A stretch of DNA of 64,000 nt from Frateuria terrea (GTDB lineage Bacteria > Pseudomonadota > Gammaproteobacteria > Xanthomonadales > Rhodanobacteraceae). The translations under genes and the position numbers were made by a program. The notes below the pieces were generated by a model. That model was not told where the DNA came from and did no database searches. It saw nothing but the letters and a program-made list of their open reading frames with translations. Of this stretch, positions 1 through 64,000 are shown in pieces; position 1 is the stretch's first letter, and each line of letters opens with the position of its first letter. The stretch covers positions 310,001-374,000 of the forward strand of contig NZ_FOXL01000004.1 of the NCBI RefSeq assembly GCF_900115705.1, written 5' to 3'.

Positions 1-294
1 ATCGTCGCCGGCTGGCTGATCGCTACCATGGTGTGGCTGGTGCCGGCCGCGGAACACGCCAAGATCGCCGTGATCGTGATCACCACCTACCTGATCGCGT
101 TGGGCGGCTTCACCCATATCATCGTGGGGTCCGTGGAGACCTTCTACCTGGTATTCGCTGGCGAGCTTTCCTTCGGCGGCTTCGTGTTCCACTTCGCGTT
201 GCCGACACTGGCCGGCAACGTCGTCGGTGGAAGCTGCATCTTCGCCCTGATCAGCCATGCCCAGGTCCGCAGCGACGAAGCCGAGGAACATTGA
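1..294 (+). CDS. Formate/nitrite transporter family protein, 3' end
   Basis: This is the C-terminal part of an inner-membrane channel of the FNT family, which passes formate, nitrite or similar monovalent anions. The reading frame is already open at base 1, so the start lies outside the window. The visible part shows two hydrophobic segments, the motif GGFTHIIVGSVE near the middle and LAGNVVGGS near the end; a Gly-Asn-x-x-Gly-Gly block in the last helix is typical of the family. The short hydrophilic tail ends in DEAEEH. Nothing is visible of the N-terminal half, so substrate cannot be assigned. Confidence 0.85.
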   Translation: MVAGWLIATMVWLVPAAEHAKIAVIVITTYLIALGGFTHIIVGSVETFYLVFAGELSFGGFVFHFALPTLAGNVVGGSCIFALISHAQVRSDEAEEH

Positions 295-344
295 AGCGCA
301 AGAAACGGAGAGCGCGCTCGCGCATCGGGCTCTAGCCTGGTGCG

Positions 345-1070
345 ATGACTGAGGACCCCGATCACTTCATAGCCAGGTTGCGGGCAGTCGACTGGCCAAA
401 TGTCCACAGCGCACTCGATGCCCATGGCCATGCCGTACTGCCCGCCCTGATCTCGCCGCACGGATGCCGCGCGCTGGCCGCACTCTATCCGCAGCGCGGG
501 CATTTCCGCAGCCGCGTGGTGATGGCGCAGCATGGCTTCGGGCGCGGTGAGTATCAGTACTTCAACTATCCGCTGCCCGCGCCGGTCGAAGCATTGCGTA
601 CGGGCGCGTATCCGCACCTGGTCCCATTGGCGGACCGATGGAACGAGGCGATGGGCATCGACGTGCGCTACCCGCCGACGCATGCTGGATTCCTCGCGCG
701 CTGCCATGCAGCAGGCCAATCGCGGCCCACGCCACTTTTGCTGCGCTACCAGACCGGAGACTACAACTGCCTGCATCAGGATCTGTATGGCGAGCACATT
801 TTCCCGCTGCAATTGGCCATCCTGCTGTCCGCACCCGGCACCGATTTCGCCGGCGGCGAATTCGTGCTGACCGAGCAGCGACCGCGCATGCAGTCGCGCG
901 CCGAGGTGGTGCCGCTGGCGCAGGGGGATGCGGTGATCTTCGCCGTGCACCAGCGCCCCGTGCCGGGCACGCGCGGTTGCTACCGCGTGAACATGCGCCA
1001 TGGTGTGAGCCGCCTGCGCAGTGGTTCGCGCCACATGTTGGGCATCATCTTCCACGACGCAAAGGCGTGA
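345..1070 (+). CDS. 2OG-Fe(II) oxygenase superfamily protein
   Basis: A 241-residue soluble protein with the double-stranded beta-helix signature of 2-oxoglutarate/Fe(II) dioxygenases. The iron ligands appear as His144-x-Asp146 (CLHQDLYG) and a distal His219 (MRHGVS); Arg229, ten residues later, fits the 2-oxoglutarate-binding arginine. The block FAGGEF between them is common in prolyl-hydroxylase-like members. The substrate is not predictable. It stands alone: the FNT gene ends 50 bp upstream, and no partner follows. No strong ribosome-binding site precedes the ATG, so the start is the least certain part of the call. Confidence 0.8.
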   Translation: MTEDPDHFIARLRAVDWPNVHSALDAHGHAVLPALISPHGCRALAALYPQRGHFRSRVVMAQHGFGRGEYQYFNYPLPAPVEALRTGAYPHLVPLADRWNEAMGIDVRYPPTHAGFLARCHAAGQSRPTPLLLRYQTGDYNCLHQDLYGEHIFPLQLAILLSAPGTDFAGGEFVLTEQRPRMQSRAEVVPLAQGDAVIFAVHQRPVPGTRGCYRVNMRHGVSRLRSGSRHMLGIIFHDAKA

Positions 1071-1162
1071 TCGCTCTCCGAGGGAACACCAGGCCATGCC
1101 TGCGCTGGTGCGGCCCAGTCCCGTACACCCACCACCCCGCCGGGGCGGAAGAGCGCACCCTT

Positions 1163-1285
1163 CCCACGCTCGCATCGTTGGTCCACATATCGACGCGTCC
1201 GAAGCGTTCCGTGCCGGCGTCGGCGAGCGCCTGCATTGGCGCGCATCACTTTGCCCCGGCCGATATCGCTGATGAAGATGGATCC
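1163..1285 (-). pseudogene. Decayed short-chain dehydrogenase fragment
   Basis: Read on the minus strand, two overlapping frames carry pieces that look like the start of a short-chain dehydrogenase/reductase. One frame gives IFIS..DIGRGKVMRANAGAR, resembling the Rossmann glycine region (IFITGASSGIGR type). The next frame gives QALADAGTERFGRVDMWTNDASVG, resembling the SDR block before and including the NNAG motif, here NDAS. About 50 residues that should separate the two are missing and no downstream half (YxxxK) follows, so this is at best an internally deleted, frameshifted remnant. It is recognised by eye only. Confidence 0.35.
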
Positions 1286-2001
1286 TTTCCAACGTCTTCA
1301 GCGGATCGCCGATCTGTCCTGCGCGAAAGATGCCAAAGCAGATCACGCAGCGATCCACCGTGTCGGATGCGGCCGCTGCGGCGCGTGTGAAGCCACGCTG
1401 GACAAGCTCGCTGGACTGTTCGTTCAACGACGAAACATTCATTCAGAGCTCACGCCTGCAGCGCACGAGAACCGCTGGATGACAGGCATGCCCCAGCTGC
1501 ACGGCACGGTTGCACAGGCACGGGCCTTGAGTGCGCGAACGCATGCATTCACCTTGCAGCGATGCGCCATGCATCAACGTGAGTCGAATCTAAATCCGGC
1601 CGGTCCGGCACTTGCCAGCGAGCGTCACGACCACTACGCTCCCGCCGACTTTAGATGATGCCCATTGCCCACGGGCATCTGCACGCGACGAACCGGAGGG
1701 GTCCGGATCGGCGCGACCCGGCAGCCCCAGGCCGGATGGAACGACCGCCTACGCGGAACAATCAGAGCAGCAGCCGCAATCGTGCAGACCTCGACCGGTC
1801 GCGATTAGCAGTGCGCGCGCAAATGATCACGCCGGTCTCGGACCAGCCGGCAAACGCCACAGTCCCGTGGCAAAGCGTTCACGACTCTTGGTTTCGGTCG
1901 TAACGGTCAATCCAGGTGGTAACGGCCTGCCCGCCCGTCCACCGCAACGGCGCACGAGATGGAGGTTTCATCCCGCGCGTACAGCACGTTGGAGGCAGAC
2001 A
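1286..2001. other. Gene-poor stretch, no convincing coding region
   Basis: With the remnant before it, this makes about 930 bp without a supported intact gene. Open frames exist on both strands but their translations are rich in Arg, Ala and Pro, lack recognisable motifs and do not have good ribosome-binding sites. The GGAGG at 1991-1995 belongs to the hydrolase gene that follows. I see no RNA gene or IS end here. Confidence 0.5.
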
Positions 2002-2436
2002 ATGAAACTTTCCATGCTGTTGTGGCTGACGTCCGTACTGCCCCAGCCGATCGCCGACCAGGCGTGCCTGGCGACGACTGTGTACCTGGAGGCGCGCAGC
2101 GAGTCGACCATCGGCCAGCTCGCCGTGGCCGAGGTCGCACTGCGGCGACGCGAACGCGGCCGCTGGGGCAACACCGTCTGCAAGGTAGTGGCCGCCCCGC
2201 ACCAGTTTGCCATCACTGCAACACCCGGCTCTTACGACATCGCCAACTTCAAGGCCTTCACCAAGGCGTGGAAGGTCGCCGGCTACTCGATGGACAACTG
2301 GGCCCTGCCGCTTGCACAGCGGCAACTGCTGGTGCCGCATGCCGATCACTTCGCTACCGTGGCCATCGCACCGACCTGGTCGCTCAACCACACCAGCACG
2401 ACCATCGGCGAGCACCGTTTTTACGCGGTCAACTGA
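2002..2436 (+). CDS. SleB-type cell wall hydrolase, small secreted form
   Basis: A 144-residue protein with the hydrolase_2 (SleB/CwlJ) fold, whose members cut peptidoglycan glycan strands. The diagnostic block is ATTVYLEARSE followed by GQLAVAEVALRR; the Glu in YLEA is the expected catalytic acid. A short hydrophobic N-terminus (KLSMLLWLTSVLP) may be a signal sequence. I chose the ATG at 2002 because GGAGG lies six bases upstream; a longer in-frame extension upstream has no such support. A hairpin with flanking A and T runs follows. Stand-alone SleB domains occur in phages and in chromosomes, so a role in wall turnover is an inference. Confidence 0.85.
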   Translation: MKLSMLLWLTSVLPQPIADQACLATTVYLEARSESTIGQLAVAEVALRRRERGRWGNTVCKVVAAPHQFAITATPGSYDIANFKAFTKAWKVAGYSMDNWALPLAQRQLLVPHADHFATVAIAPTWSLNHTSTTIGEHRFYAVN

Positions 2437-2454
2437 CGCGGACTTTCCTGCAAC

Positions 2455-2486
2455 AAAAAAGGCCCTCGCGAGAGAGCCTTTTTTTT
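2455..2486. terminator. Bidirectional intrinsic terminator
   Basis: An A-run, the stem AAGGC/GCCTT closed through CTC/GAG, and a T-run of eight form a hairpin usable on both strands. It sits between the convergent hydrolase gene and the glycine-zipper lipoprotein gene. Confidence 0.85.
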
Positions 2487-2505
2487 GGACGTCTTTACGT
2501 CCACG

Positions 2506-2991
2506 CTACATCGCGTAGACGTGGTCCCCGCGGATCTGGGCGTAATCCCCGACCCGCAATCCGGGGTCTTCCTTTTGTGTCACGGTCGCGTACTGGCCAT
2601 TGTCGAGCCGGAGCGTAACGCGCCAGGCCAACTGTTGCCCGCCGCCGGAACGCTTGCCCACCTCGTGGCCGACCACGCCACCGGCAACGGCTCCGGCCAC
2701 GGTGGCCGCCTGGCGTCCTTTGCCTCCCCCGACCTGGTTGCCCAGCACGCCACCGGCGACGGCTCCGATCACGGCGCCCAACGTGCCATGGCCGCCGCCC
2801 TCGATGCTGACCTGCTGCACGTCTTGCACCACGCCACAGTTCTCGCAACGCGAGCTGCCGTAGCCGGAACTCTGATAGACGCGGTTGTTGTTGCCGCCGT
2901 TGTCGTACGGGCCCGTGGCGCATCCTCCTAGGAGGAGGCTACCGGCCAGTGCGGCAGCGAGCGCGAAGTGGCGGGATCGGTAGACGGTCAT
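2506..2991 (-). CDS. Glycine-zipper lipoprotein (SlyB/17-kDa antigen type)
   Basis: A 161-residue predicted outer-membrane lipoprotein. The signal peptide ends in the lipobox LLGGC at residues 20-24. After a Gly/Asn/Ser-rich linker with a CENC pair comes a glycine-zipper membrane hairpin with two matched halves, AVIGAVAGGVLGNQVGGGKGR and AVAGGVVGHEVG (about residues 72-112). The C-terminal 45 residues form a small beta-like domain ending in GDHVYAM, as in YcfJ/SlyB relatives, which influence envelope integrity. It is followed on the same strand, upstream, by a paralogue with the same architecture. Confidence 0.85.
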   Translation of the reverse strand: MTVYRSRHFALAAALAGSLLLGGCATGPYDNGGNNNRVYQSSGYGSSRCENCGVVQDVQQVSIEGGGHGTLGAVIGAVAGGVLGNQVGGGKGRQAATVAGAVAGGVVGHEVGKRSGGGQQLAWRVTLRLDNGQYATVTQKEDPGLRVGDYAQIRGDHVYAM

Positions 2992-3068
2992 GGCGCGACT
3001 CCTCGATATGGGTGAGCCGGATGATCGCTCGCGGTCCGTCCATGGACCGCGCAGGCGGCGTCAACCCA

Positions 3069-3659
3069 TCAATGCGCGTCGGAAACGGCGACGACGCCTT
3101 CCTGCACCTGTACGCGGTCACCCGGGTCATGGTCCATGCGAACCGTGCGGGTGACGCCGTTGTACTCGTAGCGCACGTCGTAGCCGACCACCTTGGTGCT
3201 ACTGTCGTTGACCGTCTCGCACTTGCGCTCGGTCGTGCTGGTCTCGGTGGGATGCTGGCGCCGTTCCTGGATCTTCTTGCCGGCATAGCCACCGGCCACC
3301 GCGCCCGCCACGGTGGCGAGGGTCTTGCCCTTGCCGCCGCCGACCTGGTGACCGAGCAGGCCGCCGGCGACCGCGCCGATCGCCGTACCGGCAATCTGAT
3401 GCTGGTCCTTCGGCGCCTCGGTGTGCGTAACGACCTCGTCGTGGCAGACCTGGCGCGGGTTGTTGACCGTCTTGCGGACCGGGTCGACGCTCACCACGCG
3501 CGCATACTTGGCGCCTGCGCCGGTACTGCCAGCTTCGGCGCTGGACGATCCATTGGCCAGGCCTGCATCGGCACTGGCGTCGCGGTTGCAAGCCGAAATG
3601 CCCATCGCGAGCGCTGCCGCGATCCCCATGTGAAGCGCATTGACCATCAACCTGTTCAT
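3069..3659 (-). CDS. Glycine-zipper 2TM domain lipoprotein (YcfJ-like)
   Basis: A 196-residue exported protein with signal sequence MNRLMVNALHMGIAAALAMGISAC; the Cys after GISA is a plausible lipidation site. A Ser/Gly/Ala spacer leads to a conserved RVVSVDPVRKTVNNPRQVC segment, then the zipper (AIGAVAGGLLGHQVGGGKGK, then AGAVAGGYAGKKIQ), and a C-terminal beta domain with RYEYNGVTRTVRMDHDPGD typical of YcfJ. The ATG at 3659 is chosen because GGAGAGG lies just upstream; a 35-residue longer frame lacks this. Together with the preceding paralogue it looks like a tandem pair of envelope-stress lipoproteins, perhaps co-transcribed across 77 bp. Confidence 0.85.
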   Translation of the reverse strand: MNRLMVNALHMGIAAALAMGISACNRDASADAGLANGSSSAEAGSTGAGAKYARVVSVDPVRKTVNNPRQVCHDEVVTHTEAPKDQHQIAGTAIGAVAGGLLGHQVGGGKGKTLATVAGAVAGGYAGKKIQERRQHPTETSTTERKCETVNDSSTKVVGYDVRYEYNGVTRTVRMDHDPGDRVQVQEGVVAVSDAH

Positions 3660-3773
3660 GACTTGCCTCTCCTTCGTTTCATGCGGCGTGTCGGGCGCGC
3701 CATGCGACCGCCATTCACCTGCGGAACCATTGAACCTTCGCCATACTGAATCCGACCTAGACATCCGCCCCCT

Positions 3774-4610
3774 ATGCGCACCCCAGGTGACAAACGCGTG
3801 ACGGACAACTCACATCCGCCCGCCCCCCACGCGGCTCCGTGGCTGGTCGACAGCCACGTGCATATCGACGATGCGAGCTTCGACCGCGATCGGGAGCAAG
3901 TGCTGGCAAGCGCTGCCGAAGCGGGCGTGCGGCTGATGGTCGTGCCCGGCATCGATGCGGCGAGCTGGCCGCGCATCGCCAGGCTGTGCGATCGCCACGC
4001 CGGCCTCGCTCCCGCCTACGGGTTGCACCCGCTGTTCCTGGCACGCCATCGCCCCGGTCATCTCGAACTGTTGCGCGAGCGATTGGGCGATGGCCGCGCC
4101 GTCGCGCTCGGCGAGATCGGGTTGGACTTTTATATGGAAGAACTCGATCGCGCCCAGCAGCAATACTACTTCGAGGCACAACTTGACCTTGCTCGGGAGC
4201 TTGAGTTGCCCGTGATCGTGCATGCCCGTCGGGCGGTGGAAGAAGTCCTGCTTGCGTTGCGCCGGTTTCCGGGCCTGCATGGTGTCGTGCACAGCTTTGC
4301 CGGTAGCGAGCAGCAGGCGGAGCGGCTCTTCGAGATGGGGTTCCTGCTTGGCATCGGCGGTCCAGTCACCTACCCGCGCGCAAAGCGGCTGCGGCACCTG
4401 GTTGCCAGGATGCCGATCCAGTTCCTGCTGCTGGAAACCGACGCGCCGGACCAACCCAGCGCAGGTCACCAGGGCGAGCGCAACGAGCCCGTGCGCATGC
4501 TGGGGACGCTGCAGGCGATTGCAGCGCTGCGCGGCGAGTCGCCCGAAGCCATTGCAGCCGCCACCACGGCGAACGCCTGCCGCCTGTTCGGGCTGCAAGC
4601 CCACGGCTGA
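3774..4610 (+). CDS. TatD family metal-dependent hydrolase
   Basis: A 278-residue TIM-barrel hydrolase of the TatD DNase family, cytosolic Mg-dependent 3'-5' exonucleases linked to DNA repair and turnover. Metal-ligand motifs are visible in order: DSHVHID (His28, His30), GEIGLDF (the Glu of strand 3), IVHAR, HSFAG and the terminal ETDAPD. Length is normal for TatD (about 260). The first 20 residues precede the barrel, so a start a few codons downstream (a GTG in CGCGTGACG) is possible. It is divergent from the lipoprotein gene. Confidence 0.88.
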   Translation: MRTPGDKRVTDNSHPPAPHAAPWLVDSHVHIDDASFDRDREQVLASAAEAGVRLMVVPGIDAASWPRIARLCDRHAGLAPAYGLHPLFLARHRPGHLELLRERLGDGRAVALGEIGLDFYMEELDRAQQQYYFEAQLDLARELELPVIVHARRAVEEVLLALRRFPGLHGVVHSFAGSEQQAERLFEMGFLLGIGGPVTYPRAKRLRHLVARMPIQFLLLETDAPDQPSAGHQGERNEPVRMLGTLQAIAALRGESPEAIAAATTANACRLFGLQAHG

Positions 4611-4717
4611 GCTTGCGGGGCCCAGGGGCGCCCCACTGCGCCTGCAACATATGGGTAGCAACCGCTGCAACGCGCGCTCGCGACACTTGCCTGTCCCATA
4701 TTGCCGCGCTACTTTAC

Positions 4718-4729
4718 TTCACTGGTGAA
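4718..4729. promoter_or_regulatory. Candidate MarR operator upstream of the efflux operon
   Basis: TTCACTGGTGAA is a near-perfect palindrome (TTCAC/GTGAA around a TG pair), placed 16 bp before the marR start. A second half-like CTGGTGAA follows at 4737-4744. MarR repressors of EmrAB-type operons usually bind short palindromes overlapping their own promoter, so autoregulation is a reasonable inference. Confidence 0.5.
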
Positions 4730-4744
4730 ATATGAGCTGGTGAA

Positions 4745-5281
4745 ATGGCACGGTTGGGCGATTGCATCGCAATGATGGACGAGGGGATCGGCCGGGTCAG
4801 TCAGGTCATTCCCGACATGCCCGCTGCCGAAGCGCGCCTGACGCGCCTGCTGCTGATGGTCGGCCACACCTTCGACGAAGCGGTGGAGCAGGCGCTCAAG
4901 CCCAGCAAGATCAACCACAGCGACTTCCTCACGTTGATGATCCTGTATAGCCGCCCGGACGGCAGCTCCACGCCCGGCGAGCTGTGCGAATACACCTCGC
5001 AAGGGGCCACCAACATGACCCGGATCGCCAACGCGCTGGTCAAGCGTGGGCTGATCACCCGCGGTGCAAGCGAAGAGGACCGCCGTCGGGTGGTCATCCG
5101 CATCACGCCGGCCGGGCGTCGCTTCGTGCAGAAGCTGCTGCCGCCGTTATTCCCCCGCGTGAGCGCAGCATTCGTCGGTTTCAGCGATACCGACAAGCGA
5201 AGTTTCAGCCGGCTGCTACGCAAGCTCGCCGACAACCTCGACCGCCTGGACGAGGTTCCCTCTCCCAAGGACGCCCCATGA
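4745..5281 (+). CDS. MarR family transcriptional regulator
   Basis: A 178-residue winged-helix regulator and probable repressor of the efflux operon that it opens. The core, about residues 60-140, has SDFLTLMILYSRPDGSSTPGEL, the recognition-helix block TSQGATNMTRIANALVKRGLI and the wing ASEEDRRRVVIRITPAG, the hallmark DRR of MarR proteins. The stop overlaps the ATG of the outer-membrane factor gene by four bases (ATGA), so translation is coupled. MarR proteins of this operon type typically release DNA on binding phenolic or drug ligands; the ligand here is unknown. Confidence 0.9.
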   Translation: MARLGDCIAMMDEGIGRVSQVIPDMPAAEARLTRLLLMVGHTFDEAVEQALKPSKINHSDFLTLMILYSRPDGSSTPGELCEYTSQGATNMTRIANALVKRGLITRGASEEDRRRVVIRITPAGRRFVQKLLPPLFPRVSAAFVGFSDTDKRSFSRLLRKLADNLDRLDEVPSPKDAP

Positions 5282-6759
5282 AACCTGCCCTACTTCGCCT
5301 TCGCACCGCGCTGGCCGCGGCGACCTTGCTGGCGTTGGCCGCGTGCGCCGCGCCGCCGGCGAGACTTGCGCCGCCGCCGTTGCGCAACGACGTGCCTCTT
5401 GCCGGCCTGCAGGCAACCAGCCGTGCCGGCTGGCCGGGTGCGCAATGGTGGCATGCCTACGACGATCCCCAGTTGGACGAACTGATCAACCGCGCACTGC
5501 GCCAGGCGCCTGACCTCGCGCTGGCGCAAAGCCGCGTGCAGGGCGCGGAGCAATCGGCCCGCCTGGCCGCGGCGCAGATGGGCCTGAGCATCAACGGCAA
5601 CGCGCAGTACGCGCGCCAGCGGATGAGCGAGCACGGCCTGATCCCGTCACGATTCCTCGGCTTCACCTGGTACAACCAGGCCGACCTGGGCATGCAGCTG
5701 AAGTACGACTTCGACTGGTGGGGCAAGAAGCGCGCGACGGTCGAGGCGGCGCTGGACCAGGCGCATGCGGCTGAGGCGCAACGCAGTGCGGCGGCGCTGG
5801 CCTTGCAGTACGCCGTCGCCAGCACGTATTTCGACTGGCTGGCCGACCAGGCGCGGCTCGCGCTCGCCGACCGCTCGCTGGCCGCGGGCGAGAAGCTGTT
5901 GCGGATAGCCCAGCTGCGTGTCCGCCAGGGCGTCGACCTGGCCGACACGGTGGAACAGGCGCAGGCGCAGGTGGCCGGACTGAAGCAGCTGCGCACCGCC
6001 ATCGACGGCTCAGCCAAGGTGCGCCAGGTCGTGCTTGCCTCGCTGCTGGGTGTGGCGCCAGCCGAGCTGCCCCAACTCGATGCCCGCCCGCTGCCGGACG
6101 TGGCGCCCGGCCTGCCCGAAAACGCCGGCCTCGACCTGATCGCGCGCCGCCCCGACATCGCTGCCAGTCGTTGGCAGGTCGAAGCCGCACTGAAGCAGAC
6201 CGATGCAGCACGTGCGCAGTTCTTCCCGGACCTGAGCCTCACCGCGTTGGCGGGGCTGTCCAGCATCGACATGGGCAAGCTGTTCACTCCCGGCAGCCGC
6301 GTGTTCGCGGTGACCCCGGCGCTGCATCTGCCGATCTTCGAAGGCGGCGCACTGGAGGCGAACTACGGCTTGAGCCGTGCCCAGCTGGACAGCGCCGTAG
6401 CGCAATACCGCAGCACGGTGCTGGGGGCGGCACGCGAGGTCTCCACGCAGGCGCTGAGCGCCGAACAGCTTGCTGCCCAGCGCAAGGAACAGCAGTCCGA
6501 ACTCGCCGCGGACGAACGCCTGCTTGCCAATGCGCAGGCCCGGCTGCGCCAGGGCGTGCGCGATGCCCGCGAAAGCCTCGCGGCCGAGCTCACGCTACTG
6601 CAGCAACGCGATGCAGCCACCCAATTGCACGCGCAGGCGTTGGCGACCGACCTGGCGCTGATCAAGGCGCTGGGTGGCGGCTACCGCAGCGCACCCACAC
6701 CTGCCGTTGCCTCTTCCTCCCCTTCCCCTGCCGGAGCCGCCATCCATGAGCGCCACTGA
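5278..6759 (+). CDS. Outer-membrane efflux factor, NodT/OprM type
   Basis: A 493-residue RND/MFS-associated outer-membrane factor, the exit duct of a tripartite pump. The signal peptide ends in a lipobox (LLALAACAAPP, Cys about 23), so it is probably an acylated trimer subunit. The two OEP repeats are seen as alternating Ala/Gln/Leu-rich coiled helices around residues 70-265 and 285-470, with the RRPDIAASRWQVEAA motif characteristic of NodT-family proteins between them. It overlaps marR by ATGA and the next gene begins before its stop codon. Confidence 0.92.
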   Translation: MKPALLRLRTALAAATLLALAACAAPPARLAPPPLRNDVPLAGLQATSRAGWPGAQWWHAYDDPQLDELINRALRQAPDLALAQSRVQGAEQSARLAAAQMGLSINGNAQYARQRMSEHGLIPSRFLGFTWYNQADLGMQLKYDFDWWGKKRATVEAALDQAHAAEAQRSAAALALQYAVASTYFDWLADQARLALADRSLAAGEKLLRIAQLRVRQGVDLADTVEQAQAQVAGLKQLRTAIDGSAKVRQVVLASLLGVAPAELPQLDARPLPDVAPGLPENAGLDLIARRPDIAASRWQVEAALKQTDAARAQFFPDLSLTALAGLSSIDMGKLFTPGSRVFAVTPALHLPIFEGGALEANYGLSRAQLDSAVAQYRSTVLGAAREVSTQALSAEQLAAQRKEQQSELAADERLLANAQARLRQGVRDARESLAAELTLLQQRDAATQLHAQALATDLALIKALGGGYRSAPTPAVASSSPSPAGAAIHERH

Positions 6760-7942
6760 AGCCGACAAGCCCGCCGACAACGACAGCGGCCTGGCCGCCA
6801 AGAACCCGGCCAAGCGCCGACGCGCGCTGATCATCGTGGCCGCCGTGTTCATTCTTATCGCGCTGGTCTGGCTGCTGTTGTGGCTGTTCGTCTTCTCGCA
6901 CCGCGAGAAGACCGACAACGCCTACGTGGGCGGCAACCAAGTGACGATTTCCGCGCAGGTGCCAGGCACCGTCGTCGCGATCATGGCCGATGACACCCAG
7001 CGCGTGGAGGCTGGCCAGGTGCTGGTCAAGCTCGACCCGACCGATGCCCGGGTGCGCCTGGCGCAGGCACGCAGTGCATTGGCTCAGGCGGTACGAGGCG
7101 TGCGCCAGCAAACCAGCTCGGCCAGCAGCGCCGATGCGCAGGTCACTGCGCGGAAACTCGAACTGGACAAGTTGCAGGCGGACCTCAAGCGCCACGTGCC
7201 GCTGCTCGCCGCGCACGCCGAGTCGCCCGAGATCGTGCAGCACCTGCGTGACGGCGAGGCGCAGGCGCGCGCGGCGCTGGAAGCGGCGCAGGCGCAAGCC
7301 GCCGCGGCCCACGCCGCGATCGAAGGCACCGACGTGGCTGAGAACCCGGCCGTGTTGCAGGCCCGCGCCAACTTCCGCGCCGCCTGGATCGCCGCGCAGC
7401 GCAACGCGATCCTGGCGCCGGTGTCCGGCTATGTTGCCCAGCGCAGCGTGCAGCTGGGCAACAGCGTGCAGCCTGGCCAGCAGCTGATGACCGTGGTGCC
7501 GCTGCACGATCTGTGGATCGACGCGAACTTCAAGGAAGGCCAGCTGCAGCACATCCGCATCGGACAGCCTGCGGACATCGAGGCCGACATCTACGGCGGC
7601 GGCGTCGAATACCACGGCAAGGTCGTCGGTCTAGGCGCGGGCACCGGCAGCGCGTTTTCGCTGTTCCCGGCGCAGAACGCCACTGGCAACTGGATCAAGG
7701 TGGTGCAACGCGTCCCCGTGCGCATTGCCCTGGATAACAGAGAGCTGGACAAGCATCCGCTGCGCGTGGGCCTGTCGACCACGGTCACGGTGGACATCAC
7801 CGACGATCGCGGTCCGGTGCTCGCCCAGGCTCCCGCACAGCAGCCAGTCGCCGAGACGAACGTGTACGACCGCCTGATGGGCAAGGCCGACGACGAGGCC
7901 CAGCGCATCATCCAGGCCAACCTGCCCCGCGCCGCCCACTAA
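6746..7942 (+). CDS. emrA: EmrA-type membrane fusion protein (HlyD family)
   Basis: A 398-residue periplasmic adaptor linking the inner-membrane MFS pump to the outer-membrane duct. One N-terminal transmembrane helix (about residues 27-50) is followed by TDNAYVGGNQVTISAQVPGTV, the biotinyl-lipoyl half motif of EmrA. A long Ala/Gln-rich coiled-coil hairpin follows, then the second lipoyl half (ILAPVSGYVAQRSVQLGNSVQPGQQ) and the beta-barrel domain (LWIDANFKEGQL). The start at 6746 lies 14 bp inside the preceding gene; an upstream in-frame extension is only the overlap of that gene. Confidence 0.92.
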   Translation: MSATEADKPADNDSGLAAKNPAKRRRALIIVAAVFILIALVWLLLWLFVFSHREKTDNAYVGGNQVTISAQVPGTVVAIMADDTQRVEAGQVLVKLDPTDARVRLAQARSALAQAVRGVRQQTSSASSADAQVTARKLELDKLQADLKRHVPLLAAHAESPEIVQHLRDGEAQARAALEAAQAQAAAAHAAIEGTDVAENPAVLQARANFRAAWIAAQRNAILAPVSGYVAQRSVQLGNSVQPGQQLMTVVPLHDLWIDANFKEGQLQHIRIGQPADIEADIYGGGVEYHGKVVGLGAGTGSAFSLFPAQNATGNWIKVVQRVPVRIALDNRELDKHPLRVGLSTTVTVDITDDRGPVLAQAPAQQPVAETNVYDRLMGKADDEAQRIIQANLPRAAH

Positions 7943-7959
7943 CCCGAAGGCCCTTCCCC

Positions 7960-9513
7960 ATGGCCGACACGCCCAACGACACCAAGCCGCTGCCGCCCCT
8001 GCATGGCGCGGCGCTGGTGCTGCTCACCATCGCCGTCGCATTCAGCACCTTCATGGAAGTGCTGGACATGACCATCGTCAACGTGGCCGTGCCGCACATC
8101 GCCGGCAGCCTGGGTGTGAGCCCGAGCGAGGGCACCTGGACGATCAGTTCGTATGCGCTCGCCAGCGCGATCATGCAGCCGTTGACCGGCTGGATCGCGC
8201 GGCGCTTCGGCGAAGTGCGCAGCTTCGTGGTGTCGGTGCTGTTGTTCGTCACCTTCTCGATGGTCTGCGGCCTGGCTACCTCGATGCCGCTGCTGGTGAT
8301 CGCACGTCTGCTGCAGGGCGCCGGTTCCGGCCCGATGGTGGCGCTGTCGCTCACGTTGCTGCTGTCCAGCTATCCGAAGGCCAAGCAGGGCATCGCGCTG
8401 GCGCTATGGGCGATGACGGTCGTGGTGGCGCCGATCTTCGGGCCGATCCTCGGTGGCTGGCTGACCGACAACTTCTCCTGGCCGTGGATCTTCTACATCA
8501 ACCTGCCGGTGGGCCTCGCCGCGGCGGTGATCACCTGGGGCCTGCTGCACAAGCGCGAAACGAAGACGGCCAAGACGCCGATCGACGCGGTTGGCCTGGG
8601 CTTGCTGGTGTTGGGCGTGGGCGCGCTGCAATTCATGCTGGACAACGGCAACGACAACGACTGGTTCGCCTCGCCGATGATTACCGCGCTGGGCATCGTC
8701 GCGCTCGTCTGCCTGACCTTCCTGATCGTGTGGGAGTTGCACGCCAAGCATCCGGTGGTGGACCTGGCGCTGTTCAAGGAGCGCAACTTCACCGTGGGCG
8801 TAGTCGCCCTGACCCTGGGGATGTTCGCGTTCTTCGGCATCAACGTGGTGTTCCCGTTATGGTTGCAGGTGACGCTCAACTACACCGCCACTTGGGCCGG
8901 CCTGGCGACCGCGCCGGTGGGGGTGCTGGCCTTCCTGATGGCCCCGATACTGGGGCGCAACCTGCACCGGCTCGAACTTCGCGGCGTAGTGACGTTCTCC
9001 TTCATCGTCTTCGCCATCACGTCCTACTGGTTCTCCACGTTCAACAGCCTGGCTTCTTTCTCCTCGCTGGTGTGGCCGCGCTTCGTGATGGGCATTGCCA
9101 TTCCCTGCTTCTTCATTCCGCTCAACCAGATCTATCTCTCCGGCCTGCCACCGGAACAGATCGCCAGCGCGACCGGCCTGTCCAATTTCTGCCGAACGAT
9201 GGGATCGAGCATCTCCACCGCGGCGACCGTGACCCTGTGGCAGCATCGTGGCGAGACGCACCATGCCACGCTGACCGAGAACATCGACGCTGTCCATCCG
9301 GCCACCACCGGCTTCCTGCAACAGGTTTCGCACATGGGGATGTCGCACACCCAGGGCCTGGGCCTGCTCAACCAACTGGTTACGCGCGAGTCGCTGACGC
9401 TGGCGGTGAACGACGTCTTTCTCGGCTGCGCAGTGCTGTTCGTGCTGCTGATCCCGATCCTGTGGTTCGCCAGGCCGCCGTTCGGCAGTGCAGGCGGCGC
9501 AGTGGGGCATTGA
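7960..9513 (+). CDS. emrB: EmrB/QacA-type MFS drug transporter (DHA2)
   Basis: A 517-residue 14-helix proton-coupled drug antiporter of the DHA2 family. The first helix carries FSTFMEVLDMTIVNVAVPHIAGSLG, in which the Asp-Met-Thr-Ile-Val-Asn-Val run is diagnostic. Motif A is GWIARRFGEVRSF and motif C-like glycine-rich segment is IFGPILGGWLTDNFSWPWIFYINLPVG. It begins 17 bp after emrA and completes the MarR-OMF-EmrA-EmrB set. Family members export uncouplers, fatty acids and hydrophobic drugs. The specific substrate is unknown. Confidence 0.93.
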   Translation: MADTPNDTKPLPPLHGAALVLLTIAVAFSTFMEVLDMTIVNVAVPHIAGSLGVSPSEGTWTISSYALASAIMQPLTGWIARRFGEVRSFVVSVLLFVTFSMVCGLATSMPLLVIARLLQGAGSGPMVALSLTLLLSSYPKAKQGIALALWAMTVVVAPIFGPILGGWLTDNFSWPWIFYINLPVGLAAAVITWGLLHKRETKTAKTPIDAVGLGLLVLGVGALQFMLDNGNDNDWFASPMITALGIVALVCLTFLIVWELHAKHPVVDLALFKERNFTVGVVALTLGMFAFFGINVVFPLWLQVTLNYTATWAGLATAPVGVLAFLMAPILGRNLHRLELRGVVTFSFIVFAITSYWFSTFNSLASFSSLVWPRFVMGIAIPCFFIPLNQIYLSGLPPEQIASATGLSNFCRTMGSSISTAATVTLWQHRGETHHATLTENIDAVHPATTGFLQQVSHMGMSHTQGLGLLNQLVTRESLTLAVNDVFLGCAVLFVLLIPILWFARPPFGSAGGAVGH

Positions 9514-9536
9514 CGCTTAGCGGCATGGGTTTCTTT

Positions 9537-9556
9537 GCTGCACCGGCGGGTGCAGC
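9537..9556. repeat. Palindrome upstream of phaR
   Basis: GCTGCACC-GGCG-GGTGCAGC is a perfect 8-bp inverted repeat 45 bp before the phaR start and 24 bp after emrB. With no T-run it is a poor terminator. PhaR proteins bind GC-rich palindromes with CTGC/GCAG halves in some bacteria, so autoregulation is possible, though the half-site spacing here is wider than in the sites I know. Confidence 0.4.
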
Positions 9557-9601
9557 ATGGATATCTGGTGCAGCGCAATACGTTCTGCTAGCGTGTGCCG
9601 C

Positions 9602-10078
9602 ATGGCACAAAAACTGCGCATCATCAAGAAGTATCCGAACCGCCGGCTCTACGATACGGAGATCTCCAGCTACATCACGCTGGAAGAAGTCCGTCAGCTG
9701 GTACTGGACGGCGAAACCTTCGAGGTCCGCGATGCCAAGAGCGGCGAGGACCTGACCCGCTCGGTACTGCTGCAGATCATCTCCGAGCACGAGGAAAAGG
9801 GTCAGCCGATGCTTTCGCCGCAGCTGCTCAGCCAGATCATCCGGTTCTACGGTGATTCGCTGCAGGGCTTCATGGGACCCTACCTGGAACGAAGCCTGCA
9901 GGTGTTCCTCGACCAGCAGCAGCAGTTCCGCGCCCAATTGAACAGCCTGATGGGACAGACTCCCTGGTCGATGCTCAACGAGTTGACCGAGCGCAACCTG
10001 GACGCATGGAAGACCATGCAACGCGGCTTCCTCGACGCGGCCGCACAGACGCCGCCAAACAAGAACCGCAAGGGCTGA
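9602..10078 (+). CDS. phaR: Polyhydroxyalkanoate synthesis repressor PhaR
   Basis: A 158-residue DNA- and PHA-granule-binding regulator. The N-terminal PHB/PHA accumulation regulator domain is unmistakable (IIKKYPNRRLYDTEISSYITLEEVR, residues 7-32), followed by the region VLLQIISEHEEKGQPMLS and the C-terminal amphipathic segment typical of PhaR. The protein represses phasin and sometimes synthase genes when no polymer is present. No PHA synthase or phasin gene lies in this window, so its targets are elsewhere. Confidence 0.92.
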   Translation: MAQKLRIIKKYPNRRLYDTEISSYITLEEVRQLVLDGETFEVRDAKSGEDLTRSVLLQIISEHEEKGQPMLSPQLLSQIIRFYGDSLQGFMGPYLERSLQVFLDQQQQFRAQLNSLMGQTPWSMLNELTERNLDAWKTMQRGFLDAAAQTPPNKNRKG

Positions 10079-10278
10079 TCAGCTCCTGACCAAGGTAAGG
10101 GTCGCCCGCAAGGACGACGTTCGCCCTTTCGACCCTCCCGGAGAAGGCTGGGAACAGGGCCCGGTCTCGGGACGAGCCATCACTCTTGTGGTCGTCGAAA
10201 TGCCGATCCGGCTCTGACAACCATTGCAACCCTGCCGCGCTTGCGGAACAGTTCGGCGATGCCCGCCACGGATCGCCC

Positions 10279-11682
10279 ATGAGCAGCAAACCCTCCCTCT
10301 CCCTGATTGGCGGCGGCCTGGTCGGCTCATTGCTGGCCCAGCAACTGGCGCGGCGCGGTTTCTCCGTGGACGTGTTCGAGAAGCGCCCCGATCCGCGCAT
10401 GGCCGGGTTCGCAGGTGGCCGCTCGATCAACCTGGCGCTGGCCGAACGCGGCCTGCAGGCGTTGCGCAGCGCGGGATTGGCCGAAGAGGTGCTGCAACGC
10501 GCGGTGATGATGCGCGGCCGCATGGTGCACACACCTGACGGCCGCAGCGGGCTGCAACGCTACGGCGTGGACGACAGCGAGGTGATCTGGTCGGTCTCGC
10601 GCGGTGGACTCAACATGTGGCTGCTGGACGCGGCCGAGTCGGCCGGTGCGCGCTTCCACTTCGGCCAGGGCCTGGTGGCTGCCGATTTCGATGCTGGACG
10701 CATGCGCCTGGTCGATGCTGGCGGCACCGAGCGGGTGTTCGACGCTCCCGTCCTGATCGGTGCGGACGGCGCTGGCTCGACCTTGCGTTCGGCGATGAAC
10801 GCCTATCGTGCGCTGGGCGAACGCGTCGAGTGGCTGGGGCATGGCTACAAGGAGCTGGAAATTCCCCCGGCCTCCGAGCTGTCTCCCGAGTTGCTCGAGC
10901 ACGGCGGCGGCCATGACCAGTTCGCCATCGAGCCCAACGCTCTGCACATCTGGCCACGCGGCGGATACATGTGCATTGCCTTGCCCAACACCGCAGGCAG
11001 CTTCACCGTCACACTGTTCCTGCCGGCGCAGGGGCCGTACCCGAGCTTCGCCACGCTGCCGGACGCACGCGCGGCCGAGACGTTCTTCCGCCACGACTTC
11101 GCGGACTTGCTGCCACTGCTGCCGCGCTTCGGAACCGACTACGACACCCATCCGGTCGGCACGCTGGCCACGCTGTACCTCGAGCGCTGGCACCTCGACG
11201 GCCGCGCGCTGCTGGTCGGCGATGCGGCGCACGCGATCGTGCCGTTTCACGGTCAGGGCATGAACTGCGGTTTCGAAGACACGGTGTCATTGGCCCGCCT
11301 GCTGGATGGCAACGACCCGGCCGAGGCTTTCGCCGAGTTCCAGCGCCTTCGCCAGCCGAACGCGGACGCCATTGCCGCGATGGCGCTGGAAAACTACGTC
11401 GAGATGCGCGATTCGGTGGCCGATCCCCGCTACCTGGCCAAACGCGAGCTCGGTGCCCGCCTGGCCGCGAGGGCGCCGGAACATTTCATGGCGCGCTATC
11501 GCATGGTCACCTTTACGCACCTGGACTACGCCTACGCACTCGAACGGGGGCGCGCGCAAGACATGTTGCTGGACCAGCTGCTGCGCGATTCGAGCGATCC
11601 GGCCGGCGTCGACCTGGACGTGGCCGTGGCGACACTCAAGGCCACGCTGCCGCCCCTGCCAGCGCTGCGCCGTGGACGATGA
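10279..11682 (+). CDS. kmo: Kynurenine 3-monooxygenase
   Basis: A 467-residue FAD-dependent hydroxylase that makes 3-hydroxykynurenine from L-kynurenine with NADPH and O2. The N-terminal dinucleotide fold is IGGGLVGSLLAQQLARRGFSVDVFEKR (residues 8-34), followed by GRSINLALAERG, a block typical of KMO rather than general salicylate hydroxylases. The second FAD motif is GDAAHAIVPFHGQGMNCGFED. The C-terminal helices (YLAKRELGARLA, HLDYAYALERG) match the membrane-proximal part of KMO. It would serve tryptophan catabolism or quinolinate/NAD synthesis, but no kynureninase or tryptophan dioxygenase is nearby. Confidence 0.9.
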   Translation: MSSKPSLSLIGGGLVGSLLAQQLARRGFSVDVFEKRPDPRMAGFAGGRSINLALAERGLQALRSAGLAEEVLQRAVMMRGRMVHTPDGRSGLQRYGVDDSEVIWSVSRGGLNMWLLDAAESAGARFHFGQGLVAADFDAGRMRLVDAGGTERVFDAPVLIGADGAGSTLRSAMNAYRALGERVEWLGHGYKELEIPPASELSPELLEHGGGHDQFAIEPNALHIWPRGGYMCIALPNTAGSFTVTLFLPAQGPYPSFATLPDARAAETFFRHDFADLLPLLPRFGTDYDTHPVGTLATLYLERWHLDGRALLVGDAAHAIVPFHGQGMNCGFEDTVSLARLLDGNDPAEAFAEFQRLRQPNADAIAAMALENYVEMRDSVADPRYLAKRELGARLAARAPEHFMARYRMVTFTHLDYAYALERGRAQDMLLDQLLRDSSDPAGVDLDVAVATLKATLPPLPALRRGR

Positions 11683-12076
11683 GCTGCTCCGGGCCTACTG
11701 TCGCAGCGCCTACCGCGTGCGGCTGCATTCGGGCGGTGCCGCCATCATCCGTATCGGCGAGCCGCTGCCGGCGGCCTTGCGACCGCTTGCCGGCGACCGC
11801 GACTGGGGATTTTTCACCGCCTGGAACCCGCGTTCGCGCCCGCAATCGGCCAAGGCCAACCGTCAGGCCCAGCGGCAGTTGCTGGCCGACCTGCAGGACG
11901 ATGCCTCGCTGGATGTCCACCCGGCACTGGGCTGTGGAACGGACGGATGGCGTGAACCGAGTTTCTGGATCGTGGGTATCGCGCCCGCCACGCTGCAGCA
12001 ACTGGGCGAGCGATACGGCCAGAATGCCTGGCTGTCCGGGCATGGGGCGGGAACGGCCGGGCTGCGACTGGGCTGA
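11672..12076 (+). CDS. DUF3293 domain-containing protein
   Basis: A 134-residue protein of unknown function with the DUF3293 pattern: [24 protein letters not shown], then [11 protein letters not shown], then a C-terminal [10 protein letters not shown]. The GTG start at 11672 lies 11 bp inside the end of kmo, implying coupled translation. The family is widespread in proteobacteria as short cytosolic proteins; no activity is known to me. Its coupling with kynurenine monooxygenase here is conspicuous but may simply reflect compact gene packing. Confidence 0.8.
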
Positions 12077-12147
12077 ATACCGCCGCGCCTGGGTGCGCCG
12101 CCGTACCGCATGGACAACCCTCGCACCCATTGCGGACAATTCCCCGG

Positions 12148-12780
12148 ATGACTCCCACCGATGCCATTCCGCTGCTGCAAGCGCGGGGCCTGTCTTTCCT
12201 GCGCGCCGACGAGCCGGTGTTCGGGCCGCTGGACTTCGCCCTGCATGCCGGCGAGCTGGCGCTGGTGGAGGGCGACAACGGCAGCGGCAAGACCACCTTG
12301 TTGCGCCTGCTCGCCGGCCTGCTGCACGTCGGTGAAGGCGAGCTGCGCTGGCGTGGCCGGGGCTGGAATCGTGATGAGCGCGCGGGCGACGTGCTTTTCC
12401 TGGGCCACCAGCTGGGCCTGAAGATGGACATGAGCCCACGCGAGAACCTGCGCATCGCCGCCGGGCTGCATGGCACGCGCAGTGGGCGTACCGCGGCATC
12501 GGTACTGATCCAAGTGGGCCTGGCCGGCTACGAAGACGAACCGGTGCGGCGGCTGTCCGCGGGCCAGAAGAAGCGCGCCGCACTGGCGAGGCTGTTGTTG
12601 TTGCCGGCGGTGCTGTGGTTGCTGGACGAACCCTACGCGAACCTCGATCGGGCGGGTATCGCGCTGGTCAACCAGTTGCTCGAGGAGCACATCGCTGGTG
12701 GTGGCGCGGCGTTGGTGACCAGCCATGGGGCCGTGAGTTTCCATGGCGGCGAGCCGAAGCGGATTCGCATGCATGGCTAG
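12148..12780 (+). CDS. ccmA: Heme exporter ATP-binding subunit CcmA
   Basis: A 210-residue ABC ATPase of the CcmABCD complex, which releases heme-loaded CcmE at the inner membrane during cytochrome c maturation. Walker A is GDNGSGKTT (residues 45-53), the signature is [10 protein letters not shown] and Walker B is VLWLLDEP. The ATG at 12148 is preferred over an in-frame TTG 18 bp upstream. It heads the ccm operon, 71 bp after the DUF3293 gene, although the next gene is unusually far away. Confidence 0.95.
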
Positions 12781-12814
12781 TGTGCGTATCCACCGGCTGG
12801 TGCCCTCGCCCCTG

Positions 12815-12865
12815 CGCGACCGAGGGAGAAGGCCAGGGTTTTGCCTCGCGCCCTCCCTGGTCGCG
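12815..12865. repeat. Hairpin element between ccmA and ccmB
   Basis: Arms CGCGACCGAGGGAG (12815-12828) and CTCCCTGGTCGCG (12853-12865) pair with one bulged G, inside a 117-bp spacer. Every other junction in the ccm operon is an overlap or a few bases, so this looks like an inserted REP-like palindromic element. Confidence 0.55.
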
Positions 12866-12897
12866 ATTGCAAGAGCGCGGGCCTGGGGTGCTTCGTC

Positions 12898-13584
12898 ATG
12901 AACCAGGCCTCCCTGCCCCGTGCTTGCGCCGAAGTATTGCGGCGCGACCTCACACTGGCCTGGCGGCGGCGCGGCGATATCGCCATGCCGGTGCTGTATG
13001 CGCTGATCGTGGCGACCTTGTTCCCGTTCGCCCTGGGCCCGGAAGACGCCCTGCTGCAACGCATCGCAGGCGGCGTAGTGCTGGTCACCGTGCTGCTGGC
13101 CATGCTGCTGGCGCTCGATGCGATGTTCCGCAGCGATATCGAGGACGGGTCGCTGGAGCAACTGGTGCTGGCGCCCCAGCCGCTGGCGCTGATGCTGGCG
13201 ATGAAGATCCTGGCGCACTGGTTGACCACGGCCTTGCCATTGATCGTGGTGGCGCCGTTGCTCGCCGGCATGCTGCATCTGCCGCTGGCGGTGATGGGCG
13301 TACTGCTGCTGGCCCTGCTGATGGCTACCCCGATGCTCAGCCTGCTGGGCGCAGTGCTGGTCGCGCTGACGGCCGGGACGCGGCGCTCTGGTATGCTGCT
13401 CGCCCTGATGCTGCTGCCACTCTGCGTGCCGGTGGTCATCTTTGCCGCAGGCGCGGTCGCGGCCGCCCAACAGGGGTTACCGTGGGTCGCACCGATCGCC
13501 TGGCTAGGCGCAGCGCTCGCCCTGGCCCTGGTGTTGGCGCCGCTCGCCTGCGCGGCCGCCCTTCGTATTGCGCTGGACGCTTAA
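12898..13584 (+). CDS. ccmB: Heme exporter membrane subunit CcmB
   Basis: A 228-residue six-helix permease subunit of the CcmAB transporter. The N-terminus (RDLTLAWRRRGDIAMPVLYALIVATLFPFALGPE) is the conserved CcmB start, and the loop FRSDIEDGSLEQLVLAP is also diagnostic. It acts with CcmA, CcmC and CcmD to free holo-CcmE. The gene begins 117 bp after ccmA and ends 3 bp before ccmC. Confidence 0.95.
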   Translation: MNQASLPRACAEVLRRDLTLAWRRRGDIAMPVLYALIVATLFPFALGPEDALLQRIAGGVVLVTVLLAMLLALDAMFRSDIEDGSLEQLVLAPQPLALMLAMKILAHWLTTALPLIVVAPLLAGMLHLPLAVMGVLLLALLMATPMLSLLGAVLVALTAGTRRSGMLLALMLLPLCVPVVIFAAGAVAAAQQGLPWVAPIAWLGAALALALVLAPLACAAALRIALDA

Positions 13585-13587
13585 GAC

Positions 13588-14358
13588 ATGTCCAAGTGGA
13601 TTCCCCTCTGGCTGCACAAGCTCGGCTCGCCGCCGATCTTCTATCGTTTTGCGGGCACGTTGCGGCCTTGGTTCCTCGGCCTGGCGCTGGTCGCCGGTGC
13701 GGTGGCGCTCTACGGCGGGCTCGCGCTGGCGCCTGCCGATTACCAGCAGGGCGACGCCTACCGCATCATCTTCATCCACGTACCCAGCGCCTGGATGGGG
13801 CTGTTCATCTACGGTGTGATGGCGGTCGCGTCGTTCGTCGCGCTGGTGTGGCGGATCAAGCTGGCCGAAGCGGTGGCGATGGAGTCGGCACCGATCGGGG
13901 CAGCCTTCACCTTCATAACCCTGGTCACCGGTTCGCTGTGGGGCAAGCCGATGTGGGGCACCTGGTGGACCTGGGACGCGCGGCTGACCTCCGAACTGGT
14001 GCTGCTGTTCCTGTACCTGGGCGTGATCGGGCTCTACCACGCCTTCGAGGACCGGCGCCAGGGGGCGCGTGCCGCCGCCTTCCTCGCCATCATCGGCATC
14101 ATCAACGTGCCGATCGTGCACTTCTCGGTGAACTGGTGGAACACGCTGCACCAGGGCTCGACGGTGCGCATCCTGGGCCCGTCCAAGATCAGCGCCAGCA
14201 TGCTGTGGCCGCTGCTGACGATGATGGTGGCGACCAAGCTCTACTACGTCGCCAGCCTGTTCGGTCGCGTGCGCGCAGACCTGCTTGAGCTGGAAAGCGG
14301 CAAGGACTGGGTTCGCAGGATCGCCACGGAGAACAGCGTCCCCGGAGAGCAGGCATGA
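13588..14358 (+). CDS. ccmC: Heme handling protein CcmC
   Basis: A 256-residue six-helix protein that presents periplasmic heme to CcmE. The tryptophan-rich signature WGTWWTWDARLTSELVL lies near residue 125, flanked by the conserved heme-ligand histidines in FIHVPSAW and VHFSVNWWNTLHQ. Length matches the family (about 245). It overlaps ccmD by four bases. Confidence 0.96.
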   Translation: MSKWIPLWLHKLGSPPIFYRFAGTLRPWFLGLALVAGAVALYGGLALAPADYQQGDAYRIIFIHVPSAWMGLFIYGVMAVASFVALVWRIKLAEAVAMESAPIGAAFTFITLVTGSLWGKPMWGTWWTWDARLTSELVLLFLYLGVIGLYHAFEDRRQGARAAAFLAIIGIINVPIVHFSVNWWNTLHQGSTVRILGPSKISASMLWPLLTMMVATKLYYVASLFGRVRADLLELESGKDWVRRIATENSVPGEQA

Positions 14359-14549
14359 GCCACTTCTTTGCCATGGGTGGTTATGCCGCGTACGTCTGGC
14401 CGGCTTATGCAGTGTTCTTCATCGTGCTGCTCGCCGATTTCGTTTCTCCCCTGCTGCGCCGCCGTCGCAACCTGCGTGAACTTCGCGCCCGCCTGGCGCG
14501 TCAAACCGCGCGCCAGCATCGCTCCGCTACGCCTGCCGTGAATTCATGA
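14355..14549 (+). CDS. ccmD: Heme exporter small subunit CcmD
   Basis: A 64-residue single-span protein: [26 protein letters not shown] is the membrane segment with the conserved [11 protein letters not shown], followed by an Arg-rich cytosolic tail ([17 protein letters not shown]). CcmD stabilises the CcmC-CcmE adduct and is needed for its release. It overlaps ccmC and ccmE by four bases each, the usual packing for this operon. Confidence 0.95.
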
Positions 14550-15007
14550 ATCCGACCCGCAAACGCCGCCTGATCATTGTCCTGCTTGTCCTCGCTGCTG
14601 CCGTGGTGGCCGTGGGGCTGACCGTTTTCGCCCTGCAGCAGAACATGAACTACCTGTTCACGCCCAGCCAGGTGCGTTCCGGCCAGGCGGAGGCGTACAA
14701 GACCTTCCGGCTGGGCGGCATGGTCAAGGCCGGCTCGATCCAGCGTTCGGGCAAATCGCTCCAGGTCGGCTTCACGGTTGTCGACGCCGACGGCGCCATG
14801 CCGGTCGAATACACCGGCATCCTCCCGGACCTGTTTCGCGACAACCAGTCGGTGATCGCGACCGGACACATGGATGGCGACCACTTCGTCGCCACCGAAG
14901 TATTGGCCAAGCACGACGAAACCTACATGCCGAAGGAACTGAAGGACGCCATGGAGAAGGCGCACCATGGTGGCAAGGCGGTGGCCGCCAGCGGAATGCC
15001 GCAATGA
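14546..15007 (+). CDS. ccmE: Cytochrome c maturation heme chaperone CcmE
   Basis: A 153-residue membrane-anchored periplasmic chaperone. After a single anchor helix (residues 8-30) the OB-fold domain includes [11 protein letters not shown] and [19 protein letters not shown]. The covalent heme ligand is His123 in AKHDETYMP, matching the family HDExY motif. The C-terminal tail is short and Gly/Ala/His-rich. Overlapping ATGA junctions with ccmD and ccmF suggest translational coupling. Confidence 0.97.
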
Positions 15008-16980
15008 CTCCGGAACTCGGTCAACTCGCGCTGATACTCGCCATGCTGCTGGCCCTGGCGCAGGGCGTGCTCCCGCTGGTTGGCGCCTGGCGCGGCAACC
15101 GCGCGCTGATGGCCGTCGCCCGTCCCGCCGCCGCCGGCCAGGCGGTCTTCGTGGCCATGGCATTCGGTCTGCTCGTATGGGCGTTCCTGCGATTCGATTT
15201 CTCGGTGCAGTACGTGGCCGACAACTCGAATCTCGCCCTGCCCTGGTACTACCGGATCGCCGCGGTCTGGGGCGCGCACGAGGGCTCGATGCTGCTGTGG
15301 GTGCTGATCCTCAACGTCTGGACGGTCGCGCTGGCCGCCTTCAGCCGCCAGCTGCCGGAAGCTTTCCTGGCCCGCGTGCTGGGCGTGCTGGGCATCGTGG
15401 CGGTCGGCTTCCTCGCCTTCATCATCTTTACCTCCAACCCGTTCGCGCGCCTGCTGCCGATGCCCCCCGACGGCGGCGACCTCAACCCGGTGCTGCAGGA
15501 TCCGGGCATGACCTTCCACCCGCCCGTGCTGTACATGGGCTACGTGGGCTTCTCGGTGGCCTTCGCCTTCTCCATCGCCGCGCTGCTCGGCGGGTCGCTG
15601 GAACAGGGCTGGGTGCGCTGGGCGCGGCCGTGGACCAACGCGGCCTGGGCTTTCCTCACCTGCGGCATCGTGGCCGGCAGCTGGTGGGCCTACGCGGAGC
15701 TGGGCTGGGGCGGCTGGTGGTTCTGGGATCCGGTGGAAAACGCCAGCTTCATGCCGTGGCTGGTGGGCGTGGCGCTGATCCACGCACAGGCGGTGACGGA
15801 GAAGCGCGGCAGCCTGCGCGCGTGGACCATCCTGCTGTCGATTTTCGCCTTCTCGCTGTCGCTGCTGGGTACCTTCCTGGTGCGCTCGGGCGTCCTCACC
15901 TCGGTGCACGCGTTCGCGTCCGATCCGCGCCGCGGCCTGTACATCCTGGCTTTCCTGGCCATCGTGATCGGCGGCTCGCTGCTGCTGTACGCGGTTCGCG
16001 CGCCCAAGGTGGCCGGCGGCAAGGCGTTCGCCCTGCTCTCGCGCGAGACGGTGATCCTGATCGCCAACCTGATGTTCACCGTCGCCGCCGCCATGGTGCT
16101 GCTGGGTACGCTGTTCCCGCTGATCGGCGATGCGCTGCACCTGGGCAAGATCTCGGTCGGCCCCCCCTACTTCGGCTTCCTGTTCCCACTGTTGATGCTA
16201 CCGGTGGTTTTGCTGCTGCCGTTCGGGCCGTTCCTGCGCTGGGGCAAGAGCGAGGCCGGGCCGCTCAAAAGCGTGTTGCTGCGGGTGGCCGTCGCCGCGG
16301 TCGCCTGTGCCATCGTGGCAGCCTTCTTCGTGCAGGGCCAGGCCAGGGCGATCGCCGGCGTGGCCGCGGCAGTGTGGTGCGGCGTCGGCACGCTGCTTTA
16401 CGTCTACAAGCGCTGGCGCGAGATGCCGCGCGGACGGCGTTATCCCGCCGAAATGGCCGGCATGCTGCTGGCGCACTTCGGCCTGGGCGTGTTCCTCGTC
16501 GGTGTGTTGCTGTCCGAATCGCTGAGCGTCACCCGTGACGTGCGCATGGCCCCGGGCGATATGCAGACCGTGGGCACCTACACCTTCCGCTTCGACGGCG
16601 TCCATGCCACCCGCGGCCCCAACTGGCATGCGGAACAGGGCACGGTCACCGTACTGCAGGACGGCAGGACCATCGATGTCATGCACCCGCAGAAGCGCAC
16701 CTATCCGCGCGGCCAGGTGCAGACCGAGTCGGCGATCGACCCCGGCGTCACTCGCGACCTTTACGTGGCACTCGGCGAACCGATGGATCCGAACAACCTC
16801 GAGGGTGCCTGGGCGCTGCGGCTCTACGCCAAGCCGTTCGTGCGCTGGATCTGGGGCGGCGGCCTGTTCATGATGCTGGGTGGCTTCGTCGCCGCGGCTG
16901 ACCGGCGCTTCCGCGCCGGGCGTGCGCCCGCCAAGGTCGCGGTCGAGCCGGCGCTGCTGGCGAAGGAATCGCGCGCATGA
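15004..16980 (+). CDS. ccmF: Cytochrome c heme lyase subunit CcmF
   Basis: A 658-residue polytopic heme lyase component that joins heme from CcmE to the CXXCH motif of apocytochromes. The WWD domain is [19 protein letters not shown] (about residue 235), next to conserved histidines in [19 protein letters not shown] and [12 protein letters not shown]. About 14 hydrophobic segments and the large C-terminal periplasmic loop (residues 500-610) are present. Length is as expected. Confidence 0.97.
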
Positions 16981-17522
16981 CCCGTTCGCTGCCGCTGATC
17001 GGCTTCCTGTTGCTGGTCGGGCTGTTCGGCTTCGGCATCTGGTGGAACACCCGGCACGATCCGCGCGAAGTACCCTCGCCGTTGATCGGCAAGCCGGCGC
17101 CAGCGTTCGTACTGCCGCTCCTCGAAGATCCGGCGACGACCGTCAGCAAGGCTTCCATGCTGGGCAAGCCCTACCTGGTCAACGTGTTCGCCAGCTGGTG
17201 CGTCGCCTGTGGCGAGGAGCACCCGGTGCTGATGGCCGAGGGCCGCACGTTGGGCGTACCGCTGGTCGGCTACGACTACAAGGACGCGCCCGACGATGCC
17301 AGGGCCTGGCTCGCCCGACACGGCAACCCCTACGACATGGTGGTGGCCGACCAGCCCGGCCGCACGGCGATCGACTTCGGAGTATATGGGGCGCCGGAAA
17401 GCTTCCTGATCGATGCCAAGGGCGTGATCCGCTACAAGCACATCGGTCCGTTCACGCCCGAGGTGATCGAGCGCGAGCTGAAGCCGCTGATCGCGCAGCT
17501 GAAGCGGGGGACCGCGCCATGA
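16977..17522 (+). CDS. ccmG: Thiol:disulfide interchange protein DsbE/CcmG
   Basis: A 181-residue membrane-anchored thioredoxin-like reductant for the apocytochrome CXXCH pair. The N-terminal anchor is residues 5-22; the redox motif is Cys75-Val-Ala-Cys78 in FASWCVACGEEHP; the acidic cis-proline region YGAPESFLID is typical of DsbE. CcmG draws electrons from DsbD, which is not in this window. It overlaps ccmF and ccmH by four bases. Confidence 0.96.
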   Translation: MTRSLPLIGFLLLVGLFGFGIWWNTRHDPREVPSPLIGKPAPAFVLPLLEDPATTVSKASMLGKPYLVNVFASWCVACGEEHPVLMAEGRTLGVPLVGYDYKDAPDDARAWLARHGNPYDMVVADQPGRTAIDFGVYGAPESFLIDAKGVIRYKHIGPFTPEVIERELKPLIAQLKRGTAP

Positions 17523-17980
17523 GCCGTGCGCTTGTCCGGTTGCTCGCCGTGCTGCTGTTGGCTTTTGCGGGCCTCGCCGCGGCCCAGGCGATCGACCCCT
17601 TGCCGTTCAAGGATCAAGCCCAGGAAGTGCGCTTCCAGAACCTCACCCGGCAGCTGCGTTGCCTGGTCTGCCAGAACGAGAACCTCGCCGACTCCAACGC
17701 CGACCTGGCGCGCGACCTGCGCCACGAGGTGTTCGGGCTGATGCAGCAGGGCAAGAGCGACGATGAGATCAAACAGTACCTGGTCGATCGGTACTCCGAT
17801 TTCGTGCTGTACGACCCGCCGGTGAAGCCGTCCACCTGGTTGTTGTGGTTCGGTCCGGGCCTGTTCCTGGCGCTCGGCGCCGCCGTGGTGCTGGTGACCA
17901 TCCGCAAGCGCGGCCGTGCCACGCGCATCGACAGCCGCCTGGTCGACAACGCCACGATCGAACAAGGGGATGATTGGTGA
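17519..17980 (+). CDS. ccmH: Cytochrome c maturation protein CcmH
   Basis: A 153-residue protein with a cleavable signal (cut near AAAQA, residue 23), a periplasmic domain with the redox motif LRCLVCQNE (Cys48 and Cys51) and a C-terminal anchor (STWLLWFGPGLFLALGAAVVL). It presents reduced apocytochrome to the lyase. This is the short, split form: the TPR part is a separate gene (ccmI) that follows and overlaps the stop codon. Confidence 0.96.
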   Translation: MSRALVRLLAVLLLAFAGLAAAQAIDPLPFKDQAQEVRFQNLTRQLRCLVCQNENLADSNADLARDLRHEVFGLMQQGKSDDEIKQYLVDRYSDFVLYDPPVKPSTWLLWFGPGLFLALGAAVVLVTIRKRGRATRIDSRLVDNATIEQGDDW

Positions 17981-19014
17981 AGCTCGCGTTCTACCTGATC
18001 GCTGCCGCGATGATCGCGGTGGCGCTCGCCCTGCTGCTCTGGCCCCTGGTGCGGCATGGCCGACGGCAGGGCCGCCCAGCTGGCATCTTCGCGCTGACGC
18101 TGGTCGTCGCTTTCGTGCTGCCGCTGACCGCCGGCGGGCTCTACTTGCTCGTGGGTACACCGGTAACGCTCGACGGCGTGGCGGCGCAGCCGACCATGGA
18201 CATCGACCAGGCGGTGGCCGAATTGCGCGACCACCTCAAGCAGCAGCCGGACGATCTCCAGGGCTGGCTGCTGCTGGCGCAGACCGAGGCGGCCATGCAC
18301 CAGGACGCGCAGGCACGCAGCGCCTATGGCCAGGCGCTGCGGCTGGATCCCCACAGCAGCACGGCCATGGTCGGCTGGGCCGAAGCCGATTCCATGGCGC
18401 GGAGCGACCATCGCATTGAGGGCCGTGCGCTGGACCTGCTCAAGCAGGCCGTAAAGGCCGACCCAGCCAACCAGCGCGGTCTGTGGCTGCTCGGCATCAG
18501 CCAGTTCCAGCATGACGACTACACTGCCGCCACCGCCACCTGGCGCCGCCTGCAGCCGCTGCTGGATCCCGGCTCCAACGTGGCCAAGGCCGTGACCGAG
18601 CAGATTGCCGTGGCCGAGGCTAGGGCTGGCGGCAAGCCGGCCCCGGCGGCTGCCGCCGCGCCCCAGGGCCCGCGCCTGACGGTGAAGGTCGAGCTCGATC
18701 CGTCGTTGCGCGGCAAGCTCAGGCCAGGGGCCGTGCTGTTCGTCTATGCGCGCGCAGAGCAAGGCCCTCCGATGCCGCTGGCGGTGGCCCGCCTCGAAGC
18801 TTCACGGCTGCCGGCCACCGTCACGCTTACCGATGCCATGGCCATGTCGCCGCAGTTCAAGCTCTCCTCCACCGACAAGGTCTTCGTCGGCGCCCGGGTC
18901 AGCGCCAGCGGCCAGGCGATCGCCCAGGCGGGCGACCTGGAAGGTGATGCGGGCGTGGTCGATGTGGACCATGCCGGCCCGATACGGATCGTCATCGACA
19001 AGGTTCACCCATGA
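17977..19014 (+). CDS. ccmI: Cytochrome c biogenesis TPR protein CcmI
   Basis: A 345-residue apocytochrome chaperone. Two N-terminal membrane helices (residues 1-20 and 30-55) are followed by a periplasmic TPR region (about 75-210, e.g. WLLLAQTEAAMHQDAQARSAYGQAL) and a C-terminal beta domain (LTVKVELDPSLRGKL) like that of NrfG/CycH proteins. I chose GTG at 17977, overlapping the ccmH stop as GTGA; a TTG three bases earlier is also possible. It is the last ccm gene, and metX starts within its stop region. Confidence 0.93.
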   Translation: MKLAFYLIAAAMIAVALALLLWPLVRHGRRQGRPAGIFALTLVVAFVLPLTAGGLYLLVGTPVTLDGVAAQPTMDIDQAVAELRDHLKQQPDDLQGWLLLAQTEAAMHQDAQARSAYGQALRLDPHSSTAMVGWAEADSMARSDHRIEGRALDLLKQAVKADPANQRGLWLLGISQFQHDDYTAATATWRRLQPLLDPGSNVAKAVTEQIAVAEARAGGKPAPAAAAAPQGPRLTVKVELDPSLRGKLRPGAVLFVYARAEQGPPMPLAVARLEASRLPATVTLTDAMAMSPQFKLSSTDKVFVGARVSASGQAIAQAGDLEGDAGVVDVDHAGPIRIVIDKVHP

Positions 19015-20141
19015 ACACGGGAGCCCCTGACGCCCGCCGCTACTACGCCCTGCCCTCGCCATTCGCGATGAAGCGCGGCGGCCGGTTGCTCGGGGCACAG
19101 GTGGCTTACGAGACCTGGGGGCGGCTCACCGCGGCACGCGACAACGCCGTGCTGATCCTCACCGGCCTGTCGCCCAGCGCGCATGCGGCCTCGAACGCGG
19201 AAGATCCGACCCCCGGCTGGTGGGAAGGCATGCTCGGTCCCGGCAAGGCGATCGACACCGACCGCTGGTTCGTCATCTGCGCAAACTCGCTGGGCAGCGA
19301 CAAGGGCTCGACCTGTCCAGCCTCGATCGATCCGGCCACCGGTGAGCCCTACCGCCTCGGCTTTCCCGAACTGGCGCTGGAAGATGTCGCCAATGCCGCC
19401 TTCGAACTGGTCCACCATGGCCTCGGAATCGAACGCCTGGCTTGTCTCGTCGGCTGCTCGATGGGTGGCATGGGTGCGCTGGCCTACATGGTTCTGCACC
19501 CCGGCAGCGTGCGCGCACACGTCAGCGTCGATACCGCACCGCAGGCGCAGCCGTTCGCCATCGCCATCCGCTCGCTGCAACGCGAGGCGATCCGGCTGGA
19601 CCCGCAATGGAACGGCGGCGACTACGACATCCACGATGGCCACGGCACGCGCTATCCGGAGATGGGCATGAGCATCGCGCGCAAATTGGGTGTGATCACC
19701 TATCGCTCCGCGATGGAGTGGAATGGCCGCTTCGCGCGCATCCGGCTGGACCCGGAAAAGCGCGAAGGGGAGCCATTCGGCTTCGAGTTCCAGGTCGAAT
19801 CCTATCTGCAGGGCCACGCGCAACGCTTCGTGCGCAGCTTCGATCCCAACTGCTATCTCTACCTCTCACGTGCCAGCGACTGGTTCGATATCGGCGAGTA
19901 CGGCGGTGGCGACATCATGCAGGGCCTCAAGCGCATTCAGATCGAACGCGCGCTGGTGATCGGCGTGAGCACCGACATTCTGTTCCCTCTGGAGCAGCAG
20001 GAGCAGATCGCCACTGGCTTGTCCGCCGCTGGCGCCCACGTCGACTTCGTGGCACTGGACTCGCCGCAGGGCCACGACGCCTTCCTGGTCGACATCCCCA
20101 ACTACAGCCGCGCCATCGGCGGTTTTCTGGCCGGTCTGTGA
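19011..20141 (+). CDS. metX: MetX-family acyltransferase (homoserine/serine O-acyltransferase)
   Basis: A 376-residue alpha/beta-hydrolase-fold acyltransferase that activates a hydroxy amino acid for sulfur assimilation. The nucleophile is the Ser of VGCSMGGMGALAY; the Asp is in STDILFP and the His in QGHDAFL. The block CANSLGSDKGSTCPASIDPATGEPYRLGFPEL differs from classical homoserine acetyltransferases (SNVLGGCYGTTGP type) and resembles the Xanthomonadales MetX proteins reported to be serine O-succinyltransferases. So the product may be O-succinylserine for cysteine synthesis. It overlaps ccmI by four bases and is followed by cysteine dioxygenase. Confidence 0.85.
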   Translation: MNTGAPDARRYYALPSPFAMKRGGRLLGAQVAYETWGRLTAARDNAVLILTGLSPSAHAASNAEDPTPGWWEGMLGPGKAIDTDRWFVICANSLGSDKGSTCPASIDPATGEPYRLGFPELALEDVANAAFELVHHGLGIERLACLVGCSMGGMGALAYMVLHPGSVRAHVSVDTAPQAQPFAIAIRSLQREAIRLDPQWNGGDYDIHDGHGTRYPEMGMSIARKLGVITYRSAMEWNGRFARIRLDPEKREGEPFGFEFQVESYLQGHAQRFVRSFDPNCYLYLSRASDWFDIGEYGGGDIMQGLKRIQIERALVIGVSTDILFPLEQQEQIATGLSAAGAHVDFVALDSPQGHDAFLVDIPNYSRAIGGFLAGL

Positions 20142-20218
20142 ATTACTGACGGGCCTGTCTCGGCCTGCTAACACCGGTGCGTTAAACTCGGCGTGAAGCT
20201 GTACTGCGAGAAAACCCC

Positions 20219-20800
20219 ATGCTCACCACGCAATTCCCCGGCTGCCGCGAGCTGATCGACGCGATCGACCATGCCGTCGCCATGAACTCCACGTTCGCGG
20301 TGACCGATACCCTGCGCAACAGCCTGTGCAAGCTCATGCGCAGCGGCGCAGTGAAACTGCCCGACTGCGTGTTCGAGACCGCCGAGGGCCGGTACGCCCG
20401 CCGCGAGCTGTACCGCAGCGAGCAGCATGGCTACTGCGTGGTGGCGATGACGTGGGGTCCCGGACAGGGCACGCCGATCCATGACCACTGCGGCATGTGG
20501 TGCGTCGAGGGCGTCTGGAGCGGAGCGCTGGAAGTGGTGCAGTACGAGCGCCTGGCCGACGAGAACGGCCATTGCCGCTTCCAGCCGGTCGGCTCGATTC
20601 AGGCCGGCCCCGGCTCCGCCGGCAGCCTGATACCGCCTCACGAGTACCACACCATCCGAAATCCCAGCGATGACGCGATCGCAGTCAGCCTGCACATCTA
20701 TTCCGGCAACATGACGCGCTGCGCGATCTTCCAGCCGTTGCCCGAAGACCATGGCTACGAGCGCTGCGAACGCCAGCTGGGACTCGACCCGGTGCACTGA
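20219..20800 (+). CDS. Cysteine dioxygenase family protein
   Basis: A 193-residue cupin non-heme iron thiol dioxygenase that oxidises cysteine (or 3-mercaptopropionate) to a sulfinate. The three iron ligands are His88 and His90 (TPIHDHCG) and His144 (HEYHTIRN). Cys95 and Tyr161 (HIYSG) occupy the positions of the cross-linking Cys93 and Tyr157 of mammalian cysteine dioxygenase, with identical spacing from the ligands. Many bacterial relatives have Gly at the Cys position. No strong ribosome-binding site precedes the ATG. It lies 77 bp after metX, suggesting a shared role in cysteine balance. Confidence 0.9.
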   Translation: MLTTQFPGCRELIDAIDHAVAMNSTFAVTDTLRNSLCKLMRSGAVKLPDCVFETAEGRYARRELYRSEQHGYCVVAMTWGPGQGTPIHDHCGMWCVEGVWSGALEVVQYERLADENGHCRFQPVGSIQAGPGSAGSLIPPHEYHTIRNPSDDAIAVSLHIYSGNMTRCAIFQPLPEDHGYERCERQLGLDPVH

Positions 20801-20824
20801 CCCGGGCATAATTCGCGTTCTTGT

Positions 20825-20910
20825 GCCGGTGTGGCGGAATGGTAGACGCGGCGGACTCAAAATCCGCTTCTGGCGACAGAGTGTAGGTTCGAGTCCTATC
20901 ACCGGTACCA
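20825..20910 (+). tRNA. tRNA-Leu (anticodon CAA)
   Basis: An 86-nt class II tRNA with the 3' CCA encoded. The acceptor stem GCCGGTG pairs with CACCGGT (one terminal G-U). The anticodon stem GCGGA/TCCGC encloses the loop CTCAAAA, giving anticodon CAA for TTG codons. The long variable arm (CTGGCGACAGAG region) and TTCGAGT T-loop are as expected for leucine. Confidence 0.97.
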
Positions 20911-20935
20911 CAAGAAGGCGTGCTGTTCGCGCCGG

Positions 20936-20961
20936 AAAAGCCCGCCGCGTGCGGGCTTTTT
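20936..20961 (+). terminator. Rho-independent terminator after tRNA-Leu
   Basis: AAAAGCCCGC-CGCGT-GCGGGCTTTTT: a 9-bp stem counting the A/T pairs, followed by a T-run, 25 bp after the tRNA. Confidence 0.9.
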
Positions 20962-21110
20962 GTTTGCCGCCGGGCAATGGAAACGATCGGATGGGCAACC
21001 GCAATGGCTCATGCGCTCGATTTTCCATGATGTTTCTCAAAAAAATCACTTTTGCTGCTGTTAGAGTGACATTGCTCAATTAGTGAGCAGTCCAACAAGG
21101 GGACATGGCT

Positions 21111-21599
21111 ATGATCAAATTCCTGCCGCGCCGTGCGCTCTGCGCCGGCCTGGTTGTCATGAGCCTTTCGGCTCCCGCTTTTGCGGCACAGGCGCCGGGC
21201 ACTGGCCTGGGTCAAAGCTGGCCGAATGCGCAGGACGTGAGTGCAAGCGCGCACTGGCACGTCTATACGTTTGCCAGCAATGGCGTGAGGTATATCCAGG
21301 TCAACGACCTCGATGGCAACGTGCGCGTGGCTTTCGCCACCGCCAACGGCCAGTTCCTGGTGCTGCCGATGGGCCGCAACGCAAACAGCCTTTCGACCCC
21401 GCAGCAGCCGGTGACGGCGTCCAACACCGTGGTACCGCTGAGCTCGTACACCGAAACCGTCTACCGCGACGACAGCGTCCAGCTCAATGCGGTGCCCATG
21501 AGCGATGGCACGACCGTATTCAGCGCTACCACGCCGACGACGGCTGCGGCAGTTGCCCCATGCAACGATCCAGTGGAATGCAATGCCCACTTGAATTGA
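21111..21599 (+). CDS. Secreted protein of unknown function
   Basis: I do not recognise a family. The 162-residue product has a clean Sec signal peptide (MIKFLPRRALCAGLVVMSLSAPAFA-A). The mature part is small, Thr/Ser/Val-rich and probably beta-structured: ASAHWHVYTFASNGVRYIQVNDLDG, then repeated strand-like segments, ending with two cysteines (CNDPVEC) that could form a disulfide. ATG 21111 is preferred because AAGGGG sits eight bases upstream; an ATG six bases earlier would be only two bases from it. The upstream DNA is AT-rich, with an inverted repeat GCTCA-ATTAG-TGAGC at 21074-21088. A terminator follows at once. Confidence 0.75.
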   Translation: MIKFLPRRALCAGLVVMSLSAPAFAAQAPGTGLGQSWPNAQDVSASAHWHVYTFASNGVRYIQVNDLDGNVRVAFATANGQFLVLPMGRNANSLSTPQQPVTASNTVVPLSSYTETVYRDDSVQLNAVPMSDGTTVFSATTPTTAAAVAPCNDPVECNAHLN

Positions 21600-21632
21600 A
21601 AAAAAAAACCGCCTTCAAGGCGGTTTTTTTTT
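21600..21632. terminator. Bidirectional terminator
   Basis: An A-run, the stem ACCGCCTT-GAAGGCGGT in AACCGCCTTCAAGGCGGTT and a T-run of nine. It separates the secreted protein gene from the convergent MASE1 gene. Confidence 0.92.
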
Positions 21633-21640
21633 CACGCGAA

Positions 21641-23230
21641 TTACAGCAGGTCCGGCTCGAAGAGCATGAGGCTCAAACGCTCGCCACCTGGCAGCGACCT
21701 TGCCCGGACTTTACCGCGGAAGATTGCGGCGCGGTCCTTGATGGCGCCCAAGCCCAACCCGCTCCCGCCAAGAGCCGACGCCAGGTCATCCCAACGTACG
21801 CGGCTAAGTCGCTCGTACTCGACACGAGTGTCCGCGCAAAGCGCTACCCAGCGGCGACCTCCGAACGATCCCCCGCGAAGCCGCACGTGGATGTGGCTGA
21901 TATTGCGCTTGGAGCAAGCCAGGGCAACTGCCTCACAGGCGAGACGATAAAGCGTGATGTGCACGCTGGTTGGAAGTTCATCCAATTTCCCGTCGCGCAC
22001 GTCGCACCAGTAGACGATGCCAGCTTCGTCCAGGGCGCGCGGCATCGAGCCTTCGCGCAGGGCGGCCAGCAAGCCACGCTCGCGCCATGCCAACGGATAT
22101 AACGAGTCGGCCAGGCGGTACATCTGGTGCTGCGTGAGTGCCGCCTGGCGATAGTAGGTACGTTCATCGAGGCCCGGAAGCAGGCCACGTAGGCGCCCAA
22201 CCAGCTGCGTGTAGGACGCCTGGATGGCGCCGCTGACCTGTTCCAGGGCGTAGGAGGTCTGCCGTAATTGCATTTCCCCCATGAAGACATTCCGCTGTGC
22301 CATGGCCAGCGCCAACCGGGCATCGGTCTTCTCGCGCATCTCCCCCTCGTGGAGCAGCGCAATGCGCCCGCCCAACATCAGCATGGTGGTAATGGTGAAC
22401 GCGATGAATACCAAAGCCTGTACTGTGTCCGTGTCGCGAACGCCCGTAACGGTAAGCACCACGGCGATGCTGGCGGCCGTCCCACCCAAAGCCGCGCCAC
22501 GCCACCCATGCCGTAGCGCCAACCAGGCCACGGGCAAAAACATGGCCACCCGTGCCTCGCGGCTCACATCCCCGGATGCTCCCCGTACCAGCCACACCAA
22601 CAAAACCAGTGCGGGAACCAGCAAAAACGCCGAATCCATCACCAGGCGGCTTTCCGAGAACTTCGCCCACAGCTGGCGCAGGTCGGCGATCGGGAGTTCC
22701 TCGCGGACAAACAGGATCAGCGGGACGAGGGTGAGGATGCCGATGTAGTTGCCCAGGAAATACCAGCCGACGACCGACCTGAGCTGGTAGTGGAACGCTC
22801 CTGCCGGCCACTGCATCACCGAGAAGGTGACCATGTTCACCGCCGTCCAGATAGCCGAAACGGCCAACGTGCAAGACAAGAAGACGTTGATGTTCGTCGC
22901 GTTCCGCGAAGGGAACATGCGACGCCGTTCGCGGCACCACCGGACGACCGGCATGGCGAACAGTATCGGAGGCAGCATGTAGCCAACGCCCCAGAGCCAG
23001 CCGTACTCGGGCGCGCACGCCATGCCATGGGGTACCAAGGCGAGGCACTCGCCTATGGCGAGCGCAGGCCAATACCGATAAGGGACAAACAGCAGGACGC
23101 CGAGACGGCATCCGGCGAAGATCAGCCAGAACGAAAAAGAGACGTGGCGCAAAAGGGTGTACGCCAGCGCGTACCCCAAGGCCACGGCGACGTGCCGGAG
23201 CCAAATGTTTGTCCCTATCCCCTTTGGCAT
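21641..23230 (-). CDS. MASE1-domain protein with degenerate histidine-kinase core
   Basis: A 529-residue inner-membrane signalling protein. Residues 10-310 form a MASE1 sensor with eight or more helices (FWLIFAGCRLGVLLFVPYRYWPALAIGE, GNYIGILTLVPLILF). A coiled linker leads to a region like the NarX/HPK7 dimerisation domain (MYRLADSLYPLAWRERGLLAALREG) and an ATPase-like domain (LYRLACEAVALACSKRNISHIHVRLRG ... GGSGLGLGAIKDRAAIFRGKVRARSLPGGERLSL). The N-box Asn and the D-box Asp are not visible, and no typical phospho-His H-box is seen. ATG 23230 has GGGGACGGAAG upstream; the open frame 70 codons further upstream is unsupported. It may bind rather than hydrolyse nucleotide. Confidence 0.8.
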   Translation of the reverse strand: MPKGIGTNIWLRHVAVALGYALAYTLLRHVSFSFWLIFAGCRLGVLLFVPYRYWPALAIGECLALVPHGMACAPEYGWLWGVGYMLPPILFAMPVVRWCRERRRMFPSRNATNINVFLSCTLAVSAIWTAVNMVTFSVMQWPAGAFHYQLRSVVGWYFLGNYIGILTLVPLILFVREELPIADLRQLWAKFSESRLVMDSAFLLVPALVLLVWLVRGASGDVSREARVAMFLPVAWLALRHGWRGAALGGTAASIAVVLTVTGVRDTDTVQALVFIAFTITTMLMLGGRIALLHEGEMREKTDARLALAMAQRNVFMGEMQLRQTSYALEQVSGAIQASYTQLVGRLRGLLPGLDERTYYRQAALTQHQMYRLADSLYPLAWRERGLLAALREGSMPRALDEAGIVYWCDVRDGKLDELPTSVHITLYRLACEAVALACSKRNISHIHVRLRGGSFGGRRWVALCADTRVEYERLSRVRWDDLASALGGSGLGLGAIKDRAAIFRGKVRARSLPGGERLSLMLFEPDLL

Positions 23231-23502
23231 CTTCCGTCCCCTGGCTGATCCCGAATCGCCCGCTACCGATGTATCGGCACATTGACCCGATACTGAACCG
23301 ACCGAAGCGTGAAATGTTAGTGAAACCAACGGCCTGTAAATTATCTTAGCGCACCTGTGCTGGGGACGCGTGAGTGCCTTGCGCGGGCCGTGCCCCGCGT
23401 CGCATTCCGGGTGGCCCATCGGATGCCACCGCACGTGCATTTGGAGGGGCGACGCCCAGCGGGGGCGCTATCCCATACACCCCCGGAGCCCGGCAGGCAG
23501 CC

Positions 23503-23877
23503 TCAACAGGAACAGGAGGAAGCCAGCTCGGCCACCATTCGGAACAGGTCATTGCGATGGAACGGCTTCTGCAGCGTGGGCCGGTCCTGCCACGGCTCGC
23601 GCAGGCCATGGGCTCCGTAGCCGGTGGCAAAGGCGAACGGGATCTCGCGGGCGGCCAGCGCCTCGGCGACCGGGTAAACCTCCTCGCCGCCGAGGTTCAC
23701 GTCCAGGATCGCCAGGTCGATCGCTGCGCTGCGCGCCGCTTCCACGGCCTGGTCGATGCGGGCCATGGGCCCGATGATGGTGTGGCCAGCTTCGGCCAGC
23801 ATGTCTTCCAGCAACATCGCCACCAGCATCTCGTCTTCGACTAGCAGTATCCGCCAGGGGCCGGATGTTTTTTCCAT
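23503..23877 (-). CDS. Stand-alone CheY-like response regulator
   Basis: A 124-residue single receiver domain with no output domain. Acidic pocket Glu14/Asp15 (LVEDEML), phospho-acceptor Asp59 (LAILDVNLGG), switch Thr85 (FATGYG) and Lys104 (QKPFHRNDL) are all present, so phosphorylation is likely. The LVEDEMLVAMLLEDMLAEAGH type is common in orphan receivers of alpha- and gammaproteobacteria that take phosphate from HWE or hybrid kinases. It ends with Cys-rich SSCSC. Same strand as the MASE1 gene but about 270 bp apart and preceding it. Confidence 0.9.
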   Translation of the reverse strand: MEKTSGPWRILLVEDEMLVAMLLEDMLAEAGHTIIGPMARIDQAVEAARSAAIDLAILDVNLGGEEVYPVAEALAAREIPFAFATGYGAHGLREPWQDRPTLQKPFHRNDLFRMVAELASSCSC

Positions 23878-23885
23878 GGTGCTAC

Positions 23886-24128
23886 CTATTGCAACAAGGT
23901 CGTGGCATCCGGATCGGACAGTTCGCGCCAGCTGCCGTCGCTCTCCTGCACCCGCACGGGCGGATGCTGCAGCCCCCAGGCCCGCACCAGCTTGGCACGC
24001 ACCCTTACGGCAGCCGAGATCGCTTCGGCCCGGGTCGGGTAGGTGCCCACTCGGGAAGCCTCGCCGCGCACGATCCAGGGGGCCTCGGCGCTGAACGGCA
24101 CGAACAGGCGTACGGTTTCCGGGTTCAT
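23886..24128 (-). CDS. Small conserved-looking protein of unknown function
   Basis: An 80-residue acidic-basic mixed protein starting MNPETVRLFVPFSAEAPWIVRGEASRVGTYPTRAEAI. The ATG at 24128 has GGGAGGGA nine bases upstream. The pattern of short strands then a helix with regularly spaced basic residues (AAVRVRAKLVRA) recalls DUF2188-like small proteins, but I cannot confirm that. It stops eight bases before the CheY-like gene begins, so the two are probably co-transcribed. Confidence 0.65.
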   Translation of the reverse strand: MNPETVRLFVPFSAEAPWIVRGEASRVGTYPTRAEAISAAVRVRAKLVRAWGLQHPPVRVQESDGSWRELSDPDATTLLQ

Positions 24129-24292
24129 CGCGTCCCTCCCTCGGATGGGTCGGCCTGCCGGGCTACCGGCGGGCCGCATGTTCCGCTGGCCGGATCGGCA
24201 GTTTTGCAGATGTCGCAAGGCTTGGATAGGCACCAAGGCAGCCTTGTTGGCCTCCGTTCGGGCTTCCCGCCTGATGCTCGCCAGAGGGGCGT

Positions 24293-26233
24293 CTACAGCT
24301 CGCGAACGACACGGAACCCAACGCGCGCGCTGCGCACCTTGCCGTCGGCTCCCTGCCGGTAGGCCGAGCGCACCTGTTCGGGCGAACTGCCCCACGACCC
24401 GCCGCGCACCACGCGCACGCTGCAGCCGGGATTGAGCCAGGCACTGCCGTCGACCGGCGCGCGCACGTAATTGTCGTGCCAGCAGTCCGCAGCCCACTCC
24501 GAGACGTTGCCATCGATGTCATACAGCCCGAATGGGTTGGCGGCGAAGCTCATCACCGGCGCAGGACCCCAATATCCGTCACGGTAGCTCGGGAAGGCGT
24601 TGCTCCAGCGCCGGCCGCTGGGCGAGCGGTCTCCGCTGCCGGTGAGGTTTTCGACCTTGCTGGTTGGCGCACGCTGGCCCCACCAGTAGCGGGTCTGGGT
24701 GCCGCCGCGCAGCGCGTACTCGAACTCGGCTTCGCTAGGCAGCCGGTAATGCTTGCCCGTGCGTTGGCTCAGCCAGTCGGCATAGGCCTTGGCGTCGCGC
24801 CAGGAGACGTTGACCACCGGCAAGTCGTCCTGCGCGGGGTGGCCGGCGTAATCGTCCTGCCAGCTGGCGCGCGAATCGTCACGCAATGCTCCGCTGCGTT
24901 CGTCGTAGACGCTGGCGCCGCCAAGCTTGATCGAGTCGGGCTGATAGCCGGCTGCGCGCACGAACTCGCGGAACTGGCCAACGGTCACCGCGCTGCGCGC
25001 CATCGCGAAGCCCTTGGCGATAGTGACCTGGTGGCGCGGGGTTTCGGCGTCGGTGCGGTCGTCCTCCGCGTCCGGAGCCCCCATCTGGAAGCTGCCGGTG
25101 GGAATCACCACCATCGATGGAGTGTGGCCCGGCAGGTCGACGAAGCGGTCGCTGAACACCTGTCCGGGTTTATAGCTGGCGTACAGCCGGGCATTCGTCA
25201 ACTGCTGCTCGAATTCGTCGATGCCCTTCAGGTCGGGTTGCAGCGCCTGCGCCTGCCCCGCCAGCCGCTGCGCAAGCTCGAGGTTGCCGGCATCCAGCGC
25301 CGAACGCGCCTGTGCCAGCAGGCCACTGGCGCGTTGCTGGCGGATCCCCTCGACGCGGCTGCGCACGTCGACCAGCTGCCGCGAGCCGGGCCGGATCGTG
25401 TCAGCCTCGGCCAGCGCCCGGTCGGCGGCGGCGAAGTCGTTCTGCGCGACGGCCGCCAGCGCCCGGTCCAGCACCGCCCGCTGCACCTGGAAGATGCCCT
25501 GCTCGGCCATCGCGTTCTGCGGATCGAGCTCCTGCACCTTGCGGTACAGGTCCAACGCACTGGCGCCCTGAGGCTGGTCGGCCTTGCCCCGTTGCAACAT
25601 CGAGGCGGCCTGGGCCAGCATCGGACGGACCGTCGCTAGCGTCTTGAGGCCCTGCTCCAGCTGGGCCACGTCACTGGCGCTGTTGGGCAGGCCGCGCAGG
25701 CCGTCGAGCAACTCCTGCGCCGAATCGGCATCGCCCACCGCGATGTCCTGGCTTATCTGCGCCACCAGTTGCGCCCGCACCTGGTTGAGTCCCTGCGCGG
25801 CCGCGCGGCTGTCCGGCTTGTCGTGCAGCGCCTTGGCGTACAGGAACGCCGCGCTTTCCTCGCCGCCGACCAGCCGCCCCGCCTGCAGGGCCTTGCCGCC
25901 CCTGGCGAGCAATGCCTGCACCGCAGGGGTGTCTGCGCTCAGCTGTTCGGGCAGGTGCTGGTTGCCCCGGTTCATGCGCGCGGCGATGACCGCGGCCGGC
26001 GCCAGCGTGAGCGGCGGTCCGGCGTCGAGCTCGGCGTTCAGCGGCGTCCGTGCCGGGCGTCGGCCGCCAGCAGGCGAGAAACCGCCCGAGGCCGGGCGGT
26101 GGGCGGTCAGGGTCGCCGGATCCACATGGAATACCCGCGGAAAGAAGTGATACACCAGCGCCGAACCGAGCACGATCACGCCCAATGCGCCCCCCATGGT
26201 GCGCTGACGGCGGACGGTCTCGTTGCTCGGCAT
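24293..26233 (-). CDS. Membrane-anchored formylglycine-generating-enzyme-like (SUMF1) protein
   Basis: A 646-residue protein: one N-terminal membrane helix (about residues 14-30), a long Ala/Gln/Leu helical region (80-350) resembling TPR or coiled-coil repeats, and a C-terminal FGE/SUMF1 domain from about residue 367 (MVVIPTGSFQMGAPD ... VNVSWRDAKAYADWLSQRTGKHYRLPSEAEFEYALRGG ... FGLYDIDGNVSEWAADCW ... RVVRGGSW ... VGFRVVREL). True FGEs oxidise a sulfatase Cys using a copper-binding Cys pair; here only DCWHD and PGCSV cysteines are seen in other places, so a structural or scaffold role is as likely. No sulfatase is nearby. Confidence 0.85.
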   Translation of the reverse strand: MPSNETVRRQRTMGGALGVIVLGSALVYHFFPRVFHVDPATLTAHRPASGGFSPAGGRRPARTPLNAELDAGPPLTLAPAAVIAARMNRGNQHLPEQLSADTPAVQALLARGGKALQAGRLVGGEESAAFLYAKALHDKPDSRAAAQGLNQVRAQLVAQISQDIAVGDADSAQELLDGLRGLPNSASDVAQLEQGLKTLATVRPMLAQAASMLQRGKADQPQGASALDLYRKVQELDPQNAMAEQGIFQVQRAVLDRALAAVAQNDFAAADRALAEADTIRPGSRQLVDVRSRVEGIRQQRASGLLAQARSALDAGNLELAQRLAGQAQALQPDLKGIDEFEQQLTNARLYASYKPGQVFSDRFVDLPGHTPSMVVIPTGSFQMGAPDAEDDRTDAETPRHQVTIAKGFAMARSAVTVGQFREFVRAAGYQPDSIKLGGASVYDERSGALRDDSRASWQDDYAGHPAQDDLPVVNVSWRDAKAYADWLSQRTGKHYRLPSEAEFEYALRGGTQTRYWWGQRAPTSKVENLTGSGDRSPSGRRWSNAFPSYRDGYWGPAPVMSFAANPFGLYDIDGNVSEWAADCWHDNYVRAPVDGSAWLNPGCSVRVVRGGSWGSSPEQVRSAYRQGADGKVRSARVGFRVVREL

Positions 26234-26352
26234 GGAAGTCTCTGGGCGTGGGCTGTTATCGTGCGCTGCTCACCATATGGCAGGGCCGATGACAGGGCAA
26301 TGCGCGCCGCGCACCCCGAGGTCCGCCGGTCCGACGCCGAGGAATCTTCCGC

Positions 26353-27483
26353 ATGTCCGTGCCCGAAGCGGCCGCCACCCCATGGATCGACCGCCGCGAC
26401 GCACTGGAAGCGTGGCTCGCGCACCTGCCGGCCGACGCCGCGCTGGGCGTCGATACCGAGTTCATGCGCCGCAATACCTTCCATCCGCAACTGGCCCTGC
26501 TGCAACTGGGCTGGAGCGGCCGCTACGCGCTGGTGGACCCGCTCGCCTTCGACATCGCCGATACGTTGCGCGCGCGGGTGGCGGAGGGACCCATGGTGAC
26601 CGTGATGCACAGCGCCGGCGAGGACCTCGAGGCGCTCGCACCGCTCCTTCCGCAGGGTCCGGCCACGCTGTTCGATACGCAGATCGCCGCCGCCTTCGTC
26701 GGCATGGGCCTGGGATTGAGTTACCGTGCGCTGGTCGCCGAACTGGTGGGCGTGGAACTGGACAAGGGCGAGACCCGCTCGGACTGGCTGCAACGCCCGC
26801 TCACCGAATCGCAGCGGCTCTATGCCACGCTCGATGTGGTCTACCTGGAGCCGGTGCACGCGCAACTGGCTGCGCGCCTGGCCGAACGCGGCCGTACCGC
26901 CTGGCACGCGGAGGATTGCGAGCGGCTCAAGCGCCGCGCCGACGTGCACGAGGGTGACCCGCAGCCGCAGCGCGGCTTTCGCGCCGCGGCCGACTGGTCC
27001 CGCGCGCGCCAGGCGCTGCTGCGGCGCATCCTTCTCTGGCGCGACCGCAGCGCCCGCACGCTGGACCGCCCACGCTCATGGCTGCTGGAGGATGCGCTGG
27101 CGCTCAGCCTGGTGCAGGACCTGCCACGCAGCCTCGCCGAATTCGAACAGCGCAGCCGCGGACAGCGCGCTCTGCGTTCGGCGCAGCGCGCGGAACTGTT
27201 CGAACTGCTCGCGCGTACCCCGGATGCAGACGAATTGGCCGCCACGGCCCCCATCCCAGCGTCCATGCCAGGACCGGCAAAAAAAGCACTCGCAGCGATG
27301 AAGGAGGCCGTCGACCGGCTGGCCGGCGAGCTCGACCTGCCGCCGGGCCTGCTGTGTCCGCGCAAGGTGCTGGAGGAATACCTCACCACTGGCGAATGGC
27401 CGGAGTTCCTCGAAGGCTGGCGCCGCGGCGTGCTGCACGAGCGCCTCAGCACGCTGCTGCCGGACGCCACTGTCGCCATGTGA
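26353..27483 (+). CDS. rnd: Ribonuclease D
   Basis: A 376-residue 3'-5' exoribonuclease that trims tRNA precursors. DEDD motifs: exo I with Asp34 and Glu36 (LGVDTEFMRR), exo II in HSAGEDLEAL, exo III in LYATLDVVYLEPV. An HRDC domain follows (about 205-290), with a second C-terminal helical domain. The gene lies 118 bp before a tRNA gene on the same strand, a fitting but probably chance neighbour. Divergent from the FGE-like gene. Confidence 0.93.
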   Translation: MSVPEAAATPWIDRRDALEAWLAHLPADAALGVDTEFMRRNTFHPQLALLQLGWSGRYALVDPLAFDIADTLRARVAEGPMVTVMHSAGEDLEALAPLLPQGPATLFDTQIAAAFVGMGLGLSYRALVAELVGVELDKGETRSDWLQRPLTESQRLYATLDVVYLEPVHAQLAARLAERGRTAWHAEDCERLKRRADVHEGDPQPQRGFRAAADWSRARQALLRRILLWRDRSARTLDRPRSWLLEDALALSLVQDLPRSLAEFEQRSRGQRALRSAQRAELFELLARTPDADELAATAPIPASMPGPAKKALAAMKEAVDRLAGELDLPPGLLCPRKVLEEYLTTGEWPEFLEGWRRGVLHERLSTLLPDATVAM

Positions 27484-27600
27484 GGAAGGTCGCGGAGCGT
27501 TGTGCCTCACCCAAAGGCTGGCTCGCTTCGCGAATGCATTGGAACCCTGGCGGGGCTCTTGGCGGCACCGCATGACGCTGCTAACATGCGCGGCTTGCGT

Positions 27601-27676
<76 letters not shown>

Positions 27677-27690
27677 ATCGTTCCAGACAA

Positions 27691-27724
27691 GAAAGCCCCG
27701 GTAGCGCGAGCTACCGGGGCTTTC
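27691..27724 (+). terminator. Strong hairpin terminator after tRNA-Ala
   Basis: A 15-bp perfect stem, GAAAGCCCCGGTAGC/GCTACCGGGGCTTTC, with a GCGA loop. It ends the tRNA transcript and could also stop the small gene arriving from the other side. Confidence 0.85.
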
Positions 27725-27761
27725 GGTTTGCGGCCGGGCCGTTGCGGCGAACGCAGGCGCA

Positions 27762-27935
27762 CTAAGGATGGTTGAAGCCTTCCTCGCGCTTGGCCTCGCG
27801 GTTCGCTTCCTTTGCGTCGCGGGTTTCCTCCGCGTCACGCCTTTCCTGCAGCTTGTGGTCGCGCCGCGCGACGTCGTCGTCGTTGCGGTCGCCGGTCCCG
27901 TGCTTGCGGCTGGCGGGAGGCATGGGATTGGGCAT
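27762..27935 (-). CDS. 57-residue highly charged small protein
   Basis: This short frame reads MPNPMPPASRKHGTGDRNDD followed by a run of alternating Arg/Glu/Asp/Lys (DHKLQERRDAEETRDAKEAN) and ends REEGFNHP. More than half of the residues are charged. GGAG lies eight bases before the ATG, and the stop falls just before a terminator hairpin, so it has the marks of a real gene. No signal or membrane segment is present; it may be a cytosolic helical, nucleic-acid-binding or stress protein. I do not recognise the family. Confidence 0.6.
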   Translation of the reverse strand: MPNPMPPASRKHGTGDRNDDDVARRDHKLQERRDAEETRDAKEANREAKREEGFNHP

Positions 27936-28029
27936 GGCTTGGGCTCCGCGGCGGAATGTGCAGCAAGCCTACGGGAGGCACGTTCATGGCCGCGTGACGC
28001 CGCGCGCAGGTACGTCCTGCCGAGCGACC

Positions 28030-29646
28030 TTACATCTGGCTGGCGAACAGGACGCCGTGCCCGGGCAGGCGCAGACGGCCGCCGGCGAACGAGCCCTGCG
28101 CCAGGCCGTGCCCTTCGGCGGCTCGCCATTGGCCGGCCAGCGGAAGTTCCGCCTCGGCTGCGTTCCGGTCGAGGTTGAAGGCGATAAGCAGCGTCTGGCC
28201 GCCGTGGCTTCGTACGAACGCGAGCACCGGCTCGGGCGTATCGAGGAAACGGATGTCGCCCCATCGCAACGCAGGCTGATTGCTGCGCCAGCGCAGGATG
28301 CGGCGAAAGCCGTGCAGCGCCGAAGCTGCGTCGGCCTCCTGCCGCGACACGGCCAGTGCGCGATGTTCGCCCGGCACCGGCAGCCACGGTTCGCCGTGGC
28401 TGAAGCCGCCGTGCGCGCCGTCGTTCCAGGGCATCGGGGTGCGACAGCCGTCGCGGCCCTTGAACTGCGGCCAGAAGGCGATGCCGTAGGGATCCTTGAG
28501 CGAATCGAACGGTACCTGCGCTTCGGTCAGGCCCAGCTCCTCGCCCTGGTAGATGCATACCGAGCCGCGCAGCGAGCAGACCAGCGCAGTGAACAGGTTG
28601 GCCAGCGCTGCGGTGGGTTGCGCCCTGCCCCAGCGGCTGAGCACGCGCTCGACGTCGTGGTTGGAGATGGCCCAGCATGGCCATCCCTCGCGCATCTGCA
28701 TCTCCAGCTGCTGCACGGTGCCGCGGATGTGTGCGGCGCTGAAATCGTGGGTGAGCAGTTCGAAGCTGTAACCCATGTGCAGGCGGCCGGCCTGCGTGTA
28801 TTCGGCCATCGTCGCCAGCGAATCCTCCGAGGAGATTTCGCCCAGCGCCACCGTGCCCGGATAGCGGTCGAGCAGCGCACGCAACTCGGCCAGGAAAGCA
28901 AGGTTCTCCAACTGGGTGTTGTTGTGCCAGTGGTACTGGAAGGCGTATGGGTTGTCCGGGCTGAAGCCGCGGCCGGTGCGTTGCTCCTTGGGCTTGGGGG
29001 GGTTGTCGCGCAGTTGCGCGTCATGGAAGCAGAAGTTGATCGCGTCCAGGCGCAGGCCGTCGACGCCGCGCTTCAGCCAGAAGTGCACGCAATCCAGGAT
29101 CGCCGCGCGCACCTGCGGGTTGTGGAAGTTGAGGTCCGGTTGCGAGGCCAGGAAGTTGTGCAGGTAGTACTGGCCGCGCCGCGGTTCCCACTGCCAGGCG
29201 CCACCGCCGAAGATTGACAGCCAGTTGTTCGGCGGCGTGCCGTCCTCCTTCGCATCGGCCCACACGTACCAGTCGGCCTTGGGGTTGTCGCGGCTGGCAC
29301 GGCTCTCCTGGAACCAGGCGTGCTCCACCGAGGTGTGGCTGAGCACCTGGTCGATCATCACGCGGATGCCCAGGCCGTGCGCCTTGGCAAGCAGGCGGTC
29401 GAAGTCCTCAAGCGTTCCGAACAGCGGATCGACGTCGCGATAGTCGGCGATGTCGTAGCCGTAGTCGGCCATCGGCGACTTGAAGAACGGGGATATCCAG
29501 ATCGCATCGACGCCGAGGCTCGCCACGTAGTCGAGCTTCTCGATGATGCCCGGCAGATCGCCCACGCCGTCGCCATTGGTATCCAGAAAACTGCGCGGAT
29601 AGATCTGATAGGTGACGGCGCCTCGCCACCAGGGTGCATCACTCAT
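28030..29646 (-). CDS. GH13 alpha-glucosidase (cytoplasmic, GH13_23-like)
   Basis: A 538-residue glycoside hydrolase without a signal peptide, so probably cytoplasmic, releasing glucose from maltose and short maltodextrins. The (beta/alpha)8 barrel shows the nucleophile Asp201 (DGLRLDAINF), acid/base Glu270 (VALGEISSED) and transition-state Asp331 (ISNHDVERV), at almost the numbers known for Xanthomonas alpha-glucosyl transferase XgtA. The C-terminal beta domain runs from about residue 460. I start at ATG 29646 (MSDAPWWRGAVTYQIYPRSF); an upstream extension runs through an operator-like site. It is divergent from the TonB receptor. Confidence 0.92.
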   Translation of the reverse strand: MSDAPWWRGAVTYQIYPRSFLDTNGDGVGDLPGIIEKLDYVASLGVDAIWISPFFKSPMADYGYDIADYRDVDPLFGTLEDFDRLLAKAHGLGIRVMIDQVLSHTSVEHAWFQESRASRDNPKADWYVWADAKEDGTPPNNWLSIFGGGAWQWEPRRGQYYLHNFLASQPDLNFHNPQVRAAILDCVHFWLKRGVDGLRLDAINFCFHDAQLRDNPPKPKEQRTGRGFSPDNPYAFQYHWHNNTQLENLAFLAELRALLDRYPGTVALGEISSEDSLATMAEYTQAGRLHMGYSFELLTHDFSAAHIRGTVQQLEMQMREGWPCWAISNHDVERVLSRWGRAQPTAALANLFTALVCSLRGSVCIYQGEELGLTEAQVPFDSLKDPYGIAFWPQFKGRDGCRTPMPWNDGAHGGFSHGEPWLPVPGEHRALAVSRQEADAASALHGFRRILRWRSNQPALRWGDIRFLDTPEPVLAFVRSHGGQTLLIAFNLDRNAAEAELPLAGQWRAAEGHGLAQGSFAGGRLRLPGHGVLFASQM

Positions 29647-29742
29647 TCGCGTATCTCGCAACGTTTTACGCGGAAAGCGCAAGGCATATCCGGCGTGGGT
29701 TGCCGGCAGCTTAAAGGTTGGCCGCGAGACCGGCCTCGGCAG

Positions 29743-29756
29743 TGCAAACGTATTCA
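29743..29756 (+). promoter_or_regulatory. LacI-type operator copy 1 (alpha-glucosidase)
   Basis: TGCAAACGTATTCA, 97 bp upstream of the GH13 alpha-glucosidase start. It differs from the copy at the lacI-type gene in one base (A for T at position 5). The central ACGT with flanking A/T and the 14-bp size fit LacI-family operators. Confidence 0.7.
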
Positions 29757-29934
29757 TTCGTGCTGGTCTGCAGCATCGCAGGCGCACTGCACGCTGGTAG
29801 GCGATCCAGCGCAGGGCGTGCCTCGGGCGCCAGCACCCTTTGCCACCACGCACTCCGTGCATGCCAACGAACCGATCGGCCAGGCATCGCACTCAGCTTG
29901 CTGCAGTGCGGTGCGCGCCCATGCGCGCTCGCCA

Positions 29935-29948
29935 TGAATACGTATGCA
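29935..29948 (-). promoter_or_regulatory. LacI-type operator copy 2 (TonB receptor)
   Basis: TGAATACGTATGCA on the plus strand, the exact complement of the copy beside the regulator gene. It lies 139 bp upstream of the receptor ATG. Confidence 0.75.
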
Positions 29949-30086
29949 CTCCTGCGCTGCGCCCAAAACAACGTCTTTATGATCGGACCACGTCTTAATA
30001 ACGCTGCCAGACGTGGCGATCGACTGCGAGCGCGATCCGCCGACAAAGAGACTTGCAACCATTCAGCGGTTTTTCCGGAGGGGAGA

Positions 30087-32999
30087 ATGAAACAACCAGA
30101 ACGCAACCTTCTTGCGGTCGCGATCGCCACGGCATGCTTCGGGCTTTGCTCGACGGCAGCCGCCGCGACCGCGCCCGTCACGGCCCAGGGCCTCGCCCCG
30201 GCGCAGGACCAGGCACAGAACCAGTCTGCAGACCAGGCCGACAACGGCAAGACCAATCAGAAGACCCGCCAGGGCAAGACCAAGACGCTGCAGGCAGTCG
30301 AAGTCAGCGGCTTCGTCAGCAGCATCGAGAACTCCACGGCGCTCAAGCGCAACGCCAACGGCATCGTCGAAGCCGTCTCGGCCGAGCAGGTCGGCAAGCT
30401 GCCTGGCGTCTCCATCGCCGACTCGCTGGGCCGCCTGCCCGGCCTGGCGGTGCAGACCGTGAGCGGTCGCCCGCAGGTGCTGACCATCCATGGCCTGGGT
30501 CCCGATCTATCCACCGCGCTGGTCAACGGCGGCCAGCAGGTGTCCACCTCCAACAACCGCGACGTGCAGTTCGACCAGTACCCGTCGAGCTGGTTCGACA
30601 ACGTGGTCGTGCACATGTCGCCGTCTGCCGACCTGATCGGCCAGGGCCTGGCCGGCACGGTGGACATGCATACCATCCGCCCGCTCGAGAAGAGCGGCCC
30701 CGAAGCGGCGGTGAATGCGCATTACATCTGGGACGGCATGGGCCAGCTCGCCGACGGCCCGAACGTCAGCGACAAGGGTTACAACCTCAACGGCGTCTGG
30801 GTGCACCAGTTCGCCGACCACACCCTGGGCGTGACCCTGGGCGTGGACCTGGAAAACAACCCCTCCCAGATCCAGCACGAAGGGCCGTGGGGCTATGCCA
30901 CCGACGCCGATGGCAACCTGGCCATCGGCGGCTCGAAGAACTACGGCATCTCCGACTCGATGAAGCGCCGCGGCGTGCTCGCCACCGTGCAGTGGCAGCC
31001 GAACGAGCACTACACCGGCACCATCGACCTGACCTACGACAACTTCAAGGAAGTGCAGCAGGCCAAGGGCATGGAGTTCCCGCTGTTCTACAGCTCCGCG
31101 CAGCTGCAGCCCGGCAGCGTGGTGCAGAACGGCTTCGACGACAGCGGCACCTACACCAACGTCAAGCCGGTCATCCGCAACGACTTCAACAGCACCAGTG
31201 CCCGGGTCTACAACCTCAACTGGGACAACAAGTTCACCATCAACGAGGACTGGTCGGTCGACCTCGACGGCAACTACTCGCGCGCCACCCGCCGCGACAT
31301 CAACCTGGAGAGCTACTCCGGTACCGGCTTCACTACGGCCAACGGCGCCACCGACACCATCGGCTTCGACCAGCACAGCAACGGCCTCACCTACTTCAGC
31401 CCCTCGCTGGACTACACCCAGGGTGTGGTGCTGACCGACCCGCAGGGCTGGGGCGGCGGCAACGACGTGGTGCAGGCGGGCTTCATCAACGCACCGCATA
31501 CCGTCGACTACCTCGCCAACCTGCGCCTGGCGGTGGAACGCAGCTTCGGCAGCGGCCCGTTCTCCAGCATCGAGTTCGGCGTGGCGCACAGCACGCGCAA
31601 CAAGACCTACCACATCGATCAGGACTTCCTGACGTTGGGCGGCGGGACCATCAGCGGTGGCAATGCGGTCGAGACCGCACCGTTCACCGGTAACACCTGC
31701 GATCCGCTGTCGTGGGCGGGCGTGGGCCAGCAGCTCTGCTACAACCCGTTCGACCTGATCGCCAGCGGCACCCTGGTGGCCGTGCCCACCTTCGGCTCGT
31801 CGCTGGACCTGCCGCCGAACTGGAAGGTGCGCGAAAAGGTGCTCACGCCTTACGTGCAACTCAACCTGGACACCTATCTGGGCGGTGTCAGCCTGCGCGG
31901 CAACGTCGGCGTGCAGGCGCAGCACACCTCGCAGACCGCCAGCGGCGAACAGGCCCTGCCGGGAACCCCGTCCAGCGGCAATGCAGTGGATCTGGTTCCG
32001 GTAAGCGGCAGCACCAGCTACAACAAGTACCTGCCCAGCGCCAACCTGATCTTCGGCTTCGGCGACAACGACGACCTGCGCGTCAGCGCGGCGCGCACCC
32101 TGGCCCGGGCTCGCATGGACCAGATGAACGCAAGCGTCGCGGTGACCGGCAACGTCAACAACCTCACGGTGACCGACCCGAACCAGTCGTATTTCAGCGC
32201 CAAGCATGGCAATCCCACGCTCAAGCCGACCATGGCGGACAACTACAACGTCAGCTATGAGCATTACTTCTCCGGCGGCAACGGCTTCGAGTGCAACAAC
32301 GCCGACCAGAAGAACTCCGATCTGTGCCGCAGCGGTGGCGGCGGCTACTTCTCGGTGTCGGGCTACTTCATCAAACTGAAGGACTACATCAACCCGAACC
32401 GTGCTGAACTGTACGACTTCAGCGCCTACCTGCCGTTCGGCCTGACGCCGGCCCAGTTGTCCCAGCTCGGCACCACGCTGGGCACCAACACCGGTCCGGA
32501 GAACGATGGCCGTGGCTACGTCAAGGGCGCACAGCTGACGTTGAACCTGCCGTTCAACGTGATCGCGCAACCGCTCGATGGCTTCGGCATGATCCTCACC
32601 GGCAATCGCACCAAGAGTTCGGTGGTGTACGCCGGCAATCCCGAGCCGCTCACGGTGCCTGGCCTGTCCAAGTGGGTCGCCAACGCCACGCTGTACTACC
32701 AGCACCAGGGCTTCGAGGCCCGCGTCAGCGACGACTACCGCTCCAGCTTCCTTGGCGAGGTGTCGGGCATCAGCGCCTCGCGCATCGAGCAGACGATCAA
32801 GGGCGGCAGCACCTACGACGCACAGGTGAGCTACACCTTCGGGAGCGGCGCCTTCAAGGGCCTGACCCTGATCGCGCAGGGATCCAACCTGTCCAACAAG
32901 TCCTTCGTCACCTACCAGAACAACGACCCGCGGCAGGTGCTGACCTGGGAAAGCTACGGCCGGCGCTACGACGTCGCCGTGTCGTACAAGTTCCAGTGA
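30087..32999 (+). CDS. TonB-dependent receptor, probable maltodextrin transporter
   Basis: A 970-residue outer-membrane barrel importing oligosaccharides with TonB/ExbBD energy. Signal peptide MKQPERNLLAVAIATACFGLCSTAAAA; a Gln/Asn/Lys-rich spacer (35-65); plug domain from AVEVSGFVSSIENSTALKRNANGIVEAVSAEQVGKLPGVSIADSLGRLPGLAVQ, a form typical of carbohydrate receptors of Xanthomonas and Caulobacter such as MalA; then a 22-strand-type barrel ending RRYDVAVSYKFQ. ATG 30087 has GGAGGGGAG just upstream; an in-frame start inside the operator at 29934 is less likely. Surrounding amylases make starch breakdown products the inferred substrate. Confidence 0.93.
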   Translation: MKQPERNLLAVAIATACFGLCSTAAAATAPVTAQGLAPAQDQAQNQSADQADNGKTNQKTRQGKTKTLQAVEVSGFVSSIENSTALKRNANGIVEAVSAEQVGKLPGVSIADSLGRLPGLAVQTVSGRPQVLTIHGLGPDLSTALVNGGQQVSTSNNRDVQFDQYPSSWFDNVVVHMSPSADLIGQGLAGTVDMHTIRPLEKSGPEAAVNAHYIWDGMGQLADGPNVSDKGYNLNGVWVHQFADHTLGVTLGVDLENNPSQIQHEGPWGYATDADGNLAIGGSKNYGISDSMKRRGVLATVQWQPNEHYTGTIDLTYDNFKEVQQAKGMEFPLFYSSAQLQPGSVVQNGFDDSGTYTNVKPVIRNDFNSTSARVYNLNWDNKFTINEDWSVDLDGNYSRATRRDINLESYSGTGFTTANGATDTIGFDQHSNGLTYFSPSLDYTQGVVLTDPQGWGGGNDVVQAGFINAPHTVDYLANLRLAVERSFGSGPFSSIEFGVAHSTRNKTYHIDQDFLTLGGGTISGGNAVETAPFTGNTCDPLSWAGVGQQLCYNPFDLIASGTLVAVPTFGSSLDLPPNWKVREKVLTPYVQLNLDTYLGGVSLRGNVGVQAQHTSQTASGEQALPGTPSSGNAVDLVPVSGSTSYNKYLPSANLIFGFGDNDDLRVSAARTLARARMDQMNASVAVTGNVNNLTVTDPNQSYFSAKHGNPTLKPTMADNYNVSYEHYFSGGNGFECNNADQKNSDLCRSGGGGYFSVSGYFIKLKDYINPNRAELYDFSAYLPFGLTPAQLSQLGTTLGTNTGPENDGRGYVKGAQLTLNLPFNVIAQPLDGFGMILTGNRTKSSVVYAGNPEPLTVPGLSKWVANATLYYQHQGFEARVSDDYRSSFLGEVSGISASRIEQTIKGGSTYDAQVSYTFGSGAFKGLTLIAQGSNLSNKSFVTYQNNDPRQVLTWESYGRRYDVAVSYKFQ

Positions 33000-33029
33000 G
33001 GTACTGACCGGTTCACGTTCTCCCCGTGT

Positions 33030-33066
33030 GCCCCGCCGAGCGGATTCCGGCGGGGCATTTTTGTTT
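33030..33066 (+). terminator. Terminator after the receptor gene
   Basis: GCCCCGCCG and CCGGCGGGGC form a GC-rich stem with an eight-base loop, followed by ATTTTTG. It probably lets the highly expressed receptor transcript end while some transcription reads on into the downstream genes. Confidence 0.8.
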
Positions 33067-33107
33067 TCACGCCCGCGCCGTCGGCGGGCCACGACAGGAG
33101 CTAGCGC

Positions 33108-34634
33108 ATGGGCGAAGACAGCGACACGCGCGTGCGTGACATCGTGATCGTCGGTGGCGGTACCGCCGGCTGGATGACCGCTGCCCTGCTCTCTCGCGCG
33201 CTGGGCGATCAGGTGCACATCCGGCTGATCGAATCAGACGAAATCGGCACGGTCGGCGTGGGTGAATCCACCATTCCCTCGATCCGCCTGGTCAACGGCT
33301 TCCTCGGCCTGGACGAGGACGACCTGCTCCGTTCCGTGCAGGGCACGATCAAGCTCGGCATCCAGTTCAACGACTGGCATCGTATTGGCCAGTCCTACCT
33401 GCATGCCTTCGGCGACATCGGGCTGCCGCTGGGCCTGCTGCCGTTCCACCCGTACTGGCTGCGCAGCCAGCGGGATCCGGCCGCGCCCGACCTGTGGGCG
33501 TACTCGCTCAACGCGCGTGCCATCGCCGCCCATCGCTTCGCGCGCATGGAACGGATCGATGGCACCCCGCTCGCGGGCTTGCGCTGGGCCTACCACCTCG
33601 ACGCCGGACGCTACGCCCGCTACCTGCGCCAGCATGCGGCGCAGGGTGTGCAGCGCACCGAAGGCAAGGTCATCAAGGTCGACCTGCGCGCGGCCGACGG
33701 CTTCATCGAATCGGTGCAACTGGCGAGCGGCGAAACCATCGCCGGCGACCTGTTCGTCGACTGCTCCGGCTTTCGTGGCCTGCTCATCGAGGACGCGCTC
33801 AAGACCGGCTACGAAGACTGGCGCCATTGGCTGCCGTGCGACCGCGCGGTGGTCGCGCCGAGCAGCCGCGTAGAGCCGCTGCGCCCGTTCACCCAGGCCA
33901 ACGCGCGACCGGCCGGCTGGCAATGGCGCATCCCGCTGCAGCACCGCAGCGGCAACGGCCACGTCTATTGCAGCCAGTTCACCGGCGACGACGAAGCAGC
34001 CGCCCTGCTCGTCGAAAACATCGAGGGTGAGCTGCTGGAGCAACCGCGGCTGCTGCGCTTTACCAGTGGCATGCGCCGGCAGAGCTGGAACCGCAACTGC
34101 GTGGCGCTGGGCCTGGCCGCCGGCTTCATGGAACCGCTCGAATCGACCAGCATCCACTTGATCCAGTCAGGTGTGCAGCGGCTGCTCTCCCTGTTCCCCG
34201 ACCGCCACTGCGACACCGCGCTGGTGGCCGAGTACAACCGCCAGACGCGCTTCGAGTACGAGCGCATTCGCGACTTCCTGATCCTGCATTACCGCGCCAT
34301 CGAGCGCCGCGACACTCCTTTCTGGCAGCACTGTGCGCACATCGCGATGCCCGAGCCGCTCGAGCGCAAGCTGGCCTTGTTCCGCAGCGGCGGCCGCATC
34401 GTGCGCGATGGCGACGAACTGTTCGCCGAGCCCGCGTGGCTGCAGGTGATGCTGGGCCAGGGCATCGAACCGGACGGCCATCACCCGCTGGCCGGCGCGC
34501 TGCCGCAGGCGCAGCTGGACGAGTTCCTTTCCCACATCCGCACGCTGCTCGATCGCGCCGTCGGCAGCATGCCGGAACACGCGCAGTTCATCGCCCGGCA
34601 TTGCGCCGCCGGCGACACGGTGGTGGCCGCCTGA
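33108..34634 (+). CDS. Flavin-dependent tryptophan-halogenase-like protein
   Basis: A 508-residue flavoprotein of the PrnA/RebH fold. The FAD site is GGGTAGW (residues 16-22); the WxWxIP motif of flavin halogenases is Trp271-Gln-Trp-Arg-Ile-Pro276; the HOCl-relay lysine is Lys82 (GTIKLGIQF), and the catalytic Glu lies in FMEPLESTSIHLI. All hallmark residues are therefore kept. Related genes regularly neighbour carbohydrate TonB receptors in Xanthomonas, Caulobacter and Shewanella, where their true substrate is unknown. The stop codon shares a base with the next amylase start. Confidence 0.88.
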   Translation: MGEDSDTRVRDIVIVGGGTAGWMTAALLSRALGDQVHIRLIESDEIGTVGVGESTIPSIRLVNGFLGLDEDDLLRSVQGTIKLGIQFNDWHRIGQSYLHAFGDIGLPLGLLPFHPYWLRSQRDPAAPDLWAYSLNARAIAAHRFARMERIDGTPLAGLRWAYHLDAGRYARYLRQHAAQGVQRTEGKVIKVDLRAADGFIESVQLASGETIAGDLFVDCSGFRGLLIEDALKTGYEDWRHWLPCDRAVVAPSSRVEPLRPFTQANARPAGWQWRIPLQHRSGNGHVYCSQFTGDDEAAALLVENIEGELLEQPRLLRFTSGMRRQSWNRNCVALGLAAGFMEPLESTSIHLIQSGVQRLLSLFPDRHCDTALVAEYNRQTRFEYERIRDFLILHYRAIERRDTPFWQHCAHIAMPEPLERKLALFRSGGRIVRDGDELFAEPAWLQVMLGQGIEPDGHHPLAGALPQAQLDEFLSHIRTLLDRAVGSMPEHAQFIARHCAAGDTVVAA

Positions 34635-36202
34635 TGGGCCTGCGCTGGCTGGCGATGCTCGCCGCGGCGCTGCTTGCCGCACTGCCACCCGGCGTCGGCT
34701 TTGCGGCAAGCGACTACCGCTCCCCGGAGGGGCACGCCAACACGCCGGCGTCCGCCCCATCCCGCAGCGGCGTCTGGTACGAGATCTTCGTGCGCGCCTG
34801 GTACGACACCGACGGCGACGGCATCGGCGATCTGAACGGCGTCACCGAAAAACTCGACTACCTCAAGTCGCTCGGCGTCGACGGCATCTGGCTGATGCCG
34901 ATCAATCCCTCGCCCAGCTACCACGGCTACGACGTCACCGACTACCGGGCGGTCAATCCCCAATACGGCACGCTGGCCGATTTGCACCGCTTGCTGGAGG
35001 CGGCGCACGCGCGCGGCATCCGCGTGATCATGGACCTGGTCGTCAATCACACCAGCGATCGCCATCCGTGGTTCCTCGCCGCACCTTATCCGGCCGACCC
35101 GCACCACGCCTGGTACAGCTGGGCCGGCCCCGGCACCGATCTCGATGCAAGGAGCGCCACCGGCGGTCAGGCCTGGCACGCGCTGGGCAAGCAGCACTAC
35201 CTGGGTATTTTCACCAGCGGCATGCCGGACCTGGATTTCGACACGCCGGCCGTGCGCAAGGAAATCATCGCCATTGGCCGCTACTGGCTGGCCCAGGGCG
35301 TGGATGGCTTCCGTCTCGATGCCGCCCGCCACATCTATGACGATTTCGCCGCCACCGCCGATGACCCCGCGATGCTGCACCGGAACCTCGCCTGGTGGAG
35401 TGCATTCCACGGCGCGATGAAAGCCGCGCGCCCGGACGTATACCTGGTCGGCGAAGTGACCCGCGACGAACCCAAACAGCTTGCCCCCTGGTACGGCCCA
35501 CTCAACGCGGTGTTCGATTTCCCGCTCGCCGCACAGCTGGTCGAAAGCGCGCGCAACGAACGCAGCGGCAAGCTCGTCGAACTGCTCAAGCGCGTCGCCG
35601 CCGAGATTCCCGCGGGCCAGGATGCGCCCTTCCTGTCCAACCACGACCAGGAACGGGTGATGAGCCAGCTCGATGGCAACGCGCAGCACATGCGCACGGC
35701 CGCGGCGATGCTGCTCACTTTGCCCGGCCGGCCGTTCATCTACTACGGCGAGGAACTGGGCATGCGGGGCCGCAAACCCGACCCGGACCTGCGCGAGCCG
35801 ATGCGCTGGCACCGCGATCCGCACGGCCCAGGCGAAAGTCGCTGGAAGCGCTTCAGCGCCGGCGACGGGCCGGACGTGTCGGCGGACGCCGAAGAGGGCG
35901 ATGCGCATTCGCTGCTCGCCCGCTATCGCATGCTAATCGACTGGCGCCGGGAGCTGCCGGTGCTGCGCGACGGCGTCCTCCATGTGCCGGATGTTCCCAA
36001 CCGGCGCCTTGCCACATGGGAACTGACCGATGCCGGCCACGACGTGCTGGTCGTGCACAACCTCTCGCGCAAGCCGCAAACGCTGAAACTGGGCGGTCCG
36101 CTCGCACGCTTCCGCCAGGTTCGCCTTGCCAGCGATCCCGGCGGCCGGGTCGCTGCCGGCCAGTTGCAACTTCCTGCCTACGCTTCGGTGGTGCTGCAGT
36201 GA
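34634..36202 (+). CDS. Exported GH13 alpha-amylase/glucosidase
   Basis: A 522-residue GH13 enzyme with an N-terminal signal (GLRWLAMLAAALLAALPPGVGFAA). Catalytic residues are Asp229 (DGFRLDAARH), Glu274 (YLVGEVTRDE) and Asp338 (FLSNHDQERV); the calcium-type loop YDTDGDGIGDLNG is present at residues 57-69. The C-terminal beta sandwich begins near residue 430. It probably works in the periplasm on imported maltodextrins. Its ATG overlaps the halogenase-like stop (TGATG), so the two are translationally coupled. Confidence 0.92.
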   Translation: MGLRWLAMLAAALLAALPPGVGFAASDYRSPEGHANTPASAPSRSGVWYEIFVRAWYDTDGDGIGDLNGVTEKLDYLKSLGVDGIWLMPINPSPSYHGYDVTDYRAVNPQYGTLADLHRLLEAAHARGIRVIMDLVVNHTSDRHPWFLAAPYPADPHHAWYSWAGPGTDLDARSATGGQAWHALGKQHYLGIFTSGMPDLDFDTPAVRKEIIAIGRYWLAQGVDGFRLDAARHIYDDFAATADDPAMLHRNLAWWSAFHGAMKAARPDVYLVGEVTRDEPKQLAPWYGPLNAVFDFPLAAQLVESARNERSGKLVELLKRVAAEIPAGQDAPFLSNHDQERVMSQLDGNAQHMRTAAAMLLTLPGRPFIYYGEELGMRGRKPDPDLREPMRWHRDPHGPGESRWKRFSAGDGPDVSADAEEGDAHSLLARYRMLIDWRRELPVLRDGVLHVPDVPNRRLATWELTDAGHDVLVVHNLSRKPQTLKLGGPLARFRQVRLASDPGGRVAAGQLQLPAYASVVLQ

Positions 36203-36352
36203 AGACACCGATGCATTTCCCGGACCAGCCATGACGCCGGCGAAGGTATGGGAATCGTCAAAGCAGCATCCGGAAAGCGTACGGCCGAGTCCGTTTTTCG
36301 TCCTTCCCTCCGCACTGACCCATCGTGCACCGCACCATCGGAAAACCGCGCC

Positions 36353-38842
36353 ATGTCACGAATGAATACGTATGCACACGGGTGTCGCGACGCGCGCGAT
36401 GAGCCCTACCATGGGCCCGGCTCCGGTCGCCTGCACGCGCTCTTCACAAAGCTCAAGCGCGCGTCAACCGGGCCGATCACGTGGTTCGTTGTCGGAGTAC
36501 TGCTGGTGTCCCCCTCTTCCGCTGCTGCATCGCTTTCCCTGGCCCGGGCGCACGCTGCGCCGGCCAAGTCCGCTTCCATCGCGCCGGCCGCGCCGGGGTT
36601 CGACATCCCGCTCGGCGCCGACACGCTCCGCGTCGAACTGGCCGCGCCCGGCACGTTGCACGTCCAGTTCCGCAAGGCCGGCCACGCGCCGTTGCCGACG
36701 ATCGTGATCGATCCGGCGCTGCAGGCCTCGACCCATCCCAGCGCAGATGTTTCCCAGGACGCCCACGGCGCACGGCTGCACTCGGCGCAACTCGACGCGG
36801 TATGGGACAAACAGCACGGCGAACTCCGCATCGGCGTGCCGGGCCAGCCGCCGCTGCTGCGCCAGTTCGCCCTGCCCTTGCTGGGCCACGGACGGCTGAG
36901 CCTGATCCATGCCAAGGGCGAGCCCAAGTATGGCATCGGCGGCTTCGACGCCACCGAGCCGGCCACCGCCGGCCTGCTGCGCAACGGCTACCGCCCGGTC
37001 ACCGCCGGCGAGCAGGGCCACGCGGGCGCGCCGTTCGTGTGGAGTACCGCCGGCTACGGCGTGCTGATCGACGGCGTCGGCGGACAGATCGCGCTGGGCG
37101 ACACTCGCATCGACGCACGCATGTTCGACGGCGGCCTGGACTATTACGTGTTCCTCGGCGAGCCGCACGCGATCTTCGGCGCGCTGGCGCAGGTCAGCGG
37201 CCGCAGCCCGCTGTTTCCGAAATGGGCGATGGGTTTCACCAATAGCCAGTGGGGCATCGACGAGAAGGAGTTGCTGGACATCGTCCACGGCTACCGAGAG
37301 CGCCACATCCCGCTGGACAACTTCACCCTCGACTTCGACTGGAAGGCCTGGGGCGAAGACAACTACGGCGAGTTCCGCTGGAACGAGCACAAGTTCCCCG
37401 ACGGGGACAGCGGCAAGCTCAAGTCCCTGCTCGATGCGCAGGGCGTGCACCTGACCGGCATCATGAAGCCGCGCATCCACGTGGATACGGTCGAAGGCCG
37501 CGAGGCCACCGAACACGGCTACTGGCTCGCGCAGAGCGATCCGGCGCCGGACTATTTTTCCGGCAAGACCGTGCGCGAACTCGACTTCGCCGACCCGGCC
37601 GCGCGCGCCTGGTTTTTCAACGCGGCGCTGAAGCACTCGTTCCAGACCGGCATCGTGGGCTGGTGGAACGACGAGGCCGACGACGTCGCCGTCGACCTGC
37701 AGCACATGGACATGCAGCGCGCGCTCTACGACGGCCAGCGCGCCATTTCCGACCTGCGCGTGTGGTCGCTCAACCGCAACTTCTACCTGGGCGCACAGCG
37801 CTACGCCTATGGCCTCTGGTCCGGCGACATCCGCACCGGCTTCGCTTCCATGGCCGGCCAGCGCCAGCGCATGTTGAGCGCGATCAACGTCGGCGCCATG
37901 CAGTGGGGCATGGACGGCGGCGGCTTCAAGGGTGGCACGCCGACGCCGGAGAACTACGCGCGCTGGATCCAGTTCGGCGCGTTCACGCCGGTGTTCCGCG
38001 TGCACGGCGAGCTCGGCCAGCATCGGCAGCCGTGGGTGTATGGCGCGGATGCCGAGAAAGCGGCCACCGCCGCGATTCGCCTGCGCCAGTCGCTGATCCC
38101 CTACATCTACAGCTACGAGCACCAGCGCCACGCCACCGGTATCGGCCTGGTCCGCCCGCTGCTGTTCGACTGGCCAAGCGACCCGAACCTGCGCAACGAC
38201 TATGACGCCTGGCTGTTCGGCGATAGCCTGCTGGTTTCACCGGTGGTCGAGCAGGGCCAGATGGTCAAGCCGGTTTACCTGCCCGCCGGCGAGTGGATCG
38301 ACTGGTTCACCGGCAAGCACTACGACGGCGGCCGCACCATCGAGCACCAGGCCGACGCCACGCACTGGAGCGACATCCCACTGTACGTGCGCGCGGGCGC
38401 GATCATCCCGATGGCGCCGCCGATGGATTACGTCGGCCAGCGCCCGCTCACCGAGCTGCAGGTGGAACTTTTCCCCGCCGCCGATGGCAGCCAGTTCGAC
38501 TACTACGACGACGACGGCAAGACCTACGGCTACGAGCAGGGCGAATACTTCCTGCAGTCGATGCGGATGCAGGCACACGGCGAGAGCGTGAGTATGGCCA
38601 TCGCCGCACCGCAGGGCAGCTACAAGCCGGCGCTCGAGTCGTGGCTGCTGAAGTTTCACGGGCCATCGGCCGCGGCCGTGCGCAGCAACGGCCGCGCATT
38701 GGAGGCCTTCGCCAGTGTCGATGCCTTGCGCGCTTCCGGCGACGACGGCTGGGCGACCGGCGAGGACCGCTTCGGCCCGGTGACCTGGGTGCGCGTGGCC
38801 GCCGGCCACGCCCAAACCATCACGCTCGACGTGAAAAAGTAA
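36353..38842 (+). CDS. Exported GH31 alpha-glucosidase
   Basis: About 829 residues with the GH31 layout: N-terminal beta domain, barrel from LFPKWAMGFTNSQWGIDEKE, nucleophile region GIVGWWNDEADD, acid/base region LWSGDIRTGFASMAG followed by WGMDGGGF, then distal beta domains with YDDDGKTYGYEQGEY. It cleaves terminal alpha-linked glucose. A hydrophobic segment (TWFVVGVLLVSPSSAAAS) about 40 residues in suggests export. The start is uncertain: ATG 36353 and 36362 flank or lie within an operator-like site and lack a good ribosome-binding site; no better in-frame ATG exists before the membrane segment. Confidence 0.9.
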   Translation: MSRMNTYAHGCRDARDEPYHGPGSGRLHALFTKLKRASTGPITWFVVGVLLVSPSSAAASLSLARAHAAPAKSASIAPAAPGFDIPLGADTLRVELAAPGTLHVQFRKAGHAPLPTIVIDPALQASTHPSADVSQDAHGARLHSAQLDAVWDKQHGELRIGVPGQPPLLRQFALPLLGHGRLSLIHAKGEPKYGIGGFDATEPATAGLLRNGYRPVTAGEQGHAGAPFVWSTAGYGVLIDGVGGQIALGDTRIDARMFDGGLDYYVFLGEPHAIFGALAQVSGRSPLFPKWAMGFTNSQWGIDEKELLDIVHGYRERHIPLDNFTLDFDWKAWGEDNYGEFRWNEHKFPDGDSGKLKSLLDAQGVHLTGIMKPRIHVDTVEGREATEHGYWLAQSDPAPDYFSGKTVRELDFADPAARAWFFNAALKHSFQTGIVGWWNDEADDVAVDLQHMDMQRALYDGQRAISDLRVWSLNRNFYLGAQRYAYGLWSGDIRTGFASMAGQRQRMLSAINVGAMQWGMDGGGFKGGTPTPENYARWIQFGAFTPVFRVHGELGQHRQPWVYGADAEKAATAAIRLRQSLIPYIYSYEHQRHATGIGLVRPLLFDWPSDPNLRNDYDAWLFGDSLLVSPVVEQGQMVKPVYLPAGEWIDWFTGKHYDGGRTIEHQADATHWSDIPLYVRAGAIIPMAPPMDYVGQRPLTELQVELFPAADGSQFDYYDDDGKTYGYEQGEYFLQSMRMQAHGESVSMAIAAPQGSYKPALESWLLKFHGPSAAAVRSNGRALEAFASVDALRASGDDGWATGEDRFGPVTWVRVAAGHAQTITLDVKK
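36363..36376 (-). promoter_or_regulatory. LacI-type operator copy 3 (GH31)
   Basis: TGAATACGTATGCA on the plus strand, identical to the receptor copy, at the extreme 5' end of the GH31 frame. It implies a promoter in the 150-bp gap after the upstream GH13 gene, so the downstream enzyme genes can be induced separately from the receptor transcript. Confidence 0.72.
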
Positions 38843-38876
38843 GCCGCAAGGTTTGGCCGTCCGGCCCGCACCGTAA

Positions 38877-40964
<2,088 letters not shown>

Positions 40965-40979
40965 GGAGTTGACGCGCGC

Positions 40980-43151
40980 ATGCTGAGCCTGTTGCTGATG
41001 GCCTCGATGGCGACCACCCCGGACCTGCCCGACGCGGCATGGCGCAATGGCCTGGACTGGCGCGGCACGCACGTGTCCATGCAGCGCGACGCTGGTGGCG
41101 CCTACCGCCTGAAGGGGTCTTCCGGCCAGCGCGTCATCCCCGCGTCGCCGCTCGGGGCGGCGACCGCCAGCGCGCTCTTCGATGGCCTCTACGCGATGGC
41201 ACAGGACGACCTGAAGCAGGATTCGGTCGAAGCCATCCGCGACGGCGCCTTCGATCACGGCGAACCCATCCCCTGCCTGTGCTTCGAGACCGGCCAGAAG
41301 TGGCCCTATGTGTGGACGCGGGACCTCTCCTACGCGATCGACCTGGGGCTTTGGCGGTTCGATCCCGCACGCTCCCGCAACGGACTGGAGTTCAAGCTGT
41401 CCGAGGTGCGCGTGCCATCTGCGCCGCAGGGCCTGTACGTGATGCAGGACACCGGCTCGGGCGGCAGCTGGCCGATCAGCACCGACCGCATCGTGTGGTT
41501 CCTGGGCGCACGCCATCTGCTGGACGATGCCGGCTTCGCCGCCAAGGTGCGCCAGGCGCTGACCGATACGCTGGCACAGGATCGGCAGTACGCCTTCGAT
41601 CCGGCACTCGGACTCTACCGCGGCGAAACCTCGTTCCTCGACTGGCGCGAGCAGACCTACCCGGCGTGGACGGCGGACAACGTGCGCTTCATCGCGCAGT
41701 CCTTTGCGCTTTCCACCAACGTGCTTCATTACCAGGCGTTGCAGATGGCCGCCACGCTGGCGGACAAGCACGGCGATTCCGACGCGGCCGCCTACCGCGC
41801 CCAGGCCGCGGCCCTCAAGACGGCGATCAACCAGCACTTCTGGCGCGCCGACCGCGGCCTCTACATGAGCTACATCGGCGGCGACGGCCTGCCGGTGGAG
41901 GCCTACGACCTGCTCGGCACATCGCTGGCGATCACCAGCGGCGTGGCCGATAGGGCGCGCGCAAGAGAGGCCCTCTCGCACTACCCCACCTGGCCCGCCG
42001 GCAGCCCGGTGATCTGGCCCGAGCGTGCCGACCAGCCGATCTACCACAACCGCGCGATCTGGCCGTTCGTCAGCGCCTATGCGCTACGCGCGGCGCGCGC
42101 CGTGGATGACCCCGCGCGCATCGCGCACGAGATCCGCTCGGTCATCCGCGGCGCCGCGCTGGCCGGCTCCAACATGGAAAACTACGAGCTGCTGACCCAG
42201 GCGGTGCACGTCGACGACGGTGCGCTCAGCGGCCCGGTGGTCAATTCGCCGCGCCAGCTGTGGTCGGTGGCCGGTTTCCTCGACGTCGCGATCGAAGGCG
42301 TGTTCGGCCTGACCGGCGATGGCCGGGTCGAACCCAAGCTGCCGGTCTCGCTGGTACCGGCCCTGTTCGGCGATGCGGACCACATCGACCTGCAGTTGCA
42401 CGATCGCCGGATCACGCTGCGCCGTCCCGCCCGATTGGAGGGCAACCTGCTGGTCGCCGGCACGATACGGCAGGAGGGCAACCACACGGTGGTGAACCTC
42501 AAGGCCATCGAGGTCCCCGGGCGCCCGCTGCGCACCGACGCGCCGCTGTACGCGCCCGCGACGCCGCCCGCGCCCACCGTCGAGGCCGACGGCGACCAAT
42601 GGCGCGTGCACAGCCCAGGCAAGGGCGTGCTCTACGTCAATGGACGCCGCCACGGCGCGATCGACGGCAGCGCGGCGATCGCGCGCACGTCAGCCCTCCC
42701 ATGCTTCCGCGTGACGCACATCGACAGCCACGGCGTCGAGTCGCTGCCCAGCCCCGAAGCATGCCCCGGCGGCAAGAGCCGGGTCGCGGGCGCCTGGCCG
42801 CGCAGCTGGACTGCGCCCGCGTCCGGCCGTTACCGCGTCATGCTCGGCTACACCAACCCGCATGGCCCGATCAACACCGGCATCACCGCCGCGGTAAAGT
42901 GGCTGGTGATCGATTGTGGTGAGGGTGCGCCGCAAAGGCTGCCACTGGCGATGCCACACAGCGACGGCCGCCAGCAATCGACCTGGGGCGACTTCACCGC
43001 CACGGCCGGCGCGCGCTGCCACTTCCATCTCGAAGATGGTTTCAACATGAGCTATCTGCGCCACAACGCCCACTACACCGGCGGCGCGGGTGGCGCGGCA
43101 GGCCCGCTGAACGAGGCCGACGTCGGCGAGCTGCTGATATCGCCGCTTTGA
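40980..43151 (+). CDS. Six-hairpin glycosidase, amylo-glucosidase/debranching-like
   Basis: A 723-residue protein with an (alpha/alpha)6 barrel. Visible blocks are GQKWPYVWTRDLSYAIDLGLW (near residue 107), FLDWREQTYPAW, DLLGTSLAITSGVA, PVIWPERADQPIYHNRAIWPFVSAY and ENYELLTQA, the set seen in GH15/GH63/glycogen-debranching relatives. The acidic residues in TRDLS and PERADQ are candidates for catalysis. The C-terminal 200 residues are beta-rich with FRVTHIDSHGVES and a distal cysteine-bearing module that I cannot place. The short hydrophobic start (MLSLLLMASMA) may direct export. It likely removes branch or terminal glucose. Confidence 0.8.
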   Translation: MLSLLLMASMATTPDLPDAAWRNGLDWRGTHVSMQRDAGGAYRLKGSSGQRVIPASPLGAATASALFDGLYAMAQDDLKQDSVEAIRDGAFDHGEPIPCLCFETGQKWPYVWTRDLSYAIDLGLWRFDPARSRNGLEFKLSEVRVPSAPQGLYVMQDTGSGGSWPISTDRIVWFLGARHLLDDAGFAAKVRQALTDTLAQDRQYAFDPALGLYRGETSFLDWREQTYPAWTADNVRFIAQSFALSTNVLHYQALQMAATLADKHGDSDAAAYRAQAAALKTAINQHFWRADRGLYMSYIGGDGLPVEAYDLLGTSLAITSGVADRARAREALSHYPTWPAGSPVIWPERADQPIYHNRAIWPFVSAYALRAARAVDDPARIAHEIRSVIRGAALAGSNMENYELLTQAVHVDDGALSGPVVNSPRQLWSVAGFLDVAIEGVFGLTGDGRVEPKLPVSLVPALFGDADHIDLQLHDRRITLRRPARLEGNLLVAGTIRQEGNHTVVNLKAIEVPGRPLRTDAPLYAPATPPAPTVEADGDQWRVHSPGKGVLYVNGRRHGAIDGSAAIARTSALPCFRVTHIDSHGVESLPSPEACPGGKSRVAGAWPRSWTAPASGRYRVMLGYTNPHGPINTGITAAVKWLVIDCGEGAPQRLPLAMPHSDGRQQSTWGDFTATAGARCHFHLEDGFNMSYLRHNAHYTGGAGGAAGPLNEADVGELLISPL

Positions 43152-43250
43152 ACAATCCATCACCTGCATGAGCGCACCGGGCGCGAGCCGGGCCTGGCCT
43201 GCGCGCCCAAGGGCGCTCCTGCAGGCGACCACTGTCGACGGAACTCCTGG

Positions 43251-44735
43251 ATGAGCAACAAACCCAACCTGTCCTTCTGGCAGATCTGGAACATGTGTTT
43301 CGGCTTCCTGGGGATCCAGTTCGGATTCGCGCTGCAGAACGCCAACGTCAGCCGCATCTTCCAGACGCTGGGCGCGGATGTGGCCGACATCCCGGTGCTG
43401 TGGATCGCCGCGCCGCTGACCGGGCTGATCGTGCAGCCGATCATCGGCCACCTGTCCGACCACACCTGGAACCGGTTGGGCCGTCGCCGGCCCTATTTCC
43501 TGGTCGGCGCGGTGCTGACCACACTGGCCCTGCTGTGGATGCCCAACGCGCCCGCGCTTTGGATCGCCGCCGGGCTGCTGTGGATCATGGATGCCTCGAT
43601 CAACATCTCGATGGAACCCTTCCGCGCCTTCGTTGGCGACCAGCTGCCGCCACGCCAGCGGCCGCTCGGCTATGCAATGCAGAGTTTCTTCATCGGCGTC
43701 GGCGCGGTGGTCGCCTCCGCCCTGCCCTGGCTGCTGGCCAGGCTCGGCGTCGCCAACGTGGCGCCCGCCGGTGGCGTGCCCGACACGGTGAAGTACGCCT
43801 TTTACGCCGGCGCCCTGGTGTTGCTTGGCGCGGTGCTGTGGACCATCGTCACAAGCCCCGAGTACCCGCCGCAGCAACTGCGCGAACAGGCCGACGACGC
43901 TCCGGCCGGAACGCCTGCGGACACCTCGCGTGCCTGGCGCTTCGGCGCGACGCTGCTGGGGCTGGGCGTGGCGCTGCTGTTTGCGATCGCCCACTTCGGG
44001 TTGGAAAAGGAGCTCTACCTGCTCGGCGGCGGCCTGGCCGTGTTCGGCGTGTTGTTCGTCTGGCTGGCGTTCGCGCGGGGCCATGGCATGGTGCAGCAGG
44101 TGATGAGCGACCTCTACGCCATGCCCGGCCCGATGCGGCGGCTGGCCTGGGTGCAGTTCTTCTCCTGGTTCGCCCTGTTCGCCATGTGGATCTACACCAC
44201 CCAGGGCGTGGCGCAGAGCTTCTTCGGCAGCACCGACACCAGCACGGCGGCCTACAACGAAGGGGCCAACTGGGCCGGCGTGCTGTTCGCCGTGTACAAC
44301 GGCGTGGCGGTGCCGGCGGCCGTGCTGATCCCCTGGATGGTGCGCCGCTGGGGCCTGCGCATCAGCCACCTGGTGAACCTGTTCCTGGGCGGCGCCGGCC
44401 TGCTGTCGTTCGTGGTGCTGCACGACGCGCGCTGGCTGGTCGCCTCGATGGTCGGCGTGGGTTTCGCCTGGGCCTCGATCCTGTCGCTGCCCTACGCGCT
44501 GCTGTCGGACAACCTGCCGGCGGCGAAGATGGGCGTCTACATGGGCATCTTCAATTTCTTCATCGTCATCCCGCAGCTGCTCGCCGCCAGCGTACTGGGC
44601 CTGCTGCTGAAGACCTTCTTCCATGGCCAGCCGGTCTGGGCGCTGGCGCTCGGCGGCGCGAGCCTGCTCATCGCCGGCCTGTGCACGCTGCGCGTGCGCG
44701 AGCCAGATGCCACGCCCGCGATGCAGGCCGCTTAG
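43251..44735 (+). CDS. MFS sugar transporter, SUT/GPH type
   Basis: A 494-residue 12-helix inner-membrane permease. The first loop carries [24 protein letters not shown]; the RxGRRRP block is the signature shared by sucrose/maltose cation symporters. It begins [35 protein letters not shown], as in the maltose-linked MFS proteins of Xanthomonas and Caulobacter loci. A central loop of about 25 hydrophilic residues ([18 protein letters not shown]) divides two halves. It is the only intact inner-membrane sugar carrier in the locus. Confidence 0.9.
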
Positions 44736-44766
44736 CCCGCAAGCACACCGATTTCAAGGACGCAGC

Positions 44767-46449
44767 ATGAAGCTCACGATCCGCACGACCTGCCTGGTGG
44801 TGGCCCTCGGTCTCGGCACCGCGCACGCCGCCACGCCCGCGCACGATTTCTACGGCACGGACGCGCCTTTCGCCTCCAACGCCATCTACTTCGTGATGAC
44901 CGACCGCTTCGTCAACGGCGATCGCTCCAACGACCATCGCGACCAGGGCGGCGCGCATCCCACCTTCGATATTCCGGTATCCGGCGCGCCCAAGGGCCAG
45001 AGCGCCAACATCGGCTACCTGGGCGGCGACTTCAAGGGCGTGCTCGACAACGCCGGCTACATCCACGGCATGGGCTTCGGCGCGGTGTGGATCACGCCGA
45101 TCGTGGACAACCCCGACCAGGCATTCACCGGCGGCGACCCGGTGAGCTGGGGCTCGAAATTCACCGACCGCGGCAAGACCGGCTTCCACGGCTACTGGGG
45201 AATCAACTTCTACAGGCTCGACGAACACCTGCCGAGCAAGGACCTGGACTTCGCGCAGTTCACCGCGGGCATGCACAAGGCGGGGCTCAAGGTGGTGCAG
45301 GACATCGTGCTCAACCACGGCTCGCCGGCCTTCACCATGCCGGTACGCCAGCCGCAGTTCGGACAGATCTTCGACGAACACGGCAAGCTCGTCGCCGACG
45401 AGCAGAACCTGCCACCGTGGCAGCTCGACCCGCGCCACAACCCGCTACACCGCTTCTACCACGCATACGAGGACCTGGCGCAGCTGTCCAACAACGACGA
45501 AACCAACCCGGCGGTCCTGGACTACTTCGCCGGCGCGTACCTGAAATGGATCGGCCAGGGTGCGGACGCCTTCCGCATCGACACGATCAGCCACATGTCG
45601 ACCACATTCTGGCGCCAGTTTTCCGCACGCATCCGCGCGAAGCACCCCGGCTTCTTCATGTACGGCGAGGCGTTCGACTACAGCCCGGACAACATCGGCA
45701 AGTACACCTGGCCATCGAGCGGCGGCATCAGCCTGCTCGACTTTCCGCAGCAGCAGGCAATCAAGGCGGTGTTCGAACATCCGCACAGCGACTACCGGCT
45801 GCTGCTGTCGAAGCTGTACCTGACGAACGGGCCGTACGCGAACCCGTACGAGCTGGTCACCTTCTACGACAACCACGACATGGCGCGCATGGATGCCAGC
45901 GATGCGGGTTTCATCGACGCCGACAACTGGCTGTTCACCGCGCGCGGCATCCCTGCGATCTACTATGGCTCCGAGACCGGCTTCGAGCGCGGCCGTGCCG
46001 AGCACGAGGGCAACCGCAACTATTACGGCCAGGCGCGCATCGACGCGGCGGCCGAAAGTCCGATCTATCGCCAGCTCAGGCGCATCGCCCAGCTGCGCGC
46101 CCATACGCCCGCGCTGCAGCGCGGCTTGATGCTCGTCGAGCGCCTGGACGGCGACCAGGCCGTGTTCTACCGCGTCTACCAGCACGATGGCGCGCACCAG
46201 ATCGCGCTGGTGCTGCTCAACAAGGGCGACAAGGTGGCACGGTTCCACGTGACGAAGTACCTGCAGTCAGGCCATTGGCAGCCGGCACTGGGCGGCGATG
46301 CCGTCGACGTGCCGGCTGGCGGCGCGCTGGATGCGGGCGTCGGTCCGCACGACGTGGCTGTGTACCTGCTCGACGCGCCGGCCACCCGCGATGACCTGGT
46401 GACCGCATTGAGCCGGCTGATGCGCGACAAGAGCCATCCGGATGACTGA
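44767..46449 (+). CDS. Exported GH13 alpha-amylase
   Basis: A 560-residue GH13 enzyme with a clear signal peptide (MKLTIRTTCLVVALGLGTAHAA). It starts YFVMTDRFVNGDRSND, a CGTase/maltogenic-amylase-like N-terminus, with GYLGGDFKGVLD. Catalytic Asp272 (DAFRIDTISHM), Glu301 (FMYGEAFDYSPD) and Asp371 (FYDNHDMARM). The C-terminal beta domain is short (about 480-550) and no starch-binding domain is present, so it may act on soluble dextrins. It follows the permease by 31 bp and overlaps the esterase gene by eight bases. Confidence 0.9.
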   Translation: MKLTIRTTCLVVALGLGTAHAATPAHDFYGTDAPFASNAIYFVMTDRFVNGDRSNDHRDQGGAHPTFDIPVSGAPKGQSANIGYLGGDFKGVLDNAGYIHGMGFGAVWITPIVDNPDQAFTGGDPVSWGSKFTDRGKTGFHGYWGINFYRLDEHLPSKDLDFAQFTAGMHKAGLKVVQDIVLNHGSPAFTMPVRQPQFGQIFDEHGKLVADEQNLPPWQLDPRHNPLHRFYHAYEDLAQLSNNDETNPAVLDYFAGAYLKWIGQGADAFRIDTISHMSTTFWRQFSARIRAKHPGFFMYGEAFDYSPDNIGKYTWPSSGGISLLDFPQQQAIKAVFEHPHSDYRLLLSKLYLTNGPYANPYELVTFYDNHDMARMDASDAGFIDADNWLFTARGIPAIYYGSETGFERGRAEHEGNRNYYGQARIDAAAESPIYRQLRRIAQLRAHTPALQRGLMLVERLDGDQAVFYRVYQHDGAHQIALVLLNKGDKVARFHVTKYLQSGHWQPALGGDAVDVPAGGALDAGVGPHDVAVYLLDAPATRDDLVTALSRLMRDKSHPDD

Positions 46450-47389
46450 GACGCACCGCGTTCGCTCCCTGGCACGCTGCTGGTTCGCGCTGGTCCTGCT
46501 GCTTCCCTGCGCGCTGCAGGCGCAGGTACAGAAGCTCGAGCTCGACGCTCCTGCCTTCGCCCCCGAGCGCATCCACGTCACGGTGTACCTCCCGCCGGAC
46601 TATGGTCACTCGACCGCCCGTTACCCCGTGCTGTACGCCGACGACGGCCAGGACATGCAGGCCGTGGGACTGCAGCCGACGCTGGCGAAGCTCTATGGCG
46701 AACACGCCATCGAGCCCGTCATCGTCGTCGCCATCGACATGCTGCGAGACCGTGCCAGTGGCTACGGCCTTTCCGACCGCCAGCGCGGGCAGAGCGTGGT
46801 CGGCGGGTCGCGCATCGGTGCCATCGGCCTGCGTGCTGCGGACTATTCCGCCTGGGTGGCAACCTCGCTGGTACCAACCATCGACGCGCACTACCGCACA
46901 CGCGCCGACGCCCGCCAGCGCACGGTGATGGGCTGGTCGCTGGGCGCGCTCAATGCGTTCAACCTGGGCTGGCAGTATCCGGACGTGTTCGGCCAGGTGG
47001 GCGCGATGTCGCCTTCGTTCTGGCTGGCCGGCGATCGCAGCGATGCGGACGCGGTACAGCGCAGCCGGCTTGCGCAGGCGATGGTGGACCGCGGACCCAA
47101 GCGCCAGGGCATGCGGTTCTGGTTCGCCGCCGGAACGGCCGAGGAAACCAACGATCGCGACCATGATGGCGTCATCGATGTGATCGACGACCTCAAGGAC
47201 CTGATCGATGGCTGGCACGCCAATGGCGCGCAGCGGCGGGGCCTGCGCCAGCTTGGCTACTCGACCACGGGTACGGATGCGGACGTGACCGTGTTCCTGC
47301 TGTCGGGTGGGCATCACCAGCAGGCGTCGTGGGCGAAGATGCTGCCTGTGTTCTTGCGCTGGGCGTTTCCGGCGACCCCACGGCCGTAG
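46442..47389 (+). CDS. Exported alpha/beta-hydrolase, esterase D/IroE-like
   Basis: A 315-residue hydrolase with a signal peptide (CWFALVLLLPCALQA-Q). The N-terminal HVTVYLPPDYGHSTARYPVLYADDGQDM block and the nucleophile elbow GWSLGALNAFNLGWQYPDVFGQVGAMSPSFW match the enterochelin-esterase/EstD group; the catalytic His is probably in SGGHHQQASW. The segment DRDHDGVIDVIDDLKD looks like a calcium-binding loop. Overlap with the amylase gene suggests co-translation. Its place in starch use is unclear; removing acyl groups from modified sugars is one possibility. Confidence 0.82.
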   Translation: MTETHRVRSLARCWFALVLLLPCALQAQVQKLELDAPAFAPERIHVTVYLPPDYGHSTARYPVLYADDGQDMQAVGLQPTLAKLYGEHAIEPVIVVAIDMLRDRASGYGLSDRQRGQSVVGGSRIGAIGLRAADYSAWVATSLVPTIDAHYRTRADARQRTVMGWSLGALNAFNLGWQYPDVFGQVGAMSPSFWLAGDRSDADAVQRSRLAQAMVDRGPKRQGMRFWFAAGTAEETNDRDHDGVIDVIDDLKDLIDGWHANGAQRRGLRQLGYSTTGTDADVTVFLLSGGHHQQASWAKMLPVFLRWAFPATPRP

Positions 47390-47480
47390 TGTTCCGCCAG
47401 CCCCGCCCCCTCACCCCGCCCCCGCCGCGGAAGGCAGAGGGAGCAGAGCCGGTCGGCACGCTGGTGGGAGAACGCGTTGG

Positions 47481-48512
47481 CTATGCGGGCCTTACGCTCG
47501 ACTGCCGCACCATCAGCTTCACCGGCAGCATCATGCTCTGCGCCGGTTCGCCGCGGATCATCCTGAGCAGGCTGTCGACCAGCACCTCGCCGGCGCTGCG
47601 GGTGTCCTGCAGCACGGTGGTGAGCGGCGGGCTGGCGAAGCGCGCCATGGGGATGTCGTCGAAACCGGCGACCGGGACCTCCGCCGGCACCTTGTAGCCG
47701 TGCTCCGCCAGCGCCCGCATGGCGCCGATGGCGATCAGGTCGCTGGCGGCGAACACCGCATCGAAAGCCACACCGCGGCCGAGCAGTTCGGACATGGCCG
47801 TATGGCCGCACATCTGCGTGCTCTCGGCGTCCACCTGCAGGGTCTGGTCCACGTCCAGCCCTGCCTGCTGCAGGGCCTCGGCATAGCCGCGATAACGCTC
47901 GAAGAACTCCGGGTAGTGGCTGGAGGCGTCGCCCAAAAAGGCGATCCTGTGGCAGCCCTGCTCGATGAAATGCCGCGCCACGGCCTGGCCACCGCTGAAG
48001 TTGTCGCAGCCGACCGACACGCCCGGCTGATCGGGCAGCACCGCACCCCAGCGCACGAAGCGCGTGCCGATCGCCACCAGCTTCTCCAGCCGGTCGAGGT
48101 AGGCCAGGTAATCGCCGTAGCCGAGCAGGATGATGCCGTCGGCCTTCTTGCTGTCGGCGTAGTCGGCGTGCCAGTCGGTTGAGAACTGCTGGAAGGAAAC
48201 CAGCAGGTCGTAGCCCTGGTGCGCGCAGGCGCGGGTGATCGAACCCAGCATCGAGAGGAAGAACGGGTTGATGTTCGAGCCATCGGTGGTCGGGTCCTCG
48301 AACAGGAGCAGCGCCAACGTGCCCGAATGCTGCAGCCGCAGGTTGGAGGCGTTCTTGTCCACCTTGTAGCGCAGCTGTTCGGCGGCGGCGCGGATGCGCT
48401 CGCGGGTTTCCTCGCTGACCAGCGGACTGCCACGCAGGGCGCGCGACACCGTCGCCTGGGAAACCCCCGCCAGGTGGGCGATGTCGATCGACGTCGCTTT
48501 GGCCTTGCTCAC
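47481..48512 (-). CDS. LacI-family transcriptional regulator of the starch locus
   Basis: A 343-residue repressor. The helix-turn-helix is TSIDIAHLAGVSQATVSRALRGS with hinge NASNLRLQHSGTLALL; the sugar-binding domain includes IILLGYGDYLAYLD, GGQAVARHFIEQGCHRIAFLGD and FDAVFAASDLIAIGAMRALAEHGYKVPAEVPVAGFDD. I start at GTG 48512 (VSKAKATSIDI) because AGAGG lies upstream and the length is then typical; an ATG at 48587 lies inside the operator. It faces the locus convergently. The four shared 14-mers, one 71 bp before this gene, imply autoregulation and control of the cluster, with a maltodextrin as inferred inducer. Confidence 0.9.
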   Translation of the reverse strand: MSKAKATSIDIAHLAGVSQATVSRALRGSPLVSEETRERIRAAAEQLRYKVDKNASNLRLQHSGTLALLLFEDPTTDGSNINPFFLSMLGSITRACAHQGYDLLVSFQQFSTDWHADYADSKKADGIILLGYGDYLAYLDRLEKLVAIGTRFVRWGAVLPDQPGVSVGCDNFSGGQAVARHFIEQGCHRIAFLGDASSHYPEFFERYRGYAEALQQAGLDVDQTLQVDAESTQMCGHTAMSELLGRGVAFDAVFAASDLIAIGAMRALAEHGYKVPAEVPVAGFDDIPMARFASPPLTTVLQDTRSAGEVLVDSLLRMIRGEPAQSMMLPVKLMVRQSSVRPA

Positions 48513-48582
48513 TGCTGTGAAACCTCTGGTACGGCTGGCGTCGCCAACCTTACCATCGGCCGGTCGCGCTGTACCGGCGACC

Positions 48583-48596
48583 TGCATACGTATTCA
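48583..48596 (+). promoter_or_regulatory. LacI-type operator copy 4 (regulator gene)
   Basis: TGCATACGTATTCA, 71 bp upstream of the chosen regulator start and also upstream of the decayed transporter gene on the other strand. It is the exact complement of copies 2 and 3. Confidence 0.75.
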
Positions 48597-48663
48597 GCCG
48601 GACGGCAACGGCGGCGACAGCCAGATTCGCACCACCTGTTCTGGGATCTTCGGGGAAGAACGG

Positions 48664-48809
48664 ATGAGCACGCAGGAGACGCGCTGGCCGAGGCGGGACT
48701 TCGCTTCGCCTACGGCCTGTACGCCGCGTTCGCACGGGTGTCGCTGCTGTTCGTGGTGTTCGCGGTGCGCGAGACCAAGGGCATGGAACGGGAGGACATG
48801 CCGGGCTGA
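48664..48809 (+). pseudogene. Remnant of an MFS sugar porter
   Basis: The end of this stretch (48711-48809) reads YGLYAAFARVSLLFVVFAVRETKGMEREDMPG and a stop, the last helix and PETKG-type tail of the sugar porter family (here RETKG). At its front, an ATG at 48664 with GGGGAAG upstream begins MSTQETRWP in a different frame. This fits a transporter gene that kept its start and final helix but lost some 400 codons. It is divergent from the lacI-type gene and has an operator upstream, so it was probably once part of the regulon. Confidence 0.6.
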
Positions 48810-48843
48810 GGAGGCGGCGGGCTTCAGCCGGCCATCTTTCCAC

Positions 48844-51336
48844 CTACCTGGCCGGCTGCCCGGGAAGCGCGTAGGCGACCAGCGAATCGCCCATCTTCGT
48901 TCCCAGCGACCGGTGGCCACCGGCCATCACCACCACGTACTGGCGTCCGGTTCGCTGGGACACATAGGTCATCGGTGTCGCCTGGCCACCGGCCGGCAGG
49001 CGTGCCTGCCACAGCTTCTTGCCCGTACGCACGTCGTAGGCGCGCAGGTAATCGTCCAGCGTGCCGCTCAGGAACGCCACGCCGCCGGCCGTGACCATCG
49101 GCCCGCCCAGGCTGGGCACGCCCAGCGGCAGCGGGATGCCGAACGGCGCCTGGTCTTCGATGGTGCCGTTCTTGTGCATCCAGACCTTCTTCATGGTGCC
49201 GAGATCCACCGCGGCAAGGTAGCCCCATGGCGGTGCCTGGCACGGCACTCCGAAGGGCGACAGCAAAGGATGCAGGTCGACCGCGAACGGGGTGCCCTTC
49301 ATCGGCTGCAGGCCCTGCTCGCTGCCGCCGCCCTGTGCGTCCTTCGCTTGCTCGCGCGGCACCAGCCGGGAGACGAAGGCCATGTAGCTGGGATTGAGGA
49401 TCGCCACCTGGCGCACCGGATCGATCGCGATGCCGCCCCAGTCGAAGATGCCGTAGTCGCCCGGATAGATCAGCGAGCCCTCCACCGAAGGTGGCGTGAA
49501 GATGCCTTCGTAACGATACCTGCGGAAGGTGATGCGGCAGACCAGCTGGTCGTAGGGCGTGGTGCCCCACATGTCGGACTCGCGCAGTTTCCGCTCGGGC
49601 AGGAAGGTGAGCGCGGAGAACGGCTGCGTCGGCGACACGTGGTCGCCCCGGGCTGCGCCCTGTGGCACCGGCCGTTCGGGCGCCGGCACCAGCAGGTGAC
49701 CATCGCGGCGATCCAGCACGTAGATGTCGCCACGCTTGGTCGAGGCGACCAATGCAGGCACCTTGCCGCTGGGCGTGTCCAGGTCGACCAGCGTCGGCTG
49801 GCCGCCGACGTCCATGTCCCACAGGTCGTGGTGCACGGTCTGGTAGACCCAGCGAACCTTGCCGGTGGCGATGTCCAGCGCCACGATCGAGCTGCTGTAA
49901 TTCTCGGCGTTCGGATCGCGCCGGCCGCCCCAGATGTCCGGCGTCTGGTTGCCCATCGGCAGGTAGACCAGGCCCAGCTTCTCATCGACGCTGAACACGC
50001 TCCAGGCATTGGGCGAATTGCGGATGTAGGTCTGCCCCGGCGGCAGCGGCCGGGTCTGGCGCGGTTCGGACGGGTCCCAGTTCCACAGTAGCCGACCGGT
50101 GTCGATGTCGTAGCCGCGGACCACGCCGGAAGGCTCATTGGTCGAGGCATTGTCGGTGACGCTGGCGCTGGCGATCAGCACATGGCGCGTTACCGTCGGC
50201 GGCGAGGTCGGGTTGAGGAAACCCGGCTTTTTGACCGGCTGGTCGTTGTACAGGTGGATCACGCCGTTGTCGCCGAAATCGCGGCACGGCTGGCCGCTGT
50301 CGGCGTTGATCGCCACGATGGTGGCGTCGGCGGTGGGCGCGAAGATGCGCCGTGGACAGGTATCGACCTTGATGGCGGTAGGCGCGACTGCACCGGGTGG
50401 CGTCGGTGCCGATGCCGCAGCCGCCAGGGCACGGTCGGCCGGCAACCCCTGGGCGGCGGCCTGCGCGGCGTAGGCACCGGAGTCGTAGAAGGCCACGCCC
50501 CGGCAGATCATGTGCTGGTAGTCCTTCGCGTTCCGGTTGATCTTCGGATCGAAGCGCCAGATCTCGCGGCCGGTGTCCGGATCCAGCGCAATGACGATGT
50601 TGTGCGGCGTGCACAGGTACAGCATGCCGTTGGCCTTGAGCGGCGTGACCTCGTTGGCGATCTCCTTGGGATCGCCCGGCCCGGGAAAATCGCCGGTGTG
50701 GAAGGTCCAGGCCACCTTCAGCTGGGCGACGTTCTGTGGCGTGATCTGCGCGGCCGGCGAATAGCGGTCGCCGTAGCCGGAATGGCCGTAGGCGGTCCAG
50801 TCATCCGGCCCGGTCAGAGGCGCCGGCGCGGTGCCCCGGGCGTTCATGCGAGCCGCGGCGATCTCGCCGGGATGGTCGTGCGGCGAGCGGAGCAGAGAGA
50901 CCCCGCCGACCGCCAGCGCGATCGCCACCGCGATGCCAATCGCCCAGCGCCCACCGCGCAGCGAGCGATCGGGCACCGCGCGGTGCGCCGCGTCGACTGC
51001 GCCCAGCCGCCGGTTGACGAACGGCAGCCACAACCACAGCGCCAGCACGAACCACACGTCCAGCCGCGGCAGCAGTTGCCACCAGTCGAGCCGCACCTCG
51101 ACCACCGCCCACACCGTGCTGGCCAGCAGCACCAGCGCGTACAGCCACAGGGCCACCGTCCGCCCCAGCGCGAGCAGCACGCCGGTCGCCGTCATGCCCA
51201 GCCCGGCCAGCAGGTAATACCAGGAGCCTCCCAGCGCCAGCAGCCAGATACCACCGACCGCGAGCGCAAGGCCGAGCAGAAGGAAGACGATGCCCGTGGC
51301 GAACAGCAGCGGGCCGGAACGCGACAAGCGGGCCAA
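48844..51336 (-). CDS. gcd: Membrane-bound PQQ-dependent glucose dehydrogenase
   Basis: An approximately 830-residue quinoprotein oxidising glucose to gluconolactone at the periplasmic face and feeding ubiquinone. Five N-terminal helices ([31 protein letters not shown] and following) are diagnostic of mGDH. The eight-blade propeller starts near [20 protein letters not shown] and includes [11 protein letters not shown]-like [26 protein letters not shown] and the C-terminal [19 protein letters not shown]. The start is uncertain: TTG 51336 has GGAGAG four bases upstream, while a GTG at 51387 would add 17 residues. A convergent hairpin overlaps its stop. Confidence 0.93.
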
Positions 51337-51413
51337 GGTACTCTCCGGAAACGCGGCGATGCCGCACAAGAGTGCCCGGTATAACACCGCGCTCGCCCAG
51401 GCTTCGTCGAGAC

Positions 51414-51440
51414 AAAAAAAGGGCCGGCGATGCCGGCCCT
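51414..51440 (-). terminator. Terminator after tRNA-Arg
   Basis: On the minus strand, AGGGCCGGC-ATC-GCCGGCCCT is a 9-bp stem followed by seven T, directly behind the tRNA. Confidence 0.92.
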
Positions 51441-51444
51441 CGAA

Positions 51445-51521
<77 letters not shown>

Positions 51522-51691
51522 GAGGCGCGGATTTTGGCATGGATGGCTGCCCGGCGCGATTGCCGCCCTCCCCGGCGCCGACACGTGAGCGCACCGGCGC
51601 GTATGCGCGCGGGAGCCGCCGATCCCGCCCTGCTAGAATGGCCGTTTCGCAATAGTCCGGCGCTACGGCGCCCGACCCCAAGGAGTCATGC

Positions 51692-53227
51692 ATGTCCCAC
51701 GATATTCTCAAGGCGCTTGGCCTGGGCGATTCCCACTCCGGCACCTACCTCGGCAACGGCGAGTGGTCCAAGACCACCGACGCCGGCACGATCAAGCCGC
51801 AGAACCCGGCAACGGGCGAGGTGATCGCCAACGTGCATGCTTCCAGCAAGGCCGACTACGAGACCATCGTCAAGCGCGCGCAGGAAGCCTTCAAGCTCTG
51901 GCGCACCACCCCGGCACCCAAGCGGGGCGAAGCCGTGCGCCTGTGCGGCGACGCGCTGCGCAAGCACAAGGACGCGCTGGGCTCGCTGGTCGCCCTGGAG
52001 ATGGGCAAGATCAAGCCCGAGGGCGACGGCGAGGTGCAGGAGATGATCGACATCGCCGACTTCGCCGTCGGCCAGAGCCGCATGCTGCACGGCTACACCA
52101 TGCATTCGGAGCGCCCGGGCCATCGGATGTACGAGCAGTACCAGCCGCTTGGCCTGGTCGGCATCATCAGCGCGTTCAACTTCCCGGTCGCGGTGTGGAG
52201 CTGGAATGCGTTCCTGGCGGCGATCTGCGGCGACGTCTGCATCTGGAAGCCCTCGCCCAAGACGCCGCTGTCGGCGGTCGCCACCATGAAGATCTGCAAC
52301 GAGGCGCTGAAGGCCGGCGGCTTCCCGGACATCTTCTTCCTGTTCAACGACGCCGGCACCGAGTTGTCGCAGGCCTTCGTGGACGACAAGCGCATTCCGC
52401 TGATCAGCTTCACCGGTTCGACCAAGGTCGGCCGTATGGTCGGCGAGCGCGTGGCTCGCCGCATGGGCCGCTCGCTGCTGGAACTGGGCGGCAACAACGC
52501 CATCATCCTGGACGAGGCGGCGGATCTGAAGCTCGCCATCCCGGGCATCGTATTCGGCGCCGTCGGCACCGCCGGCCAGCGCTGCACCACCACTCGCCGC
52601 CTGTTCGTGCACGAGTCGATTTTCGACAACGTGCTCGACACCCTGGTCGGTGCGTACAAGCAGGTCGAGGACAAGATCGGCGATCCGACCTTGGCGACCA
52701 CGCTGATGGGCCCGCTCAACAGTCCCGAGGCCGTGCAGGGCTACCTGGCCGCGATCGAGAAGGCCAAGGCCGCCGGCGGTACCGTGCGCACGGGCGGCGC
52801 GGCGCTGACCGACCGCAAGGGCAACTTCGTGCTGCCGACCATCGTCACCGGGGTGAAGAACTCCGACGAGGTGGTGCAGACCGAAACCTTCGCGCCGATC
52901 CTGTATGTGATGCCCTTCAAGACGCTCGACGAAGCCATCGACATGCAGAACGACGTGCCGCAGGGCTTGTCCTCGTCGATCTTCACCAACAACCTGCGCG
53001 CGGCCGAGCAGTTCCTGTCGGCGGCGGGTTCGGACTGCGGCATCGCCAACGTCAACATCGGCACCTCCGGCGCCGAGATCGGCGGGGCCTTCGGCGGCGA
53101 GAAGGAAACCGGCGGCGGCCGCGAGTCGGGCTCCGACGCGTGGAAGGTCTACATGCGCCGCCAGACCAACACCATCAACTACTCCGATGCACTGCCGCTG
53201 GCGCAGGGCATCAAGTTCACGGTCTAA
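51692..53227 (+). CDS. Aldehyde dehydrogenase, ALDH7/aminoadipic semialdehyde type
   Basis: A 511-residue NAD-dependent dehydrogenase. Catalytic Cys298 ([12 protein letters not shown]) and general base Glu264 ([11 protein letters not shown]) are present with the normal 34-residue spacing; the cofactor loop is SFTGSTKVG. The N-terminus ([21 protein letters not shown]) and the [19 protein letters not shown] block are characteristic of ALDH7A1/AmaB proteins, which oxidise alpha-aminoadipate semialdehyde in lysine catabolism. AAGGAGT lies upstream of the ATG. A long hairpin follows. Confidence 0.92.
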
Positions 53228-53234
53228 GCGCCAC

Positions 53235-53266
53235 GACCGCTCTCCCGGACGGCCGGGAGAGCGGTC
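53235..53266. terminator. Perfect 14-bp hairpin after the ALDH gene
   Basis: GACCGCTCTCCCGG-ACGG-CCGGGAGAGCGGTC is a perfect stem seven bases after the stop. There is no T-run, so it may act as an RNA-stabilising 3' end or a Rho-assisted stop rather than a classical terminator. Confidence 0.6.
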
Positions 53267-53287
53267 CAGACAGCCGAGGATCCACCC

Positions 53288-53590
53288 ATGAACGCACTAC
53301 CTCCCGCCCATCGCACCACCAGCGCCATGGCCGTGATCAGCCTGGTCTTCGGCATTGCCAGCTGGTGCATGCTGCCCCTGGTCGGCGCCATCGTGGCGAT
53401 CGTCTGCGGCCACCTCGCACGTGGCGAAATCCGCCGCTCGCAGGGCCAACTGGAAGGCGACGGCATGGCCGTCGTGGGTCTGGTGCTGGGCTACGTGCAA
53501 CTGGCCTTCGGCCTGCTCATCGTGCTGTTCGCCATTGCCGCGCTGGTGCTCGGCCTGTCGATCGGCTTCGGCTCCTCATTCTTCCATTGA
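53288..53590 (+). CDS. DUF4190 domain membrane protein
   Basis: A 100-residue protein with two membrane segments, MAVISLVFGIASWCMLPLVGAIVAIVCGH (about 14-42) and GMAVVGLVLGYVQLAFGLLIVLFAIAALVLG (59-90), joined by a hydrophilic loop with ARGEIRRSQGQLEGDGMA. The GH-ARGEIRRS-x-GMA pattern is typical of DUF4190, of unknown function. Its stop is one base before the SDR gene start, so the two are probably co-transcribed. Confidence 0.85.
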   Translation: MNALPPAHRTTSAMAVISLVFGIASWCMLPLVGAIVAIVCGHLARGEIRRSQGQLEGDGMAVVGLVLGYVQLAFGLLIVLFAIAALVLGLSIGFGSSFFH

Positions 53591-53591
53591 C

Positions 53592-54356
53592 ATGTCCGGC
53601 GGCGCCTTCGACTTCACCGGCTACCGCGTACTGGTCGCCGGCGGCAGCAAGGGCATCGGCCGCAGCATCGCGCTGGCTTTTGCCGGGGCCGGCGCGGCGG
53701 TATCGATCTGCGCGCGCGGCGAACAGGCACTGCAGGCCACGCGCCACGAACTGGCCACATCCGGCCACCCCGTACACGCAGCCAGTTGCGACCTGGCCGA
53801 CACCCAGGCCGTCGCTGGCTACATCGCCGGCGCCGCTGCAGCGCTGGGCGGCATCGACGTGCTGGTCAACAACGCCAGCGGCTACGGCTTCGACGACAAC
53901 GACGACGGCTGGGTGCGCGGCTTCGAGGTAGACCTGATGGCCGCCGTGCGCGCCTCGCGCGCCGCACTGCCCCATCTCCAGGCCTCCCCGCACGCCTCGA
54001 TCCTGCACACCAGTTCGATCGCCGCTTTCCACCCGCGCCGGCATGGCGCCCCCTACGCGGCGGTGAAGGCGGCGCTCAGCCAGTACACCACCTCGCAGGC
54101 GCTGGCCCTGGCCGAACAGGGCATCCGCGTCAACGCGATCGCGCCCGGCTCCATCGAGTTTCCCGGCGGCCTGTGGGACCGTCGCCGTCGCGAGGAGCCG
54201 TCGCTGTACCAGGCGACGCTCGCGAAGATCCCGTTCGGCCGCTACGGCAGACCGGAGGAGATCGCGCATGCCGCGTTGTTCCTTGCCTCGCCATACGCCG
54301 GCTGGATCACCGGCCAGACGCTGTGCGTCGACGGCGGCCAGGGGCTGATGGGTTAA
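53592..54356 (+). CDS. Short-chain dehydrogenase/reductase
   Basis: A 254-residue NAD(P)-dependent oxidoreductase. Cofactor motif AGGSKGIGRS (residues 17-26), the NNAS block (DVLVNNASGYG), catalytic Ser in HTSSIAAFHP and Tyr-x3-Lys in YAAVKAALSQYTTSQALALAEQG, then the C-terminal GYGRPEEIAHAALFLAS...GQTLCVDGGQG typical of FabG-like classical SDRs. The substrate is unknown. It lies in a tight run with DUF4190 upstream and a methyltransferase three bases downstream. Confidence 0.9.
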   Translation: MSGGAFDFTGYRVLVAGGSKGIGRSIALAFAGAGAAVSICARGEQALQATRHELATSGHPVHAASCDLADTQAVAGYIAGAAAALGGIDVLVNNASGYGFDDNDDGWVRGFEVDLMAAVRASRAALPHLQASPHASILHTSSIAAFHPRRHGAPYAAVKAALSQYTTSQALALAEQGIRVNAIAPGSIEFPGGLWDRRRREEPSLYQATLAKIPFGRYGRPEEIAHAALFLASPYAGWITGQTLCVDGGQGLMG

Positions 54357-54359
54357 GGC

Positions 54360-55127
54360 ATGGCCGCCTTCGACCCCACCGTCCGCTTCAGCGACCGCGT
54401 AGCCGACTACGTGCGCCACCGGCCGGACTACCCACCTGCCCTGCTGGCCTGGCTGCAGCGCGGGTTAGGGATTTCGCCGGACTGGGCGGTGGCCGACGTC
54501 GGCGCCGGCACGGGCATTTCCTCCCGCATGTTCCTGGAGGCCGGGTATCGCGTGACGGCGGTCGAGCCGAACGAGGCCATGCGCGCGGCGGCCGTCGAGC
54601 GGCTCGGGAGCAACCCGCGCTTCCAGGCCATCGGCGGCCGAGCGGACGCCACCGACCTGCCCGATGCGTCAATGGACCTGGTCGTCGTGGCGCAGGCCTT
54701 CCACTGGTTCGATCCCGCAGCCACCCACCGCGAGTTCGCCCGCATCCTGCGCGCCGGCGGCCTGGCGGCGATCTTCTGGAACTCGCGCAGCCCCGACGGC
54801 ACGCCGTTCCTGGACGGTTACGAGGCCCTGCTCAAGCGCTACGGCATCGACTACGCCCTGGTCGCCGAGCGCCATGCCAGCGACGCGGCGATGCGCGCTT
54901 GGTTCGGTCAAGGCCTGCGCGGCGAAGCGCATTTTCCGCACCGCCAGCGGCTGGATTTCGACGGCCTGCTCGGCCGTCTGCTTTCTTCCTCCTACGCGCC
55001 GCGGCCGGGCCACCCCAATCACCTGCCGATGAAGCTCGCGCTGCGCGAGCTGTTCGATAGCTGCGCGGTCGACGGCGCGGTCAGCCTGGACTACGACACC
55101 CGCGTCTTTGCGGGCGAGGTGCACTGA
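54360..55127 (+). CDS. Class I SAM-dependent methyltransferase
   Basis: A 255-residue methyltransferase. Motif I is [32 protein letters not shown] (about residues 45-75), followed by [25 protein letters not shown], the motif IV region of methyltransferase_11 proteins. The N-terminus ([23 protein letters not shown]) is common in this group, often annotated as UbiE/COQ5-like, without known substrate. Its stop overlaps the pyrD start by one base. Confidence 0.88.
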
Positions 55128-56164
55128 TGTACGACCTTCTGCGACCGCTGCTTTTCGCGCTCGACGCCGAAACGGCCCACCGGCTCACGCTGTATGCGCT
55201 GGGCGTGGCCCATCGCAGCAACCTGGGCCGCTTCATCGCCACACCGCCGGAGGAGCTGCCGGTCACCGCTTTCGGCATCGGCTTTCCCAACCCGGTCGGC
55301 CTCGCCGCCGGGCTGGACAAGAACGCCGCGCACATTGATGAGCTGGGCGCGCTGGGTTTCGGCTTCATCGAGGTTGGCACGGTGACGCCGCGGCCGCAGC
55401 CGGGCAACCCGAAGCCACGCATGTTCCGCCTGCCGCAGCACGAGGCGATCATCAACCGGCTGGGTTTCAACAACGAGGGCGTCGATGCGCTGGTGCGCAA
55501 CGTCGAAGCCTCGAGCTACCGCGGCGTGCTGGGCATCAACATCGGCAAGAACAAGGACACGCCCAACGAGCGCGCGGTCGAGGACTACCTGTTCTGCCTC
55601 GAGCGCGTGTACCGCCACGCCAGCTATGTCACGGTCAACATCTCCTCGCCCAATACGCAGGGCCTGCGCGACCTGCAGGAACAGGCCACGCTGCGCCGCT
55701 TCATCGAGACGCTGCGCGAGGCGCAGGAGCGGCTCGGCAGCCAGGCCGGGACGCGCAGGCCGATGCTGCTGAAGATTGCGCCCGACCTCGGCGAAGCCGA
55801 GCTCGACGGCGTCGCCGAGGTGCTGCGCTCGGCGGGCATCGACGGGGTGATCTGCACCAACACGACGATCGACCACAGCAGCGTCGCGGGCGACCCGCAT
55901 GGCCAGGAGGCCGGCGGACTTTCGGGCAAGCCGCTGTTCGCCCGATCCACCGACGTGTTGCGCGGCATGCGCGCGCGACTGGGACAGGCCATCCCCATCG
56001 TCGGCGTGGGCGGCATCCTGGATGGCAGCGATGCGGTCGAAAAACTGGACGCCGGCGCCAATCTGGTCCAGCTCTATTCGGGTCTGGTCTATCGCGGGCC
56101 GGCATTGGTCGGCGAATGCGTCAACGAGATTCGCCGCCAGCGCGGAGCACCCGATGCACGCTGA
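55127..56164 (+). CDS. pyrD: Dihydroorotate dehydrogenase (quinone)
   Basis: A 345-residue class 2 enzyme of pyrimidine synthesis, peripheral on the inner membrane. The N-terminal extension ([25 protein letters not shown]) marks the quinone-using class. Conserved blocks: [49 protein letters not shown], the catalytic serine region [12 protein letters not shown], and GGLSGKPLF and GVGGILDG of the FMN phosphate site. murB follows with an 11-bp overlap. Confidence 0.96.
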
Positions 56165-57194
56165 GCGCGTCGACATGGGTGGCTACACGCTGATCGAGAA
56201 CGCACCGCTGGCCGCCCGCAACACCCTGCGCGTGGCCGCCCGTGCAAGGTTGCTGGCCGAAGTGCGTGATGCAGCCAGGCTGCCCGAGCTGCTCGATTTC
56301 CCCGCCGTGCGCGATCGCCCGCTACTGGTGCTGGGCGAAGGCAGCAACCTGCTGCTCACCGGCGACTTCGACGGCACGGTCGTGGCCATGGCTACCCGAG
56401 GCGTGCAGGTCGAGCAGGACGGCGAGGTCGCGCGCATCGCCGTGGCCGCGGGCGAGCGCTGGGACGACTTCGTACGCTGGACGCTCGGCCAGGGCTTTGC
56501 GGGGCTGGAAAACCTGATCCTGATTCCGGGCACGGTCGGCGCCGCGCCGATCCAGAACATCGGTGCGTACGGCACCGAGGTGGCCGAGTTCGTCGAGAGC
56601 GTGGAAGCCTGGGACCTGCACGAACGCCGGGTCGTCTCGCTGGACAACGCCATCTGCGCGTTCGCCTACCGCTACTCGTTGTTCAAGCGCGAGCCCGGCC
56701 GCTATATCGTCACCGCGGTCCGCTTCGCCCTGCCCCGCCAGCGCGAGCTGCGCACCGACTACGCAGGCATCGGCGAGGAACTGGCGCGCATGGGCGTGGA
56801 CAAGCCGGCGCCCTTCCACGTCGCCGAGGCGGTGGTGCACCTGCGTACCCGCAAGCTGCCCGATCCGGCGGTGATCGGCAACGCGGGCAGTTTCTTCAAG
56901 AACCCCATCGTCGGGGCGGCGCTGGGCGAGTCGCTCAAGCGCGAACACCCGGGATTGGTCGCCTGGCCCGGCACGGACGGCCGCTGGAAGCTTTCGGCCG
57001 CGTGGCTGATCGAGGCCGCAGGCTTCAAGGGTTACCGCGAGGACGACGCCGGCATCTCCAATCGCCATGCGCTGGTGCTGGTCAACCATGGCCACGCCAG
57101 CGGCGCGCAGCTGTGGGCGCTGGCACAACAGGTGATTGCGGGAGTCCAGTCCCGGTTCGGCGTACGGCTGGAGCCCGAGCCGGTGGTGGTCTGA
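56154..57194 (+). CDS. murB: UDP-N-acetylenolpyruvoylglucosamine reductase
   Basis: A 346-residue cytosolic flavoenzyme making UDP-MurNAc for peptidoglycan. N-terminal [18 protein letters not shown]-binding [40 protein letters not shown] and the catalytic serine motif [12 protein letters not shown] (type I MurB) are all present, as is a C-terminal Glu-containing tail ([10 protein letters not shown]). The ATG at 56154 overlaps pyrD by 11 bp; a second ATG seven codons later ([12 protein letters not shown]) is equally plausible. Confidence 0.95.
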
Positions 57195-57215
57195 GGCGAC
57201 GCGAGATCCCCAAAA

Positions 57216-57246
57216 GCAAGAGGCCGCGCATCGCGCGGCCTCTTGC
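57216..57246. terminator. Bidirectional hairpin terminator after murB
   Basis: GCAAGAGGCCGCGC-ATC-GCGCGGCCTCTTGC, a 14-bp perfect stem between convergent murB and the Bax-inhibitor gene. The trailing T content is low. Confidence 0.8.
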
Positions 57247-57260
57247 TATCGAGCGAAACC

Positions 57261-58016
57261 TTATCGGCGCGCTTTCGACAGCAGCCGAAGGATCTCCATG
57301 TAGAGCCACACCAGCGTCACCATCAGCGCGAACGCGCCGTACCATTCCATGTACTTCGGCGCACCGGCCTGCGTGCCGCGTTCGATCAGGTCGAAATCCA
57401 GCGCCAGGTTGAATGTCGCCAGGCCCACCACCAGCAGGCTGAATCCGATGCCCAACATGCCGGACTCGTGGATGAAGGGGATCTGGATACTGGTGAAGGC
57501 ACGCAGCCCGATGTCCACCAGGTAGAGCAGCACGATCGCGCCGGTGGCGGCGACCACGCCAGTGCGGAAGCGGTCGGTCACCTTGATCACGCGCGTGCGG
57601 TAGAGCACCAGCATCACCGCCAGCACACCGGCGGTCAGCATGACCGCCTGCAACACGATGCCGTGGTAGCGCAGTTCCATGAAGGAGGAGATGCCACCCA
57701 GAGCGAAGCCCTCGGCGATCGCGTACAACGGTGCGGTGATGCCAGACCATTGGCGCAGGAACGTGCTGGCCAGCGCCAGCACGAAACCGACGATCAGGCC
57801 GCCCCACATGAAGGGCGCGATGGCCGCGAACGCGCCGGCCACGTCGCCCGCGGCGGCCAGCGTGTCGAAGCGGTGCCAGGTCCAGCCGCCGGTGACCACC
57901 GCCAGCAGGAGCAGCAGGCCGGTCTTGGCCACGGTGCCGTTGAGCGTCATGCGGTCGCCTTCGGCGAACAGGCCCTGGAAGGTGCTTTCGCGAAGTACGG
58001 GGTTGCTGGAGCGCAT
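57261..58016 (-). CDS. Bax inhibitor-1/YccA family membrane protein
   Basis: A 251-residue seven-helix inner-membrane protein. The N-terminus SSNPVLRESTFQGL is the usual start of the YbhL/YccA-type subgroup annotated as Bax inhibitor-1; the C-terminal MEWYGAFALMVTLVWLYMEILRLLSK carries the conserved helix. Relatives form a pH-sensitive calcium leak or interact with FtsH. ATG 58016 is chosen because GAGAGGGA lies upstream; the 15-codon extension does not resemble the family. Confidence 0.92.
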   Translation of the reverse strand: MRSSNPVLRESTFQGLFAEGDRMTLNGTVAKTGLLLLLAVVTGGWTWHRFDTLAAAGDVAGAFAAIAPFMWGGLIVGFVLALASTFLRQWSGITAPLYAIAEGFALGGISSFMELRYHGIVLQAVMLTAGVLAVMLVLYRTRVIKVTDRFRTGVVAATGAIVLLYLVDIGLRAFTSIQIPFIHESGMLGIGFSLLVVGLATFNLALDFDLIERGTQAGAPKYMEWYGAFALMVTLVWLYMEILRLLSKARR

Positions 58017-58067
58017 GGATTCCCTCTCTCTGGTGGCATGCCGCGCGAGGCGCGGCCTCATCTCATG

Positions 58068-59312
58068 CTAGCGCGTCGGGGGCGCTTCGCCGAGCGCGAC
58101 GGCCTTGCGCGGCCGATCCAGCTCCGGCAGGAACACCGTGATCAGGCCCATCAACGGCAGGAACGCGCACAGGCGGTAGACGTATTCGATCCCTCGCACG
58201 TCGGCGATCGCGCCCAGCACCGCCGCGCCGATGCCGCCCATGCCGAAGGCGAAACCGAAGAACAGCCCCGAGACCATGCCCACGCGTCCGGGCAGCAGCT
58301 CCTGTGCGTAGACCAGGATGGCCGAGAACGCCGAGGACAGCACCAGGCCGATCACCACGCTGAGCATGCCGGTCCAGAACAGGTTGGCGTGCGGCAGCAG
58401 GAGCGAGAACGGCGCCACGCCGAGGATCGAGATCCAGATCACCCACTTGCGTCCGATCCGGTCGCCCACCGGTCCGCCGATCAGCGAACCGGCCGCCACT
58501 GCGGCCAGGAACACGAACAGGTGCGTCTGCGCGCTCTGCACCGACACGCCGAAGCGATGGATCAGGTAGAACGTGTAGTAGCTGGAAAGGCTCGCCAGGT
58601 AGAAATACTTCGAGAAGATCAGCAGTCCCAGGATCAGCAGCGACAGCAGCACACGGTTGCGCGACAGCGTCACGTGCGCATGGTATCGGCGGGCCGCGCC
58701 CCGCGTCGCATGATGGGCGCGGTACCAGCCGCTTACACGCAGCAGCACGGCAATCGCCAGCAATGCAGCCAGCGAGAACCAGGCCACGCTGCCGCGCCCA
58801 TGCGGCACGATGATCCATGCCGCCAGCAGCGGCCCCAGCGACGCCCCGGTATTGCCGCCGACCTGGAACAGCGATTGCGCCAATCCGTGCCTGCCGCCCG
58901 AGGCCATCCGCGCCACGCGCGACGACTCCGGATGGAACACTGACGAGCCGGTGCCCACCAGCGCAGCGGCCACCAGCAGCAGCGTGAAGTTCGGTGCCAC
59001 CGCGAGCAGCAGCAGCCCGCACAGGGTGAAGCCCATGCCCACCGGCAGCGAGTACGGCATCGGTCGCCGGTCGCTCGCCAGGCCCACCAGCGGCTGCAGC
59101 AGCGAGGCGGTGAGCTGGTAGGTCAGCGTGATCAGGCCGACCTGGGCGAAGCTGAGGTCGAAGCCGCTTTTCAGCACCGGGTAGATCGCCACAATCAGCG
59201 ACTGGATCATGTCGTTGAGCAGGTGCGAAAAGCTGATCGCACCGAGCACGGCGAAAGCGGTGCGCGGCTCCGCCGACGCGGTGGCGGCGAGGGGTTCGAC
59301 GCGGGTTTGCAT
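58068..59312 (-). CDS. MFS transporter, fosmidomycin-resistance (Fsr) type
   Basis: A 414-residue 12-helix exporter. The opening AISFSHLLNDMIQSLIVAIYPVLKSGFDLSFAQVGLITLTYQLTASLLQPLVGLASDRRP is highly characteristic of Fsr, an efflux pump giving fosmidomycin resistance; SSVFHPESSRVARMASGGRHGLAQSLFQVGGNTGASLGPLL is the second hallmark. ATG 59312 (MQTRVEP) is preferred over a 40-codon upstream extension that lacks a start signal. Confidence 0.92.
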   Translation of the reverse strand: MQTRVEPLAATASAEPRTAFAVLGAISFSHLLNDMIQSLIVAIYPVLKSGFDLSFAQVGLITLTYQLTASLLQPLVGLASDRRPMPYSLPVGMGFTLCGLLLLAVAPNFTLLLVAAALVGTGSSVFHPESSRVARMASGGRHGLAQSLFQVGGNTGASLGPLLAAWIIVPHGRGSVAWFSLAALLAIAVLLRVSGWYRAHHATRGAARRYHAHVTLSRNRVLLSLLILGLLIFSKYFYLASLSSYYTFYLIHRFGVSVQSAQTHLFVFLAAVAAGSLIGGPVGDRIGRKWVIWISILGVAPFSLLLPHANLFWTGMLSVVIGLVLSSAFSAILVYAQELLPGRVGMVSGLFFGFAFGMGGIGAAVLGAIADVRGIEYVYRLCAFLPLMGLITVFLPELDRPRKAVALGEAPPTR

Positions 59313-59917
59313 GGGGCAGGCGGTCCGGGGAACGCGGCGTGGGAGCCGCGGCGCGCACTCTAGAACCTGGGGCGGCCACAGGAAAGGGCCGCCCATCCCA
59401 CTTGCGACTCTCCCGACCGGATCCGGCGGCAAACCGCCGCGCCCTGGTTCAAGCAGGGAAGTCAGCGGCGCGCGCCGAATTCCTCCGCCGCACGGCTGGC
59501 CCGCAGGCGCGCCGTGCGTATGGCAGCAGCCAGGCGCCCGCCCAGGCCGGATGTCCGCTTGGCCCGCTTGCGCTTGCGCGGTGCACGGTTCAGATCCGGT
59601 CGCGCGCCGCGCCTGCGAGCCGACGCATGCATGGTCGGCAGTCCGCCGCGGGCCGGGCCACCGTACGCGCCTGGAACACGCTCTTTAGCCCCTTGGCGTG
59701 CACTGGCCGTACCAACGCGAGCAACCCGGGCCGGATCGCCGGCGCACTTCGAATTCGTCGTTCCGGACATGGGATCCCCCGCAGCTGGATGTCCATGCTG
59801 CGCAGCGGCGCGTGAAACGACAGGCAAGGCTCCGTTCGCTGCGCCCTTGGGGCCCAAGGCGCCGGCCATTCAGCCATCCTGATTGACCGCCTGCAGACAC
59901 GCCCGGATGATGCCCGG
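59313..59917. other. Intergenic stretch with no supported gene
   Basis: About 605 bp between the divergent Fsr-like and MscS-like genes. Open frames occur on both strands, the best being a 56-codon Arg-rich minus-strand frame (59465-59632), but none has a ribosome-binding site or a recognisable motif. I see no hairpin, tRNA or repeat of note. It probably contains the two promoters and otherwise decayed sequence. Confidence 0.5.
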
Positions 59918-62305
59918 ATGCCCATCCTGCGACGCCTCCTGCTCTGCCTGCTGCTGGCCGGCATTCCCTCACTCCACGCGCAGGATGCGCCGGCCGGTGC
60001 GGCCACCTCCGCGGTGTCACCCGCACAGGCGCTGAACGACCTGCGCGGCCGGCTCGACGACATCAAGGCCGCGCTCAAGAACAAGCCGGACGACCACGCG
60101 CTCGCCGACCTGCGCACCGCCGCATTGGCCGTGCAGGACCAGGCCGAGCAGCTCGCCGCCACACTCGCCCCTCAGATGGACAGCCTGGACGCACGGCTGG
60201 CCGTGCTCGGCCCTGCCCCGGCCAAGGGCGCGCCACCCGAAGCTTCCGAGGTGGCTGCGCAACGCCGGCAACTGGACAAGGCCAAGGCCGACCTCGACGC
60301 ACAGATCAAGCAGGCACAACTGCTCGGCGAAGAGGGCATGCAACTGGCGACCCAGGTGTACGGCCTGCGGCGCGACCAGTTCCAGGCGCAGTTGGCCTCG
60401 CGCACGGCGACACCGCTGAGTGCCACCTTCTGGGCGGACCCGGCGCGTTCGCTGCCCGACGACCTGGCACGCCTGAAGCGGTTGCGCTCGCACGTCGCCG
60501 ACGCCTGGCACGACGCCTGGCAACCACCCGACCGCCTGCCGCTGCTGCTGTGCCTCGGCGCGGCCCTGCTGCTGCTCGTCGCCTGGCACCCGCTGCTGGA
60601 ACGCCTGCTGTACCTGCTTGCCGCGCGCGCCATGCCTGATGGGCACCTGCGCCGCAGCGCCACTGCGGTCGGCATCGCCCTGGCGTCGGTGCTTGCCTAT
60701 GGGCTGGCAGCGCAGCTCGTGCGCACGGGGCTGGACTGGAACGAGATGCTCGACCCGGGCCTGGATGAGCTGGCCCATTCGCTGGTGCGGCGGGTCTGCT
60801 TCGCGGCATTCGTCGCCGGACTGGGACGCGCGCTGCTGTCGGTGTCGCATCCGACCTGGCGGCTGCCCACGCTCTCGAATGCCGCGGCACGGCGCCTGCG
60901 CCTGTTCCCCGGCTTGCTGGCGGCGGCCACCCTGCTGCTGGGTGTGGTCGACCGGGTGAACAGCGCCATCGGTGCCAGTCTGCCGGCGACCGTGACCACG
61001 CGCGGCCTGCTGGCACTGGTGATCAGCGGCCTGGTCGGCGTCGCGCTGCAGCGCCTGGGCCACGCGCGACGCGCGCTGCTTGCAGCCGGCAGCGCACCGG
61101 CACAGCGGCCGCTGTGGGTCGGCGCACTGGCAGGTGCCGCCGGGCTGGGCGCCATCCTCAGCTGGATCGCCGTGGCGCTGGGCTACATCGCGCTGGCCTA
61201 CTTCATCGCCACGCGGATGTTGTGGATCGGCGTGCTGATCGCGGCGCTCTACCTGCTCCTGCATCTGGTGCACGACCTGATCGCCACCCTGCTCGACCCG
61301 GCCGGGCGCAGCGGGCAACGGCTGCAGGCGGCCTTCGGGCTGCCGCCCCGGACGCTGGAGCAGGCGTCCACGGTGCTTTCGGGAATCAGCCGCGTGCTGA
61401 TCGCACTGCTGGCGATCGGTGCGCTGCTGGCCCCCTTCGGCACCGACCCGCAGGAGCTGGTCGCGCGAATGGGCCAGCGCTTCGGCAACCTCACGCTAGG
61501 CCAGCTGACCATCGACCCCGGCACCGTGTTCGAGGCGCTGGCGGTGTTCGTGCTCGGGCTCCTTGCCGTGCGCGTGTTCAAGCGCTGGCTGGGCGAACAG
61601 CTGCTGCCCCGCACCACGCTGGAACCGGGCATGCAGAACTCGGTGGTCACCCTGCTCGGCTACGTCGGCGGCGTGCTCGTGTTCGCGCTGGCGCTGGCCG
61701 CGCTCAACGTGAGCCTGCAGAGCATCGCCTGGATCGCGAGCGCCTTGTCGGTCGGCATCGGCTTCGGCCTGCAGGCGATCGTGCAGAACTTCATTTCCGG
61801 CCTGATCCTGCTGGCCGAACGGCCGGTGAAGGTGGGCGACTGGGTGAGCCTGTCCGACGTCGAGGGAGACATCCGCCGGATCAACGTGCGTGCCACCGAG
61901 ATCCAGCTGTGGGATCGCTCCACCGTCATCGTGCCCAATTCCCAGCTGATCACGCAGAACGTGCGCAACGTGACGCTGGCCAACGCGCAGGGCCGCGTGC
62001 AGATCAAGCTGCCGATGCCGCTGGACACCGACGCCAAGCGCGCGCGCCAGATCATCCTGGACGCTTTCCTCGGGCACCCGGCGGTGCTCCACACCCCGGC
62101 GCCGGGCGTGCAGCTGGAATACGTCGACACGCTGGGTATCCATTTCGTGGGGACCGGCTACGTGCCGAGCCCGCGCGAGGTCGGCGGCGTGCGCAGCGAA
62201 CTGCTGCTGGCGATCCTGGAGCAACTGCGCAGCGAGAACATGTCGCTGATCCGCCCGCAGGAGATGCGCATCCACCGCCTGCCCGATCCGGGCGAGACGG
62301 GCTGA
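59918..62305 (+). CDS. Large mechanosensitive channel of the MscS family (MscK/YbiO-like)
   Basis: A 795-residue inner-membrane protein. Signal peptide (LLLCLLLAGIPSLHAQ), a periplasmic coiled-coil domain of DUF3772 type (residues 35-190, Ala/Gln/Leu-rich), about ten membrane helices, then the MscS core from about residue 570: IAWIASALSVGIGFGLQAIVQNFISGLILLAERPVKVGDWV, VRATEIQLWDRSTVIVPNSQLITQNVRN and the C-terminal alpha/beta vestibule. It opens under membrane tension during hypo-osmotic shock. No operon partner is evident; the AraC gene follows by 19 bp. Confidence 0.93.
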   Translation: MPILRRLLLCLLLAGIPSLHAQDAPAGAATSAVSPAQALNDLRGRLDDIKAALKNKPDDHALADLRTAALAVQDQAEQLAATLAPQMDSLDARLAVLGPAPAKGAPPEASEVAAQRRQLDKAKADLDAQIKQAQLLGEEGMQLATQVYGLRRDQFQAQLASRTATPLSATFWADPARSLPDDLARLKRLRSHVADAWHDAWQPPDRLPLLLCLGAALLLLVAWHPLLERLLYLLAARAMPDGHLRRSATAVGIALASVLAYGLAAQLVRTGLDWNEMLDPGLDELAHSLVRRVCFAAFVAGLGRALLSVSHPTWRLPTLSNAAARRLRLFPGLLAAATLLLGVVDRVNSAIGASLPATVTTRGLLALVISGLVGVALQRLGHARRALLAAGSAPAQRPLWVGALAGAAGLGAILSWIAVALGYIALAYFIATRMLWIGVLIAALYLLLHLVHDLIATLLDPAGRSGQRLQAAFGLPPRTLEQASTVLSGISRVLIALLAIGALLAPFGTDPQELVARMGQRFGNLTLGQLTIDPGTVFEALAVFVLGLLAVRVFKRWLGEQLLPRTTLEPGMQNSVVTLLGYVGGVLVFALALAALNVSLQSIAWIASALSVGIGFGLQAIVQNFISGLILLAERPVKVGDWVSLSDVEGDIRRINVRATEIQLWDRSTVIVPNSQLITQNVRNVTLANAQGRVQIKLPMPLDTDAKRARQIILDAFLGHPAVLHTPAPGVQLEYVDTLGIHFVGTGYVPSPREVGGVRSELLLAILEQLRSENMSLIRPQEMRIHRLPDPGETG

Positions 62306-62324
62306 GCACGAGACGGAGGCGGCC

Positions 62325-63140
62325 ATGGCATTGCACCAGCGCGTGCCCGCCCCGCCGCTGGACGCGCTGGTGGAGAAACTGTGGGACTGGGACATGCCGC
62401 CCGCCCCGCACCGTTACGAGCGCGTGCTGCCCCAGCCGGGCACGCAGCTGATCATCAATCTCTACGAGGACCAGACGCGCATCTACACCGACGACGCCGA
62501 GCGCCGCTGCCTGCGTTCCTCCGGCAGCGTGCTGGGCGGGCCGCAGCTGTGCAGCCAGATCATCGATACCGCCGAGCAGATCCGCGTCGTTGGCGCGGTG
62601 TTCCGACCGGGCGGCGCGGGTGCGCTGACCGGCGAGGACATGGCCGCGCTGGAAGGCCGCGACGTGGACCTGACCGACCTGTTCGGCCACCAGGCGGCAG
62701 CGCTGCGCCAGCGCCTGCTGGAGACGCCGCAACCGCTGCACCGGCTGGCGCTGCTGGAACGTTGGTTGCGCCAGCGCATGCGCCTGCCGTGCGTCGAACC
62801 CTCCGTCGCCCATGCGCTGGCCTGGCTGGAGTGCGCACCGCAGGCGGCGCGCATCGGCTGGCTGGTGCGGGAAACAGGCGTGTCCGAACGCAGGCTCGGC
62901 CGGCTGTTCCGCCGCCAGGTCGGCTACGGGCCCAAGCAGTACGCACGGCTGCTGCGCTTTCGTGCCGTGGTGGCCCAGGTGCACGGCCACCTGCGCGTGG
63001 ACTGGGCGGACGTGGCGGCCGCTGGCGGCTACTGCGACCAGGCCCACCTGGCGCACGAGTTCCGCCGTTTCGCCGGCATCACGCCCGGCGCATTCGTGGC
63101 CCTGCAGGGCACCTATCCCAACCACCTGGCGCTCGACTGA
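62325..63140 (+). CDS. AraC family transcriptional regulator
   Basis: A 271-residue activator. The N-terminal 140 residues match the DUF6597-like effector module (VEKLWDWDMPPAPHRYERVLPQPGTQLIINLYED, GAVFRPGGAGALTGEDMAALEGRDVDLTDLFG). The C-terminal double helix-turn-helix is IGWLVRETGVSERRLGRLFRRQVGYGPKQYARLLRFRAVV then ADVAAAGGYCDQAHLAHEFRRFAGITPGAF. Regulators of this type commonly sit beside and control VOC or glyoxalase genes, as here. Confidence 0.93.
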   Translation: MALHQRVPAPPLDALVEKLWDWDMPPAPHRYERVLPQPGTQLIINLYEDQTRIYTDDAERRCLRSSGSVLGGPQLCSQIIDTAEQIRVVGAVFRPGGAGALTGEDMAALEGRDVDLTDLFGHQAAALRQRLLETPQPLHRLALLERWLRQRMRLPCVEPSVAHALAWLECAPQAARIGWLVRETGVSERRLGRLFRRQVGYGPKQYARLLRFRAVVAQVHGHLRVDWADVAAAGGYCDQAHLAHEFRRFAGITPGAFVALQGTYPNHLALD

Positions 63141-63211
63141 GCGGGCGGAAATCTACAAGACCCCCCTGCCGCCGACGGTATAGATTCCTGCCTTCCGACA
63201 GGAGAACCACG

Positions 63212-63628
63212 ATGAACCGAGGACCCAGCACCATCATCCCCTGCCTGCGCTACCGCGATGCCCACGCCATGATCGACTGGCTGTGTGGCGCGTTCGGTTT
63301 CGAGAAGCACGCGGTGTACGAGGACGACCAGGGCGGCGTGATGCATGCCCAGCTGGTCTACCAAGGCGGCATGCTGATGCTCGGCAGCGTGCGTGAAGAC
63401 GGCTTCGGCCGCTTCATGGCGCAGCCGGACGTGCTGGGGGGACGCGAGACCCAGTGCGCCTGCGTGACCGTGCGCGATTGCCGCGCGCATTACGAGCGGG
63501 CGAAGGCGGCCGGGGCGCAGATCGTGGACGAGTATGCGCAGAAGGAGTACGGCGGGGCCGGGTACGGCTGCCGGGATCCGGAAGGCCACCTGTGGTGGTT
63601 CGGAAGCTATGACCCTTGGGCTGGATGA
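63212..63628 (+). CDS. VOC family protein (glyoxalase/bleomycin resistance fold)
   Basis: A 138-residue protein with paired beta-alpha-beta-beta-beta modules: IIPCLRYRDAHAMIDWLCGAFGFEKHAVYED, HAQLVYQGGMLMLGSV, then CVTVRDCRAHYERAKAAGAQIVDEYAQKEYGGAGYGCRDPEGHLWWFGSYDP. The DPEGHLWWFGSY end is typical of PhnB/YdfO-like members of unknown substrate. AGGAGAAC lies seven bases before the ATG. It follows the AraC regulator by 71 bp on the same strand. Confidence 0.92.
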   Translation: MNRGPSTIIPCLRYRDAHAMIDWLCGAFGFEKHAVYEDDQGGVMHAQLVYQGGMLMLGSVREDGFGRFMAQPDVLGGRETQCACVTVRDCRAHYERAKAAGAQIVDEYAQKEYGGAGYGCRDPEGHLWWFGSYDPWAG

Positions 63629-63634
63629 CGACCA

Positions 63635-63664
63635 GCTCCCTCTCCCCGGACGAGGAGAGGGAGC
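63635..63664. terminator. Palindromic hairpin between convergent genes
   Basis: GCTCCCTCTCC-CCGGACGA-GGAGAGGGAGC has 11-bp perfect arms. It sits seven bases after the VOC stop and seven before the stop of the convergent esterase. The CTCCCTCTCC unit is a familiar REP-like sequence in this bacterial group. Confidence 0.65.
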
Positions 63665-63670
63665 ACAAGC

Positions 63671-64000
63671 CTAGGGCGCTACTGCCACGCGCCTGAGCTT
63701 CGACGCCGGCCGCGCCACCGCATACATCTCCCACGCCATCTGCTTGAGCAGGCCTTGACGATCCTTGCCCTGCACGTACAGGTCCATGTGCGTGCGGCCT
63801 GGCAGGAAGCGGAAATCGGACTTCGCGCCCAGGCCATCCAGCACCGCCTTGAGCTTGTGCGCCGCGCCGTCCAGGTAGAACGTGTCCGCCGTTCCGACGA
63901 CCAGGTGGATCTTGCCGTCCAGGTCGGGCTTGAGCGCCGGCCAGTGCTCCTTGAGGCGGCGGGCGATGTCGTAGTGGGCGCTCCAGTAGGCGACCACCAC
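63671..64000 (-). CDS. Esterase family (alpha/beta-hydrolase) protein, 3' end
   Basis: The C-terminal 109 residues of a longer gene entering from the right; the frame is open at base 64000. YWSAHYDIARRLKEHWPALKPDLDGKIHLVVGTADTFYLDGAAHKLKAVLDGLGAKSDFRFLPGRTHMDLY holds the catalytic Asp region (GTADTFYLDG) and His (GRTHMDLY) of putative esterase (esterase D/enterochelin esterase-like) proteins. The nucleophile elbow is outside the window. Confidence 0.8.
   Translation of the reverse strand: MVVAYWSAHYDIARRLKEHWPALKPDLDGKIHLVVGTADTFYLDGAAHKLKAVLDGLGAKSDFRFLPGRTHMDLYVQGKDRQGLLKQMAWEMYAVARPASKLRRVAVAP

Follow-up and report, generated by a model that had tools for sequence, protein, structure and literature searches.

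Starch and maltose loci resembling the one analyzed here have been described in Xanthomonas, namely XAC2595-XAC2602 in X. citri (PMC10714752) and the XCC2469 locus in X. campestris (PMC1790865). Both are described as containing genes for a TonB receptor, GH13 enzymes, and an MFS transporter, with a LacI-family gene in X. citri. Several of the XAC2595-XAC2602 genes are up-regulated on starch (PMC10714752), and the receptor gene XCC2469 is induced by maltose (PMC1790865). The accessible parts of these descriptions name no operator; for XAC2595, repression was proposed (PMC10714752).

Two other regulators of the LacI family are comparable. For MalR of Shewanella, sites were predicted before operons for a TonB receptor, a glucosidase, and a transporter, as here (PMC2996990); this likeness is by description only, and promoter geometry and motif polarity do not figure in the accessible part of that description. 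MdxR of Enterococcus faecium controls maltodextrin genes positively, its loss lowering their expression (PMC3737153), like the activation proposed here. MdxR is, however, from a Gram-positive system in which the transport genes differ, and its operator is not described in the accessible main text (PMC3737153).

The window, i.e., the whole analyzed stretch of 64,000 nucleotides from Frateuria terrea, contains a locus whose gene order (LacI, GH13, MFS ... TonB receptor, GH13) resembles that described for XAC2595-XAC2602 (PMC10714752) and for the X. campestris maltose locus (PMC1790865). A GH97 gene is described for the X. citri locus (PMC10714752), whereas the window contains a GH31 gene, a halogenase-like gene, and a larger number of GH13 genes. 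In total, the locus comprises genes for a LacI-type regulator, an esterase, four GH13 enzymes, a GH31 enzyme, a further glycosidase, an MFS/GPH transporter, a halogenase-like protein, and a TonB receptor. The genes, operators, and putative promoter elements are as follows.

28030..29646, minus strand: cytoplasmic GH13, alpha-glucosidase-like
29708..29713, minus strand: putative -10 TAAGCT of the GH13 promoter, 43 nt from the motif start
29743..29756, minus strand: GH13 operator, TGAATACGTTTGCA on the minus strand; one of the conserved GH13/TonB-receptor pair
29935..29948, plus strand: TonB receptor operator, TGAATACGTATGCA on the plus strand
29978..29983, plus strand: putative -10 TATGAT of the TonB receptor promoter, 43 nt from the motif start
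30087..32999, plus strand: TonB-dependent receptor, TIGR01782, Xanthomonas/Caulobacter type
33108..34634, plus strand: Trp_halogenase-family flavoprotein
34634..36202, plus strand: GH13 with a SusG-type C-terminal domain
36363..36376, plus strand: GH31 operator, TGAATACGTATGCA on the plus strand; also at GH31 in three stretches of other Frateuria (L071, L099, L101)
36407..36412, plus strand: putative -10 TACCAT of the GH31 promoter, 44 nt from the motif start
36467..38842, plus strand: GH31, alpha-glucosidase-like; start uncertain
38925..40964, plus strand: GH13, neopullulanase/maltodextrin-glucosidase-like
40980..43151, plus strand: glycosidase with weak (alpha/alpha)6-type domain matches, termed GH15-like
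43251..44735, plus strand: MFS/GPH-type inner-membrane sugar transporter
44767..46449, plus strand: GH13 with a signal-like start
46442..47389, plus strand: putative esterase, PF00756
47481..48512, minus strand: LacI-family regulator (LacI HTH and Peripla_BP_3), the proposed binder and activator
48547..48552, minus strand: putative -10 TAAGGT of the LacI-type gene, 44 nt from the motif start
48583..48596, minus strand: operator between the LacI-type gene (minus) and a sugar-transporter remnant (plus)
48599..48627, plus strand: putative sugar-transporter promoter of the reversed-operator class, CGGACG, 17 nt, CAGATT, the latter 39 nt from the motif start
48664..48809, plus strand: remnant of a Sugar_tr transporter gene, internally deleted; intact copies in relatives

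The start codon that two related Frateuria apparently use for GH31 is not conserved in the window (36362-36506), and the nearby in-frame ATG, GTG, and TTG codons are located before the operator, overlapping it, or inside the signal sequence. The Trp_halogenase-family gene lies behind the TonB receptor gene in the window (33108-34634) and in L238 and L248, and is found near operator sites in L132, L148, L247, and L251.

The 14-mer in the window and in the genome

A 14-bp operator-like sequence had been placed by the preliminary description at 29935, 36363, and 48583, with a one-mismatch copy at 29743, and the window and genome scans bore out all four positions. The window contains TGCATACGTATTCA at 29935 (minus strand), 36363 (minus strand), and 48583 (plus strand), and TGCAAACGTATTCA at 29743 (plus strand). 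With up to three mismatches allowed, no place in the window other than these four was found (8 strand-wise matches; mean of 1.21 and maximum of 5 in shuffled sequences). The exact 14-mer is not scattered in unrelated coding DNA: the whole genome (3,838,145 bases in 16 contigs) holds three copies, all in the starch locus. The only one-mismatch copy in the genome is the one at 29743, and all four sites lie within one 19-kb stretch.

All four window sites fit an even palindrome with a central CG, TGMAWACGTWTKCA. This symmetric form was found at five places genome-wide, the fifth being on a different contig, flanked by zwf and a GntR/UTRA-type gene; the reversed control pattern was found at none in a scan of the same genome. 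One mismatch adds four further places, including one upstream of a pyruvate kinase gene (TGCAATCGTATGCA) and one inside a tonB-like frame, both identified by eye from the translation. The asymmetry of the half-sites, said earlier to be kept in all copies, is genuine, with TGAA on one side and TGCA on the other at each of the four window sites. Moreover, the sites are oriented: TGAAtac...TGCA points to the gene assigned to it in the preliminary description in 4 of 4 cases. These genes, encoding the GH13 enzyme, the TonB receptor, the GH31 enzyme, and the LacI-type protein, do follow the four sites, and the site at 48583 additionally faces the sugar-transporter remnant. No description of the motif was found in the titles and abstract beginnings of the open-licence papers listed, and a text search for the motif itself gave a single bifidobacterial paper, which deals with another subject.

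Two other roles for these sites were considered and rejected. A role as start codons (ATGAATACGTATGCA would read MNTYA) is at odds with the -10-like hexamer downstream and with the later ATG in the GH31 frame of two relatives. The motif does not fit a -35 or alternative-sigma element, being separated from the -10 by about 29 nt, counted from the motif end.

The LacI-type protein and its distribution with the sites

By its domains, the product of 47481-48512 belongs to the LacI/GalR family, having a LacI-type HTH (PF00356, 57.8 bits) and a periplasmic-binding-protein-like core (PF13377, 113 bits), both above the Pfam cut-offs. The NCBIfam model of the named maltose regulator MalI was matched at 110.6 bits, below its curated cut-off of 310, and the best NCBIfam model was a GntR equivalog (163.8 bits, cut-off 400). 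The named relatives at 91-92% identity are from Frateuria. The stretch GVSQ(A/P/S)TVSRALR is retained in the nine LacI sequences inspected, of 49 aligned, down to 53% identity. The hinge, YKVDKNASNL, is identical in four of these nine and variant in the others; the usual LacI-family hinge is YxPNxxARxL.

Co-occurrence of the protein and the sites was analyzed in 233 genomes of the family, with E <= 1e-100 as the threshold for a LacI ortholog. The TGMAWACGTWTKCA form was found in 167 of these genomes vs. 10 for the reversed control pattern. It was present in 156 of the 161 genomes with a LacI ortholog and in 11 of the 72 without one; these genomes are mutually related and not independent, and a formal p-value for this comparison is no true probability. 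Four of the five genomes with an ortholog and no site hold a site with one or two mismatches at the usual spacing from TAAGCT (L255-L257) or TACCAT (L260); in the fifth, G006, the GH13 gene is split. The 11 genomes with a site and no ortholog include five of genus g16, as well as G029, G010, G081, G167, G178, and G181. The g16 genomes and G029 have a single site each, TGCAAACGTTTGCA or TGAAAACGTTTTCA where placed in g16 and TGAAAACGTATGCA in G029. Among 26 picked genomes of the order from outside the family, all 20 site-bearing ones have a LacI match of 1e-111 or better, and the best match in the 6 site-free ones is no better than 1e-33.

The GH13 ortholog shows the same pattern, and the presence/absence comparison did not separate the LacI gene from its locus. 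The link between the sites and the LacI-type protein is thus indirect, because genomes nearly always have both the regulator and the orthologous GH13 gene or neither. This joint presence is what could be expected if some other regulator bound the 14-mer and the LacI-type protein were a mere passenger of the locus. A second LacI-type gene, of 32-34% identity, is located near an operator site in L089, L145, and L154, and the zwf and pyruvate kinase sites, being mostly symmetric, also leave room for this explanation. Nevertheless, most LacI-family factors (1173 of 1303; PMC4052901) have even palindromes with CG at the center, and no second DNA-binding regulator was detected by Pfam among the 16 window proteins scanned. 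Binding by another regulator is accordingly rated as quite improbable, and the LacI-type protein is the likely binder of the 14-mer.

Orthologous promoters, orientation, and spacing to a -10-like element

The sites are not missing before orthologous loci: they were found ahead of the starch genes in other genera and families too. In total, 135 sites were found in the window, the zwf locus, and 80 stretches taken from further genomes of the family. The divergent region between the GH13 and TonB-receptor genes usually contains two sites, one per gene. In 38 stretches from other families, in which the genes are rearranged, many sites still lie immediately before genes for GH13, TonB receptor, MFS, and GH15-like proteins. 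The distribution typical of a MalR-type regulon, with sites before genes for a TonB receptor, an alpha-glucosidase, and a sugar transporter, was thus found here.

For orientation, each asymmetric site was compared with the nearest homolog facing away from it within 450 nt and scored as agreeing or opposing. The motif is directional, and TGAATACGTATGCA reads toward most of the target genes. Agreeing and opposing sites numbered 49 and 0 for the TonB receptor, 12 and 0 for the GH15-like gene, 11 and 0 for an isoamylase-like GH13, 7 and 0 for the SusG-type GH13, 6 and 0 for MFS, and 6 and 1 for GH31. For GH13, 37 sites agreed and 6 opposed, all six being located in regions shared with a divergent gene of the locus and pointing toward that gene. 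Orientation is specific to the gene class, and the sugar porter is reversed (0 agreeing, 16 opposing); LacI-type genes gave 2 and 3, and halogenase-like genes 0 and 2. At zwf, two agreeing and five symmetric sites were found, at pyruvate kinase two symmetric ones, and 22 sites had no homolog facing them. Looping between paired operators as the main constraint is unsupported, the distance within the GH13/TonB-receptor pair varying from 131 to 612 bp.

Alignment of 115 asymmetric sites by motif direction alone revealed a T-A-(A/C)-n-(A/C)-T element 43 nt past the motif start, and an A immediately 5' of the motif in 88 of them. For the count, 12 sugar-porter sites were set aside once their reversed orientation had been noticed, leaving 103 in the discovery set; the porter- or remnant-facing sites at 48583 of the window and in L099, L101, L104, L119, and L134 were retained, and three of them are among the 7 misses. 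Symmetric sites (20 in the discovery set and 6 in the validation set) were left unoriented. TAnnnT starts 42-44 nt from the motif start in 91 of the 103 sites and 41-45 nt from it in 96, vs. an average of 0.45 and a maximum of 3 in three-nucleotide control windows. The pattern was derived from this set and tested on a second one, whose genomes were chosen for having sites (55 asymmetric sites, six other families). Here, TAnnnT was found at 42-44 nt in 39 sites and at 41-45 nt in 47, compared with 0 of 55 on the mirror side at 42-44 nt and an average of 0.225 (maximum 1) in control windows.

Combined over many genomes and with the 12 porter sites set aside, 143 of the 158 asymmetric sites share one geometry. 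The hexamer is most often TACCAT (65 of 143) and next most often TAAGCT (36 of 143). The remaining 7 discovery and 8 second-set sites have no -10-like hexamer at 41-45 nt, and the listed hexamer offsets range over 40-46 in the discovery set and 36-51 in the second set. A -35 consensus is absent from the discovery sites, where the best TTGACA match averages 2.14 of 6 positions vs. 2.28 in the background, and no consensus sigma-70 promoter was found in 29600-30120.

It is very improbable that this spacing is merely inherited, i.e., that several genes received copies of a single promoter-operator cassette too recently for drift. Such copying would account for TAAGCT being common to most GH13 promoters and TACCAT to most others, as well as for a sub-group that has a common CTGGTTGCTGCA between the operator and the -10. 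However, the spacer columns between operator and -10 hold little information. When 170 sites were grouped at 65% spacer identity into 133 clusters, the first members of 110 kept the spacing, compared with a mean of 3.9 and a maximum of 10 for shuffled flanks and at most 8 for five-nucleotide windows of the mirror strand.

The CTGGTTGCTGCA stretch was observed in L109, L111, L117, L122, L126, L142, L144, L145, L146, L151, L152, L154, L157, L171, and L172. It is possibly the site of a second factor or a common -35.

An operator that replaces the -35 at fixed spacing and with fixed polarity is the usual layout of an activator. In the predicted promoters, the operator lies at a fixed position upstream of the -35 region, as is characteristic of activators, and does not overlap the -10/+1 region as that of a repressor would. 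The constant upstream distance together with the absence of a -35 consensus therefore fits activation better than promoter-blocking repression. Among described LacI-family systems, CcpA likewise binds a pseudo-palindrome with a central CG and, at ackA, pta, and ilvB, a site upstream of the -35 (PMC3463425). Its cre sites activate from such positions and repress when they overlap the promoter or lie past it; the lev operon, which CcpA represses from an upstream site, departs from this rule (PMC3463425). Unlike the single geometry that prevails here, CcpA is a global regulator that far more often represses (PMC3463425). Activation is probably the best reading for the sites analyzed here, because the operator is located where CcpA activates (PMC3463425) and MdxR is a positive regulator (PMC3737153).

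We thus consider it rather likely that the 14-mer is the operator of the LacI-type protein encoded at 47481-48512, and that this protein is a maltodextrin regulator that activates the locus when loaded with maltose or maltodextrin. A dimer of the protein, most likely in the loaded state, would bind the operator, which has one orientation and is centered about 36 bp before a TACCAT/TAAGCT-type -10, at promoters without a -35 consensus, and would aid RNA polymerase in starting transcription. The genes for GH13, the TonB receptor, and GH31 would each have a separate operator-promoter unit of this kind.

A protein bound at the upstream site could instead hinder RNA polymerase. As a classical repressor, the LacI-type protein would block the polymerase from its upstream edge until released by maltose or maltodextrin, with the spacing fixed because no other position hinders. 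LacI-family regulators are mostly repressors (PMC4451989), MalR of Streptococcus pneumoniae represses via the similar palindrome CGCAAACGTTTKSG (PMC4451989), and repression was proposed for the LacI protein of the similar X. citri locus (PMC10714752). By contrast, CcpA represses from many positions, both over the promoter and past it (PMC3463425), whereas the distance here is 41-45 nt nearly throughout; the promoters also lack a -35 for unaided use, and the motif is polar. Repression therefore appears unlikely, though it is the first alternative to consider. The starch regulon with a 14-bp operator, as suggested by the preliminary description, stands on co-occurrence and orthologous promoters, with the LacI-type protein as its likely binder; the promoter geometry favors activation over blocking.

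LacI-family proteins are known chiefly as repressors. If activation is true, the expected sign of starch control would be reversed in these relatives of Xanthomonas. Promoters across the order in which a LacI-type operator apparently replaces the -35, with strict polarity and spacing, would provide a large natural data set on contacts between this fold and RNA polymerase.

Sites beside LacI, the sugar porter, zwf, and pyruvate kinase

The site beside the LacI gene goes, as judged from the sequences of relatives, with a sugar-transporter gene. Other Frateuria (L071, L072, L099, L101) have a sugar transporter gene past the site, divergent from LacI, and residues 434-474 of the L099 transporter match 48681-48803 of the window at 88%. 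L089 has neither transporter nor site beside LacI; a TAAGGT-type -10-like stretch is seen by eye on its LacI side even with the operator absent. A site no more than 400 nt upstream of LacI was found in 11 of the 86 stretches with a LacI match, some of which overlap in place. Five of these are Frateuria stretches with a divergent porter or its remnant, and the other six, in which a GH13 or TonB-receptor gene lies past the site, belong to three genomes from other families. The named Dyella loci have no site just before LacI, even with one mismatch allowed. Six stretches from other genera have the site ahead of the transporter, with LacI 86-403 nt behind the latter on the same strand; two other stretches with this gene order have no site at the transporter start. 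Because the site accompanies the neighboring transporter gene in relatives, its presence at 48583 is not simple evidence of LacI autoregulation. LacI may be controlled through the transporter site, divergently or by read-through, in some genera but not in others. The porter remnant itself (48664-48809) adjoins its own retained operator and putative promoter.

Sites facing the sugar porter differ in geometry from those described above. They are reversed in 16 of 16 asymmetric cases. Of 20 porter-facing sites, counting that of the window, 16 have a CAGAAT/CAGACT-type hexamer starting at 38-40 and 11 have an nnGACR -35 at 16, by patterns that were written after viewing the sequences and without a control. 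Since the porter sites are reversed and 11 of the 20 porter promoters have an nnGACR -35, the geometry is not uniform, and one geometry fails to cover the whole regulon.

These differences allow a more speculative proposal, which we regard as doubtful, namely that one LacI-family protein reads a code of polarity and position. Forward sites without a -35 (GH13, TonB receptor, GH31, GH15-like, isoamylase, MFS) would be activated, and the reversed, -35-adjacent porter sites and the symmetric zwf and pyruvate kinase sites would be controlled differently, perhaps repressed. One sugar signal would thereby turn on starch uptake and retune central metabolism across the order.

The regulon may be extended by the sites found before zwf and, more weakly, by those before pyruvate kinase. 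In the genome of F. terrea, the symmetric operator-like site between zwf and the GntR/UTRA regulator gene is located on contig C9 (L005, 1501-1514). Sites before zwf were also observed in G093, G096, G077, and G166, and in G275 and G252 of other families. The one-mismatch symmetric site just 5' of pyruvate kinase is located on contig C11 (L263, 1501-1514), and L147 and L155 have exact symmetric sites before their pyruvate kinase genes.
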